Made by a program: the position numbers and the translations under genes. Positions 1-64,000 of a DNA stretch of 64,000 nucleotides are shown here, piece by piece (within the stretch, counting starts at the first letter, position 1; every line of letters begins with the position of its first letter). Source of the stretch: Quadrisphaera setariae (lineage in GTDB: Bacteria > Actinomycetota > Actinomycetes > Actinomycetales > Quadrisphaeraceae); NCBI RefSeq assembly GCF_008041935.1, contig NZ_VKAC01000001.1:124001-188000 (forward strand), read 5' to 3'. The notes under the pieces were generated by a model. The model saw nothing but the letters and a program-made list of their open reading frames with translations. It did no database searches and had not been told where the DNA came from.

Positions 1-1
1 C

Positions 2-124
2 GACCAGGGGGCGGGCGAGGACCGCGAGAAGAGCGCCGTGGCCCTCGACGCGGGGATCGACGGCGGAGCCGCCTCGGCGGAGGAGGCCGCTGTGCACGTC
101 GTCCCGGACCCCGAGGAGGCCTGA
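2..124 (+). CDS. C-terminal end of an unidentified gene (partial)
   Basis: This is the last 40 codons of a gene that starts before the window; the reading frame ends in TGA at 122-124. The tail is acidic and alanine-rich and ends in PDPEEA. Nothing in it identifies a family. In related actinobacteria the genes just upstream of rplM are usually rplQ or truA, and L17 proteins of this group often carry such acidic tails, so rplQ is possible, but that rests on position only. Confidence 0.5.
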   Translation, partial: DQGAGEDREKSAVALDAGIDGGAASAEEAAVHVVPDPEEA

Positions 125-203
125 GCCCGCCGCTCTCACGTGCCCGCGGTCTCCGGCCGCGCGGAGGGCCCCGGTCACGGCGCGTCCGGACCGGGGCCGC
201 GTT

Positions 204-233
204 TTGACCCGGCGCACCGGCGCCGAGTAGTCT
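204..233 (+). promoter_or_regulatory. Probable promoter of rplM-rpsI
   Basis: A -35 hexamer TTGACC (204-209) and a -10-like TAGTCT (228-233) are separated by 18 bases in the 238-base gap before rplM. This would give a 5' leader of about 120 bases. I see no structured element I recognise in the rest of the gap. Confidence 0.5.
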
Positions 234-362
234 GCTGGCCGTCGTGCGTTCGACGTCGCCGTGAATGGTGGATCCACCTCCGGCGCACCCCGTCGAACCG
301 CACTCCCAGCAGTACCAGCACCACCCCTCACGAACCACTGTCCACAGAGCGAAGGTCCGAGC

Positions 363-806
363 GTGCGCACGTACACCCCCAAGCCCGGCGAGGTCGACCG
401 CGCCTGGCACGTCATCGACGCCTCGGACGTCGTCCTGGGCCGTCTGGCCAGCCAGACCGCGCGTCTGCTGCGCGGGAAGCACAAGCCCGTGTTCGCGCCG
501 CACGTCGACACCGGTGACTACGTCATCATCATCAACGCCGACAAGGTCGTCCTCACGGGCAGCAAGTCGGAGCAGAAGCGGGTCTACCGCCACTCGGGCT
601 ACCCGGGTGGTCTGAAGTCGGAGCGCTACACCGACCTCCTGGCCCGCGACCCCGAGCGCGCCATCGAGCGCGCTGTGCGCGGCATGATCCCCAAGAACTC
701 CCTGGGCCGTGAGGTCCTCGGCAAGCTCAAGGTCTACGCGGGCCCCGAGCACCCCCACGCCGCCCAGCAGCCCACGCCGTACACCCTGACCCAGGTCGCG
801 CAGTGA
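363..806 (+). CDS. rplM: 50S ribosomal protein L13
   Basis: Ribosomal protein L13, an early-assembly protein of the large subunit. The 147-residue product has the family features: [16 protein letters not shown] near the N terminus, [11 protein letters not shown], the [12 protein letters not shown] motif and the GMIPKN segment. The GTG start at 363 gives the expected N terminus [11 protein letters not shown] and follows a weak GAAGG ribosome site; the open frame continues upstream to 261, but that part has no family similarity. It is followed after 19 bases by rpsI, the usual bacterial pair. Confidence 0.97.
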
Positions 807-825
807 GCGCGCAGGAGGACCTCCG

Positions 826-1332
826 TTGAGCACCGACACCGCTCCCGTCGACGCCCCCCTCGAGGACGGCGCCTACGACGAGGACGAGCTGAGCAGCTAC
901 TCGACCACCAGCCCCGGCATCGCCGGTGGCGGCTCGAGCATCACCGCCCCGGGTGCGGCCACCGGCCGTCGCAAGGAGGCCGTGGCGCGGGTGCGCATCG
1001 TCCCCGGCACCGGCCAGTGGTCCATCAACGGGCGCGACCTCGAGTCGTACTTCCCGAACAAGGTCCACCAGCAGATGGTGAACGAGCCCTTCCGCGTCAC
1101 CGAGGTCGAGGGCCGCTTCGACGTCATCGCCCGCATCGACGGCGGCGGCGTCTCCGGCCAGGCCGGTGCGCTCCGCCTGGGCATCGCGCGCTCCCTCAAC
1201 GGGATCGACGTCGAGGCCAACCGTCCTTCGCTCAAGAAGGCCGGTTTCCTGAGCCGCGACGCGCGGATCAAGGAGCGCAAGAAGGCCGGCCTCAAGAAGG
1301 CCCGCAAGGCTCCCCAGTACAGCAAGCGCTGA
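826..1332 (+). CDS. rpsI: 30S ribosomal protein S9
   Basis: Ribosomal protein S9 of the small-subunit head, 168 residues. The core starts near residue 47 ([18 protein letters not shown]) and ends with the conserved basic tail APQYSKR, whose terminal Arg reaches the P-site tRNA. The first ~45 residues are an acidic, Ser/Gly-rich extension common in actinobacterial S9. The start is the rare TTG at 826, chosen because a strong AGGAGG site lies at 813-818. It is cotranscribed with rplM. Confidence 0.97.
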
Positions 1333-1386
1333 CCCGGCTCGTCCGGCTGCAGCTTCCCCGCAGCACGAGCAGGACCAGAGGCTGAC

Positions 1387-2733
1387 ATGGGTCGCTATTT
1401 CGGCACCGACGGCGTGCGCGGTCTCGCGAACGTCGACGTCACCGCGGAGCTCGCCCTCGACCTGTCGGTGGCCGCGGCGCACGTGCTCGGAGACGCAGGA
1501 GCGTTCTCCGGGCACCGCCCGCGGGCCGTGGTCGGGCGCGACCCCCGTGCGTCGGGAGAGTTCCTCTCGGCCGCGGTGGTCGCGGGCCTGGCGAGCGCCG
1601 GGGTCGACGTCTCCGACGTCGGGGTGCTGCCGACCCCGGGCATCGCCCACGTCGTCGCCGCCACCGGTGCGGACCTCGGCGTGGTGCTGTCGGCCTCTCA
1701 CAACCCGGTGCCGGACAACGGCATCAAGTTCTTCGCCCGTGGCGGCCACAAGCTGCCGGACGAGGTGGAGGACGCCATCGAGGGGCGCCTGCGCGAGCCG
1801 TGGGCGCGCCCCACGGGCGCCGGCGTCGGGCGGGTCACCGCCGACGCCGGTGCCGGGGCGAGGTACGTGGACCACCTCCTCACCACGCTGCCGCACCGGC
1901 TGGACGGCCTCCGCGTCGTGGTCGACTGCGCCCACGGCGCGGCCTGGAGCGTCGGGCCGGAGGCCCTGCGCCGCGCGGGTGCTGACGTCGTCGTCATCGG
2001 CGCCGCCCCGGACGGTCTCAACACCAACGACGGTGTCGGGTCGACGCACCTGGGTCCCCTGCAGCGCGCGGTCGTCGAGCACGGCGCTGACGCCGGCATC
2101 GCCTTCGACGGCGACGCGGACCGCTGCCTGGCCGTGGACGCCACCGGCGCCACCATCGACGGCGACCAGATCATGGGCGTGCTGGCGCTGGCCCTCGCCG
2201 ACCGAGGTCAGCTGCCCGGGTCGGTGCTGGTGGCCACGGTGATGAGCAACCTCGGTCTCCTGCTGGCGATGCGCGCCGCCGGCGTCGAGGTGCTGCAGAC
2301 CGCCGTGGGCGACCGGTACGTGCTCGAGGCCATGCGCGACGGCGGTTACTCCCTCGGCGGTGAGCAGTCCGGGCACGTCGTCATGCTCGAGCACCAGACC
2401 ACCGGCGACGGCGTCCTCACGGCGCTGCACCTGCTCGCGCGGGTCGCCGAGCTCGGCCGACCGCTGGCGGAGGTCGCCTCCGTGGTCCGGCGGCTGCCCC
2501 AGGTGCTGGTCAACGTGCCCGGCGTCGACAAGTCCCGGGCCAGCAGCGACGAGCACGTCGCCGCGGCCGTCGCCGAGGCCTCCGCCGAGCTCGGTACCAC
2601 CGGGCGCGTCCTGCTGCGGCCCTCCGGCACCGAGCCGCTGGTCCGCGTGATGGTCGAGGCCGGCGACCAGGGTCAGGCGCGTTCCGTCGCCGACCGCCTC
2701 GCGGCCGTCGTGGGCGAGCGCCTGGCCCTCTGA
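1387..2733 (+). CDS. glmM: Phosphoglucosamine mutase
   Basis: Converts glucosamine 6-phosphate to glucosamine 1-phosphate for UDP-GlcNAc and peptidoglycan synthesis. The 448-residue protein begins with the family signature [11 protein letters not shown]. It contains the catalytic phosphoserine loop [15 protein letters not shown] (about residues 101-115), the metal-binding loop DGDADRC and the phosphate-binding C-terminal loop [12 protein letters not shown]. Its length is normal for GlmM. It lies 54 bases after rpsI, the same order as in Mycobacterium (rplM-rpsI-mrsA), and acts just downstream of glmS, which is also in this window. Confidence 0.97.
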
Positions 2734-2770
2734 GGGCAGCGCCGCGCCACGACGACCCCTCGGGTGCGGC

Positions 2771-3217
2771 TCAGCGCAGCGCCAGACCAGCTGCGAGCCC
2801 CGCGCCGAGTGCGGCGAGGCTCCCGAGCAGGTGCACCGCCGCGGTGGTCGCGGCGGCGACCCACCGGCGGGCCTGGAGCAGGCGGACCACCTCCACCACG
2901 GCGCTGCTGAAGGTGGTGAAGGACCCGCAGAAGCCGGTCGCCCCGGCCACCAGCCACAGCGGACCGCGCGACGTGGACGCGCCGTCGGGGGCGAGACCCA
3001 CGAGGACGCCCAGGACGAGGGCGCCCAGGAGGTTCACCGCCAGCGTGCCCGGCGGCACGGCGGGAGGAGCCGCCCCAGCGCTCCGGACGATCCGTCCGGC
3101 CCGGCGGCGGGCCCAGCGGGCCGCCACGGCCTGGTCGAGCGCGAAGCGCGCCGGGGCGCCGACCACCCCGCCGAGCACGACGAGCAGCAGGTCCGCCCCA
3201 CCCACCGGACCGGTCAC
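2771..3217 (-). CDS. fluC: Fluoride channel FluC, second copy
   Basis: Small membrane protein of the FluC (CrcB) fluoride-exporting channel family, 148 residues with four hydrophobic segments. It shows the family motifs GGVVGAPARF near the N terminus, NLLGALVLG in the second helix and GFCGSFTTFSSAVVE, which contributes the Phe-box and central sodium-site region. The GTG start at 3217 overlaps the TGA of the preceding fluC by four bases (GTGA), so the two are probably translated together. Many Gram-positive bacteria encode two FluC proteins that assemble as a heterodimer; that arrangement is inferred here from the tandem genes. The open frame runs further upstream but only as a shadow of the first copy. 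Confidence 0.9.
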   Translation of the reverse strand: MTGPVGGADLLLVVLGGVVGAPARFALDQAVAARWARRRAGRIVRSAGAAPPAVPPGTLAVNLLGALVLGVLVGLAPDGASTSRGPLWLVAGATGFCGSFTTFSSAVVEVVRLLQARRWVAAATTAAVHLLGSLAALGAGLAAGLALR

Positions 3218-3726
3218 CGCGCGCCCCTGCGAGGGTCCGGTCCTGCCGGTGAGCCGTCGCGCGTCCGTCCGGGGGCTGTGGCGGAGCCCACGAGGACGCC
3301 CACCGCCGCGCACGCCAGCCCTCCCGCCACGGTGGCCAGCGCGTAGCCGGTTCCGAGCGCCACCCGGCCCGAGCGCAGGTACTGGTCGACCTCGAGGGCG
3401 AACGAGCTGTAGGTGGTGAACGCCCCCAGCACCCCGGTGCCGACGGCGAGCCTGACGGCGCGCCGCCTGCCCGCGTCGGGCCCGCGGCGCGCGAGCGCCT
3501 CGAGGACGAGGCCGAGGGCGAAGGCGCCCACGAGGTTGGTGGTGAAGGTGGCCGTCGGCCACCCGGACGACGGTCCGGGCAGCCACAGCGCCAGGGCCCA
3601 GCGCAGCGGCGCCCCGACGGCGCCTCCCAGCGCCACCAGACCCAGCAGGTGCCACGGTGGGGGGCTGCCCCACCGTCCGCCCTCGCGACCCTCCCGGTCC
3701 TCGGGCGGCGCCGTCGTCCCGCTCAC
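3214..3726 (-). CDS. fluC: Fluoride channel FluC, first copy
   Basis: First of two tandem FluC/CrcB fluoride-channel subunits, 170 residues. A hydrophilic N-terminal stretch of about 25 residues precedes four transmembrane segments with GGAVGAPLRW, NLVGAFALG and GVLGAFTTYSSFALE. The last motif carries the Phe/Thr/Ser residues that line the fluoride path. The ATG at 3726 lies 7 bases after the coaA stop, so the pair may be cotranscribed with coaA. The C-terminal 20 residues are polar and unconserved. I see no fluoride (crcB) riboswitch upstream. Confidence 0.9.
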   Translation of the reverse strand: MSGTTAPPEDREGREGGRWGSPPPWHLLGLVALGGAVGAPLRWALALWLPGPSSGWPTATFTTNLVGAFALGLVLEALARRGPDAGRRRAVRLAVGTGVLGAFTTYSSFALEVDQYLRSGRVALGTGYALATVAGGLACAAVGVLVGSATAPGRTRDGSPAGPDPRRGAR

Positions 3727-3733
3727 GACGGGC

Positions 3734-4792
3734 TCACAGCTTGCGCAGGCGCACGCGCGTCACCGAGTGGTCTGCGGCCTTGCGCAGCACGATGGTGGCC
3801 CGGCCGCGGGTCGGCAGGACGTTCTCCACGAGGTTGGGCTCGTTGATGCTGGACCAGATCTCCCGCGCGCGGGCGCGGGCCTGGGCGTCGGACAGGTCCG
3901 CGTACCGGCGGAAGTACGACTCCGGCCGGGAGAACGCGGTCTGCCGCAGCCGCAGGAAGCGCTCCTCGTACCAGCTGGCCACGTCCTCGGTGCGCGCGTC
4001 GACGTACAGCGAGACGTCGAAGAAGTCGCTCACCGCCAGCCCGGTGCGCCCGTCGCTGCGCGGGCGGGCGGGCTGCAGCACGTTGAGGCCCTCCACGATG
4101 AGGACGTCGGGGGAGCGCACGACCACCTCGGCGCCGGGGACGATGTCGTAGACGAGGTGGGAGTACAGGGGGGCCCGCACCTCGGGGGCCCCGGACTTCA
4201 CGGCGGTGACGAAGCGGAGCAGCGCACGCCGGTCGTAGGACTCCGGGAAGCCCTTGCGCCCGAGCAGCCCGCGGCGCTCCAGCTCGGCGTTGGGCAGCAG
4301 GAAGCCGTCGGTGGTCACCAGCTCCACCCGCGGGGTGTCCGCCCAGTGCGACAGCAGCTCGCGCAGCAGGCGCGCCACCGTCGACTTGCCGACGGCCACC
4401 GACCCCGCCACCCCGATGACGAAGGGGGTGCGGGGCCCGGGCGCCACCCCGGAGCCGTCGCCCAGGAACGTCGAGGTCACGGCGTGCATCCGGGCGGCAC
4501 CGGCGGCGTAGAGGTTCAGCAGCCGTGACAGCGGCAGGTAGACCTCCTCGACCTCCCGCAGGTCGATCCGCTCGCCCAGGCCCCGTACGCGCTCGAGGTC
4601 GGCCGCGGTGAGGTTCATGGGGGTGGAGGCGCGCAGCCGGATCCACGCGGCCCTGTCGAGGTCCACGAAGGGGGAGGAGCCCGGTCGTCCCGTCGCCGGG
4701 GCCGCGGAGAGGGGGCCCGTCGTCGTCGTGCCCGTCGTCCTGGCCGGCCGCGCGCCCGTCGACGGGCCGGTGGCTGGCAGGACGGGTTCCAC
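3734..4792 (-). CDS. coaA: Pantothenate kinase, type I
   Basis: ATP-dependent phosphorylation of pantothenate, the committed step of coenzyme A synthesis. The P-loop [12 protein letters not shown] lies near residue 130, followed by TTDGFLLPN, the KGFPESYD motif and IVEGLNVLQ, all typical of bacterial CoaA. The product from GTG 4792 is 352 residues, about 35 longer than usual. The first ~38 residues are Thr/Pro/Gly-rich and may not be translated, but there is no better start before the conserved [11 protein letters not shown]. It is divergent from glmS with only 43 bases between the start codons. Confidence 0.93.
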
Positions 4793-4822
4793 GGGGCGCC
4801 ATCATGCCCTCCGCGCGCCCCG

Positions 4823-4828
4823 TAGCCT
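4823..4828 (+). promoter_or_regulatory. -10 element of glmS, leaderless arrangement
   Basis: TAGCCT ends 7 bases before the glmS ATG, so transcription should begin at or next to the start codon. No Shine-Dalgarno sequence is present. The -35 region is not recognisable. Confidence 0.5.
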
Positions 4829-4835
4829 TCCCGCC

Positions 4836-6803
4836 ATGTGCGGCATCGTGGGCTACGCAGGTCCCCGTCCCACCGTCCGGCCCAGCGACCCCGCCGGCGG
4901 TGAGGCCCTGGCGGTGGTCCTGGAGGGGCTGCGGCGGCTGGAGTACCGGGGGTACGACAGCGCGGGCGTGGCCCTGGTCGTGGAGCGGGAGGTGCCCTCC
5001 GGCAGCGCTGACGGCGTCCCGCTCGGGGCGCACGAGCTGCGCGTGAGCAAGCGCGCCGGTCGCCTGGCGCGCCTCGTGGAGGCCCTCGAGGCCGACCCCG
5101 TGCCGGACGCCGCCGCGGCCATCGGGCACACCCGGTGGGCGACGCACGGCGGGCCCACCGACGCCAACGCCCACCCGCACACCAGCGCCGACGGCCGCCT
5201 GGCCGTCATCCACAACGGGATCATCGAGAACTACGCGGCGCTCAAGGCCGAGCTGCTCGAGCAGGGCGTCGTCTTCACCTCCCAGACCGACACCGAGGTC
5301 ACCGCCCACCTGCTGGGCCGCGCCGCCGCGAGCCACCTGGGGCGCGTCGGCCAGCCCGACGGCCCTGCGGACCCGGCCACCGCGCTCGCGGACGCCATGC
5401 GCGAGGTGTGCGCCGGCCTGGAGGGCGCCTTCACGCTGCTGGCCGTGCACGCCGACGCCCCCGGTGTCGTCGTGGGGGCGCGCCGCAACTCCCCCCTCGT
5501 GGTGGGGCTGGGGGAGGGCGCCAACTACCTCGGCTCCGACGTCGCCGCGTTCATCGGCCGCACCCGCTCGGCCCTCGAGCTCGGGCAGGACCAGGTGGTG
5601 ACCATCACCGCCACGTCGGTGGACGTCACCGGCTTCGACGGGACGCCCGTGGTGCCGCGCGCCTTCACGGTCGACTGGGACGCCGCCGCCGCCGAGAAGG
5701 GCGGCTACCAGTGGTACATGGACAAGGAGATCCACGAGCAGCCGAAGGCCGTGGCCGACACGCTGCTGGGCCGCACCGACGCCAGCGGCGCGCTGGTGCT
5801 GGACGAGCTGCGCATGGACACCGCCGTCCTGCGCCGCACCGACAAGATCATCGTCATCGCGTGCGGCACCTCGGCGTACGCGGGCCACGTGGCCAAGTAC
5901 GCCGTCGAGCACTGGTGCCGGATCCCGGTGGAGGTCGAGCTCGCCAGCGAGTTCCGCTACCGCGACCCGGTCCTCACCGAGCGGACGCTCGTGGTGGCCA
6001 TCTCCCAGTCGGGGGAGTCGATGGACGTCGTCATGGCCGTGCGCCACGCCCGCGAGCAGGGCGCCAAGGTCCTCGCCATCTGCAACACGCAGGGCTCGAC
6101 CATCCCGCGCGAGGCCGACGCCGCGCTGTACACGCACGCCGGGCCCGAGGTGGCCGTCGCCTCGACCAAGGCGTTCCTCGCGCAGATCACGGCCTGCTAC
6201 CTGCTGGGCCTGTTCCTCGCGCAGCTGCGCGGCAACATGTTCGCCGACGAGGTCCGCGCCGTCCTGCGCCAGCTGCACCAGATGCCCGACGCCGTGCAGA
6301 CGGTGCTCGACCGCACCGAGGGGGTGCGCGAGCTGGCCCGCGAGCTGGCGGACTCGAAGTCCGTGCTCTTCCTGGGGCGCCACGTCGGCTTCCCGGTGGC
6401 ACTGGAGGGCGCGCTCAAGCTCAAGGAGCTCGCCTACCTGCACGCCGAGGGGTTCGCCGCCGGTGAGCTCAAGCACGGCCCGATCGCGCTGGTGGAGGAG
6501 GGTCAGCCCGTGTTCGTCATCGTGCCCTCGCCCGACAGCCGCGACTCCCTGCACGCCAAGGTGGTCTCCAACGCGCAGGAGGTGCGCGCCCGCGGAGCCC
6601 GGACCATCGTCATCGCCGAGGACGGCGACGACGCGGTGCTCGGCTCGGCCGACCTCGTGGTGCGGGTGCCGCGCGTGCCCACGCTCATGGCGCCCCTGGT
6701 GACCGTGGTGCCCCTGCAGGTGTTCGCGATGGAGGTGGCCAGCGCCAAGGGCCTGGACGTCGACCAGCCCCGCAACCTCGCCAAGTCCGTCACCGTCGAG
6801 TGA
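4836..6803 (+). CDS. glmS: Glutamine-fructose-6-phosphate aminotransferase (isomerizing)
   Basis: Makes glucosamine 6-phosphate from fructose 6-phosphate and glutamine, the first step of UDP-GlcNAc synthesis. MCGIVGYAG at the start places the nucleophile Cys2 of the class II glutaminase domain, which includes [13 protein letters not shown] and HNGIIENY. Two SIS sugar-isomerase domains follow ([25 protein letters not shown]), and the C terminus NLAKSVTVE is the conserved tail. The length of 655 residues is about 40 above E. coli GlmS because of insertions near residues 45-65 and 175-190. The ATG at 4836 is fixed by the Cys2 requirement. acpS follows 4 bases later. Confidence 0.97.
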
Positions 6804-6807
6804 GCCG

Positions 6808-7179
6808 ATGATCGTCGGCGTCGGCATCGACGTCGTGGGCGTGGAGAGGTTCGGGCGCACCCTGGACCGCACCCCCGCGCTGCGCGACAGGCTCTTCACC
6901 CCCGCCGAGCGCGACCTGCCGCTGGAGTCCCTGGCGGCGCGCTTCGCCGCCAAGGAGGCCGTGGCCAAGGCCCTCGGGGCACCGGCCGGGCTGGGGTGGC
7001 ACGACGCCGAGGTGGAGCGCTCCGCCTCCGGCCGACCGGTGCTGCGCGTGAGCGGCACCGTCGCAGCAGCCGCCGCCGCGCTCGGCGTCACCTCCTGGCA
7101 CGTCTCCCTCACCCACGACGCCGGCGTGGCCTCCGCGGTGGTCGTCGCGGAGGCGCTGGGGCAGGCTGCGACCCCGTGA
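6808..7179 (+). CDS. acpS: Holo-[acyl-carrier-protein] synthase
   Basis: Transfers 4'-phosphopantetheine from CoA to acyl carrier protein. The 123-residue protein has the two AcpS signatures: [12 protein letters not shown] with the Mg-binding Asp near residue 8, and [12 protein letters not shown] with the Glu near residue 50. [14 protein letters not shown] closes the domain. It sits 4 bases after glmS and overlaps the next gene by GTGA, so it belongs to a glmS-acpS-nnr-alr-tsaE operon. Confidence 0.95.
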
Positions 7180-8795
7180 CCACTGCGCACGCCGTCGACG
7201 CCGTCCGGCGCGCCGAGGCCGCGGCCGACCCCCACCTGGCCTCCCGCCCCGCCGGTCAGGACGGTCCGCTCATGCTGCGGGCCGCCGCCGGGCTGGCCGC
7301 GGTGGTGGCCGGTGAGGTGCGCCGCCGCCGCGGACGCCTCTACGGCGCGCGGGTGGTGCTGCTGGTGGGAACGGGCAGCAACGGCGGCGACGCCCTGCAC
7401 GCCGGCGCACGCCTGGCCGCCGGAGGAGCGCAGGTGACCGCGCTGCTGGCCGGTCCCCGCGCCCACGCCGGGGGGCTCGCCTCCCTGCGCGCCGCGGGCG
7501 GACGCGTGCTGCCCGGTGCCGCCTCGTCGGGCGGGCCGGACCGGCCGGGCCACCAGGACGACGACCGCGGCCGCGCCGCCGGCGCCTCCTCCGCTGCCGA
7601 GGTCGCGCTGTCCGGTGCCGACGTCGTGCTCGACGGGCTGCTGGGCACCGGAGGCAGGCCCGGCCTGGACGCCGCGGCCGCCGGGCTGGTCGCCGCCGTC
7701 CCGCCCGCTGCGCTCGTGGTGGCTGTCGACGTGCCCAGCGGGGTGGACGCCGACAGCGGTGAGCTCCCGCGCGACGCGGCCGGGCGCCCCTCGTGCGTCC
7801 ACGCCGACCTCACCGTGACCTTCGGCACCGCCAAGCCGGCGCTGCTGCTGCCGCCGGCGGCGCGCGTGGTCGGACGCGTCGTCGTCGTCGACATCGGGCT
7901 CGACCCCGCCGCGCTGGGACCGGCGGCGGTGGAGGAGCTCGACCCCGAGCAGGCCGCCCTGCTGTGGCCGGTGCCGGGGCCGCAGGACGACAAGTACTCC
8001 CGCGGCGTGCTGGGGGTGGTGGCCGGAGGCGACACGTACACCGGGGCGGCGCTGCTGTGCACCACCGCCGCCGTGCGCGCGGGTGCCGGGATGGTCCGCT
8101 ACGTCGGCCCGCCGAGGCCCACCGAGCTGGTCCGGCAGCGGCTGCCGGAGGTGGTCCCCGGCGCCGGCCGCGTGCAGGCGTGGGCCGTCGGCTCCGGAGT
8201 CGACCCCGACGACGACGCCCAGGCCGGACCGCTGGCGCAGGCGCTCGCCGCTGCCGTCGACGACGGCGTGCCGTGCCTGCTGGACGCCGGTGCGCTGCCC
8301 GCGCTCGCGGCGCGGGTGCGAGCGGGCGGCCCGCTCGACCCGGAGGGCACGGCGGTGCTCCTGACGCCGCACGCGGGAGAGCTCGCCCGCCTGCTGGCCG
8401 AGCTCGGTCGTGAGGACGGCGAGCGCGTGGAGCGCTCGGCCGTGGAGGAGCGACCCCTCGAGCACGCCCTGCGCGCCGCGCGCGCCACCGGCGCCGTCGT
8501 CCTGCTCAAGGGCTCCACGACCCTGCTGGCGACGCCCGACGGCAGGGTCCGCGCGCAGACCGACGGGCCGGGCTGGCTGGGCACGGCGGGCGCCGGGGAC
8601 GTCCTCGCCGGCATCGCCGGCGTGCTGCTCGCGGCCGGCCTGGCGCCCTTCGACGCCGGGGCGCTGGCCACCGCCGTCCACGGCCGCGCCGCGGCCGTGG
8701 CGAGCGCCGGTGGACCGCTGCACGCCGAGGCGGTGGCGCTGGCCGTGCCGGGCGTGGTCGCGCACCTGCTGACCCGACGGGAGTGGCCCGCGTGA
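7176..8795 (+). CDS. nnr: Bifunctional NAD(P)HX epimerase / ADP-dependent NAD(P)HX dehydratase
   Basis: Repairs hydrated NADH and NADPH. The N-terminal YjeF epimerase domain (about residues 1-225) has [14 protein letters not shown] and a [11 protein letters not shown] loop. The C-terminal ribokinase-like dehydratase domain has the substrate loop [25 protein letters not shown] and the catalytic [11 protein letters not shown]. The total of 539 residues is normal for the fused enzyme. The GTG start at 7176 overlaps the acpS stop by four bases. An Asp/Arg/Gly-rich insertion of about 25 residues near residues 115-140 is unusual and looks like a disordered loop. Confidence 0.93.
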
Positions 8796-10069
8796 GCGCT
8801 CAGCCGACCGACCAGCCGACCGACCAGCCGGCTGACGGGTGGCACGAGCACTGGACCGGGCAGGTGGTGGTGGACCTCGACGCCATCGCCGCCAACACGG
8901 CCCTGCTCGTGGAGCGCGCCGCGCCCGCCGCCGTCATGGCCGTGGTGAAGGCCGACGCCTACGGCCACGGCCTGGTGCCCGCTGCCCGCGCCGCCCTGGC
9001 GGGGGGCGCCACCTGGCTGGGCGTCGCGCAGCTGGGGGAGGCCCTGGCACTGCGCGCCGCTGGTGTCGACGCGCGGGTGCTGTGCTGGCTGTGGGTGCCC
9101 GGCGAGGACGTGGCGGCCGCCGTGGCGGCGGGGGTGGACCTGTCGGCCTCCTCGGCGCAGGCCGTGGAGGTCCTCGCCGACGCCGCCCGCGCGGCGGGCC
9201 GGCCGGTGCGGCTGCACCTGGAGGCGGAGACCGGGATGGGCCGCGGGGGCGCGGCGCCGCAGGACTGGCCCGAGGCGGTGCGCGCCGCCCTGGCGGCCCG
9301 GGAGCAGGGGCTGGCGGAGCTGGTCGGCACGTGGTCGCACCTCGCGCGCGCCGACGAGCCCGGGCACCCGAGCCTCCTGCTCCAGCGCGAGGCGTTCGAG
9401 CAGGCGCTGGCGGTCGCCGCGGAGCTGGGCGCGGCGTTCGCGCTGCGCCACCTCGCCAACTCGGCCGCGCTCCTCACCGACCCCGGCACCCGGTACGACC
9501 TCGTGCGGCCCGGCATCGCCGTCTACGGCCTCTCCCCGGGCGAGGGCGTCGGCAGCTCCGAGCAGCTGGGCCTGCGCCCCGCGATGGCGCTGCGGACCCG
9601 GCTGGCGCTCGTGAAGGACGTCGACGCCGGCCAGGGCGTCTCCTACGGGCACACCTACACCACCGAGCGCCCCACCCGGCTGGGCCTGGTGCCGCTGGGG
9701 TACGCCGACGGCGTGCCCCGCGCCGCCAGCGGCACCGGACCGGTGGCCGTGGCCGGCGGGATGACCGCGGTGGCCGGCCGGGTGTGCATGGACCAGTTCG
9801 TGGTGGACCTGGGGGGACTCCCCGGCGCCGCGCGCGCGGCCGCGGGCGACGTCGTGGAGCTCTTCGGCAGCGGCGCGCTCGGCGGGCCCACCGCGGAGGA
9901 CTGGGCCCGGGCGTCCGGCACCATCGGGTACGAGGTGGTGGCCCGCGTCTCCGCGCGGCTCCCGCGCCGGTACACCGGGACCGCCGGGGTGCCGCGGAGC
10001 GACCCGGCGACCGACGACGGCCAGCACACCGGCCACGAGACCAGCGAGCAGGGAGGACCAGGGCTGTGA
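8792..10069 (+). CDS. alr: Alanine racemase
   Basis: PLP-dependent interconversion of L- and D-alanine for peptidoglycan. The PLP lysine lies in AVVKADAYGHG (about residue 51). The catalytic Tyr region is SYGHTYTTERPTRLGLVPLGYADG, and GRVCMDQFVVDL is the family motif. The product is 425 residues from GTG 8792, which overlaps the previous stop by four bases; a GTG 9 bases earlier is also open but less likely. The first ~12 residues come from a short tandem repeat encoding QPTD units and are not conserved. A C-terminal hydrophilic tail of about 30 residues follows the racemase fold. Confidence 0.95.
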   Translation: MSAQPTDQPTDQPADGWHEHWTGQVVVDLDAIAANTALLVERAAPAAVMAVVKADAYGHGLVPAARAALAGGATWLGVAQLGEALALRAAGVDARVLCWLWVPGEDVAAAVAAGVDLSASSAQAVEVLADAARAAGRPVRLHLEAETGMGRGGAAPQDWPEAVRAALAAREQGLAELVGTWSHLARADEPGHPSLLLQREAFEQALAVAAELGAAFALRHLANSAALLTDPGTRYDLVRPGIAVYGLSPGEGVGSSEQLGLRPAMALRTRLALVKDVDAGQGVSYGHTYTTERPTRLGLVPLGYADGVPRAASGTGPVAVAGGMTAVAGRVCMDQFVVDLGGLPGAARAAAGDVVELFGSGALGGPTAEDWARASGTIGYEVVARVSARLPRRYTGTAGVPRSDPATDDGQHTGHETSEQGGPGL

Positions 10070-10557
10070 CCGCGCGCTCGACGCAGGAGCAGGTGCTGGC
10101 GGTGCCGACCGCCGAGGACATGCACGAGCTGGGACGCGCGCTCGCGCGGCTCCTGCGCCCCGGAGACCTCGTCGTCCTCACCGGTGACCTCGGTGCCGGC
10201 AAGACGACGCTCACGCAGGGCGTCGGGGACGGCCTGGGCGTGCGCGGACCGGTGACCTCGCCGACCTTCGTCATCTCGCGCGTGCACCCCTCGCTCGTCG
10301 GGGGACCGGCGCTGGTGCACGTCGACGCCTACCGCCTCGGCTCGGCCGGCGAGGTCGACGACCTGGACCTCGACACCTCCCTGGAGGAGGCGGTCACCGT
10401 GGTCGAGTGGGGCGCGGGGCTCGTGGAGCAGCTGGCGGCCGACCGCCTGGAGGTGCAGCTCGAGCGCCCGTCCACCGAGGCCGACGGCGAGGGGCGACGG
10501 GTGGTCCTCCGAGGCGTCGGCGCCCGCTGGGAGGGCGTGGAGCTGCCCGCTCCCTGA
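10066..10557 (+). CDS. tsaE: tRNA t6A threonylcarbamoyladenosine biosynthesis ATPase
   Basis: ATPase of the TsaBDE complex that makes t6A37 on ANN-decoding tRNAs. The 163-residue protein has the Walker A GDLGAGKTTLTQG, the switch segment GPVTSPTFVI, the HVDAYRLGS motif and VTVVEWGAGL. GTG 10066 overlaps the alr stop (GTGA). It is the last gene of the glmS-to-tsaE operon, ahead of a strong hairpin. Its partners tsaB and tsaD follow about 2.5 kb downstream, separated by an inserted marR-MFS pair. Confidence 0.93.
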   Translation: MTARSTQEQVLAVPTAEDMHELGRALARLLRPGDLVVLTGDLGAGKTTLTQGVGDGLGVRGPVTSPTFVISRVHPSLVGGPALVHVDAYRLGSAGEVDDLDLDTSLEEAVTVVEWGAGLVEQLAADRLEVQLERPSTEADGEGRRVVLRGVGARWEGVELPAP

Positions 10558-10578
10558 GCACCGGGGCGCGCCAGCCGC

Positions 10579-10635
10579 TGGTCGTGCAGAAGACCCGCAC
10601 CTCGAGCCTCGAGGTGCGGGTCTCCTGCACGACCA
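10579..10635. terminator. Long near-perfect hairpin between convergent tsaE and the MFS gene
   Basis: Arms 10579-10606 and 10608-10635 are complementary over 28 positions apart from one A/C mismatch, with a single base at the centre. The inner arm is AGACCCGCACCTCGAG. It lies 22 bases after the tsaE stop and 26 bases beyond the stop of the opposing gene, so it can serve both strands. Confidence 0.8.
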
Positions 10636-10660
10636 CCGGGGCGGGCCGGTGGTCGCGGCG

Positions 10661-12409
10661 TCAGCGGGAGGCGCCGACCCTGCGGTCGTCGTCGTCCTCC
10701 TCCACCACGGGGGTGGTGGAGGTCGGCGCCGAGGCGGCGACCGCGGCCGCGGCTCCGTCAGCCGCCTGCTGGGCCGCGTCCTCGGCCTGGGCCTGGACGC
10801 CGGCCGTGGCGCGCAGCGGCTTCTCCGGCAGGAACAGCGTCACCAGGAAGCCGACCACCATGATGCCCGCCGCGATGAGGAAGATCGTGTCCATCGCGGA
10901 GGAGAAGCCGACCCGGAACGGGTGGGCCAGGACGTCGTCGAGGGTGTTCAGGAACGAGGTGTCGTTCAGCGAGCCGCCGCCGGAGGTGACGCTCTGCAGC
11001 GTCCTCGCCTGGTCGGGGTTCGCGGCCAGCGCCTCCTTGAAGGCGGCGGTGCTGCTCGCCTCGGTGAACGCGGTGGCGATGCGGCCGAGCATGAGGCTGA
11101 ACAGCAGCGACAGGAACACGGCGGCGCCCAGCGTGCCGCCCATCTGGCGGAAGAAGGTCACCGAGGAGGTGGCCACGCCCATGTCGCGGGGGTTCACGGC
11201 GTTCTGGACGGCGAGGATCACCGACTGCATGTTGAGGCCCAGGCCCATGCCGAACAGCAGCATGATCGCCATGGTGGAGACCAGCGGCGTGTCGGCGCCC
11301 ACGAAGGAGAACAGCACCAGGGCCACGGCCAGCACGGCCGTGCCGATGACGGGGAAGATCTTGTAGCGCCCGGTCGTGCTGGTGATGCGGCCGGAGACGG
11401 CTGCCGCGCTCATGATGCCGAGCATCAGCGGCAGGGTCTGCAGGCCGGCCACGGTGGGCGAGGAGCCCTTGACCACCTGCAGGTACTGCGGGAGCAGCAG
11501 CATCCCGCCGAACATGCCCATGCCCACGATGAAGCTGCTGACGATGCCGATGCTGAAGGTGCGCTCGCCGAACATGCGCGGCGGCAGCAGCGCCTCGTCG
11601 CCCATGACCCGCTCGGCGACGACGAACGCGGCGATGCCCACCGCGGCCAGGGCGTAGCAGACGACCGAGCTGGTGGAGCCCCAGCCCCACTCGCGGCCCT
11701 GCTCGGCGACGATGAGCATCGGCACCAGGGCGAGGACGAGCGCGGCGGCGCCCCACCAGTCGATGCGGTGGTCGCGGCGGACGTGGGGGATGTGCAGCAC
11801 GCGGGCCACCACGAACAGGGCGACGACGCCGAGCGGCACGTTGACGAAGAAGATCCAGCGCCAGCCGGTGAGGCCGAGCAGCGAGCTCTGGCCGGCGAGG
11901 ACGCCGCCGATGACCGGGCCCAGCACGCTGGAGGAGCCGAACACGGCCATGAAGAACGCCTGGTACCGGGAGCGCTCCCGCGGCGGCACGATGTCGCCGA
12001 GGATCGCGAACGCCAGGCTCATCAGGCCGCCGGCGCCGATGCCCTGCACCGCGCGGAACGCGGCCAGGGAGTACATCGACCACGCGAAGGCGCACAGCAC
12101 CGACCCGAGGACGAACACCGCGATCGCGAACAGGTAGAACGGCTTGCGGCCGTAGATGTCGGAGAGCTTGCCGTACAGCGGCGTCGAGATCGTCGACGTG
12201 ATGAGGAACGCCGTGGTGGCCCACGCCTGCAGGGAGTAGCCCTGCAGGTCGTCCGCGATGGTGCGGATGGCGGTGGAGACCACCGTCTGGTCGAGCGCGG
12301 CGAGGAACATGCCGAGCAGCAGGCCGGACAGGATGGTCATGATCTGGCGGTGGGTGAACGCCCCCGTGGGGGCGCTGGCCGCCGGCGGGGCGGCTGCGGT
12401 GGAGGACAT
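10661..12409 (-). CDS. Drug:proton antiporter, DHA2/EmrB-QacA family (14 TM)
   Basis: Major facilitator efflux pump, 582 residues. The first helix carries LDQTVVSTAIRTI, a DHA2 signature; motif A is GKLSDIYGRKP; motif C-type Gly/Pro-rich sequence follows in helix 5. About 14 hydrophobic segments are visible, with an Ala/Thr-rich cytoplasmic tail. The ATG at 12409 overlaps the stop of the upstream marR gene by one base (TGATG), so regulator and pump form one operon and the regulator probably controls its own pump. The substrate is unknown. The open frame extends upstream as a shadow of marR. Confidence 0.9.
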   Translation of the reverse strand: MSSTAAAPPAASAPTGAFTHRQIMTILSGLLLGMFLAALDQTVVSTAIRTIADDLQGYSLQAWATTAFLITSTISTPLYGKLSDIYGRKPFYLFAIAVFVLGSVLCAFAWSMYSLAAFRAVQGIGAGGLMSLAFAILGDIVPPRERSRYQAFFMAVFGSSSVLGPVIGGVLAGQSSLLGLTGWRWIFFVNVPLGVVALFVVARVLHIPHVRRDHRIDWWGAAALVLALVPMLIVAEQGREWGWGSTSSVVCYALAAVGIAAFVVAERVMGDEALLPPRMFGERTFSIGIVSSFIVGMGMFGGMLLLPQYLQVVKGSSPTVAGLQTLPLMLGIMSAAAVSGRITSTTGRYKIFPVIGTAVLAVALVLFSFVGADTPLVSTMAIMLLFGMGLGLNMQSVILAVQNAVNPRDMGVATSSVTFFRQMGGTLGAAVFLSLLFSLMLGRIATAFTEASSTAAFKEALAANPDQARTLQSVTSGGGSLNDTSFLNTLDDVLAHPFRVGFSSAMDTIFLIAAGIMVVGFLVTLFLPEKPLRATAGVQAQAEDAAQQAADGAAAAVAASAPTSTTPVVEEDDDDRRVGASR

Positions 12410-12906
12410 CAGGGCTCCTGCGTGGGGAGGGGGCCGGTCGGGGAGGTCTGGGGGCCGAGTGCGGCGGCGGCGAGCGCCTCGCGGAAGCGGCGCAGGTCGG
12501 TCGTGAAGGTGGAGATCTCCTCGGGGGCCCAGTCGGAGAGGGCGTCGGCGAAGAGGCGAGCGCGCTGGGCGCGCAGGGCCGAGACGGCCGCGCGGCCGGC
12601 GGGCGTGGTGGCGATGAGGCAGGCGCGGCGGTCGCCCGGGTCGTCCTGGCGCTCGACCAGGCCCTCGGCCACGAGCTCGGCGACCTGCCGGCTGGTGGTG
12701 GAGGGGTCGGCGTGGACGATCTCGGCCAGGGCGGTGGTGCGCAGCGGCCCGTGGTGGGCCACCGGGAAGAGCAGGGAGTGCGCCGAGCGCGTCGCCGACT
12801 GGGCCTTGTAGAGGTGGACGACGCGCATCAGCGAGCCGAACTCCTCCACCAGCTCCTCGGCGGCCGGCGTGCGGGCCGGCGCACTCGACGTGTCGATGGA
12901 TGTCAC
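12409..12906 (-). CDS. MarR-family transcriptional regulator
   Basis: Winged-helix repressor of the MarR family, 165 residues. The DNA-recognition region reads ALAEIVHADPSTTSRQVAELV, followed by the wing DDPGDRRACLIATTPAGRAAV. It is the first gene of a two-gene operon with a DHA2 efflux pump, the classic arrangement for autorepressors that respond to a toxic ligand. The start is GTG 12906; its -10 element lies 8 bases upstream, so the mRNA appears to be leaderless. Confidence 0.9.
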   Translation of the reverse strand: MTSIDTSSAPARTPAAEELVEEFGSLMRVVHLYKAQSATRSAHSLLFPVAHHGPLRTTALAEIVHADPSTTSRQVAELVAEGLVERQDDPGDRRACLIATTPAGRAAVSALRAQRARLFADALSDWAPEEISTFTTDLRRFREALAAAALGPQTSPTGPLPTQEP

Positions 12907-12914
12907 AAGCAATG

Positions 12915-12943
12915 ATCCTACGACTGTTGTGTGCAGCGTGCAA
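12915..12943 (-). promoter_or_regulatory. marR promoter with flanking AAGCAA repeats
   Basis: On the minus strand, -35 TTGCAC (12943-12938) and -10 TAGGAT (12920-12915) are spaced 17 bases apart. The sequence CAAGCAA occurs at 12906-12912, over the start site, and again at 12941-12947, over the -35. These repeats are candidate MarR contact sites. The region is visibly AT-richer than its surroundings. Confidence 0.65.
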
Positions 12944-12995
12944 GCAACTTTCCTCGGCGTGTCGGGTGGCGGGCGGTCGCGCCACCCGGGCGGCC

Positions 12996-13001
12996 TACGC
13001 T
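12996..13001 (+). promoter_or_regulatory. -10 element of tsaB, leaderless arrangement
   Basis: TACGCT ends 7 bases before the GTG start of tsaB, and no ribosome-binding site is present. It is divergent from the marR promoter. Confidence 0.5.
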
Positions 13002-13008
13002 GCTGGCC

Positions 13009-13740
13009 GTGCTGCTGCTCGCCCTCGACACCTCCTCCGCCGTCGGCGTCGCCCTCCTGGACTCCGAGCGCGTGCTCGCCCAGGAGCAGCACCTCGACGC
13101 CCGCCGCCACGGCGAGCTGCTGGCGCCCGCCGTCCGCTCCGTGCTCGCCGCCGCTGGCGTCGACCGCCGCGACCTCGGCGCCGTGGCGGTCGGGGTCGGC
13201 CCGGCGCCCTTCACCGGCCTGCGCGTCGGCGTGGTCACCGCGCTCGCGCTCGGGGAGGCGCTCGGCGTCCCCGTGCACGGCGTGGGCAGTCTCGACGCCC
13301 TGGCCGCCAGCGCCCTGGCCGCCGCGCCGGCCAGCGCCCGCGGACCGCTCGCCGGCGGCTTCGTGGTGGCCGCGGACGCCCGCCGCCGCGAGGTGCACTG
13401 GGCGCGCGTGGCCGTCGACGACCCCTCCGACGCGCTCTCGGGCTGGCGCCGCACCGCGGGCCCGGACGTCTCCGCCGCCGCCGACGTCCCCGCCCAGGGA
13501 CTGCCCGCCGTCGGGCGCGGCGCCACCCTCTACCGCGACGCCCTGCCCGGGCCCGACGTGATCGCGGGCGCCTCGGGCGACGCGCAGGACGCCGTGGCCC
13601 TGCCCCTGGACCCCGACCCGGGCGTGCTCGGCGCGCTCGTGGCGAGGCGGCTGGCCACCGGCGGTGAGCTGCTGCCCCCCCAGCCGCTGTACCTGCGCCG
13701 CCCCGACGCCCAGGTGCCGGCCTCGCTCGCCGGCCGGTGA
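13009..13740 (+). CDS. tsaB: tRNA t6A biosynthesis protein TsaB
   Basis: Partner of TsaD in the t6A complex, ASKHA fold without the metal-binding His pair. The 243-residue product starts LLLALDTSSAVGVALLD and contains GVGPAPFTGLRVGVVTALALGEAL, both TsaB signatures. The start at GTG 13009 matches the conserved N terminus. rimI follows after 4 bases. The synteny tsaB-rimI-tsaD is conserved across actinobacteria. Confidence 0.93.
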   Translation: MLLLALDTSSAVGVALLDSERVLAQEQHLDARRHGELLAPAVRSVLAAAGVDRRDLGAVAVGVGPAPFTGLRVGVVTALALGEALGVPVHGVGSLDALAASALAAAPASARGPLAGGFVVAADARRREVHWARVAVDDPSDALSGWRRTAGPDVSAAADVPAQGLPAVGRGATLYRDALPGPDVIAGASGDAQDAVALPLDPDPGVLGALVARRLATGGELLPPQPLYLRRPDAQVPASLAGR

Positions 13741-13744
13741 GGCG

Positions 13745-14221
13745 GTGAGCGCGCCGGTCCTGCGGCCGATGCGCTGGTGGGACGTCGAGCCGCTGCTGCC
13801 CGTCGAGGCGGAGCTCTTCGGCGCCAGCGCCTGGAGCGCGGAGACCTTCTGGTCCGAGCTGGCCGCCCCGGGGCGCACCTACCTCGTCGCCGTCGAGGAC
13901 GACGACGACGGCGTGCGCGACCGGGCGCTGCTCGGCTACGCCGGCCTGGCGCTCGCCGGGCCCGACGCTGACGTCCAGACGCTCGCCGTGGCGCCGCACG
14001 CGCAGCGCCGCGGCGTGGGCGGCCTGCTGCTCGACGCGCTGGTCCGCGCGGCGCGCGACGGGGGCGCCAGCGCGGTGCTGCTGGAGGTGCGCGCCGACAA
14101 CGCCCCGGCGCAGGCGCTCTACGCCGCCCGCGGCTTCGAGCGGATCGGCGTGCGGCGCCGCTACTACCAGCCGGAGGACGTCGACGCCCTGGTGCTCCGG
14201 CTGCGCCTGGCCGGCACCTGA
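13745..14221 (+). CDS. rimI: Ribosomal protein S18 alanine N-acetyltransferase RimI
   Basis: GNAT-family N-acetyltransferase, 158 residues. The acetyl-CoA site is VAPHAQRRGVGGLLLDALV, followed by LLEVRADNAPAQALYAARGFERIG and RRYYQPEDVDALVL, the RimI pattern. Its location between tsaB and tsaD is diagnostic. The GTG at 13745 is 4 bases after the tsaB stop. Confidence 0.9.
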   Translation: MSAPVLRPMRWWDVEPLLPVEAELFGASAWSAETFWSELAAPGRTYLVAVEDDDDGVRDRALLGYAGLALAGPDADVQTLAVAPHAQRRGVGGLLLDALVRAARDGGASAVLLEVRADNAPAQALYAARGFERIGVRRRYYQPEDVDALVLRLRLAGT

Positions 14222-14284
14222 CCGGCACCTGACCGCCACCTGGCCGGCGCTGGAGCCCGTTCTGGAGCTGTCGGCGACCGCTCG

Positions 14285-14290
14285 TAGGGT
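14285..14290 (+). promoter_or_regulatory. -10 element of tsaD, leaderless arrangement
   Basis: TAGGGT ends 6 bases before the GTG start of tsaD. The 75-base gap after rimI otherwise holds a short direct repeat, ACCGGCACCTGACC-like, near 14214-14234. Confidence 0.5.
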
Positions 14291-14296
14291 GTCGGC

Positions 14297-15412
14297 GTGA
14301 CCCTGGCCGCGCAGACCGCCGAGTCCGCCCCCACCTCCGCGCCGCTGGTGCTCGGCATCGAGAGCTCCTGCGACGAGACCGGCGTCGCCCTCGTCCGCGG
14401 CTCGCAGCTGCTGGGACACGCGGTGGCCAGCAGCGTGGACGAGCACGTGAGGTTCGGCGGGGTGGTCCCCGAGATCGCCAGCCGCGCCCACCTCGAGGCG
14501 CTCCTGCCCACGACGCGCCGCGCCTGCGAGGAGGCGGGCGTGACCCTCGCCGACGTCGACGCCGTGGCGGTGACCGCCGGGCCGGGCCTGGCGGGCGCGC
14601 TGCTCGTGGGCGTCGCCGCGGCGAAGGCGCTCGCGCTGGCCCTCGACGTGCCGCTGCTGGGCGTCAACCACCTCGTGGCCCACGTCGCGGTCGACGTGCT
14701 GGTCTCCGGCGCCCTGCCGGAGCGCAGCGTGGCGCTGCTGGTCTCCGGGGGGCACACCGAGCTCCTCGACGTGCGCAGCCCCGGACGTCAGGGGAGCCAG
14801 GGCGTCGGCGCGATGCGGGTGGAGCTGCTCGGGCAGACCCTCGACGACGCCGCCGGTGAGGCGTTCGACAAGGTCGCGCGCCTGCTCGGGCTGCCCTACC
14901 CCGGCGGCCCGCACGTGCAGCGCGCCGCCGAGTCCGGCGATCCCGCGGCGTTCCCCTTCCCCCGCGGCCTGACGGCCGCGCACGACCTGCGCCGCCACCC
15001 GTACGACTTCTCCTTCTCCGGGCTCAAGACGGCCGTCGCCCGCCAGGTCGACGCGCACCGCCGCGCCGGAGGCGAGCTGGACGAGCGCTTCGTCGCCGAC
15101 GTCGCCGCGTCCTTCTCCGAGGCCGTGGCTGACGTCCTCGCGCGCAAGACGGTGACCGCGGCCCTGGACCGCGGCGTGCAGACGGTGCTGCTGGGCGGCG
15201 GGGTGGCCGCGAACGCGCGCGTGCGCGGGCTCCTGGCCGAGCGGTGCGAGGCCGCCGGGCTGGACCTGCGGGTGCCACCGCTGCGGCTGTGCACCGACAA
15301 CGGCGCCATGGTCGCCGCGCTGGGTGCGCTCGCGCTGGCCGACGGGCTCGGGCCCTCCCCGCTGGAGCTGGCCACCGACCCCGGGCTGCCGGTCTCCACC
15401 ATCGTCGTCTGA
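14297..15412 (+). CDS. tsaD: tRNA N6-adenosine threonylcarbamoyltransferase
   Basis: Catalytic subunit that transfers the threonylcarbamoyl group to A37 of tRNA. The 371-residue protein has [13 protein letters not shown], the metal-binding [11 protein letters not shown] segment, [32 protein letters not shown] and [11 protein letters not shown]. The last part, [11 protein letters not shown], carries the metal-site Asp. The N-terminal ~15 residues before the ASKHA core are not conserved. Confidence 0.95.
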
Positions 15413-15444
15413 CCCGTCGATCGAACCAGAGAGCAGGTCCCGCG

Positions 15445-16503
15445 GTGCACGGCGAGTACAAGGTCCCCGGCGGCAAGCTCGTGGTGGTCGACCTCGACGT
15501 CGACGACGCAGCCCCCGGCGGGGTGCTGCGCGGCGTCCGCGTCTCCGGGGACTTCTTCCTCGAGCCCGACGACGCCCTCGAGGCCATCGACGCCGCGCTG
15601 GAGGGCGCCCCCGCTGACGCCGACGCCGCCGACCTGGCGGGCCGGGTGCGCGCCGCCCTGCCGGCCGGTGCCGTGCTCCTGGGGATCACGCCGGAGGCCG
15701 TCGCCGTCGTCGTCCGACGCGCCCTGGCGCGGGCGACCGGCTTCGCCGACCACACCTGGTCGCTCGTGCACCGGGGACCGGAGAGCCCCGAGCTGCTCAT
15801 GGCCCTCGACGAGGTGCTGCTCGCCTCGGTGGCGTCGGGAGAGCGGGGGCCCACGCTGCGCGTGTGGGAGTGGGACCGCCCGACGGTGATCATCGGGAGC
15901 TTCCAGTCGCTGCGCAACGAGGTCGACGGCGAGGCGGCCGCGGCGCTGGGGGTCGACGTCGTGCGGCGGATCAGCGGCGGCGGGGCGATGTTCGCCGAGC
16001 CCGGCAACACCATCACGTGGTCCCTGACGGTGCCCGACTCCCTCGTGGCGGGGCTCAGCTTCGTGGACTCCTACGCCTACCTGGACGCCTGGGTGCTGGA
16101 GGCCCTCGGCGACCTCGGCGTCAAGGCCGAGTACCGGCCCATCAACGACATCGTCTCCGCGGCCGGCAAGATCGCCGGGGCGGCGCAGAAGCGCGTGCCC
16201 GGCGCCGTGCTGCACCACGTGACGATGTCCTACGACATCGACGCCGCCAAGATGCTGCAGGTGCTGCGCATCGGGCGCGAGAAGCTCTCCGACAAGGGCA
16301 CCACCAGCGCCGCCAAGCGCGTGGACCCGCTGCGCTCGCAGACCGGGATGGCCCGCGACGACGTCATCGCCGCGATGGCCGCCTCGTTCCGCGGGCGGTA
16401 CGGGCTCGTGGACGGCGACGTCACCGCCGCGGAGCTGGCGGCGGCCCGCGAGCTGGCGCAGAGCAAGTACCTCGACCCGGCCTGGACCGCCAGGGTGCCC
16501 TGA
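15445..16503 (+). CDS. Lipoate-protein ligase with N-terminal accessory domain
   Basis: Lipoate/biotin-ligase-fold protein, 352 residues. Residues ~1-95 (GEYKVPGGKLVVVDLDV, VSGDFFLEPDDALEAI) resemble the LplA accessory domain (LplB or Lip_prot_lig_C). Residues ~105-330 are the catalytic BPL/LPL domain, with RRISGGGAMF, the NDIV segment and the lysine motif GKIAGAAQKR. In E. coli LplA the accessory domain is C-terminal, so the order is reversed here. It probably activates lipoate or octanoate and attaches it to E2 or GcvH proteins. The GTG start at 15445 is chosen from the conserved HGEYKVPGG. Confidence 0.88.
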   Translation: MHGEYKVPGGKLVVVDLDVDDAAPGGVLRGVRVSGDFFLEPDDALEAIDAALEGAPADADAADLAGRVRAALPAGAVLLGITPEAVAVVVRRALARATGFADHTWSLVHRGPESPELLMALDEVLLASVASGERGPTLRVWEWDRPTVIIGSFQSLRNEVDGEAAAALGVDVVRRISGGGAMFAEPGNTITWSLTVPDSLVAGLSFVDSYAYLDAWVLEALGDLGVKAEYRPINDIVSAAGKIAGAAQKRVPGAVLHHVTMSYDIDAAKMLQVLRIGREKLSDKGTTSAAKRVDPLRSQTGMARDDVIAAMAASFRGRYGLVDGDVTAAELAAARELAQSKYLDPAWTARVP

Positions 16504-16518
16504 CGCTACGGTGCCGCC

Positions 16519-16625
16519 CAGGTCATGAGCGCCAGCGCCAAGCCCCGGCTCGCTGGCCAGCAACCCCCGCGTCGTGGGGTGCTCCGGGTGATGACCGGAC
16601 CAGGCGTCCGCGCCCGGTAACGACG
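16519..16625 (+). ncRNA. SAM-IV riboswitch
   Basis: The sequence from 16520 matches the actinobacterial SAM-IV consensus closely. GGTCAT (16521-16526) pairs with ATGACC (16591-16596) as P1. GAGCGCCAGCG, CAAGCCCCGGCT and CTGGCCAGCAACCC form the SAM core, and GTGGGGTGCTCCGGGTGATGACC follows. A -10-like TACGGT sits at 16506-16511. Downstream, 16626-16637 is complementary to the Shine-Dalgarno region 16679-16689, which suggests translational control. SAM-IV elements repress sulfur-assimilation genes when SAM is plentiful. The 3' limit is approximate. Confidence 0.9.
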
Positions 16626-16695
16626 CGCTCCTCCTCGTCGGTCCCGGGCACCGCCGCCTGGTGACGACCACCGATCGCCGAGGAGAGCGCTGTCG

Positions 16696-18018
16696 ATGAG
16701 CACCACCACCCAGCCCACCAGCACGCCCACCAGCACGCCCACCAGCACGCCCACCAGCCAGGCCGAGCGGCTCGCCGCGGCGCGCGCCCGCCTGCAGCCC
16801 GTCTTCGACGACGTGGCGCAGGGCGTGGTGCAGCGCGAGGTCGACCACCAGCTGCCGCGCGAGCAGGTGCGCGCCCTCGTCGAGGCGGGCTTCACGCGCC
16901 TGCGCGTGCCGGTGGAGCACGGCGGCGACGGCCTCGACCTCGTGGGCTTCACGGAGCTCCTCATCGACCTGGCCGCCGCCGACTCCAACCTCCCGCAGAT
17001 CTTCCGCGGGCAGGTCGCGTGGGTCGAGCACCTGCTCTCCCTGCCCGAGGGGCCCTACCGCGACGCGTGGCTCGCACGGGTGGCCGCGGGGGAGTGGACC
17101 GGCAACGCCTGGAGCGAGACCGGCGGTACCACCCTCGGGGGGCAGGCGACCAAGGTCCGCCGCGACGCCGACGGCCGCTGGCGCATCAGCGGCCGCAAGT
17201 ACTACACGACCGGCACGATCTACGCCGGCTGGAGCGACGTCGTCGCCCAGCTCACCGACGAGGCCACCCTCGCCGCGCAGGAGGCCGGAGACGCCGCCGC
17301 CGGGACCGTGACGGCGCTCGTGCGGCTGGACCAGCCCGGCGTGACCGTCAGCGACGACTGGGACGGCTTCGGCCAGCAGCTCACCGGCACCGGCACGCTG
17401 GTGCTCGAGGACGCCCTCGTCGAGGACGACGACCTCGCGGCCTTCGACGACAGGTTCCGCTACCAGACCGCGCTGTACCAGCTGGTGCTGCTGGCCGTGC
17501 ACGCCGGCATCGCCGCCGCGGTGGAGCGCGACACCGCCCACGAGGTGCGCTCCCGCACCCGCTCCTACAGCCACGGCCTGGCGCCGGTGGTCCGCGAGGA
17601 CCCGCAGGTGCTCGCGGTGGCCGGGGAGATCTCCTCGACCGCGTTCGCCGCCCGCGCGATCGCCCTGGCCGCCGCGGCCGCCGTCCAGGGGGCCGCGGAC
17701 ACCGCGCACGACCGCGACAGCGAGGCCGACCTGGCCGCGAACGTCCGCGCCGAGATCGCCACCGCGCAGGCGCAGGTGGTGCTGTCCGAGAGCGTGCCGC
17801 GCGCGGCGACGCTGCTGTTCAACACCCTCGGCGCCTCGGGGACGTCGCGCGCGAAGGACCTCGACCGGCACTGGCGCAACGCCCGCACGGTCGCGTCGCA
17901 CAACCCGGTGATCTACAAGACCCGCATCGTGGGCGACTGGTCCGTCAACGGCACCACCCCGCCGTTCGTCTGGGCCATCGGCACGCACACCGAGGCCACG
18001 CCCGCGCCCCAGGGCTGA
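16696..18018 (+). CDS. SfnB/DszC-like flavin-dependent monooxygenase (acyl-CoA dehydrogenase fold), sulfur-regulated
   Basis: Protein of 440 residues with the acyl-CoA dehydrogenase fold. FTRLRVPVEHGG, GNAWSETGG and the C-terminal LGASGTSRAKDLDRHWRNAR with HNPVIYKTR are characteristic of the SfnB/DszC group, FMNH2-dependent monooxygenases acting on organosulfur compounds, and not of true acyl-CoA dehydrogenases, which keep a catalytic Glu. The SAM-IV riboswitch directly upstream supports a role in sulfur scavenging; the substrate is unknown. Residues 7-20 are a Thr-Pro-Thr-Ser repeat from a 12-base tandem repeat. It is monocistronic, with AGGAG at 16681-16685. Confidence 0.85.
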   Translation: MSTTTQPTSTPTSTPTSTPTSQAERLAAARARLQPVFDDVAQGVVQREVDHQLPREQVRALVEAGFTRLRVPVEHGGDGLDLVGFTELLIDLAAADSNLPQIFRGQVAWVEHLLSLPEGPYRDAWLARVAAGEWTGNAWSETGGTTLGGQATKVRRDADGRWRISGRKYYTTGTIYAGWSDVVAQLTDEATLAAQEAGDAAAGTVTALVRLDQPGVTVSDDWDGFGQQLTGTGTLVLEDALVEDDDLAAFDDRFRYQTALYQLVLLAVHAGIAAAVERDTAHEVRSRTRSYSHGLAPVVREDPQVLAVAGEISSTAFAARAIALAAAAAVQGAADTAHDRDSEADLAANVRAEIATAQAQVVLSESVPRAATLLFNTLGASGTSRAKDLDRHWRNARTVASHNPVIYKTRIVGDWSVNGTTPPFVWAIGTHTEATPAPQG

Positions 18019-18037
18019 CCGACCGTCCGTTCCTCTC

Positions 18038-18142
18038 CGCACCCTCCGCGGCAGGTGCGCCGAGCGCGCCGCCACAACCGCACGTGCCGCGGAGGGTGCG
18101 TCGAGGAGGGCCCGGGCACGGCACTCGCCGCGGAGAGTGCGC
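18038..18142. terminator. Inverted repeats between convergent genes
   Basis: Arms 18038-18059 and 18079-18100 are complementary over 22 bases with one mismatch (core CGCACCCTCCGCGGCA) and enclose a 19-base loop, giving a bidirectional terminator. A third related unit at about 18124-18142 reads GCACTC-N8-GAGTGC. The right arm and this unit share a CCGCGGAG(G/A)GTGCG core, so the element looks like a repeated extragenic palindrome. Confidence 0.65.
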
Positions 18143-18167
18143 GAGGAGGAGCGGGCGGAGCGGGCGG

Positions 18168-19373
18168 TCAGACGGTGAGGGCCAGGCCGGCGGCGAAGGC
18201 CGCGTAGGCGGAGGACGCCACCGCCAGGCGCACCGCGGTCACCCTGCGGGTGGCGAAGAGCACCAGCAGGTAGCCCACGCACAGCAGGGTGGCGACCGCC
18301 GCCAGCAGCAGCGGTCCCTGCACGTGCCAGCTGGTGAAGGCCAGGCCCAGGCCCGTGGGGATGGTCGCCTGGATGACCATCGAGCCCGCCAGGTTGCCCA
18401 GCGCGAGCGACACCTTGCCCTTGCGGACCCAGATCAGCGCGTTGAGCATCTCCGGCAGCTCCGTCGCGACGGGCGCGAGCAGCAGCGCCACCAGCGACGC
18501 CGACAGGCCCAGCTGCGGGGCCAGCGCCTCCAGCTGGCCCACGAACACCTGCGACGCGGCGAAGATGACGGCCAGCGACACGACCACCTGCACGACGACG
18601 GCGGTGGTGCTCGGGCGCTCGCGGCGCGGCTGCGCCTTCAGCGGCTCGAGGTCCTCGGCGCTGTGCGCCTCGCCGCCGGCGCGCACCTGCCGCCAGCAGT
18701 AGACGGCGTACACGCCGAAGAACACCCACCCCAGCCACGGCTTCACCGTGAAGGCCACCAGACCGAGCCCGGCGGCCAGCGCGAAGCTCACGAGGAACCA
18801 GGTCTGGTCGCGCGCCAGCGAGCGCGTGTCGAGCTCGGCCAGCTGGGCGGTCTCGGCGTCGGTCGGTCCACCGGCGGCCGCCGCGCCGCCGCCCCGGGAG
18901 GAGCCCGTGGGCGCTCCGGCGGCGCCGACCCGCTCCGCGGCGACCACGCGGTTGCCGGCGCTGCGGTGCACCGCGCGTCGGTTGGTCAGCAGCACCACGC
19001 CGACCACGGCGTAGGCCAGGCTGCCGACGACGAGCGGTCCGCCCAGCGCCGCACCGACCCCGACGTCGGCGCCGGTCTCCTGCGAGCCGAACAGCACTGC
19101 GACGAGCGTGACGACGCTCTCGGGCAGCGCGGTGCCGGCGGCGGCCAGCACGGTGCCCACGGCGGCCGAGCCGACGGCCATGCGCACGCCCAGCCACTCG
19201 ACGGCGTTCACGAACCACTCGCACGCGAGGTAGATGAGGACGGCGCAGCCGAGCAGCAGGACGAGGGTGAGGAGCACGCGGTGCCTCCGCAGCAGGTCGC
19301 CGAACCCGTGCGGGCACAGCGAGAAGGCGGCGAGCCGGGGACCCGCCAGGGCCCGCGACCAGCTCACCGCCAT
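18168..19373 (-). CDS. Sodium/calcium exchanger (CaCA family)
   Basis: Integral membrane cation exchanger of 401 residues with two inverted alpha-repeats. The first is AAAGTALPESVVTLVAVLFG and the second APVATELPEMLNALIW followed by GNLAGSMVIQ; the acidic residue in each (ALPES, ELPEM) is the expected ion ligand. About ten hydrophobic helices are visible. A Gly/Ala-rich cytoplasmic loop near residues 145-170 makes it longer than the ~320-residue CaX proteins. Two TTCGG-N4-CCGAA palindromes lie upstream. The transported ion (Ca2+, or K+-dependent) cannot be read from the sequence. Confidence 0.85.
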   Translation of the reverse strand: MAVSWSRALAGPRLAAFSLCPHGFGDLLRRHRVLLTLVLLLGCAVLIYLACEWFVNAVEWLGVRMAVGSAAVGTVLAAAGTALPESVVTLVAVLFGSQETGADVGVGAALGGPLVVGSLAYAVVGVVLLTNRRAVHRSAGNRVVAAERVGAAGAPTGSSRGGGAAAAGGPTDAETAQLAELDTRSLARDQTWFLVSFALAAGLGLVAFTVKPWLGWVFFGVYAVYCWRQVRAGGEAHSAEDLEPLKAQPRRERPSTTAVVVQVVVSLAVIFAASQVFVGQLEALAPQLGLSASLVALLLAPVATELPEMLNALIWVRKGKVSLALGNLAGSMVIQATIPTGLGLAFTSWHVQGPLLLAAVATLLCVGYLLVLFATRRVTAVRLAVASSAYAAFAAGLALTV

Positions 19374-19417
19374 CGGTCAGGACGAGTCGTGGTGGCCCGC
19401 GCAGCGGGCCGCCACCG

Positions 19418-19464
19418 ACGTTATCGGCTGCTGCGGCGGGGGACCAGCACTTCGGTCACCCGAA
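19418..19464 (-). promoter_or_regulatory. Candidate promoter and operator of the cation exchanger
   Basis: On the minus strand a -10-like TAACGT lies at 19423-19418. The palindrome TTCGGTCACCCGAA at 19451-19464 is centred about 46 bases upstream of the predicted start of transcription. An imperfect hairpin (19391-19416) lies at the beginning of the transcript. Confidence 0.4.
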
Positions 19465-19501
19465 AAAACCACGTCTGACCTGCGCGGACGCATCCGCTGA
19501 G

Positions 19502-19515
19502 TTCGGCTGCCCGAA
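19502..19515. promoter_or_regulatory. TTCGG-N4-CCGAA palindrome, second copy
   Basis: TTCGGCTGCCCGAA lies between the small membrane protein gene and the cation exchanger, with its centre exactly 51 bases from the copy at 19451, close to five helical turns. Confidence 0.45.
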
Positions 19516-19535
19516 ACCCCGGTCGGCGGCCGGGC

Positions 19536-19748
19536 TCAGGAGCGCAGTGCAGCGGCCCACTCCGGGGCCCGGTGCTCGACCTCGGCGCTCGCGCCTGACA
19601 GGTCGGCAGGTTCGCGCAGCGCCTGTGGTGGGCGGGCGTGGAGGTGCGGCCGGTGGGCGGGCAGCGCAGCGGAGACGGCGAGCGCCAGCCCGAGCAGGAG
19701 CGCCGGGGCGGCGAGCGCCAGGAACAGCACGGCGACGGCGGTGGACAC
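19536..19748 (-). CDS. Small single-pass membrane protein, unknown function
   Basis: I do not recognise this 70-residue protein. A hydrophobic segment of about 27 residues (AVAVLFLALAAPALLLGLAL) is near the N terminus, followed by a His/Pro/Arg-rich tail. The GTG start at 19748 is preferred over the ATG at 19820 because a GGAGG sequence lies about 7 bases upstream. Its promoter overlaps a perfect TTCGG-N4-CCGAA palindrome, and two further copies lie between it and the exchanger gene downstream on the same strand, so the two may share regulation. Confidence 0.55.
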   Translation of the reverse strand: MSTAVAVLFLALAAPALLLGLALAVSAALPAHRPHLHARPPQALREPADLSGASAEVEHRAPEWAAALRS

Positions 19749-19796
19749 CGGCGGCCCTCCTCCCACGACGAGTCCGGGCGGCGTCTGCGACCCCCG

Positions 19797-19816
19797 GTTT
19801 CGGTGGACCGAAACTA
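19797..19816 (-). promoter_or_regulatory. Operator-like palindrome overlapping a -10 element
   Basis: GTTTCGGTGGACCGAAAC (19797-19814) is a perfect palindrome of the TTCGG-N4-CCGAA type. It overlaps the minus-strand -10-like TAGTTT (19816-19811), so a bound protein would cover the start of transcription of the small membrane protein gene. Confidence 0.5.
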
Positions 19817-19876
19817 CCACCCCTCCGGGCGGTCGTGCAGGTCCGAGCGCCCGGCGTCGTCAGGTCGTGGCCGGCG

Positions 19877-20863
19877 TCACGTCGCCAGCCAGGCCTCCAC
19901 GCGCTCCAGCGCCTCGCTGACCAGTGCTGCCGGTGCGTGCGAGGCGGCCTCGATCCCGCTGCGCGCCACGGTGGCGAGCTGGGCGTCGTCCAGGCCGAGC
20001 GCCGTGCGCGCCGTCTCGTACTCCTCCAGCAGCCCGGGGCCGAAGAGCAGGGAGTCGTCGGTGTTGACCGAGCAGGGCACCCCCGCCTCAAGGAGCTGTC
20101 GCAGCGGGTGCTCTGCCAGGGACGGCACCACGCCCAGCAGCACGTTGGACGTCGGGCACACGTCCAGGCAGACGCGCTCGGCGGCGAGCCGCTCCACGAG
20201 CGCCGGGTCCTCCACGGCGCGCACGCCGTGGGCGATGCGCCCGGCCCCGAGGTCGTCGAGGGCGGACCTCACGCTGTCAGGGCCCAGCAGCTCGCCCGCG
20301 TGCGGCGCGGACACCAGGCCGCCGGCCCGGGCCACGGCGAAGGCGCGGGCGAACGGCGCCGGCGGGCCGAGCACCTCGTCGTGCGCGAGGCCGAACGAGA
20401 CCACGCCGGCCTCGGCGCGGGTCACGGCGAGCTCGGCGAGCGCCTCGGCGTCCTCCGGGGGCAGCACGCGGATGGCCGTCACCATCAGCCCGAAGCCCAC
20501 GCCGAGGCGCGCCGCGGTCGTGCGGCCCTCGTCGAGGGCCACGTCGAGGATCCGCCCGGCGTCGGCCAGCTGCGGGCTCTCGTAGTGCGGCCACAGCTGC
20601 GGCTCCACCCACACCGCGCCGTCGGCGGCGGCGTCCTCGACCACCTCGCGGACCACGCGGCGCAGGTCGTCCTCGGTCTTGATGCACTGCGCCGCGGCGT
20701 CGTACAGGCCGGCGAACGCCCCGAAGTTCCCGTAACCGCGGGTCTCCGGCACGGGGATGCCGTACCCGGCCGCCAGCTCCGCCAGCGTGGACGGGCGCAT
20801 GCAGCCCTCGAGGTGGGTGTGCAGGGAGGCCTTGGGCAGCAGGCGCAGGTCGCGGGCGGTCAT
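19877..20863 (-). CDS. add: Adenosine deaminase family protein
   Basis: Zn-dependent deaminase of 328 residues. The metal and catalytic motifs are HTHLEG near residue 15, SAPHAGE (His and the proton-shuttle Glu), RIAHGVRAVED and VNTDDS. LDVCPTSNVLLGVV is typical of adenosine deaminases and differs from the adenine-type paralogue at 24.6 kb. It probably converts adenosine (or deoxyadenosine) to inosine with release of ammonia. A leaderless-type promoter just upstream suggests independent transcription, although it is also the last gene in a same-strand run of seven. Confidence 0.88.
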   Translation of the reverse strand: MTARDLRLLPKASLHTHLEGCMRPSTLAELAAGYGIPVPETRGYGNFGAFAGLYDAAAQCIKTEDDLRRVVREVVEDAAADGAVWVEPQLWPHYESPQLADAGRILDVALDEGRTTAARLGVGFGLMVTAIRVLPPEDAEALAELAVTRAEAGVVSFGLAHDEVLGPPAPFARAFAVARAGGLVSAPHAGELLGPDSVRSALDDLGAGRIAHGVRAVEDPALVERLAAERVCLDVCPTSNVLLGVVPSLAEHPLRQLLEAGVPCSVNTDDSLLFGPGLLEEYETARTALGLDDAQLATVARSGIEAASHAPAALVSEALERVEAWLAT

Positions 20864-20869
20864 GCGCGC

Positions 20870-20875
20870 AGGCTA
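20870..20875 (-). promoter_or_regulatory. -10 element of the adenosine deaminase gene, leaderless arrangement
   Basis: On the minus strand TAGCCT (20875-20870) ends 6 bases before the ATG. The hexamer is identical to those of glmS and surf1. Confidence 0.5.
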
Positions 20876-20900
20876 GGCGCGCACCGGGCGTCGTGGACGG

Positions 20901-21929
20901 TCAGCCTCCGTGATGGCCCGAGGGCCCGTCGGAGCGGACCCGGCAGCCGGCCAGCACCCGTCGCACCACGGCCGAGGCGGCGCGCTCGGCGTCGACGCCC
21001 ACGGCCACGCGGACGGTCCCGCTGGGGTCGGGCACGTGCACCACGGCGCCCCGCTCGTCCACGGACACCCGCCCGGGCGGACCGAGCTGCAGCACCTCGG
21101 GCTCGTCGACCAGCAGCAGCGCGGTGACCGGGTCGTGCGGGACGCCCCACGGCTCGTCCCAGAACTCCCACCACTGCCGCACCTGCGCCGCGAGGGCGGC
21201 GCCCAGCGGTCCCGCGGCGGCGATGCGCTCGACGTCGGCAGCCTCCAGGCGCACCTGCTGGGTGGTCTCCAGGCCGACGACGAGCGTCGGCGCGCCGCAG
21301 GTGAGGACCTCGGCCGCGGCGACGGCGTCGCTGCGCAGGTTGTGCTCGTCCTCCACCAGCCCCTCCGCGGTGAGGGCGCCGTCCCACCGACCTCCCATGA
21401 CCACCAGCGAGCGCAGGTGGCCGGCCAGCTCGGGGTGGCGCCTCAGCGCCGTCGCCACACCGGTGAGCGGGCCGATGGCCAGCAGGTCCACCGAGCCCGG
21501 CGCCGCGGCGGCGGTGGCCGCGAGCCAGTCCGCAGCGTCGTCGGCCGCAGCGGCTCCGGGCGCCGGGGGCGTCGTCGTCGCCGTCGTGAGGTCCCCCAGC
21601 AGGGTGCCCTCGTGGCCGGCCCACCAGACCTCCGCGCCGGACAGCGGCGCGGAGGCACCGGCGCGCACGGGCAGGCCGCGCCCCGTCTGCAGGAGCGCTC
21701 CCGGACCGGGGACGCCCGCGAGCTCCAGCAGGCGCGACGTGGCACGGGCGCGCAGGTCGGTGTCTCCGTAGACGGTGGTGACGCCGACCAGCTCCACCTC
21801 GGGGGAGCCGAGCAGCAGGGCGAGGGCGAGGGCGTCGTCGACGTCGGTGCCCAGGTCGGTGTCGAGCACCACGCGCCGCCGCGGGGCCCGTCCGTCGGTG
21901 GAGTCGCGCGAAGGGGCGTCCGGGGTCAC
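20901..21929 (-). CDS. Nucleoside hydrolase (inosine-uridine preferring family)
   Basis: Hydrolyses the N-glycosidic bond of a nucleoside to free base and ribose. The 342-residue product has the Ca-binding signature VVLDTDLGTDVDDALALALL near residue 20, and VVMGGRW and EHNLRSDAVAAAEVL as in the IUNH family. The GTG start at 21929 leaves a ~17-residue polar N terminus. It lies 40 bases after the second permease gene and 37 bases before add, so it fits a purine-nucleoside operon: import, cleavage and deamination. Confidence 0.88.
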   Translation of the reverse strand: MTPDAPSRDSTDGRAPRRRVVLDTDLGTDVDDALALALLLGSPEVELVGVTTVYGDTDLRARATSRLLELAGVPGPGALLQTGRGLPVRAGASAPLSGAEVWWAGHEGTLLGDLTTATTTPPAPGAAAADDAADWLAATAAAAPGSVDLLAIGPLTGVATALRRHPELAGHLRSLVVMGGRWDGALTAEGLVEDEHNLRSDAVAAAEVLTCGAPTLVVGLETTQQVRLEAADVERIAAAGPLGAALAAQVRQWWEFWDEPWGVPHDPVTALLLVDEPEVLQLGPPGRVSVDERGAVVHVPDPSGTVRVAVGVDAERAASAVVRRVLAGCRVRSDGPSGHHGG

Positions 21930-21969
21930 GGTCCCCAGCCTGTCAGCACGGCCGACGGGCGGCGCGGGC

Positions 21970-22899
21970 TCACCGGGTGAGGCGGTGCGGGGCGTACCGG
22001 GCCAGGACGAGCCCCTCCAGCAGGCCGACCAGCGTGTAGAGCACCACGGACGCGGCAGTGACGGCCACGATCAGCGCCCACACCTCGTCGTAGCGGAACC
22101 CGCCGATGGCCTTGAGGATCTGCGAGCCGATCCCGTTGCCGGTGGCCAGCCACTCCACCACCAGCGCGCCGGTCAGCGCACCGGGCACGGAGATGCGGGC
22201 GGCGGCGAAGATCGCCGGCATGGCCGTGGGGATGCCCACCCTGCGCATGACGGCGAGGTCCGAGCCGCCGTAGGCGTGCACGAGGTCGCGCGAGGTCGGC
22301 GGCACCGACCGCAGGCCCTGGACGACGTTCACCAGCGCGGGGAAGAAGACGACGATGCCGCCCATCACCGCGATGGAGCCGAGGCCGCGGCCGAAGACCA
22401 GCACGATGATCGGCGTCATCGCCACCAGCGGCACCGAGCGCAGCAGCATGGCGATGGGCATGAGCGACTGCTCGAGCGAGCGGGCGGCCACGAAGGCCGC
22501 GCCGACCACCAGCGCAGCGGCCATGCCGGCGACGAACCCGACGAGGGCGTGCTGCAGGGTCACGCCCAGCGGCGCCGCGATGGTGGCGCGGTTGGTCGCG
22601 GCGTCGGGGTCGGTGAGGAGGTAGGCCCACACGTCCTGCGGCGTCTTGCCGATGAAGGGGCTGATCTCGAAGGCGGCCAGGGCCCCCCACCACACCACGA
22701 GGGCGACGACCGCGGACACGAGCAGCGGTCGGAACGCGCGCCAGAGCGCCGTCCTGACGACGTGGCCGGCGGGGCGCACCGACTCTCCCGCGGCGCCGGC
22801 GGACGGCGTCGGCACGGGGCTGCCCGCGGGAGGCGGCGTGGTGAGGTCGTCGGTGCCGCGGGCCCGAGCGGGGTCGGACGTTCCGGTGGGTGCGCTCAC
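21970..22899 (-). CDS. ABC transporter permease (NitT/TauT/ThiX class), second subunit
   Basis: Membrane subunit of 309 residues. After a hydrophilic N terminus of about 50 residues come six hydrophobic segments and the ATPase-coupling loop AYGGSDLAVMRRVGIPTAMP. The GTG start at 22899 overlaps the stop of the other permease by GTGA. The two permeases are clearly different in sequence, so the importer probably has a heterodimeric membrane part, which is less common in this class. Confidence 0.87.
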   Translation of the reverse strand: MSAPTGTSDPARARGTDDLTTPPPAGSPVPTPSAGAAGESVRPAGHVVRTALWRAFRPLLVSAVVALVVWWGALAAFEISPFIGKTPQDVWAYLLTDPDAATNRATIAAPLGVTLQHALVGFVAGMAAALVVGAAFVAARSLEQSLMPIAMLLRSVPLVAMTPIIVLVFGRGLGSIAVMGGIVVFFPALVNVVQGLRSVPPTSRDLVHAYGGSDLAVMRRVGIPTAMPAIFAAARISVPGALTGALVVEWLATGNGIGSQILKAIGGFRYDEVWALIVAVTAASVVLYTLVGLLEGLVLARYAPHRLTR

Positions 22900-23723
22900 G
22901 AGGTGCCCTCCTGTCCGGCCGACCACGGCGTGACGACCCGGGAGACGAGGCTGAAGACGAGGTAGCCCGCTCCGGCGATGGCGCCGGTGGCGATGGCGAG
23001 GCCCCAGGTGCGGGGCACGTCGAACTGCTGCTGGGCGTTGGTGAGAGCCACGCCGAGGCCGCTGTCGACCCCGCCGAGGTACTCGCCGATGATCGCGCCG
23101 AGCATGGCCGCGGGAGCGGCGATCATCAGCGCGGCGAGCAGGCTCGGCAGCGCGGAGACGAGTCGCACCTTCAGCAGCTGCTGCAGGCGGCTGCCCCCGT
23201 AGGCGGCCACGAGGTCGATGCTCGTGCGGTCAGCGGCCCGCAGACCGAGCAGGGAGCCGATGAGCGTGGTGAAGAAGACGGCCACCGCCGCCAGGAAGAT
23301 CGACGTGGACCGGCCGCCGAAGACGATCTGGATGATCGGCCCGATGGCGGTCAGCGGGATGCAGTAGCTGATGACGCCCAGCTGCGTGACCAGTCCGTCG
23401 AGCTGGGGGACCACGAGGACGGCGCCGGCCAGCAGGAGCGCCAGGGCGTTGCCCCACAGGAAGCCCTGGGCGGCGCTGCTGATGGTGACGGTCGCGTTGG
23501 GGCCGTACAGGGCCCAGCCGTCCGCGCCCATCTTCGCGACGACGGCCCACGGGGTGGGCACGCCGCCGCCGTCAGCGAAGACCGTGACCGCCAGCAGGGA
23601 CCACAGCGCGAGGATGCCGACGACGCCGGTGGCGCCGGCCAGCCAGCGCGGGCGTTCGAAGGAGCGCCTGGCGCGCGCCTCGAGCTCCTGGTCGGTCGAG
23701 GCGAGGACCGGCCCCTCACCCAT
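22896..23723 (-). CDS. ABC transporter permease (NitT/TauT/ThiX class), first subunit
   Basis: Membrane subunit of 275 residues with six hydrophobic segments and the coupling motif AYGGSRLQQLLKVRLVSALP. The ATG at 23723 overlaps the stop of the ATPase gene by one base (TGATG), and its own stop overlaps the next permease by GTGA, so stoichiometric expression is expected. Similar permeases serve importers of HMP and other pyrimidines, riboflavin, alkanesulfonates and taurine; the substrate is not readable from the permease itself. Confidence 0.87.
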   Translation of the reverse strand: MGEGPVLASTDQELEARARRSFERPRWLAGATGVVGILALWSLLAVTVFADGGGVPTPWAVVAKMGADGWALYGPNATVTISSAAQGFLWGNALALLLAGAVLVVPQLDGLVTQLGVISYCIPLTAIGPIIQIVFGGRSTSIFLAAVAVFFTTLIGSLLGLRAADRTSIDLVAAYGGSRLQQLLKVRLVSALPSLLAALMIAAPAAMLGAIIGEYLGGVDSGLGVALTNAQQQFDVPRTWGLAIATGAIAGAGYLVFSLVSRVVTPWSAGQEGTS

Positions 23724-24559
23724 CAGTGCCCGCCCATCGCGGCGCCACCGCGGCCGAACAACAGCCCCGACAGGTGGTCGTGCAGGGCGTGGAACTCCGG
23801 CGTCCGCATCATCTCGGGCGTCCGCGGGCGGGGCAGGTCGATCGGGACCACCTCGAGCACGCGGCCCGGTCGCGGACTCATCACGGCGACGACGTCGGAG
23901 AGGAACACCGCCTCGGCGATCCCGTGGGTGACCATGAGCGTGGTGGCGGGCTTCTCGGTCCAGATGCGCAGCAGCTCGAGGTTGAGGCGCTGGCGGGTCA
24001 TGTCGTCCAGGGCGCCGAACGGCTCGTCGAGCAGCAGCACCTCCGGGCGCACCACGAGGGCCCGCGCGATGGAGACGCGCTGGCGCATGCCGCCGGACAG
24101 CTGCCCGGGCTTGGCCTTCTCGAAGCCCTTGAGGCCGACCAGCTCCACCAGCTCGTCCACGAAGGACTGGTCCGGCTTCACACCGGCCACCTCGAGCGGC
24201 AGCTTGATGTTGGAGACCACGCTGCGCCACGGCAGCAGCGCGGAGTCCTGGAAGGCGATCCCCAGCTCGTGCTGGCGGCGCACCTCCAGCGGGGTGAGGC
24301 CGTTGACCAGCGCCTGCCCCGACGTCGCCTCCTCCAGCCCGGCGAGGATCCGCAGCACCGTCGACTTGCCGCACCCGGAGGGTCCCAGCAGGGACAGGAA
24401 CGAGCCCTGCGGGGTGGACAGGTTCGCGTCCTGGAGCGCGGTGACGGTGCGCCGGCCCGAGGTGAAGGTCTTGGTGAGGCCCTTGATGTCGAGGCCGGTG
24501 CTCCCGGGGGTGCGGGCGGGGCCCTGCGCCGGGGCGGTCTGGGCGGACTGCGTGCTCAC
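23723..24559 (-). CDS. ABC transporter ATP-binding protein (NitT/TauT/ThiZ class)
   Basis: ATPase of the importer, 278 residues. Walker A is GPSGCGKST, the Q-loop [10 protein letters not shown], the signature [15 protein letters not shown], Walker [12 protein letters not shown] and the switch His in [13 protein letters not shown]. The first ~20 residues are Ala/Pro/Thr-rich and unconserved. It follows the adenine deaminase-like gene after 15 bases and runs directly into the two permease genes. Confidence 0.93.
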
Positions 24560-24574
24560 GGTGCTCCTCAGCTG

Positions 24575-25582
24575 TCAGCTGGCGGTCTGGGGGGCCAGGG
24601 GTGCGGACGCGGCCGCGCGCACCTCGGCGCGCCAGGCGTCCTTGGCGGCGGGCTCGGCGAAGCTGGCGTCGAAGGAGGCCAGCGCCAGGGCGGTGAGCTG
24701 GCCGTCGGTGAGGCCGACGGCGTCGCGCAGCGCGCGGTAGTTGTCGTCGACGTACCCGCCGAAGTAGGCGGGGTCGTCGCTGTTGACGGTCACCACCAGG
24801 CCGGCCTCGAGCATCGCCGGCAGGGGGTGCTGCTCGAGCGCGTCGACCACCCGGAGCGCCACGTTGCTCAGCGGGCAGACGGTCAGGGGCGTGCCGGTGT
24901 CACGCAGCCGGGCGACCACCTCGGCGTCGTCGAGGGAGTGGTTGCCGTGGTCGAGCCGCTCGATCCCGAGGGTGTCGAGGGCCTCCGCGACGTCGGCGGC
25001 GGTGCCCTCCTCACCGACGTGGGCGGTGCGGTGCAGCCCCTCGGCGGCGGCCAGGGCGTAGGCGGGGCCGTAGGCGGCGGGCGGGTTGCCGACCTCGGTG
25101 GAGTCCAGGCCCACGCCGACGAAGTGCTCGCGGTGCGGCAGCCACGTCCTCAGCGCCTCGAGGGCGGCGTCGGGCCCGAGGTGGCGCAGGAAGCAGGGGA
25201 CGAGGTCCACCGACACCGGGCTCGCAGCGGCGGCGGCGCTGAGCCCCCCGAAGACGGCCTCCAGCGGCACGCCGCGCTCGGTGTGGTGCTGGGGGTCGAG
25301 GAACACCTCGGCGCGGCGGACCCCGGCCCGCTCGGCGCGGACGAGGTAGGCGGCCATGAGGTCGTGGAAGTCCTGCTCGGTGCGCAGGAGCTCCGCCGCT
25401 TCGTAGTACTGGTCGAGGAACGACTGCAGGTCGGTGAAGCGACGGGCCGCCCGCAGCGCCGCGGGGTCGGTGGTGGGCAGCACCACGCCGTGGCGCCGGG
25501 CCAGGTCGACGACGAGCTCCGGCTCGAGCGTGCCCTCGACGTGCACGTGGAGCTCGGCCTTGGGCAGCAGGGCTGCGTCCAT
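24575..25582 (-). CDS. Adenine deaminase-like protein (ADA superfamily)
   Basis: Zn-dependent purine deaminase of 335 residues. ELHVHVEGTLEP gives the first metal pair, TAHVGEEG the catalytic His/Glu, and RLDHGNHSLDD and VNSDDPAYFGGYVDDNY the remaining residues. TVCPLSNVALRVVD and the PAYFGGY motif are typical of the Aah1/Ade adenine deaminase subgroup and differ from adenosine deaminase. The likely reaction is adenine to hypoxanthine plus ammonia, though related proteins act on other 6-aminopurines. The ATG at 25582 follows a strong AGGAGG site. It lies between the lipoprotein gene and the ATPase gene, which links the importer to purines. Confidence 0.85.
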   Translation of the reverse strand: MDAALLPKAELHVHVEGTLEPELVVDLARRHGVVLPTTDPAALRAARRFTDLQSFLDQYYEAAELLRTEQDFHDLMAAYLVRAERAGVRRAEVFLDPQHHTERGVPLEAVFGGLSAAAAASPVSVDLVPCFLRHLGPDAALEALRTWLPHREHFVGVGLDSTEVGNPPAAYGPAYALAAAEGLHRTAHVGEEGTAADVAEALDTLGIERLDHGNHSLDDAEVVARLRDTGTPLTVCPLSNVALRVVDALEQHPLPAMLEAGLVVTVNSDDPAYFGGYVDDNYRALRDAVGLTDGQLTALALASFDASFAEPAAKDAWRAEVRAAASAPLAPQTAS

Positions 25583-25609
25583 GCGGGTCCCTCCTGGGAC
25601 GGGCCCCGC

Positions 25610-25647
25610 CCTCGGCGGCCGGTGCACGGGCGCACCGGCCGCCGAGG
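25610..25647 (-). terminator. Intercistronic hairpin after the binding-protein gene
   Basis: Arms 25610-25625 and 25632-25647 are perfectly complementary over 16 bases with a 6-base loop. It lies between the lipoprotein stop (25661) and the deaminase start (25582). It lacks a T-run and probably stabilises or partly terminates the mRNA, so that the binding protein is made in excess over the membrane subunits. Confidence 0.6.
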
Positions 25648-25660
25648 AGGGGGCTGGCTG

Positions 25661-26818
25661 TCAGGCGGGAGCGGCCGAGGCGGCGGCCTCGGGCGTCAGG
25701 GTCGGTCCGGTGACGAGGGACGGGTCCTCGGAGTAGACCTCCTCCAGGAGCGAGAGGTCGAACAATTTCTCCGCGGTGATCGTGGTGCCGGCCGTGGCGA
25801 GCGACTCGATGTTGGTGGCGATGAGCTCGTCGGTCATGGTGAACAGGCCGTTCTTCACGGTGTCGTCCGTGACGATCAGCGTGGCCTGGGCGTTGATCTC
25901 CTCGATCTGCTCCTCGAGGTTGAGCTTCAGCTCCTTGCCGTACTGCTCCACCGCCAGCTTCGCGCCCTCCTCGGGGTTGTCGAGGGCGTCGGTCCAACCG
26001 AGGACCTCGGCCTTGAGGAAGGCCTTGAGCTTGTCGCGGTCCTCCTCGATCGACTGCTGCGCCACGGTGAAGGTCTCCGTGACCAGCGGCAGGCCGTGGT
26101 CGGCGAAGGCGAACTGGACGGTCTTGAAGCCCTTGCCCTTCAGCAGGATCGGCTCGTTGGTGAGGTAGGCCATGAAGCCGTCGACCTCGCCGGTGGTCAC
26201 CACGGTGGGGTCGTACTGGACCGGCACGATGGTCAGCGAGCTCGCGTCGATGCCGTTGGCCTTGAGCAGGCCCGCGAAGATCTGCTCGTTGCCGCCGGAC
26301 TGCACGCCGATCTTCTTGCCCTTCATCGCCGCCGCGTCGGGGATGGGGTTGGAGTCGAGCGAGACGATGCAGAACGCGTTCTTCTGGAACGTCGCCCCGA
26401 TGATCTTCAGGGGGGCGCCCTCGTTGATGGCCGGGGCGGTGATGGTGGGGGCGGACAGGCCCACGAGCGCCTTGCCGGAGGTGACGGCGGCCTCCGCGCT
26501 GGTGCCCGCGGCACCACCGGCGATGAGGTTGACGCTCGAGAAGCCGGCGTCCTGGTAGTAGCCCTTCGAGTCGGCGAAGTACTCACCGGCGAACTCGATG
26601 TTCTTGATCCACGAGAGCTGGATCGCCAGGTCGCCGTGGTCGGCGGAGCCGCCGCTGCTCGACCCGCCGCCGGAGGCCCCGGTGGAGGAGCCGCCGCAGG
26701 CGGCCAGCGCACCGGCGCCGGCCGCGCCCAGCCCCGCGAGCCCCGCCATCCGCAGGAACGAGCGGCGCCCCAGGGCGCTGCGGACCAGGTGCTGGTGGTG
26801 GGGGTCGATCGACGGCAC
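25661..26818 (-). CDS. THI5/NMT1-like substrate-binding lipoprotein
   Basis: Extracytoplasmic binding protein of 385 residues. Signal: RRSFLRMAG (twin-arginine type) then a hydrophobic stretch and the lipobox LAAC with Cys41, so a Tat-exported lipoprotein is expected. A Ser/Gly linker (about 42-60) leads to the NMT1/THI5-like domain with QLSWIKNIEFAGEYFADSKGYY, AEAAVTSGKALVGLSAP and GKKIGVQSGG. Relatives bind HMP-type pyrimidines, riboflavin or other N-heterocycles. The operon (two purine deaminases and a nucleoside hydrolase) points to a purine-like ligand. It is the first gene of the run. Confidence 0.87.
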   Translation of the reverse strand: MPSIDPHHQHLVRSALGRRSFLRMAGLAGLGAAGAGALAACGGSSTGASGGGSSSGGSADHGDLAIQLSWIKNIEFAGEYFADSKGYYQDAGFSSVNLIAGGAAGTSAEAAVTSGKALVGLSAPTITAPAINEGAPLKIIGATFQKNAFCIVSLDSNPIPDAAAMKGKKIGVQSGGNEQIFAGLLKANGIDASSLTIVPVQYDPTVVTTGEVDGFMAYLTNEPILLKGKGFKTVQFAFADHGLPLVTETFTVAQQSIEEDRDKLKAFLKAEVLGWTDALDNPEEGAKLAVEQYGKELKLNLEEQIEEINAQATLIVTDDTVKNGLFTMTDELIATNIESLATAGTTITAEKLFDLSLLEEVYSEDPSLVTGPTLTPEAAASAAPA

Positions 26819-26867
26819 GGGGCCTCCCGGGGTCGTGGCGCTCGCGGAACCTCCGCGGTGCGTGAGG

Positions 26868-26919
26868 GACCGCGAGCTGCCATCTCCTGCCAGCTCGCGG
26901 TCGACGAGCGGGGACGCTA
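26868..26919 (-). promoter_or_regulatory. Promoter and leader hairpin of the binding-protein operon
   Basis: On the minus strand a -10-like TAGCGT lies at 26919-26914 with a weak -35 (TCTTGC) about 16 bases upstream. The predicted ~90-base leader begins with a hairpin whose 12-base arms (26868-26879 and 26891-26902) are perfect and enclose 11 bases. A smaller CGCGGA hairpin follows. I do not recognise a known riboswitch in it. Confidence 0.45.
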
Positions 26920-26951
26920 GGAGCGCTGTGCGTCAGCAAGAGGACGCCGGC

Positions 26952-26967
26952 GTTACGGCGCCGTTTC
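26952..26967 (-). promoter_or_regulatory. GlnR-like box upstream of the binding-protein operon
   Basis: On the minus strand the sequence is GAAAC-GGCGCC-GTAAC, which matches the b-site and a-site halves of the actinobacterial GlnR consensus (GTnAC-n6-GAAAC repeats). It is centred about 52 bases upstream of the predicted transcription start, a normal position for GlnR activation. Confidence 0.4.
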
Positions 26968-27039
26968 CAGGCCGGCGGTCGTGTCACGGCCGCCGGACGC
27001 GGCTCCCTCCCGGCTCCCTGCCGGGTCCCGGGACGGACC

Positions 27040-28347
27040 TCAGGCGCGGGTGGCTGCCGCGGGGCGGCACAGCAGCACGTGCTGGCGGCCCGCCACCCGG
27101 GTGAGCACCAGGGTCGCCTGGCGCGGGCCCTCGAGGCGCAGGGAGCGGCGCAGCTGCTCCACGTCGACCGCGCTGCCCCGCTTGAGCACCTCCACGGCGC
27201 CGACGCCGCGGTCGCGCAGGCGGGTGCGCAGCGCCTTCAGCCCGAACGGCCAGACCTCCTCCACCGCGAAGGCGCGGGCCAGCGGGGTCGCCACGAGCCG
27301 CTCGGAGGTCACGTAGGCGATGGTCGGGTCCAGCAGCGACCCGCCCACCAGCGCCGCCACCTGCCCGACGAGCCCGGAGCGCACCACGGCGCCGTCCGGG
27401 TCGTACAGGTAGGTGCCGACACCCTCCGGCGAGGCCACCGCGGGCGGGACGGGCAGGTCGTCGTCGTCGACGAGGGTCGCGGTGCCGCCGCGCTCGGCGG
27501 AGCGCAGCACCAGCGCGCTCGCCGCCCGCCCCGGCCGGGCGAGCGGCCCGAACCAGCACGCCGCCTCCACCACGTCGCCGTCGACCGAGACCCACTGCAC
27601 CTCGGCTGGCAGCCCGGAGCCTGCGGCGATGTCGCGGGGGACGCCGGGGGCGAGCTTGACGCCCGTGGCGGGCACGCGCCGGGCGACGTCGAGCACGGCG
27701 CTCCACGGCGGCGACGCGTGGTGGGGGTCGAGCACCCGCCTGCCGGAGGCGGTGCGGCGGGCCGGGTCGAGCCACGCCCCGTCGACGCGGTCGACGCGGC
27801 CGGGACCGCCAGCACCACCCAGCTCCGGCAGCTGGGAGATGACGTCGAGCACGTCCGCCCGCTGCACCTGCGCGTCCGGCCAGTGCCGCAGGTTCACGGT
27901 GGCGACGGCGGCGGTGGCCTCGTCCCTGTCGACGGCGAGCACGCCCAGCCCCAGGGACGCCAGGGCCATCGCGTCACCGCCGATGCCGCAGCCGAGGTCG
28001 GCCACGCGGGAGCACCCGGCGTCGCGGAAGCGCTGCGCGTGGTGGGCGGCCACCTGGAGGCGCGTCGCCTGCTCCAGGCCCTCAGCGGTGAAGAGCATGC
28101 CGTCGGCGAAGGGCCCGAACTTCGCGGCGCCCTTCGCCCTCAGCCGCGACTGCGTCATCGCGGCGGCCACCAGCTGCGCCTCGGCGCCCTCGGCGCGCAG
28201 CCGCTCGCCCAGGGCCATCGCGGTGTCGGGGCCGGCGTAGGGCGGCAGCGCCTCCAGCAGCGCCCACCCCTCGGGGCGCAGGAGCGGGGCCACGCTCGCC
28301 GCCGCTGGGGAGGAGGACGACGACTCGTCAGCGGGTCCCAGCGGCAC
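27040..28347 (-). CDS. Class I SAM-dependent methyltransferase with THUMP-like domain
   Basis: Protein of 435 residues. The N-terminal helical part (GWALLEALPPYAG, MTQSRLRAKGAAKFGPFADGMLFT) is family-specific. The Rossmann methyltransferase core has motif I VADLGCGIGGDAMAL and motif IV WLDPARR. The C-terminal ~90 residues (EVWPFGLKALRTRLRDRGVG, VEVLKRGSAVD, LTRVAGRQHVLLCRP) match the THUMP-like domain that follows such methyltransferases. An RNA substrate is likely but unknown. The GTG start at 28347 has a -10-like GAGGAT 6 bases upstream. It stands alone between the two catabolic operons and is probably unrelated to them. Confidence 0.82.
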   Translation of the reverse strand: MPLGPADESSSSSPAAASVAPLLRPEGWALLEALPPYAGPDTAMALGERLRAEGAEAQLVAAAMTQSRLRAKGAAKFGPFADGMLFTAEGLEQATRLQVAAHHAQRFRDAGCSRVADLGCGIGGDAMALASLGLGVLAVDRDEATAAVATVNLRHWPDAQVQRADVLDVISQLPELGGAGGPGRVDRVDGAWLDPARRTASGRRVLDPHHASPPWSAVLDVARRVPATGVKLAPGVPRDIAAGSGLPAEVQWVSVDGDVVEAACWFGPLARPGRAASALVLRSAERGGTATLVDDDDLPVPPAVASPEGVGTYLYDPDGAVVRSGLVGQVAALVGGSLLDPTIAYVTSERLVATPLARAFAVEEVWPFGLKALRTRLRDRGVGAVEVLKRGSAVDVEQLRRSLRLEGPRQATLVLTRVAGRQHVLLCRPAAATRA

Positions 28348-28412
28348 GTCCCGATCCTCGCAGCCGCGGCGGTGGCGGGACGCCACCGGTCCGGGTGCGC
28401 CCTCCGCCGTCC

Positions 28413-28428
28413 GTAACACGCCCGCAAC
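28413..28428 (+). promoter_or_regulatory. GlnR-like box upstream of the monooxygenase operon
   Basis: GTAAC-ACGCCC-GCAAC differs from the GTnAC-n6-GAAAC consensus at one position. It lies 169 bases before the LLM gene in a 249-base divergent gap. The rest of the gap is GC-rich, with a GGTCGG/CCGACC pairing near 28540-28563, and matches no riboswitch that I know. Confidence 0.35.
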
Positions 28429-28596
28429 CCACGGCCGCCCCGGTGCGGGCACCATCGGCGGCGCGCAGCTCCCCTGCGCCGCCCCGGCCGCACCCGCGGC
28501 CGACGGGCGCTGTTCCGCCACCGGGTGCGAGGGCCGGTGGTCGGACGACGTGCAGCCCCCGACCGGGGCGGGCCGCGCGGACGGGAGCGAGCAGCG

Positions 28597-29934
28597 GTGG
28601 CACGGCCCTTCCACCTCGGGTGGTTCACGCACTTCGGCCCCGACGAGTGGGACGCCCCCTTCGCGTCCGCCGGCGGGAGCCCGTGGGACGGCGCGTTCCA
28701 CACCGACCTCGCCCGGGCCCTGGAGCGGGCCTGCTTCGACCTCGTGCTGCTGGAGGACTCCCTCGCTGTCTCCGCGGAGGCCGGTGGCACCCGAGAGCTG
28801 CTGCTGCGCACCGGCGTGCGGGCCCCGCGGCACGACCCCGCCCCCCTGTCGGCCCTCCTGGCGGCCGCGACGCAGCACCTGGGCGTGGTGACGACCCTGT
28901 CGACGCTGCTCTACCCGCCGTTCCTGCTGGCGCGGCTGGTCTCGACGCTCGACTCCCTCTCCGGCGGGCGCACCGGGTGGAACATCGTCACGAGCACCGA
29001 CGACGCCGAGGCGCGCAACGCCGGCCTGCCCGCCCTCCCCGACCGCGACGAGCGGTACGCCGCAGCCCAGGAGCACGTGGACGTGGTCACGGCGCTCCTG
29101 GACAGCTGGGACCCCGACGCCGTCGTCATGGACCGCGCCACCCACACCTACGCCGACCACACCCGCGTCCGGGCCGTCGACGCGCCCGGCCCGCGCCACC
29201 CGGTGGCGGGACCGCTCACCACGGTCCGGTCCCCGCAGGGGCGTCCCGTCTACTGCCAGGCCGGCGGCTCGCCCACCGGGCGGGCCTTCGCCGCCCGCAA
29301 CGCCGACCTGGTGCTCGCGGTGGCCAACGGGCCGGCGGCCATGAAGGCCGCGCGCGACGACGTGCGCCGCCTCGCCGCTGAGGCCGGTCGCGACCCCGAC
29401 GCGCTGCGAGTGCTCTTCCTCGTGGCGCCGGTGCTCGGCGAGACCGAGGGGGAGGCCCGGGCGGCCCTGGCGCGCTCGGCCGCCCACCCGACAGCGCTCG
29501 CGACGACGCTGGCCAAGTTCAGCGCCTACACCGGTGTGGACCTCACCGCGCTCGACCTCGACGCGCCCCTGCCCCCTCCTGCGCAGCTGCTCGCGGGCTC
29601 GGCCCGCGGCTCGCTGGGCACCCTGGCCAAGTTCGCCCAGGTCGACGACGAGGGCCGGCCCAGCACCAAGCCGCTGCGCGAGCTCGCGGCTGACGCTGGC
29701 ACCAACTCCTCCCTCGACCTCGTGGGCACCCCCGAGCAGGTGGCCGACCAGCTGGAGGCGGCGGCCGAGGAGGTCGGCGGGGACGGCTTCCTCGTGACCA
29801 CGCCGTTCCACCGGCTCTCGCGGCACTACGTCGTCCAGGTCACCGAGGGCCTGGTCCCGGTGCTGCAGCGGCGCGGGCTGGTGCGAAGCCGCTACACCGC
29901 CGCCACCCTGCGCGGCCACCTCACCGAGTTCTGA
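28597..29934 (+). CDS. LLM-class flavin-dependent monooxygenase (NtaA/SnaA/DszA type)
   Basis: Bacterial-luciferase-like FMNH2-dependent monooxygenase, 445 residues, the usual length of the NtaA/SnaA/DszA subgroup. Motifs: ERACFDLVLLEDSLAVS near residue 45, TTLSTLLYPPFLLARLVSTLD, and SGGRTGWNIVTSTDDAEARN, which is the subgroup hallmark. The C terminus contains DLVGTPEQVADQLE and GGDGFLVT. Members oxidise C-N or C-S bonds and N-heterocycles (for example nitrilotriacetate, dibenzothiophene sulfone, riboflavin). It starts the six-gene operon; no flavin reductase gene is in the window. Confidence 0.88.
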   Translation: MARPFHLGWFTHFGPDEWDAPFASAGGSPWDGAFHTDLARALERACFDLVLLEDSLAVSAEAGGTRELLLRTGVRAPRHDPAPLSALLAAATQHLGVVTTLSTLLYPPFLLARLVSTLDSLSGGRTGWNIVTSTDDAEARNAGLPALPDRDERYAAAQEHVDVVTALLDSWDPDAVVMDRATHTYADHTRVRAVDAPGPRHPVAGPLTTVRSPQGRPVYCQAGGSPTGRAFAARNADLVLAVANGPAAMKAARDDVRRLAAEAGRDPDALRVLFLVAPVLGETEGEARAALARSAAHPTALATTLAKFSAYTGVDLTALDLDAPLPPPAQLLAGSARGSLGTLAKFAQVDDEGRPSTKPLRELAADAGTNSSLDLVGTPEQVADQLEAAAEEVGGDGFLVTTPFHRLSRHYVVQVTEGLVPVLQRRGLVRSRYTAATLRGHLTEF

Positions 29935-29971
29935 CCAGCCCGACCAGCCCGACCAGCACCCGAGGAGACCG

Positions 29972-30472
29972 ATGACCCCGACCGCCGTGCAGGCGGTGAT
30001 CGCCGGGCTGGAGCGCGCCGGCGTCACCATCGCCAGCTACCTGCCCGACTCGCTGCTCAAGCCGCTGTACCCGGCGCTGGACGCCCACCCGGGCATCCGC
30101 ACGATCCCCTGCACCAACGAGGGGGAGGGCGTGGCCGTGTGCGGCGGGGTCTTCCTGTCGGGGAAGCGCGCCGTGCTGTGCATGGAGAACTCCGGGCTGC
30201 GCGCGGCCGCCGAGCCGCTGGCGCGCATGGGCCTGGGCTCCGGCATCCCCGTGGTCATGGTCATGAGCTACCGCGGGGAGCTGGGCGAGAACAACTGGTG
30301 GGCGGTCCCGCACGGGATCACGATGGAGCCGATGCTCGCGGCGCTGCGCATCCCCTACCGCGTGGTGCGCGAGGAGGCCGGCATCGAGCAGGCCGTCGTG
30401 GACGCCTACGAGTGGTCGTACTCGGCCTACCAGCACTCGGCGGTCGTGCTCGGCGGGAGCACGGTCCGATGA
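29972..30472 (+). CDS. ThDP-dependent decarboxylase, alpha (PYR-domain) subunit, ComD-like
   Basis: Protein of 166 residues equal to the N-terminal PYR domain of thiamine-diphosphate enzymes. TIASYLPDSLLKPLY and CTNEGEGVAVCGG, whose Glu would activate the thiamine ring, match the sulfopyruvate/phosphonopyruvate decarboxylase alpha subunit. MSYRGELGENNWWAVPHG is the family motif. The stop overlaps the beta-subunit ATG by four bases (ATGA). Neither sulfopyruvate nor phosphonopyruvate is implied by the neighbours, so the substrate is open. Confidence 0.83.
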   Translation: MTPTAVQAVIAGLERAGVTIASYLPDSLLKPLYPALDAHPGIRTIPCTNEGEGVAVCGGVFLSGKRAVLCMENSGLRAAAEPLARMGLGSGIPVVMVMSYRGELGENNWWAVPHGITMEPMLAALRIPYRVVREEAGIEQAVVDAYEWSYSAYQHSAVVLGGSTVR

Positions 30473-31149
30473 CCGGCCCGGTGAGCGGCCCGGTCGTGCG
30501 GGAGCCGGCGTCGGCGATGACGCGCTTCTCCGCCATGGAGGCCCTCGCGGCGCAGCTGTCCGACGAGCTGGTGGTGCTCTCCCTCGGCGGCGCCGTCGAC
30601 GAGTGGTACACCGCCGCCCCGCACCTGCGCGAGGCCAGCCTGTTCCAGCAGCAGCTCGGCTGCGTGACGCCCCAGGCGCTCGGCCTGGCGGCCGGTCTGC
30701 CGCACCGGCGGGTGGTCTCCCTCGACACCGACGGCGGTCTCCTGTTCAACCTGGGCGTGCTGGCCACCCTCGGCAACGAGCGGCCGGGCAACCTGCTGGT
30801 GGTCGTGTGGGACAACGAGCGCTACCAGTCCATCGGCGGGCCGCGGACCCACACCTCCTCCGGCACCGTCGACCTCGCGGCCATCGCCCGCGGCGCGGGC
30901 GTGGTGCACGCGAGCACGGTCCGCGACGTCGGGTCGTTCGCCGCGGCGTGCGCGGCCGGCCTCGCCGACACCGCCGCCCCGCACGTCGTCGTCGCCAAGG
31001 TCGACACCTCCCCGGAGGGCCACGCGGCGGCGGGGCACCCCGTGGTGCGCCGCAAGCACAGCGACGGCCGGGAGGACACCTACCGGTTCGTGCGGCACGT
31101 CGAGGCGACCGAGGGTGTGACGATCATGGGCCCGAGCGAGCACAACTGA
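30469..31149 (+). CDS. ThDP-dependent decarboxylase, beta (PP-domain) subunit, ComE-like
   Basis: Protein of 226 residues equal to the ThDP-diphosphate-binding PP domain. The metal/diphosphate motif reads LDTDGGLLFNLG, followed about 25 residues later by WDNERYQSIGG, as in ComE. QQQLGCVTPQALGLAAGLP precedes it. In the GDG-x(n)-N motif the first Gly is Thr (TDG), a substitution worth noting. It is translated from the ATG overlapping the alpha stop, and its own TGA overlaps the GMC gene ATG by one base. Confidence 0.83.
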   Translation: MTGPVSGPVVREPASAMTRFSAMEALAAQLSDELVVLSLGGAVDEWYTAAPHLREASLFQQQLGCVTPQALGLAAGLPHRRVVSLDTDGGLLFNLGVLATLGNERPGNLLVVVWDNERYQSIGGPRTHTSSGTVDLAAIARGAGVVHASTVRDVGSFAAACAAGLADTAAPHVVVAKVDTSPEGHAAAGHPVVRRKHSDGREDTYRFVRHVEATEGVTIMGPSEHN

Positions 31150-32720
31150 TGCCCGGTGCCCCTGCGGTCCTCGCGCCGGCCTACGACCACGTGGTCGTCG
31201 GAGGCGGGGGAGCGGGCTGCGTGGTGGCCCGCCGCCTGGCCGAGCGCGGCGCGACCGTCCTGCTCCTCGAGGCGGGCCCAGACGACGCCGGCCGCGAGGA
31301 CGTCGCCGACGCCGGCGCGTGGCCGGCGATGCTCGGGGGCGAGCTCGACTGGGGGCTCGCCTACGCGCCGTCGCCGCAGGTGGCGGGACGGCGCATCCCC
31401 CTGCCGCGCGGGCGCGTGCTCGGCGGGTCGAGCAGCACCAACGCGATGCTCTGGTACCGCGGCCACCCCGGCGACTACGACGGCTGGGGCGTGCCGGGGT
31501 GGACCTGGGCGGACCTCGCGCCGTGCCTGGCGCGCGCCGAGGGCGTGCTGCGGGTGGAGCGCCCGCACGACCCGCACCCCGTGGCCACCGCGCTGGTGGA
31601 GGCGGTGGAGGCAGCGGGCCGACAGGGCGCGGGCGGGCTCGCCGAGCTGGCCGAGCTGACGGCCGCCTCGGAGGACGACGGCGCGGGCGGGCGGGCCTCG
31701 CGGCGGTGGAGCACCTCACGCGCCTACCTGCGCGAGCTGCCGCCGCTCGCGCCGGTGCCGGTCAGCGGGTCGCTCACGGTCCTCACGGGCAGCCCGGTGC
31801 TGCGGGTCGACGTGCAGCGCGGCCGGGCCGTCGCTGTCGTCCACCTCGTCGGCGGGCGGGCGGCGCGGACGGCGGTGGCCGGCGACGGCGAGGTGGTGCT
31901 GTGCGGCGGAGCGGTCGAGACCCCGCGCCTGCTCCTGGCGTCCGGGGTCGGCGACCCCGCGGACCTCGAACGGCTCGGCGTGCCCGTGGCCAGCGCCGTG
32001 CCCGGCGTCGGCCGGAACCTCCAGGACCACCCGCTGCTGGAGGGCGTGACGCTGCGGCTGCGCGAGCCCCGCGGGCCCGTGCGCGACAACGGCGGCGGCG
32101 CGGTGTGGAACTGGCGCAGCAGCTCCCCGCGCGGCGACGCCCCCGACCTGCACTGCTTCGTCACCCAGGCGGCGTGCGCCACACCCGCCGTGGCCGCCGC
32201 CCACCACCTCGACCGGTCCGACCCCCACCTCGTGGGGCTGGGGGTCGGGCTGATGGGCTCCCGCAGCCGCGGGCACCTCGTGGTCCGCGACCTGGCCCCG
32301 GGCGGCGCCGTCGACCTGCACCCGGGCCTCCTCGCGGACCCGGCGGACCGCGCGGCCCTGCGGCAGGGCCTGCGCGACGTGCTGGAGCTGGCCGACGGGC
32401 CGGTCTTCGCGGCGCTGGGCGCACAGCGCCTGGCACCGCTGCCCCCTGCCGGCCCCACCACCAGCGACACCGACCTGGAGGAGTTCATGAGCCTGGCCTG
32501 CACCACCTTCTTCCACGCCTGCGGCACCGCTGCGATGGGCCGTGAGGACGACGAGCGCGCCGTGCTCGACCCCGAGCTCCGCGTCCGCGGTGTGGACGGC
32601 CTGCGGGTGGCCGACGCGTCCGCGTTCCCCACCGTGCCGACGTGCAACACCCTCGCACCCGTCGTCGCGCTGGCGGAGCGCCTGGCCGACCTGCTCGCAC
32701 CCTGGGCGGTGCGACCGTGA
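31149..32720 (+). CDS. GMC-family FAD-dependent oxidoreductase
   Basis: Flavoprotein of 523 residues that oxidises an alcohol to an aldehyde (choline dehydrogenase-type fold). The FAD dinucleotide motif is HVVVGGGGAGCVVARRLAE, then LLLEAGP, GRVLGGSSSTNAMLWYRG (GMC signature 1), GAVETPRLLLASGVG (signature 2), and the catalytic FFHACGTAAMG His with PTCNTLAPVV Asn. It lies between the ThDP decarboxylase and the amidohydrolase genes with 1- and 4-base overlaps. Together with the aldehyde dehydrogenase at the operon end it could take an alcohol to a carboxylic acid. Confidence 0.88.
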   Translation: MPGAPAVLAPAYDHVVVGGGGAGCVVARRLAERGATVLLLEAGPDDAGREDVADAGAWPAMLGGELDWGLAYAPSPQVAGRRIPLPRGRVLGGSSSTNAMLWYRGHPGDYDGWGVPGWTWADLAPCLARAEGVLRVERPHDPHPVATALVEAVEAAGRQGAGGLAELAELTAASEDDGAGGRASRRWSTSRAYLRELPPLAPVPVSGSLTVLTGSPVLRVDVQRGRAVAVVHLVGGRAARTAVAGDGEVVLCGGAVETPRLLLASGVGDPADLERLGVPVASAVPGVGRNLQDHPLLEGVTLRLREPRGPVRDNGGGAVWNWRSSSPRGDAPDLHCFVTQAACATPAVAAAHHLDRSDPHLVGLGVGLMGSRSRGHLVVRDLAPGGAVDLHPGLLADPADRAALRQGLRDVLELADGPVFAALGAQRLAPLPPAGPTTSDTDLEEFMSLACTTFFHACGTAAMGREDDERAVLDPELRVRGVDGLRVADASAFPTVPTCNTLAPVVALAERLADLLAPWAVRP

Positions 32721-34099
32721 GCGCGCAGGTGCGCGTGCTCGCCGCGGGCGTCGTCGTCGTGGGGGACGCCGCGCACACCGTGCTCGCCGACGGCGCCGTG
32801 GCGCTGGTCGGCGACCGCATCACCGCCGTCGGCCCGCGCGAGGAGGTGCTGGCCGCCGTCCTCGCGGAGCACCCCGGAGCTGCCGTGGAGGACCTGCCCG
32901 ACCACGTGCTCCTGCCTGGTCTGGTCAACGCCCACCACCACTCGGGCCTGCTGCGCGGCACCGCCGAGGAGCTGCCCGTGTGGGAGTGGCTGAGGGTCCA
33001 CATCGACCCCATGCACCGCGTGCTCACCGCCCACGAGGCCGAGGTGGCCGCCCGCCTCTGCTACGCCGAGGGCCTGCTGGCGGGCACCACCACCGTCGTC
33101 GACATGTGGCGGTTCCTGCACGGCGGCGCGCGCGCCGCGGAGCTGCTCGGCAACCGGCTGGTGGCGGTCCCGTACGCCGCGGAGCACCCGCGGCACGACT
33201 TCTTCGACACCCTCGACGACGTCGAGCGGCTCGCCGCCGACCACCACGGCGGCGCCGGCGGTCGCATCGAGGTGTGGGTGGGGCTGGAGCACCCCTTCTA
33301 CGCCGTCGAGGCCGCGCAGCGGCGCGCCGTGGCCATGGCGGAGGACCTCGGCACGGGCCTCTACACGCACTGCAGCGAGTCCCGCGACGAGGTCGCGGAG
33401 TTCGAGCGCCGCTACGGCGCCCGCCCCGTGCGCGCGCTGGAGCGTCTGGGGATGCTCGACGCCCCGCGCACCGTGCTGGCCCACGCGGTCTGGCTCGACG
33501 ACGACGAGATCGCCCTGCTGGCCGACCGCGGCGTCGGCGTGGTGCACAACCCGGTCAGCAACATGAAGCTGGCCAGCGGCACCGCGCGCGTGCGCGAGCT
33601 GCTCGCGGCCGGCGTCGCCGTCGGGCTCGGCACGGACGGCGAGAAGGAGAACAACAACCTCGACCTCTTCGAGGAGATGAAGACGGCGTCGCTCCTCGCC
33701 AAGCTGCGCGACCTCGACGCCGCCGCCCTGCCCAGCTGGGACGCCTTCGCGCTCGGCACCACCGGCGGCGCCCGAGCGCTGGGGCGCGAGGCGGACCTGG
33801 GCTCCCTGGAGGTCGGCAAGAAGGCGGACGTCGTGGCCGTGCGCTCCCGCACCCCGCGCATGACGCCGCTGGTCACCTCCGGACCGCTGCTCAACGTCCA
33901 CCACAACCTCGTCCACGCCGTGCGCGGCTCCGACGTCGACCACGTCTGGGTGGACGGCGCCCCGGTCGTCCGCGACGGGGCGCTCGTGCACGCCGACCTC
34001 GGCGAGCTGGTCGACGAGGCCCGCACCACCGCGCCGGGCCTCTTCGCGCGCCGCGACGCCTGGGTCGCCGAGCACGGCCTCCCGGAGGTGGCGTGGTGA
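32717..34099 (+). CDS. Amidohydrolase/deaminase, MtaD/SsnA-like
   Basis: Metal-dependent amidohydrolase of 460 residues. Metal ligands: HxH in LVNAHHHSGLLRG, His in YTHCSESRDE, His in LAHAVWLDDDE and Asp in GLGTDGEKENNNLD. VVHNPVSNMKLASG and the NNNLDLFEEMK motif resemble methylthioadenosine/SAH and 5'-deoxyadenosine deaminases and related aminohydrolases (SsnA, TrzN). The likely reaction is hydrolytic deamination of an amino-heterocycle, giving ammonia. GTG 32717 overlaps the GMC stop (GTGA). Confidence 0.85.
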   Translation: MSAQVRVLAAGVVVVGDAAHTVLADGAVALVGDRITAVGPREEVLAAVLAEHPGAAVEDLPDHVLLPGLVNAHHHSGLLRGTAEELPVWEWLRVHIDPMHRVLTAHEAEVAARLCYAEGLLAGTTTVVDMWRFLHGGARAAELLGNRLVAVPYAAEHPRHDFFDTLDDVERLAADHHGGAGGRIEVWVGLEHPFYAVEAAQRRAVAMAEDLGTGLYTHCSESRDEVAEFERRYGARPVRALERLGMLDAPRTVLAHAVWLDDDEIALLADRGVGVVHNPVSNMKLASGTARVRELLAAGVAVGLGTDGEKENNNLDLFEEMKTASLLAKLRDLDAAALPSWDAFALGTTGGARALGREADLGSLEVGKKADVVAVRSRTPRMTPLVTSGPLLNVHHNLVHAVRGSDVDHVWVDGAPVVRDGALVHADLGELVDEARTTAPGLFARRDAWVAEHGLPEVAW

Positions 34100-35685
34100 G
34101 CGCAGCACCCACCGCCCTGGTCGACGGCGGCCGCGCGCCGGCGGGCGCGGTGTCCGCCCCCGTGCGGGCCGTGCTCGACGCGTGGCGCTCCGAGCCCGCG
34201 GGGCTGTTCACCGCGGGGGAGTGGCACCCCGCCGCGACCGGGGAGCGCCGGACCACCCGCGACCCGGCCACCGGCGCGGTGCTCGCCGAGGTGGCCGAGG
34301 CCTCCGCCGCGGACGTGGGCCCCGCCGTCGAGGCGGCCCGCGCCGTCCTCGACGACCGGGGCGCCGGCTCCTGGTGGGCGGCCGCGCCCTCGGCGCGCGG
34401 GCGGCTGCTGTGGCGCGTGGCCGACCTCCTGGCCGAGCACGCCGAGGAGCTCGCGCAGCTGGAGGTGCTCGACCAGGGCAAGACCCTCGCCACGGCCCGC
34501 GGGGAGGTCGCCGGCGCCGCCGAGCAGTTCCGCTACTTCGCGGGAGCCGCCACCAAGGTCACCGGGACGACGTTCCGGCCCTCGGCGCCGCTGCCCCCGT
34601 ACGCGACGCCGGGGACGCGCCTCGTCGCGAGCACCGTGCAGGAGCCGGTGGGCGTGGTCGCCGCGATCACGCCGTGGAACTCGCCCCTGCTCATGGCGGC
34701 CATGAAGGTCGCCCCGGCGCTCGCCGCGGGGTGCGTCGTCCTCCTCAAGCCCGCGGAGGACACCCCCCTCACGTCCGTGCGGCTCGTCCAGCTGGTGGCC
34801 CGGGCCCTCGGCGAGGCCGGGCTGCCGCGCGGGGCCGTGTCGCTGCTGACCGGCGGCGGCGCGGTCGGGGCGGCGCTCGCGGAGCACGCGGGCGTCGACA
34901 AGGTGGCCTTCACCGGCTCCACCGCCACGGGGCGCGCCCTCGTGAGGTCCGCCGGACGTCCCGGCGGCCACCTGCCCCGGCTGACCCTGGAGCTGGGTGG
35001 CAAGTCGCCCACCGTCGTCATGGCCGACGCCGACACGGCCTCCGCGGTGCCCGGCGTCGCCCGCGGGGTCTTCGCCAACTCCGGCCAGGTGTGCGTCGCC
35101 GGGTCGCGCGTCTACGTCGAGCGGGGCGCGCACGACGCCTTCGTCGAGGCGCTCGCCGAGCACGCCGCCGCGCAGGCGCTCGGGCACGGGCTGCACCCCT
35201 CCTCCCAGCTCGGCCCGCTCGCGAGCCCGGCGCACGCGGCGCGGGTGGCGCAGCGCCTGGCCGACGGCGTGGCGGCCGGAGCGCAGGTGGTGGGTGCCGG
35301 AGGTCCGGTGGAGGACGCCTCCGGCGGCGGCTGCTTCTTCGCGCCCGCTGTCGTCGTCGGCGCCGACCCCTCCTCACCGCTGGTGCGGGAGGAGGTCTTC
35401 GGCCCCGTGGTGGTCGTAGCGCCGTTCGACGACCTCGAGGAGGTCGTCGCCATGGCCGACGACACCGACTACGGCCTGGCCGCCAGCGTGTGGACGCGCG
35501 ACCTGCGCACCGCGCAGCGGGTGGTCGACGGCGTGCGCGCGGGGACGGTGTGGGTGAACTGCCACGCGGTCTTCTCCCCGGAGCTCGTCACGGGCGGCCG
35601 GCGGGCGTCCGGGTGGGGCGTGGAGAACGGGATGGAGGGACTGGCGGGCTACCTCGAGGGCAAGACCGTCTGCTCGCTGGTCTGA
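34096..35685 (+). CDS. NAD(P)-dependent aldehyde dehydrogenase
   Basis: Aldehyde dehydrogenase of 529 residues, about 40 more than usual because of an N-terminal extension (residues 1-45). ITPWNSPLLMAAMKVAPALAAG binds the cofactor, LELGGKSP carries the general-base Glu, and NSGQVCVAGSR the catalytic Cys. EEVFGPVVVV and NCHAVFSPELVTGG follow. It ends the operon. The preceding GMC enzyme could supply its aldehyde, as could the ThDP decarboxylase. Confidence 0.88.
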   Translation: MSAAPTALVDGGRAPAGAVSAPVRAVLDAWRSEPAGLFTAGEWHPAATGERRTTRDPATGAVLAEVAEASAADVGPAVEAARAVLDDRGAGSWWAAAPSARGRLLWRVADLLAEHAEELAQLEVLDQGKTLATARGEVAGAAEQFRYFAGAATKVTGTTFRPSAPLPPYATPGTRLVASTVQEPVGVVAAITPWNSPLLMAAMKVAPALAAGCVVLLKPAEDTPLTSVRLVQLVARALGEAGLPRGAVSLLTGGGAVGAALAEHAGVDKVAFTGSTATGRALVRSAGRPGGHLPRLTLELGGKSPTVVMADADTASAVPGVARGVFANSGQVCVAGSRVYVERGAHDAFVEALAEHAAAQALGHGLHPSSQLGPLASPAHAARVAQRLADGVAAGAQVVGAGGPVEDASGGGCFFAPAVVVGADPSSPLVREEVFGPVVVVAPFDDLEEVVAMADDTDYGLAASVWTRDLRTAQRVVDGVRAGTVWVNCHAVFSPELVTGGRRASGWGVENGMEGLAGYLEGKTVCSLV

Positions 35686-35709
35686 GCGGGCGTCCTCAGC
35701 GGGGTGGGC

Positions 35710-35781
35710 TGGCACTCGGGTTGACCGAGTGCTGACGGCCTCACTACTGTCCTTCTTGGCACTCTCCCCGCGAGAGTGCCA
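35710..35781 (+). promoter_or_regulatory. groESL promoter with two CIRCE operators
   Basis: CIRCE 1 (35710-35735) is TGGCACTC-N9-GAGTGCTGA and overlaps the -35 TTGACC (35721-35726). The -10 TACTGT is at 35745-35750, spacing 18. CIRCE 2 (35757-35781) is TGGCACTC-N9-GAGTGCCA and covers the start of transcription. HrcA repression of groESL is expected; hrcA itself is not in the window. Confidence 0.9.
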
Positions 35782-35876
35782 GCGCCCGAGGTCGGAGCGG
35801 CACCCGCGACGACGCACCGGCCCCCCGGCGCGCGCATCCGTCCGTTCCGCACCACCAGCGAAGGGGAGGTCCGCCC

Positions 35877-36170
35877 GTGTCGGTCTCCATCAAGCCGCTC
35901 GAGGACCGCATCGTCGTCAAGCCCCTCGACGCCGAGCAGACCACCGCATCCGGCCTCGTCATCCCGGACACCGCCAAGGAGAAGCCCCAGGAGGGCGAGG
36001 TCCTGAGCGTGGGCCCGGGCCGCATCGACGACAACGGCAACCGCGTGCCGCTCGACGTCAAGGTCGGCGACAAGGTCATCTACTCCAAGTACGGCGGCAC
36101 CGAGGTGAAGTACGGCGGCCAGGAGCTGCTCGTGCTCTCGGCGCGCGACGTGCTCGCCGTCGTCGCCTGA
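35877..36170 (+). CDS. groES: Co-chaperonin GroES
   Basis: Hsp10 lid of the GroEL chamber, 97 residues. [27 protein letters not shown] includes the mobile loop that contacts GroEL, and [17 protein letters not shown] the roof hairpin region. The GTG start follows AGGGGAGG. The two CIRCE operators lie about 95 bases upstream. groEL follows after a 161-base gap that contains a GC-rich imperfect hairpin (about 36210-36247) and no gene. Confidence 0.96.
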
Positions 36171-36199
36171 GCGACACCGCAGATCTGATCGACCTCTGA

Positions 36200-37942
<1,743 letters not shown>

Positions 37943-37974
37943 TCTGATCCCCAGCCCGGGCGACCGGGCGCGCG

Positions 37975-38012
37975 GAGGAGCCCCCCGGACCGCCTGGTCC
38001 GGGGGGCTCCTC
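37975..38012 (+). terminator. Terminator of groESL
   Basis: Perfect 17-base arms (37975-37991 and 37996-38012) with a 4-base loop lie 32 bases after the groEL stop. Confidence 0.8.
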
Positions 38013-38062
38013 CTGTTCGCCCGAGGTCGGGCGGGGGCCGGGCGGAGGGGCCGGGCCCACGA

Positions 38063-38102
38063 CGACGAGGGCCCCGGACCAGCTGGTCCGGGGCCCTCGT
38101 CG
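38063..38102. terminator. 40-base perfect palindrome after whiD
   Basis: 38063-38102 is a perfect palindrome (arms of 20 bases, core GGACCAGCTGGTCC), 22 bases beyond the whiD stop on the minus strand. It probably terminates whiD transcription and blocks read-through from groEL. Confidence 0.75.
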
Positions 38103-38124
38103 CGGGCGTGCGCTGCCTGCGGCG

Positions 38125-38457
38125 TCAGCCGACCTCGGCGATGCGGGTCTCGGCCACCACCGGGTTGGGGGTGCGGCGGGAGCGCTGCGCCGCGTAGATG
38201 CGCTCGCGGTCGTCCTCGGTCAGGCCGCCCCAGACGCCGTAGGGCTCGCGGACGGTGAGGGCGTGCTGGCGGCAGTCCTCGACCACGGGGCACGCGGAGC
38301 AGATGGCGACGGCGGCGGCGTCCCGGTTGCGCCGGGCCGGGCCGCGCTCGCCCTCGGGGTGGAAGAACAGGTTGGTGTCGTGCTCGCGGCACGAGCCCTG
38401 CAGCTGCCACTCCCAGATGTCGGCGACGGGGCCGGGGAGGCGGGAGATCTCAGCCAT
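38125..38457 (-). CDS. whiD: WhiB-family transcriptional regulator, WhiB3/WhiD type
   Basis: Iron-sulfur regulator of 110 residues. Four cysteines at 23, 53, 56 and 62 (C-x29-C-x2-C-x5-C) bind the [4Fe-4S] cluster; EPYGVWGGLTEDDRE is the sigma-factor-binding turn. RLPGPVADIWEWQLQGSC and FFHPEGERGPAR match M. tuberculosis WhiB3 and Streptomyces WhiD specifically, and the location beside groEL1 and bldM agrees. WhiB proteins work with the region 4 of the primary sigma factor and respond to redox and nitric oxide. The C-terminal DNA-binding tail is weakly basic (AAQRSRRTPN). Confidence 0.92.
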   Translation of the reverse strand: MAEISRLPGPVADIWEWQLQGSCREHDTNLFFHPEGERGPARRNRDAAAVAICSACPVVEDCRQHALTVREPYGVWGGLTEDDRERIYAAQRSRRTPNPVVAETRIAEVG

Positions 38458-38603
38458 GGGGTCCTCCGTGAGGTCTTCGGGCGGCACGAGCGGTTCGGGG
38501 GAGCGCGCAGGTGCACACCTCCCGTCGCGGGTGTGGATCCGCGACGAGGGGGGTACTCCCTGCTCAGAGCCACCGCGAGGTGGCTCCGGGCTCGTCAGGT
38601 ACG

Positions 38604-38666
38604 ACACTACAACCGCGTCAGGGGTTGTTCAAGGACCTCTGCCTGGGCCGTTGGTGTGAACAACCC
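38604..38666 (-). promoter_or_regulatory. whiD promoter with inverted repeat
   Basis: Minus strand: -35 TTGAAC (38632-38627), -10 TAGTGT (38609-38604), spacing 17. Two perfect 10-base inverted arms, GGGTTGTTCA (38622-38631) and TGAACAACCC (38657-38666), are 25 bases apart; one covers the -35. The predicted leader of about 140 bases begins with a GAGCCACC stem with a GCGA-type loop (38567-38586). The remaining gap up to 38762 holds no other gene. Confidence 0.65.
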
Positions 38667-38762
38667 GTGCTCCTCGGGCCGCCAGCGGCCCCGCGCGCCG
38701 CTCACCCGCTCGTGGCCAGGGCGGGGGGCGAGGTGGCGACGTCATGACCACCCGACCACACT

Positions 38763-39809
38763 GTGCGGGTGCCCACCCCCAACGCCGCCCCCTCGGGCGT
38801 GTCGCTGGGCGTCGCGGCAGCTGCGCGCCGCCTCGGCGTCGCCCCCGCGACCCTGCGGACGTGGGCCCGCCGGTACGGCCTCGGCCCCAGCGAGCACGAG
38901 TCGGGCTCGCACCGCCGCTACACCCCCGAGGACCTCGCCCGCCTCGTCGTGATGCGCCGGCTCACGCTGGAGGGCGTCCCGCCCGTCACCGCTGCCGCCA
39001 CCGCCCTGAGCACCGACCCCACCGAAGCCGCGATGGCACTGGCCTCCAGCGCGGGCGAGGGCTCCGACACCGACCTCGAGGAGCCCGACGACGCGGTCGC
39101 GACCGGCGACGTGCCGGCCGTGGTGGCCCTCGCGAGCGACCTCGGTGTCTGGAGCGCGGTCCTCCCCGCCGACCGCACCCCGCTGACGCGCAGGCCTTCG
39201 CCCGCGGGCCAGGGCGCCCTCCAGCGCGCGGTGCTCGCCGGTGACTCGCCCGGTGCGGCGGCGGCCGTGCTCGCCGCCTGCTCGGCGAGGGGGCCGCTGC
39301 GCGCCTGGGAGGAGGTGGTGCAGCCGGCGCGGGCCGCTCTCGGCCGCCGGTGGGAGGCCACTGGTCCGGGCGTCGACTCCGAGGTCCTCCTGGCGGCCGC
39401 CACGCTCGAGGCGCTGCGGGCCCTGCGCCGGCCGCCGGAGCGCACCACCGCCGTCGTCCTGCTCGCCGCGGCGGAGGGCGAGGTCGACTCCCTGCCCCTG
39501 CACGTGCTCGCCGCGGCGGTCGCAGCCCACGGCGTGCGCCCCTGGGTGCTCGCGCCCGGGCTGCCCCGGGAGGCCGTGGCGGCCGCCGTGCGCCGCACCG
39601 GCCCCGCCGCCGTGCTCGTGCACGCCGAGCAGCCGGTGGCCGACGCGACGGCCCAGCTGGGCCCCCTGCCGCGCCTGCGGCACCCGGTGCGCCTGGTGCT
39701 GTCCGGACCGGGGTGGGCGGGGGCTGCGCTGCCCCCGGCGCGGCCCGTGCTGCAGGCCCCCGCGCTGCCCGCGGCGCTCGAGGTGCTGCTCGAGGCCACC
39801 GAGCCCTAG
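38763..39809 (+). CDS. MerR-family regulator with degenerate B12-binding-type domain
   Basis: Protein of 348 residues. The N-terminal winged helix (about residues 14-75: AAARRLGVAPATLRTWARRYGL, SHRRYTPEDLARLVVMRRL) is MerR/BldC-like. The C-terminal ~200 residues follow the CarH/LitR layout of a helical domain then a Rossmann domain. Where CarH has W-x9-E-H, this protein has W-x9-E-V (RRWEATGPGVDSEV), and the axial-ligand E-x-H is E-V-D. It therefore probably does not bind cobalamin. It starts at GTG 38763 or 38769. It is divergent from whiD and precedes bldM by about 80 bases. Confidence 0.82.
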   Translation: MRVPTPNAAPSGVSLGVAAAARRLGVAPATLRTWARRYGLGPSEHESGSHRRYTPEDLARLVVMRRLTLEGVPPVTAAATALSTDPTEAAMALASSAGEGSDTDLEEPDDAVATGDVPAVVALASDLGVWSAVLPADRTPLTRRPSPAGQGALQRAVLAGDSPGAAAAVLAACSARGPLRAWEEVVQPARAALGRRWEATGPGVDSEVLLAAATLEALRALRRPPERTTAVVLLAAAEGEVDSLPLHVLAAAVAAHGVRPWVLAPGLPREAVAAAVRRTGPAAVLVHAEQPVADATAQLGPLPRLRHPVRLVLSGPGWAGAALPPARPVLQAPALPAALEVLLEATEP

Positions 39810-39890
39810 CGCTCAGGTCGGCCCGATCCGTGCCGATGACACCTCCAGGACAGCCGGCTGTTCGGGCCGGCGCACACGGAGGTGGCGACG

Positions 39891-40505
39891 GTGTCTGCGA
39901 TGGCGACGGTGATGGTCTGCGACGACTCCCCGCTCGTGCGGGAGAACCTGCGGCGAGCGGTCGCGGGTGTGGCCGGGGTGGGGCGCGTGGTCGGCGCCAG
40001 CTCCGGCGAGGAGGTGCTCGCCCGCTGGCCGGTCGAGCGCCCCGCGCTCGTGCTGATGGACGTCCGCATGCCGGGCATCGGCGGTGTCGAGGCGGCCCGC
40101 CGCCTGCTGGCCCGCCACCCGGGTGCCGGCGTGCTCATGCTGACCGTGGCCGAGGACGTCGAGGGCGTGGCCCGCGCGGTCGCCGCCGGCGCCCGCGGCT
40201 ACGTGGTCAAGGACGCCACGCGCTCGGAGCTGGTGGCCGCCGTCATCGGCGCCATGAGCGACGCGGGCGTGCGCGGTCGCGGCAGCCGCCGCACCGAGGA
40301 GGGCGCCGCTCCTTCGCTCACCGAGCGCGAGCTGCAGGTGCTCACGGGCATGGGCGAGGGCCGCAGCAACGCCGAGATCGGCAAGCAGCTCTTCCTGTCC
40401 GAGGACACCGTCAAGACCCACGCGCGGCGCCTGTTCCGCAAGCTGGACGCGGCTGACCGCGCCCAGGCCGTGGCCAAGGGCTTCCGCCTCGGCATGGTGC
40501 ACTGA
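39891..40505 (+). CDS. bldM: Orphan response regulator BldM
   Basis: NarL/FixJ-type regulator of 204 residues. The receiver domain has CDDSP, VLMDVRMPGIGG (phospho-acceptor position), LTVAED and YVVKDATRSEL; the C-terminal LuxR-type helix-turn-helix is LTERELQVLTGMGEGRSNAEIGKQ and LSEDTVKTHARRLFRKL. The close match to Streptomyces BldM, and its place after whiD and before guaB, identify it. In Streptomyces BldM controls aerial development without a dedicated kinase. The GTG start at 39891 is chosen because GGAGG lies 8 bases upstream; GTG 39882 and ATG 39900 are also open. Confidence 0.9.
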   Translation: MSAMATVMVCDDSPLVRENLRRAVAGVAGVGRVVGASSGEEVLARWPVERPALVLMDVRMPGIGGVEAARRLLARHPGAGVLMLTVAEDVEGVARAVAAGARGYVVKDATRSELVAAVIGAMSDAGVRGRGSRRTEEGAAPSLTERELQVLTGMGEGRSNAEIGKQLFLSEDTVKTHARRLFRKLDAADRAQAVAKGFRLGMVH

Positions 40506-40521
40506 CCCGCACCCGCCGGAC

Positions 40522-40567
40522 GACGACGAGGCCCGGCCCCCCCGCGGGGGTGCCGGGCCTCGTCGTC
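40522..40567. terminator. Bidirectional terminator between bldM and the APC permease
   Basis: Arms 40522-40537 and 40552-40567 are perfectly complementary over 16 bases and enclose a further C5/G5 pairing. It serves the two convergent genes. Confidence 0.8.
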
Positions 40568-40590
40568 CCCCACCGCTCGGGGCGGGTGCC

Positions 40591-44057
<3,467 letters not shown>

Positions 44058-44084
44058 GCAGCCGCGACACCGACAGGAGCACCC

Positions 44085-45236
44085 ATGGCCTACGAGATCG
44101 AGATCGGCCGCGGCAAGCGCGGCCGGCGCGCCTACTCGCTGGACGACGTCGCGGTCGTCCCCAGCCGGCGCACCCGGGACCCGGAGCTGGTCAGCGTCTC
44201 CTGGCAGATCGACGCCTACCAGTTCGAGATGCCGGTGATCTCGGCGCCGATGGACTCCGTGGTCAGCCCGGAGACCGCCATCGCCATCGGCCGCCTGGGC
44301 GGGCTCGGCGTGCTCGACCTCGAGGGCCTGTGGACCCGCTACGAGGACCCCCGCCCGCTGCTGGCCGAGGTCGCCTCGCTCAGCGACGAGGACGGCGCCT
44401 CCAGCACGTCGGTCACCCGCCGCATGCAGGAGATCTACGACGCCCCCATCGACCCCGACCTCGTGGCGCAGCGCCTGAGGCAGGTCCGTGACGCCGGCGT
44501 GGTGGTGGCCGGCGCGCTGTCGCCGCAGCGGACCGCGCAGCTGTGGAAGACCGTGGTGGACGCGGGCGTGGACCTCTTCGTCATCCGCGGCACCACCGTC
44601 TCCGCGGAGCACGTGGCTGCCAGCGAGGCCGAGGTGCCGCCGCTGAACCTCAAGCAGTTCATCTACGAGCTGGAGGTGCCCGTCATCGTCGGCGGCGCCT
44701 CCACCTACACCGCCGCGCTCCACCTCATGCGCACCGGCGCGGCCGGCGTGCTCGTGGGCTTCGGCGGGGGAGCGGCCCACACCACGCGCGGCGCCCTCGG
44801 GGTCCACGCCCCGATGGCCACCGCCATCGCCGACGTCGCCGCTGCCCGTCGCGACTACCTCGACGAGTCCGGCGGCCGCTACGTGCACGTCATCGCCGAC
44901 GGTGGCATGGGCCGCTCCGGCGACGTGGTCAAGGCCGTGGCCTGCGGTGCCGACGCCGTCATGCTCGGCGCCGCCCTGGCCCGCGCCACCGAGGCGCCCG
45001 GGGGCGGCTGGCACTGGGGCCCGGAGGCCCACCACCCCGACCTGCCGCGCGGGCGCCGCGTGCGCGTCGGCACCGTCGGCTCCCTCGAGGAGATCCTCGT
45101 CGGCCCGGGCACCACGCCCGACGGCACCACCAACCTGCTCGGCGCGCTGCGCCGCGCGATGGCCACCACGGGCTACTCCGACCTCAAGGAGTTCCAGCGC
45201 GTCGAGGTGGTCGTCAGCCCCTACCAGCCGACCTGA
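44085..45236 (+). CDS. guaB3: GuaB3, IMP dehydrogenase-family protein
   Basis: IMPDH/GMP-reductase-family barrel protein of 383 residues without CBS domains. It keeps RAYSLDDVAVVPSRRTRDP and the phosphate-binding HVIADGGMGRSGDVVKAVACGADAVML. At the position of the catalytic Cys loop it reads GFGGGAAHTTRGALG, so the Cys is absent. This matches the actinobacterial GuaB3 class, found directly after guaB in Mycobacterium and Streptomyces. Its function here is not readable from the sequence; it is unlikely to be a standard IMP dehydrogenase. Confidence 0.9.
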   Translation: MAYEIEIGRGKRGRRAYSLDDVAVVPSRRTRDPELVSVSWQIDAYQFEMPVISAPMDSVVSPETAIAIGRLGGLGVLDLEGLWTRYEDPRPLLAEVASLSDEDGASSTSVTRRMQEIYDAPIDPDLVAQRLRQVRDAGVVVAGALSPQRTAQLWKTVVDAGVDLFVIRGTTVSAEHVAASEAEVPPLNLKQFIYELEVPVIVGGASTYTAALHLMRTGAAGVLVGFGGGAAHTTRGALGVHAPMATAIADVAAARRDYLDESGGRYVHVIADGGMGRSGDVVKAVACGADAVMLGAALARATEAPGGGWHWGPEAHHPDLPRGRRVRVGTVGSLEEILVGPGTTPDGTTNLLGALRRAMATTGYSDLKEFQRVEVVVSPYQPT

Positions 45237-45254
45237 CCCGACCCGGCGCGCACA

Positions 45255-45290
45255 CGCCCGCGACCACCGCCACCGCGGTGGTCGCGGGCG
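45255..45290. terminator. Terminator between guaB3 and the polyol transporter
   Basis: Perfect 16-base arms (45255-45270 and 45275-45290) with a 4-base loop lie 18 bases after the guaB3 stop and 6 bases beyond the opposing stop. Confidence 0.8.
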
Positions 45291-45296
45291 GCGGCG

Positions 45297-46616
45297 TCAG
45301 TGGTGGGCGTCCTTCGGCTGGTCGACCCGCAGCCAGTGGCAGAGCACGAACGCCACCGCGTACAGCGCCACGAAGGCCCACACCGTCCCAGCGTCGCCGC
45401 CCCACGGCCGGACCAGCGCGACGACGGCGGCCCCCAGGAACGCCGCGCCGCCGGCCGCCGTCGTGTAGACGGCCATCGCGGCGCCCTTGCGCTCGGTGAG
45501 CTGCGGCAGGATCGCGCCCAGCGGCACGAACCCCGCGAGCATCACCCCGAACACCACGCCGGCCAGCACGGCCAGCACGTAGCCACCGTCGGAGCCGGGC
45601 TCCACCGCGTGCGGCACGTACCACCACAGCAGCAGACCGACCGCCGACCCGAGCACGCCGAACCAGCGCACCGTCCGCACCCAGCCCCAGCGGTCGCCGA
45701 TGGCGCCGAAGACGGCGTTGAAGGCGATGTTCGACGCGTAGACCACGCTGCTCATGAGCAGCCACTGGGACTGCGACCAGCCCAGCGTCCCGCCGATGAC
45801 GCCCGGCAGGATGACGAACATGCCGTACTGCGGTGCGGTGTTGATGATGCGGACCAGGAAGCCCACGAGCACCCTCGGCTCCTGCGCGGCCAGCTTCACG
45901 CCGCTGCCGAGCACCGAGCCGGCGCTCTCCGACGCGGGGACGAGCCGTCGGCGGCCATGGGGCTCGCGGACGAGGAAGGACAGCGCGTACCCGAGGACGA
46001 CGAGGGCGATCGAGATCCACATCGCCCCCGTCTCCCCGCCGTAGCCGCCGCCGAAGGCGGGGATCGCCGCGATGGCGACGAGCGCGCCGAGGGTGGGCAG
46101 ACCGCCCGTGAACATCACGTAGAACCAGCCGACGGCCGTGCCGGCCCGCTCGCGCGGGGCCACGGCGTTGATCCAGACCAGGAACGCGAAGGCGAACAGC
46201 GGGTACCCGAAGCCCCGGACGAAGTACGTCGCGGCGATGGCGGGCAGGTTCCCCGTCTCCAGCGACAGCAGGAACAGGACCTCGAAGACCACCCACACGA
46301 GGAGGCCGAGCGTCATCACCCGGTGCGGGCCGAGCAGGTCGGACAGCGCGCCCGCCAGGTAGGAGCCGACGAGAACGGCCAGGCCGTACGCGGAGATGAT
46401 CGTCGCCGCAGCGGCCTCCCGACCCCCGAGGGCCTCGGCGAGGTGGGGGGCGATGAAGTTGGTCTCCACCGCGTTGCCGGTCATGAAGACGATGACCGCG
46501 AGGAACCCCCACCGCAGGACGTGCGGGACGCCGATGCGGTCCAGCCGCGTCTCGCTCGGGTCGTTGAGGGGTGGGGCCGTCGGGCCGTCCGCCGTCGTCC
46601 GGCTGCTGCCTGCCAT
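45297..46616 (-). CDS. MFS transporter, RbtT/DalT/CsbX polyol permease family
   Basis: Major facilitator transporter of 439 residues with about 12 hydrophobic segments. The N terminus LDRIGVPHVLRWGFLAVIVFMTGNAVETNFIAPHL is typical of the polyol permease family, and ALSDLLGPHRVM is a variant motif A. The ATG at 46616 is preferred over an upstream GTG because of a GAGGGGG site and the conserved start. It lies downstream of a GlpD-type gene and in an island with glycerol and C4-polyol enzymes, so a polyol such as erythritol is a reasonable substrate. Confidence 0.85.
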   Translation of the reverse strand: MAGSSRTTADGPTAPPLNDPSETRLDRIGVPHVLRWGFLAVIVFMTGNAVETNFIAPHLAEALGGREAAAATIISAYGLAVLVGSYLAGALSDLLGPHRVMTLGLLVWVVFEVLFLLSLETGNLPAIAATYFVRGFGYPLFAFAFLVWINAVAPRERAGTAVGWFYVMFTGGLPTLGALVAIAAIPAFGGGYGGETGAMWISIALVVLGYALSFLVREPHGRRRLVPASESAGSVLGSGVKLAAQEPRVLVGFLVRIINTAPQYGMFVILPGVIGGTLGWSQSQWLLMSSVVYASNIAFNAVFGAIGDRWGWVRTVRWFGVLGSAVGLLLWWYVPHAVEPGSDGGYVLAVLAGVVFGVMLAGFVPLGAILPQLTERKGAAMAVYTTAAGGAAFLGAAVVALVRPWGGDAGTVWAFVALYAVAFVLCHWLRVDQPKDAHH

Positions 46617-46689
46617 CGCTGTGGCCCCCTCGCCGCGCTCGCCCTCGAGGCGCGGCGCTGGCCGCTCCGCGCCCGGCCACCGTCGCACG

Positions 46690-46735
46690 GCGGGCGGGAG
46701 GCGGCGACCCGTGCGGGCCGCCACCTCCCGCCCGC
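46690..46735 (-). terminator. Hairpin after the first glpD gene
   Basis: Perfect 12-base arms (46690-46701 and 46724-46735), with further GCGGC/GCCGC pairing inside, lie 12 bases beyond the glpD stop on the minus strand. It would separate glpD from the transporter gene or reduce read-through. Confidence 0.6.
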
Positions 46736-46746
46736 TGGGGCGCGCG

Positions 46747-48462
46747 TCAGGCGTTGAGCAGCGGGCGCGAGTCGGGTGCCTCCCGGCGCGCGGCGTCGGC
46801 CGCCTCGTCGTCGGGCAGCTCCTGGCTGGCCCGCTCCGCCGCGACGCGCTCGGTGTAGCTGCGGACCTCCTCGGCGACCCGCGCGTCGTCCCACCCGAGC
46901 ACCGGGGCCACGAGCTCGGCCACGGCCTGCGCGGAACCGACGCCGCGGTGGCCGTACTCGATGGACATGCGGGTGCGCCGGGCCAGGAAGTCGTCCAGGT
47001 GCAGCGCCCCCTCGTGGGTGGCCGCGTGGACGACCTCCACGCGCAGGTAGTCCTCCGCGCCCTCGAGCGGCTCGAGCAGGTCGGGCCTGTCGCGGCCCAG
47101 GTCGAGCAGGTCGAGCGCCTCCGAGCCGTACCTGTTGAGCAGGTGCAGCACCCGGTGCTCGGGGACGCCGTAGCGCGCGGCCAGGGAGGGGACCTGGTTC
47201 ACCAGCGCGTGGTAGCCGTCAGCGCCCAGCAGGGGCACGTGCTCGGTCACCGAGGGCGGCACCTGCGAGCCGAGGTCGGCCTTGGCGGCGTCGACGGCGT
47301 CGGCGGCCATGACGCGGTACGTCGTGTACTTGCCCCCGGCGATGGAGACCAGCCCCGGCTGCGGGCGGGCCACGGCGTGCTCGCGCGACAAGGAGCTCGT
47401 GCCCTCGTCCTCACCGGCCAGCAGCGGCCTCAGGCCGGCGTAGACGCCGCGGACGTCGTCCCTGGTCAGCGGCGTGCGCAGCACGGTGTTGGCGTGCTCG
47501 AGGATGTAGTCGATGTCCGCGCGGGTGGCCGCCGGGTGCGCCCTGTCGAGGGACCAGTCGGTGTCCGTCGTCCCGATGATCCACCGGGTTCCCCACGGGA
47601 TGAAGAACAGGACCGACTTCTCCGTGCGCAGGATCAGTCCCGTCTCGGAGGCGAACCGGTCGCGCGGGACGACGATGTGCACGCCCTTGGACGCGCGCAC
47701 CCGGAACCTGCCGCGCCCTCCGGCGAGGTGCTGCATGTCGTCGGTCCACACGCCGGTGCAGTTGATGACCACCGTCGCGCGCACGTCGGTGGTCTCGCCC
47801 GTCTCGACGTCGCGCACGGTGGCACCGACGATGCGGTCGCCCTCGTGGAGCAGGGACACCACCTCGGTGCTGCTGCGCGCCACCGCGCCGTAGTGGGCGG
47901 CGGTCCTCAGGACGGCGAGGGTGTGGCGGGCGTCGTCGGCCTGGGCGTCGTAGTAGCGCATCGCCCCGACGAAGGCGTCGGGCTTCAGCCCCGGTGCGAG
48001 GCGCAGGGCCCCGCGGCGGGTGAGGCTCTTGAAGCCCGGCACCGAGCGGGCGCCGCCCATGGTGTCGTACATGGTCAGACCGGCGGCCATGTAGGGCCGC
48101 TCCCAGATGCGGTGGTTGAGCGGGTAGAGGAACGACACCGGCTTGACCAGGTGCGGGCAGATGCGCGTGAGCATGAGCTCGCGCTCCTTGAGCGCCTCGC
48201 GCACCAGCGAGAAGTTCAGCTGCTCCAGGTAGCGCAGCCCGCCGTGGAAGAGCTTGGACGAGCGCGAGGAGGTCCCCGAGGCCCAGTCGCGCTGCTCCAC
48301 CACCGCGGTGCGCAGACCCCGGGTGGCCGCGTCGAGCGCCACCCCGGCGCCCGTGACGCCACCGCCGATGACGAGCACGTCGAACGGCGCCTCGCCGAGC
48401 GCCTTCCAGGCCCGCTCCCGGTACTCCGGGCCCAGCGTGCTGTCCTGCGTCGCAGCCGTCAT
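46747..48462 (-). CDS. glpD: Glycerol-3-phosphate dehydrogenase, FAD-dependent, copy 1
   Basis: Respiratory G3P dehydrogenase of 571 residues that oxidises sn-glycerol 3-phosphate to dihydroxyacetone phosphate. FAD motif [66 protein letters not shown]; and [12 protein letters not shown], all GlpD hallmarks. The C-terminal ~130-residue helical domain ([28 protein letters not shown]) is present. The ATG is at 48462. It lies 95 bases after a SorC-type regulator on the same strand. It and the second copy at 49.7 kb are clearly diverged, so the copies may serve different polyol phosphates. Confidence 0.93.
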   Translation of the reverse strand: MTAATQDSTLGPEYRERAWKALGEAPFDVLVIGGGVTGAGVALDAATRGLRTAVVEQRDWASGTSSRSSKLFHGGLRYLEQLNFSLVREALKERELMLTRICPHLVKPVSFLYPLNHRIWERPYMAAGLTMYDTMGGARSVPGFKSLTRRGALRLAPGLKPDAFVGAMRYYDAQADDARHTLAVLRTAAHYGAVARSSTEVVSLLHEGDRIVGATVRDVETGETTDVRATVVINCTGVWTDDMQHLAGGRGRFRVRASKGVHIVVPRDRFASETGLILRTEKSVLFFIPWGTRWIIGTTDTDWSLDRAHPAATRADIDYILEHANTVLRTPLTRDDVRGVYAGLRPLLAGEDEGTSSLSREHAVARPQPGLVSIAGGKYTTYRVMAADAVDAAKADLGSQVPPSVTEHVPLLGADGYHALVNQVPSLAARYGVPEHRVLHLLNRYGSEALDLLDLGRDRPDLLEPLEGAEDYLRVEVVHAATHEGALHLDDFLARRTRMSIEYGHRGVGSAQAVAELVAPVLGWDDARVAEEVRSYTERVAAERASQELPDDEAADAARREAPDSRPLLNA

Positions 48463-48557
48463 GACGATCGCTCCCTCGCGCCCTCGGTCACAGGGGGACG
48501 GGCGCCGGGGCCCGTTCCGCTGCGGGCAGCGTAGGTCGGGCCCCGCGGGCGTGCCCG

Positions 48558-49526
48558 TCAGAGCGCTCGCCGGGTCACCGCGCGGGCCGAGAGCAGCTCG
48601 CGCGCGGCGCGCTCGTCGAGCACCAGGTCGGTGACCAGGCCCGCGGCCAGCGCCGCCAGCAGGCCGGGCACCTTGGCCTCGTCCGCGACGGCGCAGATGC
48701 GGCGCGGGATCCGGCGCAGGACGGGCGGCACCGGGCCGGAGGAGCGGGCGTTGAGCGGCAGCCCCTCCCACGAGCCGTCGGCCCGCAGGAACACGGTGCA
48801 CACGTCTCCGACGGCCGTGGCGGTGAGGGCGGCGCGGTCGGGACCGGTGAGGTAGCCCTCCGCCCAGACGCGGCTGGGGACCGCCCCGCCGAAGGCGCCG
48901 ATGCCGAAGAGGGCGACGTCGGCGGCGTGCTGCAGGCGCAGCACCCGCTGCACGCTCCGCTCGCGCCACATCGCCTGCCGGGTCTCCACGTGGTCGAAGA
49001 ACGCCGGCACCGGGAAGTGGTGCACCTGCGCGTCCCAGGCGGCGGCGAACCTCCCCAGCACGTCGGTGCCGTAGCCGACGCCGCTGCTGAGGGTGTTCAT
49101 GGCCCCGTTGAGCTGGACCACCTGGACGTCGGCGAGGGGGCGGGCGAGGAGGTGCTCGCTGACCGCGCTCGTGGTGGTGCCCCAGGCGACCCCCACGATC
49201 ATCCCCGCGGCCACCGCGCTGTCGAGCACGCGTCCGGCCGTGCGGGCCACCAGGTGCAGCCGCTCGACGGCGCCGACCCCGTCGGGGAGGGGCACGACGC
49301 GGGTCGAGACGCCGTGGCGGTGGGCGATCTCCTGCTCCACCACCGATGCACGTCCGTGCACGGGCACCACCTGGATGGAGACGATCCCGGCCGCCCGGGC
49401 CGTCTCCAGGAGACGGGAGACGGTGGAGCGGGAGACCCCCTCCTCCGAGGCGATGGCCTCCATGGTCTCCCTGCTCAGGTAGTACTTCCGCGCCACGCGC
49501 TCGAGGCGCTCGTCGTCTCGACCCAC
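48558..49526 (-). CDS. SorC/DeoR-type sugar-binding transcriptional regulator
   Basis: Regulator of 322 residues. The N-terminal helix-turn-helix (ARKYYLSRETMEAIASEEG, SRSTVSRLLETARAAGIV) is followed by a SorC sugar-phosphate-binding domain with VGVAWGTTTSAVSEHL, VVQLNGAMN and LFGIGAFGG. Such proteins sense phosphorylated sugars. The GTG at 49526 is chosen because a GAGGGGG site lies about 7 bases upstream; GTG 49532 is also possible. It sits between the two divergent glpD genes, so it probably controls the polyol island. Confidence 0.87.
   Translation of the reverse strand: MGRDDERLERVARKYYLSRETMEAIASEEGVSRSTVSRLLETARAAGIVSIQVVPVHGRASVVEQEIAHRHGVSTRVVPLPDGVGAVERLHLVARTAGRVLDSAVAAGMIVGVAWGTTTSAVSEHLLARPLADVQVVQLNGAMNTLSSGVGYGTDVLGRFAAAWDAQVHHFPVPAFFDHVETRQAMWRERSVQRVLRLQHAADVALFGIGAFGGAVPSRVWAEGYLTGPDRAALTATAVGDVCTVFLRADGSWEGLPLNARSSGPVPPVLRRIPRRICAVADEAKVPGLLAALAAGLVTDLVLDERAARELLSARAVTRRAL
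49346..49361. promoter_or_regulatory. Possible second operator inside the SorC-type gene
   Basis: (A)TGCAC-GTCC-GTGCAC repeats the motif found in the divergent promoter region, with centres 227 bases apart. It falls in codons for about residues 55-60 of the regulator, so it could be coincidental coding sequence. Confidence 0.3.
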
Positions 49527-49572
49527 CGCCACGCCCCCTCGTCGCCGCACAGCCGCACCCAGGGCGGGCGAC

Positions 49573-49588
49573 GTGCACGTCTGTGCAC
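49573..49588. promoter_or_regulatory. Candidate operator between the SorC-type gene and glpD2
   Basis: GTGCAC-GTCT-GTGCAC, two palindromic hexamers spaced by 4 bases, lies in the 151-base divergent gap. It is a natural site for autoregulation and for control of glpD2-glpF-glpK. The rest of the gap is GC-rich with no clear -10 elements. Confidence 0.45.
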
Positions 49589-49677
49589 CAGATTGCCGCA
49601 ACCCTCGGCGGCGGGCCAGGGTCGACCCCGAACGGAGCCGGCCGCCGACGTCGGCGGCCCCGACGGAGAGGCCCACG

Positions 49678-51486
49678 ATGACGTCCTCCACCACCTCGAC
49701 CGGCACCCCCCGCGGCACGGGCAGCACCGGCAGCACGGCGCTCTCACCGGCGGCGCGCGACCGCGCACTGGAGCGCCTCGCCGCCGAGCAGCTCGACGTC
49801 CTCGTCATCGGCGGTGGCGTCACCGGTGCCGGCGCCGCGCTCGACGCGGCCAGCCGGGGCCTCACCGTCGGCCTGCTCGAGCAGCGCGACTGGGCCTCCG
49901 GCACGTCCAGCCGCGCGAGCAAGCTCGTGCACGGCGGCCTGCGCTACCTCGAGATGCTCGACTTCGCCCTGGTGCACGAGGCCCTGCAGGAGCGGGGGCT
50001 GCTCGTCGGGCGCCTCGCGCCGCACCTCGTGCACCCCGTGCCGTTCCTCTACCCGCTGCAGCACCGGCTGTGGGAGCGGGCCTACGTGGGCGCCGGCATC
50101 GCCCTGTACGACGCGCTCGCCGGGGTCTTCGGCCGCATCGGGGGGCGCGGCGTGCCGCTGCACCGCCACCTGTCGCACCGCGCCCTGGCGCGCGTGGCGC
50201 CCTCGCTGCGGCCGGACGCCGCGGTGGGCGCGATCCGCTACTACGACGCCAAGGTCGACGACGCGCGCTTCGTCGAGGTGCTCGTCCGCACCGCGGTGGG
50301 CCACGGGGTGGCCGCCGCCAGCAGGGTCACCGTCACCGGGTACCTGGAGGAGGGCGGCCGCGTCGCGGGGGTCACCGCCGTCGACCTGGAGACCGGCCGG
50401 GAGCTGCAGGTCCGCGCCCGGCACGTCATCGGAGCCACCGGGGTGTGGACCGAGCAGACCCAGGAGCTGTTCCGCGCCCAGGGCCTGCAGGTGCGGGCGT
50501 CCAAGGGCGTGCACATCGTCGTCCCCCGGGACGCCGTGGCCGGTGAGGACGGCTTCATCCTCAAGACCGAGAAGAGCGTGCTCTTCATCATCCCGTGGAC
50601 CACGCACTGGGTGATCGGGACCACGGACACCCCCTGGGACCTCGCCAAGGACCACCCGGTGGCCAGCGCCGCCGACGTCGACTACCTGCTCGCCCAGGCC
50701 AACGCCGTGCTGCGGCGCCCCCTCACCCGTGACGACGTCCTGGGCGTCTGGACCGGGCTGCGCCCGCTCATCCAGCCGGTCTCCTCCGACGGCTCGGCCA
50801 CCACCAAGGTCTCCCGCGAGCACACCACCGCCACGGTGCGCCCCGGCCTGACCGTCATCGCGGGCGGCAAGTACACGACGTACCGGGTGATGGCCCGCGA
50901 CGTCGTCGACGTCGCCCTGGCCGACCGCGCCCCCGGCGACCCGGTGGCCCCGGCCGGGGAGGTCCCGGCCTCGCTCACCGACCAGCTGCCCCTGGCCGGT
51001 GCGGACGGCTACGCCGTCCGCTGGAACCAGCGCCACCGCCTGGCCGCCTCCCGCGGCTGGAGCGAGGAGCGCGTCGTCCACCTGCTGCACCGCTACGGCT
51101 CCCTGGTCGACGAGGTGATCGCCCTCGTGGACGACGACCCGTCCCTCGGCGAGCCGCTGGAGGGCGCACCCCACCACCTGCGGGCCGAGGTGGTCTACGC
51201 GGCCACCCACGAGGGCGCTCTGCACCTGGAGGACGTGCTCACCCGCCGGACGCGCCTGTCCTACGAGCAGGCCGACCGGGGCACCGCGTCCGCGCGCTCC
51301 GCCGCCGAGCTCATGGCCGGCCCCCTGGGGTGGAGCGCCGAGCAGGTCGAGCAGGAGGTGGCCACCTACCTCGAGCGGGTCGCCGCGGAGCGGGCCGCCG
51401 AGGTCGAGCCCGACGACGCCTCCGCCGAGCGCGCCCGCCTGCGCGCGCCGGAGATCCGGCCGCTTCCGGTGGCCGCCGGCGCCTGA
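49678..51486 (+). CDS. glpD: Glycerol-3-phosphate dehydrogenase, FAD-dependent, copy 2
   Basis: Second GlpD-family flavoprotein, 602 residues. [64 protein letters not shown] and [12 protein letters not shown] are conserved, and the C-terminal domain [27 protein letters not shown] is intact. A ~30-residue Ser/Thr/Gly-rich N terminus precedes the FAD fold. It begins the plus-strand glpD-glpF-glpK run and is the likelier partner of GlpK in glycerol use. Confidence 0.93.
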
Positions 51487-51588
51487 TGGCAGGAGGGTGC
51501 CAGCGGACACCCGCCGCCCACCCACGAGAGAACACCCCCCGCGCCGCGGACGCGGCGCGGGGGCCGACCGGGACAGAGAGGTCCGACC

Positions 51589-52323
51589 GTGTCACTCACC
51601 AGCGTCTTCTTCTCCGAGGTCTTCGGCACCGCCCTGCTCGTCCTCTTCGGCGTCGGCGTCGTCGCCAACGTCCTGCTGGCCCGCACCAAGGGACGCGGCG
51701 CCGACTGGCTGCTCATCAGCTTCGGCTGGGGCCTGGCGGTCTTCGTCGGCGTCTTCGTCGCCTGGCGCTCCGGAGCGCACCTCAACCCCGCCGTCACCCT
51801 CGGCCTGCTGGCCTCCGGCACCGACAACTACAGCACCGAGGCCAACCCGGTGGCGGTGACCTTCGCCAGCACGGTGGTGTACCTCGCCGCCGAGATGGTC
51901 GGGGCCTTCATCGGCGCCGTGCTGGCCTGGCTGGTCTACCGCAAGCACTACGACGCCGAGGAGGACGCCGGCACCGTGCTGGGCACCTTCTCCACCGGGC
52001 CGGAGATCCGCAGCTACGGCTGGAACCTCGTCACCGAGGTGATCGCCACCTTCACGCTCGTCTACGTGATCCTGCAGTTCGGCAACACCCCGACCCAGGT
52101 CGGGCCGCTCAACGTCGCCCTGCTCGTGGTGGCCATCGGCGCCTCCCTCGGAGGACCCACGGGGTACGCCATCAACCCCGCCCGCGACCTCGGCCCGCGC
52201 CTGGCGCACGCCGTCCTGCCGATCCGGCACAAGGGCGGGAACGACTGGGGCTACGCCTGGGTCCCCGTGGTGGGCCCGATCATCGGTGGCGTCCTCGCGG
52301 GCCTGGTCTCGCGGGTCTTCTGA
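51589..52323 (+). CDS. glpF: Glycerol uptake facilitator (MIP family)
   Basis: Aquaglyceroporin of 244 residues with six membrane helices and the two pore loops. The NPA boxes are [11 protein letters not shown] and [12 protein letters not shown]; the Asp after the second NPA (NPARD) is the mark of glycerol-conducting members. The start is GTG 51589, with GAGAGG upstream. It lies 102 bases after glpD2 and 56 bases before glpK; the gaps hold no other gene. Confidence 0.93.
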
Positions 52324-52379
52324 GCCGCCCGCTCCACCTTCAGCACCAGCACCTGCAACGACGCACAGGAGGAACCGAC

Positions 52380-53897
52380 GTGGCCAGTGTCATCGCCGCC
52401 ATCGACCAGGGCACCACGAGCACCCGCTGCATGCTGTTCGACCACGACGGCAAGGTCGTGGCCGTCGGCCAGAAGGAGCACCAGCAGATCTTCCCCAGGG
52501 CCGGCTGGGTGGAGCACGACGCCGAGGAGATCTGGTCCAACACCCGCGAGGTGGTCGGGCAGGCCCTCGGCAAGGGCAACGTCAGCTCCGGCGACATCGC
52601 CGCCGTCGGCATCACCAACCAGCGCGAGACCGCGGTGGTCTGGGACCGCACCACCGGCAAGCCCGTGTACAACGCCATCGTCTGGCAGGACACCCGCACC
52701 GACAGGATCGTCCGCGAGCTGGGCGATCTGGGCGGCGGCGCGGAGCGGTACAAGGACAAGGTGGGCCTTCCGCTGGCCACGTACTTCGCCGGCCCGAAGG
52801 TGAAGTGGATCCTCGACAACGTCGACGGCGCCCGGGCGAAGGCCGAGTCCGGTGACCTGCTCATGGGCACCATCGAGACCTGGCTGATCTGGAACATGAC
52901 CGGCGGGACCGACGGCGGCCTGCACATCACCGACGTGTCCAACGCCTCGCGAACCATGCTCATGGACTACCGGTCCCTGAGCTGGGACGAGGACATCGCC
53001 GCGGAGATGGGCATCCCCACCTCGATGCTCCCGCGCATCGTGTCCAACTCCGAGGAGTACGGCAAGGCCCGCGCGCAGGGGCTGCTGGCCGGGGTGCCGA
53101 TCGCCGGCTCGCTGGGGGACCAGCAGGCCGCGACCTTCGGGCAGGTCTGCTTCACCAAGGGCATGGCCAAGAACACCTACGGCACCGGCAACTTCATGCT
53201 CCTGAACACCGGCGAGGAGGCGGTTCCCTCCAAGAACGGCCTGCTGACCACGCTGTGCTACCAGATCGGCGACAAGAAGCCGGTGTACGCGCTGGAGGGC
53301 TCCATCGCCGTCACCGGCTCGCTGGTGCAGTGGGTGCGCGACAACCTCCGCCTCATCGGCGGGGCCGCGGAGATCGAGGCGGTGGCGAAGTCGGTCGACG
53401 ACAACGGCGGCGCCTACTTCGTGCCGGCGTTCTCGGGCCTGTTCGCCCCGCACTGGCGCTCCGACGCCCGCGGCGCGATCGTCGGCCTGACCCGCTACGT
53501 CAACCGCGGCCACCTGGCCCGCGCGGTGCTGGAGGCCACGGCGTACCAGACCCGCGAGGTGCTCGAGGCGATGAACGCCGACTCCGGCGTCGACCTCACC
53601 GAGCTCCGCGTGGACGGCGGCATGATCGCCAACGAGCTGCTCATGCAGTTCCAGGCGGACGTGCTGGGCGTGCCGGTGGTGCGCCCGAAGATCGCCGAGA
53701 CGACGGCGCTGGGGGCGGCGTACGCCGCCGGCCTCGCCGTGGGCTTCTGGGCCGACGAGGACGAGCTGACCGCGCAGTGGGCCGAGGACAAGCGCTGGGA
53801 GCCGGCCATGGACCGCGCCCAGGCCGACAGGTACTACCGCAAGTGGGGCAAGGCCGTGCAGCGCACCCTCGACTGGGTGGACGACGACGACGACTGA
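52380..53897 (+). CDS. glpK: Glycerol kinase
   Basis: Phosphorylates glycerol to sn-glycerol 3-phosphate. The 505-residue FGGY-family protein starts [20 protein letters not shown], with [17 protein letters not shown] and [25 protein letters not shown]-type motifs, [13 protein letters not shown], and the ATP-site [19 protein letters not shown]. The acidic tail DDDDD is not conserved. GTG 52380 follows a full AGGAGGAA site. It completes glpD-glpF-glpK. Confidence 0.95.
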
Positions 53898-53909
53898 CGA
53901 GCCACACCC

Positions 53910-53968
53910 CGCGTGATCACGGGCGATCGGCCGCCCCCCCGCCGGGGTGGCCGATCGCCCGTGGTCAC
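53910..53968. terminator. Terminator between glpK and eltD
   Basis: 20-base arms (53910-53929 and 53949-53968), complementary with one G-T pair, with a C-rich/G-rich loop. It lies 12 bases after glpK and 12 beyond the opposing stop. Confidence 0.8.
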
Positions 53969-53980
53969 GGACGGGGCTGG

Positions 53981-55060
53981 TCAGGAGCCGGGGAGCAGGG
54001 AGACCTTGACGGACGTCGAGCCGGAGCCGACGAGGTCGAGGCCCTCCTGGAACTGCGACAGCGGCAGCTGGTGGCTGCAGATGTCGTCCATGGGCAGCAC
54101 GCCGGACTCCAGGATCGAGATGGCCTTCGGCCAGGTGTGCGGGCCCAGGTGGGCGCCGCGCACGTCCAGCTCCTTGTCGTCGCTGATGATCGACCAGTCG
54201 GCGCTGGCCTCGGACCCGAAGACGCCGTACTCGACGTAGGTGCCGAGCTTGCGCAGCAGGTTCAGGCCCTGCTTGACCGCCGCGGGGTGGCCGGTCCCCT
54301 CGATGTACACGTCGGCGCCGAAGCCGCCGGTGAGGCCGCGGACCACCTCGTAGATGTCGTCGGTGGTGATGTCGAGCGCGGTGTCGGCGCCGGAGCGCTT
54401 CGCCAGGTCGAGCTTGGAGGCCACGGCGTCCAGGGCCACGACGTGCGCGGCGCCCTTGGCCTTCGCCCCGGCGATCATGCCTAGCCCGATGGGGCCGCAC
54501 CCGGCGACCACCACGACGTCCTCGAACTGGATGTCGGCGCGCTCCACGGCGTGCAGGGAGCACGACAGCGGCTCCACGAACGCCGCGTGCGCCGGGGGGA
54601 GGTCCTTGGAGATCCGGTGGACGATCGCCTCGGGCGGGAACGTCATGAACTCCGCCATCGCGCCGGGCGTGCGGCGCTTGAAGCCGTAGAGGTCGTGCAC
54701 GGCGCACATGTGGTACGCCCCGCGCAGGCAGTAGCGGCACCTCCAGCACGGCACGATCTGCTCGGACGTGACGCGGTCGCCCACCGCCACGCCCCACCGC
54801 TGCGCCGCCTCCGAGCCGATCTCCTCGACCACCCCGACGAACTCGTGGCCGGGGACGACCTCCGTCTCGGCCCAGGCGGGGCGGTTCTCGTCGCCCCAGA
54901 ACTTCGCGGCGCCGTGGTAGCACTTGAGGTCGGAGGCGCAGATGCCCACGGCCTCGACGCGCACCAGCGCGCCGCCGTCGGGGAGCGACGGCTTCGCGAC
55001 CTCCTCGAGCCGGTAGTCCTCCGGTCCGTGGCACACCACGGCCTGCATCGTCTCGGCCAC
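53981..55060 (-). CDS. eltD: Erythritol/L-threitol dehydrogenase-like Zn alcohol dehydrogenase
   Basis: Medium-chain Zn-dependent dehydrogenase of 359 residues. GICASDLKCYHGAAKFWGDENRPAW and VPGHEFVG give the catalytic Zn ligands, and the four-Cys structural Zn site is in CWRCRYCLRGAYHMC. VVVAGCGPIGLGMIAGAKAKGA is the NAD-binding motif. The KFWGDENRPAWAETE and DLYGFKRRTPGAM segments match what I recall of the actinobacterial EltD class, which oxidises erythritol and L-threitol to L-erythrulose. It lies downstream of the isomerase and kinase genes on the same strand. The ATG at 55060 is the conserved start. Confidence 0.82.
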   Translation of the reverse strand: MAETMQAVVCHGPEDYRLEEVAKPSLPDGGALVRVEAVGICASDLKCYHGAAKFWGDENRPAWAETEVVPGHEFVGVVEEIGSEAAQRWGVAVGDRVTSEQIVPCWRCRYCLRGAYHMCAVHDLYGFKRRTPGAMAEFMTFPPEAIVHRISKDLPPAHAAFVEPLSCSLHAVERADIQFEDVVVVAGCGPIGLGMIAGAKAKGAAHVVALDAVASKLDLAKRSGADTALDITTDDIYEVVRGLTGGFGADVYIEGTGHPAAVKQGLNLLRKLGTYVEYGVFGSEASADWSIISDDKELDVRGAHLGPHTWPKAISILESGVLPMDDICSHQLPLSQFQEGLDLVGSGSTSVKVSLLPGS

Positions 55061-55184
55061 TCGGAGACCTCCTCGTCGACTGTCCGCGCCGCTGGCCGCA
55101 GACCGGCCGGGCGCCCTCCGCGGTCGACCCTAGGCGGCCCGCCCCCATCCAGCACTCTCCCGATCCAGCGCCGGTCCGACAGGT

Positions 55185-55265
55185 CTCCCACCGGCACTCG
55201 GGCGGGAGAGTGCCGGTGGGAGGGGCCCCGGACCGGCACTCGGGCGGGAGAGTGCCGGTCCGGGG
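55185..55265. repeat. Two copies of a 26-base palindromic repeat
   Basis: Identical 26-base cores at 55191-55216 and 55233-55258 (GGCACTC-GGGCGGGA-GAGTGCC inside CCGG ends) are 42 bases apart. Each extends into a longer stem: 15-base arms 55185-55199/55208-55222 and 16-base arms 55226-55241/55250-55265. They lie between the isomerase stop and eltD and may act as tandem terminators or a processing element. The rest of the 226-base gap holds another GCACTC at 55152-55157 and no gene. Confidence 0.7.
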
Positions 55266-55286
55266 CGGGAGGGGACGAGGGCAGGG

Positions 55287-55823
55287 TCAGGCGACGTCGG
55301 AGCCGGCGGCCTCCCGCTCGGCGTCCTCGAGGGAGCGCTGGCCGTCGGCGCCGTCGCTCTCGTAGGCGGTGATCGCGTCGACCTTCGCCGCCGACGCGCT
55401 CGAGGTGTCGAAGGTGTAACCCAGCCACTCGCGGGCCAGGCGGCGGGCCAGCTCGACGCCGACCACGCGCTGCCCGAAGCAGAGCACCTGGGCGTCGTTG
55501 CTCAGCACCGCGCGCTCCACCGAGAAGCTGTCGTGAGCGGTCACCGCGCGGATGCCGGGGACCTTGTTGGCGCTGATGGCCACGCCCAGGCCCGTGCCGC
55601 ACACGAGCAGCGCCCGGTCGGCCTTCCCGTCCCTGATGAGGCGCGCCGCGGCGACGGCGATGTGCGGGTAGGCGGTGTCACCGTCGGCGTCCACGCCGAC
55701 GTCGGTGACCTCGGAGACGCGGTCGTCGCCCTGCAGGTCCCTCTTGAGGACCTCCTTGTAGTCGAACCCGGCGTCGTCGCTGCCGACGACGATCCTCAGC
55801 TTGTCGGTCTGCTGGTCAGCCAC
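55287..55823 (-). CDS. RpiB/LacAB-family sugar-phosphate isomerase, probable tetrulose-phosphate isomerase
   Basis: Isomerase of 178 residues. [14 protein letters not shown], the catalytic Cys in [16 protein letters not shown] and [31 protein letters not shown] are RpiB-family motifs. The C-terminal ~25 residues are acidic and extra. With a DhaK-DhaL kinase upstream and an EltD-like dehydrogenase downstream, the likely reaction is D-erythrulose 4-phosphate to D-erythrose 4-phosphate (as for EryI/DerI-type proteins) instead of the ribose 5-phosphate reaction. The GTG at 55823 follows GAGGAG. Confidence 0.83.
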
Positions 55824-55900
55824 GTCGTGCTCCTCGTCCTTCTCGTCCCTGCGGGTCCTGTGCTCGTCCCGTACCCGGAGCGGGCCGGCTCACCGCTCCG

Positions 55901-57667
55901 TCAGCGGCCCGCCAGCACGCCGGCCACCACCCGGGCCACCATCCCCAGACTGGTTGCGCCGGCGTCCGGGGTGCCCTTGCTGCGCTCGGCCAGCGGCCGG
56001 GCGCGCCCGACCTTCGGCGTCAGGTCCTTCGTGGCGTCCGCCGCCTGGACCGCCCTCTCCGCTGCCGCCGCCCACGCGTCGCGCAGGCGCTCTCCGCTGC
56101 CCACGCCCGCGTCGAGGGTGTCGCAGAAGGGGCCGAGCGCGTCCAGCATCGTCTTGTCGCCGGGCTTCGCGCCGCCCAGCTCCCCGAGCCTGTCGTACCC
56201 GGCGCGGACCCCCGCGGCCACGGTCGCCCCGTCCGGGGCGGCCTCGTCGCCGACGCGCTTCGCCATCGCGCCCAGCAGCTCGCCCCACAGCACCCCCGAC
56301 GTCCCGCCCGCGCGCGCCGCCCACTCGTCGCCCGCGGCCTGGAGCACCGTGCCGGCGCCGGCGCCGCCGTCCGCGGCGGTGCGGGCGGCGTCGCGGGCGG
56401 CCGCCGAGCCGCGGACCATGCCGCGCCCGTGGTCGCCGTCGCCGGCCACGGCGTCGATGCGCCCGAGCTCGTCCTCGGCGGTCGCCATCGCGTCCGCGAC
56501 GGCGGCCAGGGCGTCCACCACCGCCGCGGCCGCGGCGCGCGAGCCCTCGTCAGCCGGGCCGGTCGACAGGGGAGGCGCCTCGGCGTCTGCCGCGGCCTCG
56601 TCGTCGCTCCGGACAGCACCCTCAGCAGCAGCGTCGTCCTGACCGCCAGCAGCTGCCTCGACGAGCCGCCCCTTCCGGTAGGCGGGGGTGTCGGCGGGCG
56701 CGCCCCACAGGCGCTCCAGCTCCTCGTCGAGCCAGGTGAGGGTCAGGGAGCACCCGGCCATGTCCAGGCTCGTCACGAGCTCGCCGACCTCGGGCTCGAC
56801 CACCTCCAGCCCCCGCTCTCGCAGGAGGCGGGCGACGTCGTTCCAGACGACGAACAGCTCCTCGTACTTGGTGTTCCCCAGGCCGTTGAGCAGCGCCGTG
56901 ACGCGGGCCCCCCGCACGTCCAGGCCCTCCGGGACGTCCCCGAGCACGCCGTCGACGAGGGTCCGCGCCAGCTCCGCGGCGGTGGGCATGTCCACCTCGT
57001 CGATGCCCGCCTCGCCGTGGATGCCCAGGCCCACGCTCATGCGACCCTCGGGGACGGTGAACAACGGGCCGTCGGCCCCGGGCAGCGTGCAGCCGCTGAA
57101 GGCCACGCCGAGGGTGCGGGTGCGCTCGTTGGTCTTGAGGGCCACGCGCTCGACGTCGTCGAGGGACATGCCCTCCTCGGCGGCGGCGCTGGCGCACTTG
57201 AACACGGGCACGTCACCGGCGATGCCGCGCCGCCTCCCGTCGGCCCCCTGGCCCTTGCTGGCGACGTCGTCGGTGACGGCCACGTACCGGGCGGGGATGC
57301 CCTCGGCCTCCAGCCGCTCCACCGCCAGGCCGAAGTTCAGCACGTCACCGGCGTAGTTGCCGGTGGTCAGCAGCACGCCGGCGCCGCCGGAGGCGGCGCG
57401 TCCCACGGCGGCGGCCTCGGCGGCCGAGGGGGAGGTGAAGACGTTGCCCATGACCGCGCCGTCGGCGTAGCCGGGACCGACGATCCCCGCGAAGGCCGGG
57501 TAGTGCCCCGAGCCTCCGCCGACGACGACGGCGACCTTGCCCTCCCGGGTGCGGCGCCGGCGGACCACCCCGCCGGGCACGTCCACCACGTAGGAGGAGA
57601 ACGCGTCGCAGAATCCTGCCTTCGCGTCCTCGGCGAAGGCTGACGGGTCGTTGAACAGGCGGGTCAT
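55901..57667 (-). CDS. Single-chain DhaK-DhaL ketose kinase (dihydroxyacetone/erythrulose kinase family)
   Basis: Two-domain kinase of 588 residues. The DhaK domain (1-~335) has VVVGGGSGHYPAF, GNVFTSPSA, TGNYAGDVLNF and GLGIHGEAGID, whose His forms the hemiaminal bond to the ketose. A ~45-residue Ala/Asp-rich linker leads to the DhaL nucleotide-binding domain (about 380-588) with AVAGDGDHGRGM, GGTSGVLWGELL and GDKTMLDAL. This ATP-using fused form includes dihydroxyacetone kinases and the erythrulose kinases LerK/DerK. The RpiB-like isomerase and EltD favour erythrulose. The ATG is at 57667. Confidence 0.87.
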   Translation of the reverse strand: MTRLFNDPSAFAEDAKAGFCDAFSSYVVDVPGGVVRRRRTREGKVAVVVGGGSGHYPAFAGIVGPGYADGAVMGNVFTSPSAAEAAAVGRAASGGAGVLLTTGNYAGDVLNFGLAVERLEAEGIPARYVAVTDDVASKGQGADGRRRGIAGDVPVFKCASAAAEEGMSLDDVERVALKTNERTRTLGVAFSGCTLPGADGPLFTVPEGRMSVGLGIHGEAGIDEVDMPTAAELARTLVDGVLGDVPEGLDVRGARVTALLNGLGNTKYEELFVVWNDVARLLRERGLEVVEPEVGELVTSLDMAGCSLTLTWLDEELERLWGAPADTPAYRKGRLVEAAAGGQDDAAAEGAVRSDDEAAADAEAPPLSTGPADEGSRAAAAAVVDALAAVADAMATAEDELGRIDAVAGDGDHGRGMVRGSAAARDAARTAADGGAGAGTVLQAAGDEWAARAGGTSGVLWGELLGAMAKRVGDEAAPDGATVAAGVRAGYDRLGELGGAKPGDKTMLDALGPFCDTLDAGVGSGERLRDAWAAAAERAVQAADATKDLTPKVGRARPLAERSKGTPDAGATSLGMVARVVAGVLAGR

Positions 57668-57833
57668 CGTCGTCTCCACGCGTCCGGTGCGGTCCCGGGC
57701 GAGCAGTGCCGTCGGCTGCTCCCTGCGGCTGCTGGTTGCGCCGCTGGTGCCGCACCTGCGCGCTCCGGGTGTGCTGCTGTGCACCGTGCCACTCCCCGCG
57801 CCGCAGCACGACCGGGGGGTCCCGCCGCGGTCG

Positions 57834-57839
57834 TAGCCT
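57834..57839 (+). promoter_or_regulatory. -10 element of surf1, leaderless arrangement
   Basis: TAGCCT ends 6 bases before the GTG start of surf1. The hexamer is the same as for glmS and add. Confidence 0.5.
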
Positions 57840-57845
57840 GGAGGG

Positions 57846-58727
57846 GTGCTGCGCACGGCCCTGAGACCCGCCAACCTCGGGCTGCTCCTGCTCATGGTGG
57901 CCGCCGCCGTCGTCTTCTCCCTGCTGGGGGAGTGGCAGCTGGGGCGCTCCCAGCAGCACGCGCGCGTCTCGCCCACCGAGACCGTGGTGCCGATCGGCGA
58001 GGTGATCCAGCCCGCGGCCGACTTCACCGGCCACGCCGACCACCAGCGCGTGTCGGTGAGCGGCACCTGGGCCGACCTCCCCGTGGAGGAGGTGCCGGAC
58101 CGCCCCCTCGACGGGCGCGGCGGCACCTGGGTGGTCGCGGCGCTGCAGGAGAGCACCACGGGCGGCCTGCTGCCGGTGCTCCTGGGCTGGCAGCCCGCGG
58201 GCCAGGCCCCGCCGGAGGCGCCCACCGGCGCCGCGCAGCTGACGGGCCGCCTCATGGCCTCCGAGCAGCCCACGGGGGTGGCTGCGGACGGGCAGCTGCG
58301 CGCGCTGAGCTCGGGTGACCTCGTCAACGTCTGGCCGGGGCGCCTCTACACCGGCTACCTCGTGGCCGACGCGGGCTCCGCCGGCCAGCCGCGGGGCCTC
58401 GTCGCCGTTCCCAGTGAGGCCCCGGTGCCCCGCCTGGACCCGCAGAACCTCTCCTACGCGTTCCAGTGGTGGCTGTTCGCGGCGTTCGCCCTGGTCATGT
58501 GGGTCAAGATCGTCAAAGACCGCCACGGTGACGAGCTGGAGGACCGCCGCCTCGCCGAGCTCGAGGCCGCCGGCGAGGGGTACGACGACGACGGCGGGGG
58601 TGCCGCCGGCGACCCGCCGGACCCGGCGCCCCGGCCCGTCAGAGCAGGTCTGCGGGCCTGGGAGGATGTCGCCGTGCCCGAAGCCCGTCCGCTGACGCAG
58701 CCCGACGCCCCGCAGGTGCCCCGGTGA
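57846..58727 (+). CDS. SURF1-family cytochrome oxidase assembly protein
   Basis: Membrane protein of 293 residues with one transmembrane helix at each end of a soluble domain, the SURF1 layout. [15 protein letters not shown] follows helix 1 and [19 protein letters not shown] is the second helix. A ~65-residue acidic and Pro-rich tail follows. SURF1 helps to insert haem a into the aa3-type oxidase. The stop overlaps the next gene by GTGA. Confidence 0.87.
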
Positions 58728-59118
58728 GCGCCACCGCCCCGCGCTCCGGCGCCAGCGCTTCCCCTCCCCGGCTCCGCCGCGACCCCGGGGCCTCCCTGAC
58801 CCGCTACCGGGTCATGGCGATCGCCACCGGCGTCATGCTGCTGGTGCTGTGCGTGGAGATGGTCCTCAAGTACGGCTTCGGCATCGCGGGTTCCGTCGGC
58901 ACGTTCCTGGCCACCGCCCACGGCTGGGTCTACTTCGTCTACCTCTTCACCGTGGCCGACCTGTGGAGCAAGCTGCGCTGGCCGCTGGGGCGCCTCGTCG
59001 TCCTGCTCCTGTGCGGCGTGGTGCCGTTCCTGTCGTTCTGGGCCGAGCGCCGGGTGGTCGCCGACGTGCGCGCCGGCCGCTCCGGCCCCTCCGTGCCCTC
59101 GACCCCTGGAGCTCGTGC

Positions 59119-59122
<4 letters not shown>
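58724..59122 (+). CDS. DUF3817 membrane protein
   Basis: Protein of 132 residues with about three hydrophobic segments ([20 protein letters not shown], then [16 protein letters not shown], then [22 protein letters not shown]). The central helix pair matches the DUF3817 family of actinobacterial integral membrane proteins, whose function is unknown. It is coupled by GTGA overlaps to surf1 before and guaA after, an odd partnership of respiratory assembly with purine synthesis. Confidence 0.8.
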
Positions 59123-60763
<1,641 letters not shown>

Positions 60764-60769
60764 GCGCAG

Positions 60770-61120
60770 ATGAGCGACACGCGTTCCGGCCTGGGCGGGC
60801 TGCTGCTGCGCCCCTCCGTCGTGGCCGCGGCTGGACTGGTGGGCGGCTTCGCCGCCGCCCGCGCCACGAAGCGCGAGGTCGGCGGCACGCTGTTCGGCCT
60901 GGCCGGCACCTGGTGCGGGAAGCAGTGGGCCAAGAGCACGGGCCCGCTGGGCGCCGCCGTGCTCGGGGCGCTGTACACGGCGGCGATGGGCGGCTCGCAC
61001 CCGCTGGCGAAGCGCATCGGCGCCTGGCCCTCGGTGCTGCTCGTGGCCACCGGCGTCGCCGTGGCCAGCGAGGCCGCCGAGGCGTGGGGCCGCAGCCGGG
61101 GCCTGCCGAAGGGCGACTGA
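60770..61120 (+). CDS. Small membrane protein, unknown function
   Basis: I do not recognise this 116-residue protein. Two or three Gly/Ala-rich hydrophobic stretches (RPSVVAAAGLVGGFAAARA, GPLGAAVLGALYTAAMGG, VLLVATGVAVASEAAEAW) suggest a compact membrane protein. The ATG lies 8 bases after guaA, so it is probably cotranscribed. Confidence 0.65.
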   Translation: MSDTRSGLGGLLLRPSVVAAAGLVGGFAAARATKREVGGTLFGLAGTWCGKQWAKSTGPLGAAVLGALYTAAMGGSHPLAKRIGAWPSVLLVATGVAVASEAAEAWGRSRGLPKGD

Positions 61121-61202
61121 CCTCCCGGTGCTCTGCAGGCGGTCCGGCGGTCCAGGTGCTGGCTCTGGACGGCGGGACCGGCTGCCGGGCAGCATCCGGT
61201 GC

Positions 61203-61673
61203 GTGAGGTACCGCACCGCTGTGCTCAACCCGCGCGGGAACGCCACCGGGCTCGAGGTCCCCGCCGACGTCGTCGAGGCGCTCGGAGCGGGGAAGCGGCC
61301 GCTGCTGCGCGTCACTGTGGTGCGCGTCGACGGGTCGTCGGAGCCGTACTCGTGGACGACGACGCCCGGCACGATGGGCGGCGTCGTCATGGTGCCGCTG
61401 TCCTCGGAGCACCGCACCGCCGCTGGCCTCGCCGCGGGTGACGAGGTGGACGTCGACGTGGAGGTGGCGTCCGCGCCCGCTCCGCTCGCCGTCCCGGACG
61501 ACCTGGCCGCGGCCGTGGAGGGCGCCGGGGCCACGGCCTTCTTCGACCAGCTGGCGCCCAGCCACCGCAAGGAGTGGGTGCGCTGGGTGGAGGAGGCCAA
61601 GAAGGCCGAGACGCGGGCGTCCCGCGTCGCGCAGGCCGCTGAGGCGCTGGCCGCGGGCAGGTCCCGCCGCTGA
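61203..61673 (+). CDS. DUF1905 / YdeI-type protein
   Basis: Soluble protein of 156 residues. VPADVVEALGAGKRPLLRVTV and GGVVMVPLSSEHRTAAGLAAGDEVDVDVEV form the DUF1905 beta-barrel domain; FDQLAPSHRKEWVRWVEEAKKAETRASRV is the bacteriocin-protection YdeI/OmpD-associated motif. The function is unknown; the basis is the family pattern only. The GTG start at 61203 gives the conserved YRTAVLNPRGNATGLEVP. A CAGCAT 7 bases upstream may be a leaderless-type -10. Confidence 0.75.
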   Translation: MRYRTAVLNPRGNATGLEVPADVVEALGAGKRPLLRVTVVRVDGSSEPYSWTTTPGTMGGVVMVPLSSEHRTAAGLAAGDEVDVDVEVASAPAPLAVPDDLAAAVEGAGATAFFDQLAPSHRKEWVRWVEEAKKAETRASRVAQAAEALAAGRSRR

Positions 61674-61760
61674 CCCGGGCGCCGTCCCTGCTTGACGGTG
61701 GAGGACGGCGCCGCCCCCGGGCCCTGACGCCGTCCACCCGGCGTGCCCCGGACGAGGTGC

Positions 61761-61857
61761 CGCCCCAGCGGTCGAACTTCCGCCCCATGACGCGAAAGAG
61801 CGCCCCATGACGCGCTCTGATGGGGCGGGAGCCCGGCTGATGGGGCGAGAGCCCGGA
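61761..61857. repeat. Five-unit array with 20-base period (CGCCCCA motif)
   Basis: CGCCCCA begins at 61761, 61781 and 61801 in one orientation, and its complement TGGGGCG ends at 61827 and 61847 in the other. Units 2 and 3 share CGCCCCATGACGCG; units 4 and 5 share TGATGGGGCG followed by G-G/A-GAGCCCGG. Every step is exactly 20 bases. It lies in the 186-base gap between convergent genes. Confidence 0.75.
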
Positions 61858-61859
61858 TG

Positions 61860-63386
61860 TCAGCGGGTGAAGCGGTCGGCCGCGGAGCGCAGGCGCCGGG
61901 CGAGGGACGCGCGGCGGCCCGTGCCGTCCTCGGGGTCCGCCTGCTGCCCGGCCGGCCATCCCTGCTCTGTGGGGACCCCGGTCCACTCCTCGGCGGCCGA
62001 CGTCGGCCGGAGCTGCTCGACCGGCTCGGAACCCTCGGCGTCCCCGGTCGAGGCGGTCTGGCCGGGGTGCGCGCCCGGGCCGCTGGACGGGGTGGGCGCA
62101 GGAGCAGCCAGGGCGGGTGCTGCGGCGTCCGTCGTCGTCGGGGAAGTGCCGGAAGGGGTGCTCGTGGGCGGCGGGGACCCGTGACGGAGGGGCAGGTGCG
62201 GCAGGTGCACGTGGGGGAGGTGCGGCAGCGACGGCTTCCGCACCGGGACACCCCGAGTGCTACCGGCGACCAGCGGCAGCAACCAGCGGGCGCGGGGGTC
62301 GGCGTCGATGAGCACCGCGCGCGCCAGCAGGCTCAGCGGCACCGCCAGCAGCGCTCCGAGCCCGCCCAGCACGAAGCCCCAGAACACCACCGACAGGAAC
62401 GTCAGCGTGGCCGACAGACCCACGGCGTTCCCGACGATCTTCGGCTGGATGAGCCCCTGGATCACCACGTTGATGACCGTGTAGATGACCACCACGAGCA
62501 GGGCGTTCTCCGGGCCGTTGGCCAGCAGCGCGAGCAGCGCCGGCGGGGCCACGCCCAGCAGGAAGCCGATGTTGGCGACGTAGTTGGTGACGAACGAGAC
62601 CAGTCCCCACAGCAGCGCCAGCGGCACGCCGAGCCACACCAGGGCCACCACGTCGAGCACCGCCACGATCGCACCGAAGACGGTGGAGACCACGAGGTAG
62701 CGCCGGGTGCCCGAGGCGAAGGTGCGCATCGCCTCCACGGCGTCGCGGTGCTGGTGGGAGGCCTGGTCGAGCAGCTTGGGGAACGGGGCGGCGTCGAGCG
62801 CGAGGAAGAACAGCAGGAGCAGCACGAAGGCGAAGTCCGTCAGGCCGGAGGCCAGCCCTGACACGAGCGTCTGGGCGTACCCCAGCAGCTCGTACGGGTT
62901 CGCGCTGTTGACCATCCGGATGAGCTCGGCCTGGTTGAACCCCAGGCCCGTGATGAGGTCGAGCAGCTGGTCGCGCAGGACGGTGAGCTGCCCCACGTAC
63001 TCCGGCAGCGTGGTGGCCAGCTCCACCGCTGCCCACGCCAGTGACGCCGCCAGCGCCGCGACGATGAGGTAGACGACCACCATGTTGGCCGCCACACCGG
63101 TCCAGGTGGCCGCCCACTGCGGCACCCACGGCGAGGAGCCGAGCCGCTGGATCCGCGCACCCAGCGGGTGCACGACGATCACGAGCACCAGCGCCAGGAA
63201 CGCGGGCCCGATGCTGCCGGAGAAGGCCTTCAGCCCCGCGATGACGACGACGACCGCTGCGAACGCCACGAGCAGCCGCAGGCTGCGCGAGCCGGCGGTG
63301 GGGTCGGGCGCCGGTGCCACGGCGACGTCGGGCGGCTCGGAGGAGCCCGGGACGCCGGGGGCGCCGTGAGCCGGCAGCTGGCTCAC
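61860..63386 (-). CDS. AI-2E family transporter (UPF0118)
   Basis: Membrane protein of 508 residues with about eight hydrophobic segments. FLALVLVIVVHPLGARI, the ALDAAPFPKLL region, LVSFVTNYVANIGFLLGVAPPALLALL and IQGLIQPKIVGNAVGLS are the characteristic motifs of this family. Members are annotated as AI-2 exporters or Na+/H+ antiporters, so the substrate is open. The C-terminal ~130 residues are a His/Pro/Thr-rich disordered tail that includes PHLPHVHLPHLPLRHG. The GTG at 63386 is 7 bases after the gntK stop. Confidence 0.85.
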   Translation of the reverse strand: MSQLPAHGAPGVPGSSEPPDVAVAPAPDPTAGSRSLRLLVAFAAVVVVIAGLKAFSGSIGPAFLALVLVIVVHPLGARIQRLGSSPWVPQWAATWTGVAANMVVVYLIVAALAASLAWAAVELATTLPEYVGQLTVLRDQLLDLITGLGFNQAELIRMVNSANPYELLGYAQTLVSGLASGLTDFAFVLLLLFFLALDAAPFPKLLDQASHQHRDAVEAMRTFASGTRRYLVVSTVFGAIVAVLDVVALVWLGVPLALLWGLVSFVTNYVANIGFLLGVAPPALLALLANGPENALLVVVIYTVINVVIQGLIQPKIVGNAVGLSATLTFLSVVFWGFVLGGLGALLAVPLSLLARAVLIDADPRARWLLPLVAGSTRGVPVRKPSLPHLPHVHLPHLPLRHGSPPPTSTPSGTSPTTTDAAAPALAAPAPTPSSGPGAHPGQTASTGDAEGSEPVEQLRPTSAAEEWTGVPTEQGWPAGQQADPEDGTGRRASLARRLRSAADRFTR

Positions 63387-63393
63387 GGACGGC

Positions 63394-63894
63394 TCACAGG
63401 CCGAGCGCCCGGGCGGCGGCGCGGGCGCAGTCCTGCGGGGACTGGTCCACGGAGACGACCACGCCGTCCTCGTCGGTCCCCAGCGGCTCGAGGGTGTCGA
63501 GCTGGGAGCCGAGGAGCGAGCTGGGCATGAAGTGGCCGGTGCGCCCACCGATGCGCTGCGCGAGCAGCTCCGGCGGCCCGTCGAGGTGGACGAAGCGCAC
63601 CCGGGCGCGCGAGCCGCGCAGCAGGTCGCGGTAGGAGCGCTTCAGCGCCGAGCAGGTGACCACGGCGTCCTCGCCGGCGTCGGAGCGCTCGCTCGCCCAG
63701 TCGCGGATGGCCCCCAGCCAGGGCCAGCGGTCGTCGTCGGTGAGCGGGTGGCCGTTCTCCATCTTGGCGATGTTGGCCCGCGGGTGGAACTCGTCGGCCT
63801 CGGCGAAGACCCACCCGAGGTCCTTCGCGAGCAGCTGGGCGACGGTGGTCTTGCCGCTGCCGGACACCCCCATCACCACGAGGAGCTGGCTCAC
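63394..63894 (-). CDS. gntK: Gluconokinase
   Basis: Phosphorylates gluconate to 6-phosphogluconate. The 166-residue protein has the P-loop VMGVSGSGKTTVAQLLA, FAEADEFHPRANIAKMENGHPLTDDDRWPWL and TCSALKRSYRDLLRG, the GntK family motifs, plus GHFMPSSLLGSQLDTLEPL. The GTG at 63894 overlaps the stop of the upstream gene by four bases, which decides the start over the upstream ATG. Confidence 0.93.
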   Translation of the reverse strand: MSQLLVVMGVSGSGKTTVAQLLAKDLGWVFAEADEFHPRANIAKMENGHPLTDDDRWPWLGAIRDWASERSDAGEDAVVTCSALKRSYRDLLRGSRARVRFVHLDGPPELLAQRIGGRTGHFMPSSLLGSQLDTLEPLGTDEDGVVVSVDQSPQDCARAAARALGL

Positions 63895-63998
63895 GAGCCG
63901 CCCCCGGCGTCCGACGCGGCAGGGGTGCGCAGCGGCTCGATGCGCCACCACGAGCGGGTGCTCTGGCCGCGCTCGAGCACGCGCAGGTCGGTGCCGGT
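63891..63998 (-). CDS. C-terminal end of an unidentified gene (partial)
   Basis: The last 35 codons of a gene that enters from beyond the window end. The tail reads ...VLERGQSTRSWWRIEPLRTP and ends in Gly/Ser before TGA at 63893-63891. The GTGA overlap with gntK supports it as real and cotranscribed. The SxxxWWRIEPL end is reminiscent of aldose-epimerase-type proteins, but this is a guess. Confidence 0.5.
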   Translation of the reverse strand, partial: TGTDLRVLERGQSTRSWWRIEPLRTPAASDAGGGS

Positions 63999-64000
63999 GC

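Follow-up and report, generated by a model that had tools for sequence, protein, structure and literature searches.

The six-gene operon at positions 28597-35685 of the window, the 64,000-nucleotide stretch of the Quadrisphaera setariae genome analyzed here, probably encodes the substrate-specific steps of a branch of purine catabolism that is so far uncharacterised and acts on a substituted aminopurine, as suggested by its sequence and gene neighbourhood. All six open reading frames lie on the + strand in one tight run. They encode an LLM-class FMN-dependent monooxygenase of the NtaA/DmoA family (28597-29934, or from an upstream GTG at 28525; Pfam Bac_luciferase, 7e-43, and TIGR03860), the ComD-like PYR-domain subunit (29972-30472; TPP_enzyme_N, 1e-8) and ComE-like PP-domain subunit (30469-31149; TPP_enzyme_C, 2e-13) of a ThDP enzyme, a glucose-methanol-choline (GMC) flavin alcohol oxidoreductase (31149-32720; PF00732, 1e-33; PF05199, 6e-33) that reached no NCBIfam cut-off, an amidohydrolase (AH) of the MTA/TRZ aminohydrolase type (32717-34099; Amidohydro_1, 1e-55) and an aldehyde dehydrogenase (ALDH; 34096-35685; Aldedh, 2e-148, 495 bits). 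The junctions are +37, -4, -1, -4 and -4 bases in gene order; the initial annotation had described these six co-directional genes with the same gap and overlaps, and its coordinates agree with ours to the base, with Pfam backing each family. Downstream, groES (35877-36170) begins 191 bases after the end of the operon and is followed by groEL (36332-37942). The same six genes occur in the same order in Quadrisphaera granulorum (L009) and Streptomyces sp. NP160 (L010), at 84-98% protein identity.

Relative loci were chosen by ComE alone, as the best 80 of 121 matches, 69 of which exceed 20 kb. ComD, ComE, GMC, AH and ALDH were found together at 57 of these 80 loci, and at 54 of the 69 longer ones, in Alphaproteobacteria and Actinomycetota, two phyla according to the record titles, and outside the two nearest relatives the ComE identity among the best 80 of 121 matches was 65-74%. 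Methylorubrum rhodesianum DSM 5687 and Celeribacter baekdonensis DSM 27375 are among the carriers. This clustering supports the earlier proposal that the enzymes form one pathway. The neighbourhood comparison that had been suggested as a check thus came out for a five-gene core across two phyla but not for the LLM: the core was accompanied by the LLM at only 6 of the best 80 of 121 loci and by a Rieske oxygenase at 51, so the full set of six is not supported as a conserved unit. ALDH was missing from 9 of the 63 core loci longer than 20 kb within the same sample, L022 had neither GMC nor ALDH, and one Rieske-type locus (L079) comes from a MAG, possibly incomplete, with no AH above 40% identity. 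Five loci combine ComDE with a CDA-fold deaminase and parts of an NMT1 importer, and four of the five also with a LysR gene, but are without GMC, AH or oxygenase; in their five genomes the best AH reached 40% and the best GMC 37% over the full length (43% for a partial match), neither of them close, and no close VanC was found apart from one at 41% in a single genome. At E <= 1e-50, ComE was found in 2 of 394 genomes of the window's class, its own genome included, and in 2 of 385 genomes of the class of G009, where both carriers were already among the known ones. No described cluster of this composition was found in the open-access literature searched, in keeping with the initial statement that no characterised pathway has this set.

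The neighbouring genes make a link between the cluster and purine catabolism likely. Counting as purine-type neighbours XDH, an adenine-, 8-oxoguanine- or guanine-deaminase-like protein, an A_deaminase protein, a PnrA-like importer protein or AllC, at least one was present at 67 of the 69 loci longer than 20 kb among the best 80 of 121, and the two loci without one (L053 and L065) each carry a CDA-fold deaminase. Across the best 80 of 121, an XDH-like large subunit was found at 59 loci, a PnrA-like (BMP) importer protein at 59 and an adenine-deaminase-like (ADE-like) protein at 38. In a Microbacterium and one near relative the cluster is embedded in a purine-degradation locus. Scores above the cut-offs (given in brackets) were obtained around the cluster for allantoinase (513 bits [358]), HIU hydrolase (116 [87]) and uricase (353 [168]) in genome G335 and for 8-oxoguanine deaminase (627 [532]) in genome G001, whose locus L040 also holds an allantoate amidohydrolase (487 [479]) and an XDH-like enzyme; in the window's own assembly, a uricase and an XDH-type protein lie on contig C12. 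Several of the purine neighbours score below their equivalog cut-offs (ADE-like, 349 against 472 bits; XDH-like, 659 against 784 and 506 against 780), and the importers, XDH and second deaminases vary from lineage to lineage, so that part of the purine link could reflect loose nitrogen-scavenging gene clustering. Both the nitrogenous substrate and the deamination step foreseen in the initial annotation find support in the purine-type neighbours and the deaminase families. The standard purine pathway has, to our knowledge, no step for an LLM or Rieske oxygenase, nor for GMC, ALDH or ComDE.

Beside the cluster, a divergent operon on the - strand encodes an NMT1-type substrate-binding lipoprotein of an ABC importer (25661-26818; PF09084, 139.6 bits), an adenine-deaminase-like member of the A_deaminase family (24575-25627), an ABC transporter ATPase (23723-24559; PF00005), two ABC permeases with approximate starts (22896-23723, PF00528, 49 bits; 21970-22926, PF00528, 85 bits), a nucleoside hydrolase (20901-21929; PF01156, 160 bits) and a second A_deaminase family protein (19877-20863; PF00962, 273.6 bits; TIGR01430, 272.9 bits, cut-off 216.55). 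The nearest solved relatives of the first deaminase are 3rys (317 bits) and 3ou8 (302 bits), both named 'adenosine deaminase' in the PDB, the next structure scoring 108; we take 3ou8 to be PA0148 and 3rys to be AAur1117, and both to be adenine deaminases. PMC13316717 mentions an adenine deaminase of P. aeruginosa that acts on adenine. Homologues of the lipoprotein (53%) and of this deaminase (44%) adjoin the cluster in L040, L044 and L096, where the ATPase homologues reach 72%; in L086 the adjoining lipoprotein homologue is at 40% and the ATPase at 79%.

An NMT1/THI5 domain in the importer is all that speaks for an HMP-type (thiamine) pyrimidine, one of the two candidate substrates named initially, in which GMC and ALDH would oxidise the 5-hydroxymethyl group, AH would take the 4-amino group and a RutA-like LLM would open the ring. 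RutA does belong to the LLM class, but the window's LLM scores only 64 bits against the RutA cut-off of 498 and fits TIGR03860 (NtaA/DmoA) far better, and most relatives carry the PnrA-like (BMP) protein instead (the 59 of the best 80 of 121 above), together with XDH or purine deaminases. The pyrimidine is hence very improbable, and the other candidate, a modified purine, is favoured.

Within the purines, a special case would be a cytokinin or another adenine substituted at N6: its N6 side chain would be cleaved by the LLM or Rieske oxygenase, GMC and ALDH would oxidise a hydroxylated side chain, and AH would hydrolyse N6-substituted adenines. Cleavage giving adenine would explain why adenine deaminases lie nearby, as they do at the 38 loci with an ADE-like protein among the best 80 of 121 and in the window, and the relatives of AH include the triazine hydrolases AtzA and TrzN. 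Many genera in the record titles of the relatives are presumably plant-associated, which would suit such a substrate. This route, however, offers no alpha-oxo or alpha-imino acid to ComDE, the member present at every locus, and no link of such a cluster to cytokinin use was found in the literature searched; we consider it unlikely. Eritadenine-like N9-polyhydroxyalkyl adenines, which chemically suit GMC, ComDE and ALDH plus an N-dealkylation, were placed lower, no bacterial breakdown of them having been found in the literature searched.

AH is probably an aminopurine deaminase, judging from its sequence and model. Its nearest structures by sequence are the adenosine/MTA-type deaminases 4f0r, 4gbd and 4dyk, and the model points to the same group. 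It missed the cut-offs for MTA/SAH deaminase (PRK15493, 182 bits against 779) and 8-oxoguanine deaminase (PRK08203, 232.5 against 532), as well as those for SsnA (TIGR03314, 163.2 against 455.5; PRK07203, 163.0 against 444), so that the SsnA/MtaD label it had been given was too specific. An invariant H100 stands in place of the Glu of the P-x-E segment, which is Glu in all five aligned chains (four proteins).

The description of the next two genes as ComDE-like was right in that they encode a split ThDP enzyme (TPP_enzyme_N and TPP_enzyme_C), but it goes too far if taken to mean sulfopyruvate decarboxylase. ComD missed the cut-off of TIGR03845 (87.1 bits against 147.95) and ComE that of TIGR03846 (87.9 against 221.5), both sulfopyruvate decarboxylase models, and neither chain, scored separately, reached that of the phosphonopyruvate decarboxylase model TIGR03297 (62.0 and 84.5 against 312.5). 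The hallmarks of ThDP enzymes are kept, namely the glutamate in TNEGEG of ComD and the DG(x26)N motif of ComE (D88 G89 ... N116). The consensus built from the window and 82 loci reads ENSGLR and SIGGPxTHT, against QNTAIG and STGDQPT in the annotated Leisingera comDE, a single reference; the alignment also gave MENSGLRA and GENNWWA as a ComD family signature and a ComE C-terminal tail of about 32 residues that is near-invariant across the aligned relatives. An operon for an organosulfonate or phosphonate, with ComDE as sulfopyruvate or phosphonopyruvate decarboxylase, would be consistent with the family resemblance seen in these three matches and with the desulfurisation enzyme DszA as the nearest structure of the LLM. 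Yet the three cut-offs were missed by wide margins, the substrate-loop and C-terminal residues are unlike those of the two annotated decarboxylases compared, one for sulfopyruvate and one for phosphonopyruvate, and no sulfonate or phosphonate enzyme was seen among the annotated neighbours, which leaves this reading scarcely credible. Judged by these scores and residues, ComDE is neither of the two decarboxylases and represents an unnamed ThDP subfamily with near-invariant residues of its own.

Modelled alone, ComE reached a pLDDT of 70, a modest value that makes its structural neighbours weak evidence; the nearest PDB entries by Foldseek were 9u8q and 9iz4. The best match was AzcBC, by its title a TPP-dependent alpha-imino acid decarboxylase (PDB 9u8q; E 4.5e-8), but since it is only 24% identical to ComE and RhiEF is almost equal (1.6e-7), no substrate of ComE can be read from the match. 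The existence of a split ThDP enzyme for an alpha-imino acid would also suit the breakdown of pterins or the pterin side of folate, in which GMC and ALDH would produce pterin-6-carboxylate from a 6-hydroxymethyl-pterin or a polyol-pterin, the 2-amino group would be lost through AH or the CDA-fold enzyme, ComDE would decarboxylate, XDH would hydroxylate and the LLM or Rieske oxygenase would cut between carbon and nitrogen, for instance at C9-N10 of folate. This scheme accounts for GMC, ALDH and XDH, for a guanine-deaminase-like CDA enzyme replacing AH, and for the minimal importer-CDA-ComDE unit, which would import the ready carboxylate. Against it, the presence of uricase and a PnrA-like importer, of adenine-deaminase-like proteins and of a nucleoside hydrolase speaks for purines, and AH has 460 aa, while the known pterin deaminases are reported in PMC9513972 to have about 399 aa and to belong to a separate cyclic-amidine group. 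We regard pterins as an unlikely alternative.

The LLM is a member of the NtaA/DmoA family (TIGR03860, 377.7 bits, cut-off 279.7), and a PDB sequence search placed DszA nearest (244 bits). Its identity to the four LLMs that take its place at Micrococcales-type loci is only 31-36%, and those four share 56-93% among themselves. Among the best 80 of 121 loci, 11 had an LLM, 62 a Rieske (VanA_C) oxygenase and none both, a result that depends on the thresholds chosen, since one Rieske-type locus (L013) has an LLM-like stretch (32%) 7 kb away; L085 has two LLMs. From this pattern, the two oxygenases look interchangeable in the cluster. No homologue of the VanA_C protein was found in the window's assembly.

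Sequence and neighbourhood establish which genes make up the set and that they are conserved, together with the purine context, the ComDE subfamily and the apparent exchange of oxygenases; the steps of the substituted-aminopurine route that we propose are all conjectural, and their order is a guess. The NMT1-type ABC system would import a compound with an adenine-like ring and a side group carrying or gaining a carboxylate. The LLM, or in most relatives the Rieske oxygenase, would carry out an oxidative dealkylation by hydroxylating a carbon adjacent to a nitrogen of the ring or of an amino group, upon which the C-N bond breaks. GMC and ALDH would convert alcohol to aldehyde to acid, ComDE would decarboxylate an intermediate that is an alpha-oxo or alpha-imino acid, and AH would hydrolyse the ring amino group of a carboxylated intermediate. 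The product would be a plain purine base, finished by the ordinary route of adenine deaminase, XDH, uricase and allantoinase. If ComDE decarboxylates such an acid, GMC, ComDE and ALDH can act as a mandelate-type alpha-oxidation module. The minimal loci imply that ComDE can work without GMC, AH and the oxygenase, which the alpha-oxidation idea does not explain.

An adenine deaminase next to AH would be redundant if AH deaminates first, which counts against the proposal. It is a speculative further idea that ComDE might be the first known member of a ThDP subfamily decarboxylating a heterocyclic alpha-imino carboxylate (a purine- or pteridine-carboxylate), thiamine adding to a ring C=N rather than a C=O; the cluster would then strip the purine ring itself of a carbon side group, with LLM and Rieske oxygenases as interchangeable first steps.

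That a multi-gene catabolic set is kept across two phyla suggests a purine derivative common enough in nature for a dedicated pathway, and no name for the compound or for the enzymes was found in the literature searched. The cluster provides a defined set of genes and a ThDP subfamily whose tail is near-invariant, and it seems to be a natural example of one operon in which a flavin LLM and a Rieske oxygenase stand in for each other.

Each component can be set beside known systems. Sulfopyruvate decarboxylase ComDE and phosphonopyruvate decarboxylase RhiEF/AepY (the review PMC12141560 treats RhiEF and ComDE) share with the enzyme described here the ThDP PYR and PP parts, the ThDP glutamate and the DG...N motif, whereas QN(S/T)(G/A)(L/I)G is replaced by ENSGLR, GDG by TDG and TG(D/G)QPT by IGGPxTHT, and a conserved C-terminal tail is added. 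The AH model shares its fold with the adenosine/MTA-type deaminases 4f0r, 4gbd and 4dyk (TM 0.86-0.92), and the catalytic-site motifs are common to both; it differs from MTA/SAH and adenosine-type deaminases in having GTDGEKENNN for GTDG(A/C)ASNN and His for a conserved Glu. NTA monooxygenase, EDTA monooxygenase and riboflavin lyase, which carry out oxidative C-N cleavage, belong to the same family as the LLM and score 184, 136 and 162 bits, below DszA at 244. Two VanA_C proteins of R. tumorigenes were nearest to SxtT/SxtDIOX and next to the methylxanthine N-demethylases NdmA/NdmB, a kinship that speaks for the purine reading. In the relatives, the VanA_C-type oxygenase proteins are accompanied by a GST-like partner and by a Rieske protein encoded separately, the layout of NdmCDE. 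Finally, the genes of bacterial aerobic purine catabolism (adenine deaminase, XDH, uricase, HIU hydrolase, allantoinase and allantoate amidohydrolase) flank the cluster in G001 and G335.

The layout that the initial annotation had given for the six genes at 28597-35685 (forward strand), with junctions of +37, -4, -1, -4 and -4 bases, was confirmed, and domain and profile scoring bore out the families it had named for all six: an LLM monooxygenase, ComD and ComE (together a split ThDP enzyme, ComDE), a GMC oxidoreductase, an amidohydrolase (AH) and an aldehyde dehydrogenase (ALDH). groES lies 191 bases past the operon end, followed by groEL. A divergent operon lies upstream on the reverse strand (26818 down to 19877), past a THUMP-like methyltransferase gene. 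Its products are an NMT1-type substrate-binding protein, an A_deaminase, an ABC ATPase with two permeases, a nucleoside hydrolase and a further A_deaminase. The methyltransferase gene between the two operons (about 27040-28500, reverse strand, start approximate; PF18096, 78.7 bits) adjoins the cluster in only two of 80 related loci (L009 and L010). A sodium/calcium exchanger family protein is encoded past the importer operon (18168-19373, reverse strand), and a MerR regulator with a B12-binding domain at 38763-39809 (forward strand; PF13411, PF02607) has what we take to be the layout of CarH/LitR-type B12-dependent light sensors.

A ComE search over 84,980 species genomes drew 121 relatives, the one closest to the window being from Quadrisphaera (96%), and the best 80 were analysed. 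ComD and ComE are present in all 80 loci, GMC in 73, AH in 69 and ALDH in 63, by identity thresholds of our own setting (for example, GMC 35%, AH 50%, ALDH 48%). The neighbourhood proposed initially held for ComD-ComE-GMC-AH-ALDH, found together in 57 of the 80 loci (54 of the 69 longer than 20 kb; contig ends truncate some of the remaining 11), and failed for LLM, present in just 11 of the 80. In L039, L045, L085 and L086 AH lies outside the locus stretch, with a 63-67% homologue elsewhere in the genome, and the best genome-wide match in L079, a Frankiales MAG, is 40%. Since the ComE gene is rare in both class samples (2/394 and 2/385 genomes, query or centre genomes counted in), the gene set is patchy in distribution yet stays together. 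An open-access literature search, with most subscription journals outside its reach, found no paper describing it.

A VanA_C-type Rieske oxygenase protein occurs in 62 of the 80 loci, usually accompanied by GST-like and separate Rieske proteins, and by our thresholds no locus carries both it and LLM; the Rieske-type L013 has a below-threshold LLM-like stretch (32%) 7 kb downstream. L079 provides an actinobacterial Rieske version (Rieske-GST-ComD-ComE-GMC-VanC-ALDH), L085 has two LLMs, and in L086 a flavin-reductase-like gene follows GMC. The first pathway step therefore looks exchangeable. Both oxygenase classes are known to hydroxylate beside a heteroatom, with subsequent bond cleavage, and for this reason we propose that the step would be an oxidative dealkylation. 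The window LLM may have been recruited separately, as it shares 31-36% identity with four Micrococcales-type LLMs that are 56-93% identical among themselves. In L089 (11150-12444, 17628-18497 and 4789-5640), VanA_C proteins lacking a Rieske domain of their own, which occur with a GST-like protein and a discrete Rieske protein, are closest to the saxitoxin oxygenases SxtT/SxtDIOX.

At least one purine-type neighbour (ADE-like, 8-oxoguanine-/guanine-deaminase-like, A_deaminase, PnrA-like (BMP) importer protein, XDH-like or AllC) is found in 67 of the 69 loci longer than 20 kb. Several fall below equivalog cut-offs (ADE-like, 349 vs 472 bits; XDH-like, 659 vs 784 and 506 vs 780), and the Rhizobium tumorigenes guanine deaminase exceeds its own (420 vs 375). 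The annotated record of that species has a single stretch carrying guaD, a BMP importer, Rieske, GST, LysR, ComD, ComE, GMC, amidohydrolase, oxygenase, a molybdopterin enzyme and ALDH. Purine-degradation genes flank the cluster in nearly identical order in Microbacterium sp. Gd 4-13 (G001) and G335; curated cut-offs are exceeded by allantoinase, HIU hydrolase, uricase and APRT in G335 and by 8-oxoguanine deaminase and allantoate amidohydrolase in G001, reciprocal counterparts being recognised by eye and unscored. In the window, the A_deaminase at 24575-25627 is closest to structures 3rys (317 bits) and 3ou8 (302 bits; next, 108), presumably the adenine deaminases AAur1117 and PA0148. An XDH-type protein and a uricase are encoded on contig C12 of the same 4.9-Mb assembly, and next to the uricase stand relatives (47-51%) of allantoinase, HIU hydrolase and 8-oxoguanine deaminase. 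The XDH-like subfamily varies by lineage (the best match is pucD-like in L089 and XdhA-like in both L040 and L022), a further sign of repeated recruitment. We regard a link between the cluster and purines as probable. Taken whole, the explanation that the operon is an uncharacterised purine-catabolism branch for a substituted aminopurine is one we favour with some reserve; each inferred step is held less firmly, and any named compound class is improbable as the substrate.

AH is closest to adenosine/MTA-type deaminases by sequence and by model (pLDDT 90). A Glu of these relatives is His in the AH family in all five alignments inspected (four proteins, one solved twice), and this H100 is invariant across 19 aligned members. 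We take the replaced Glu to be the ribose-diol-binding residue in TM0936. Loss of this contact would suit a substrate that lacks a free ribose diol and perhaps bears a carboxylate in its place.

The two loci without a purine-type neighbour, L053 and L065, belong to a minimal type comprising NMT1 importer parts, a CDA-fold deaminase, ComD and ComE (L019:9028-9504, L053:9013-9495, L057:8990-9493, L065:8922-9398 and L084:2079-2678), with LysR in four of the five (L084 is cut upstream). GMC, AH and the oxygenase are absent from all five loci, and their genomes contain no close homologue of AH (best full-length match 40%) or of GMC (best 37% full-length, 43% partial); VanC exceeds 33% just once (41%, in G008). 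The L053 CDA enzyme is closest to deoxycytidine and guanosine deaminases. In L023 (Kaistia), the CDA enzyme and AH share one operon. Deamination alone may therefore yield the ComDE substrate from the imported compound. A chain-shortening role of ComDE does not explain the minimal loci, whereas a role on an alpha-imino carboxylate could account for them. For the purine-branch explanation, the adenine deaminase alongside AH is a further point that needs explaining.

ComDE scores well below the sulfopyruvate and phosphonopyruvate decarboxylase cut-offs. The ComE model (pLDDT 70) best matches AzcBC (E 4.5e-8), followed by RhiEF (1.6e-7), a gap too small for a choice of substrate. AzcBC is, by its structure title, a TPP-dependent alpha-imino acid decarboxylase, and that title shows a split ThDP enzyme acting on an alpha-imino acid to be already on record. 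The ThDP motif residues are kept, and ComE ends in a near-invariant C-terminal tail, RKHSDGREDKYIFVRHVExTEGIxIMGPSEHN (82 loci and the window). On alignment, ComDE forms a subfamily of its own, with substrate loops that differ from those of an annotated Leisingera ComDE, of an AepY from Rhizobium and of two further ComDE-like pairs.
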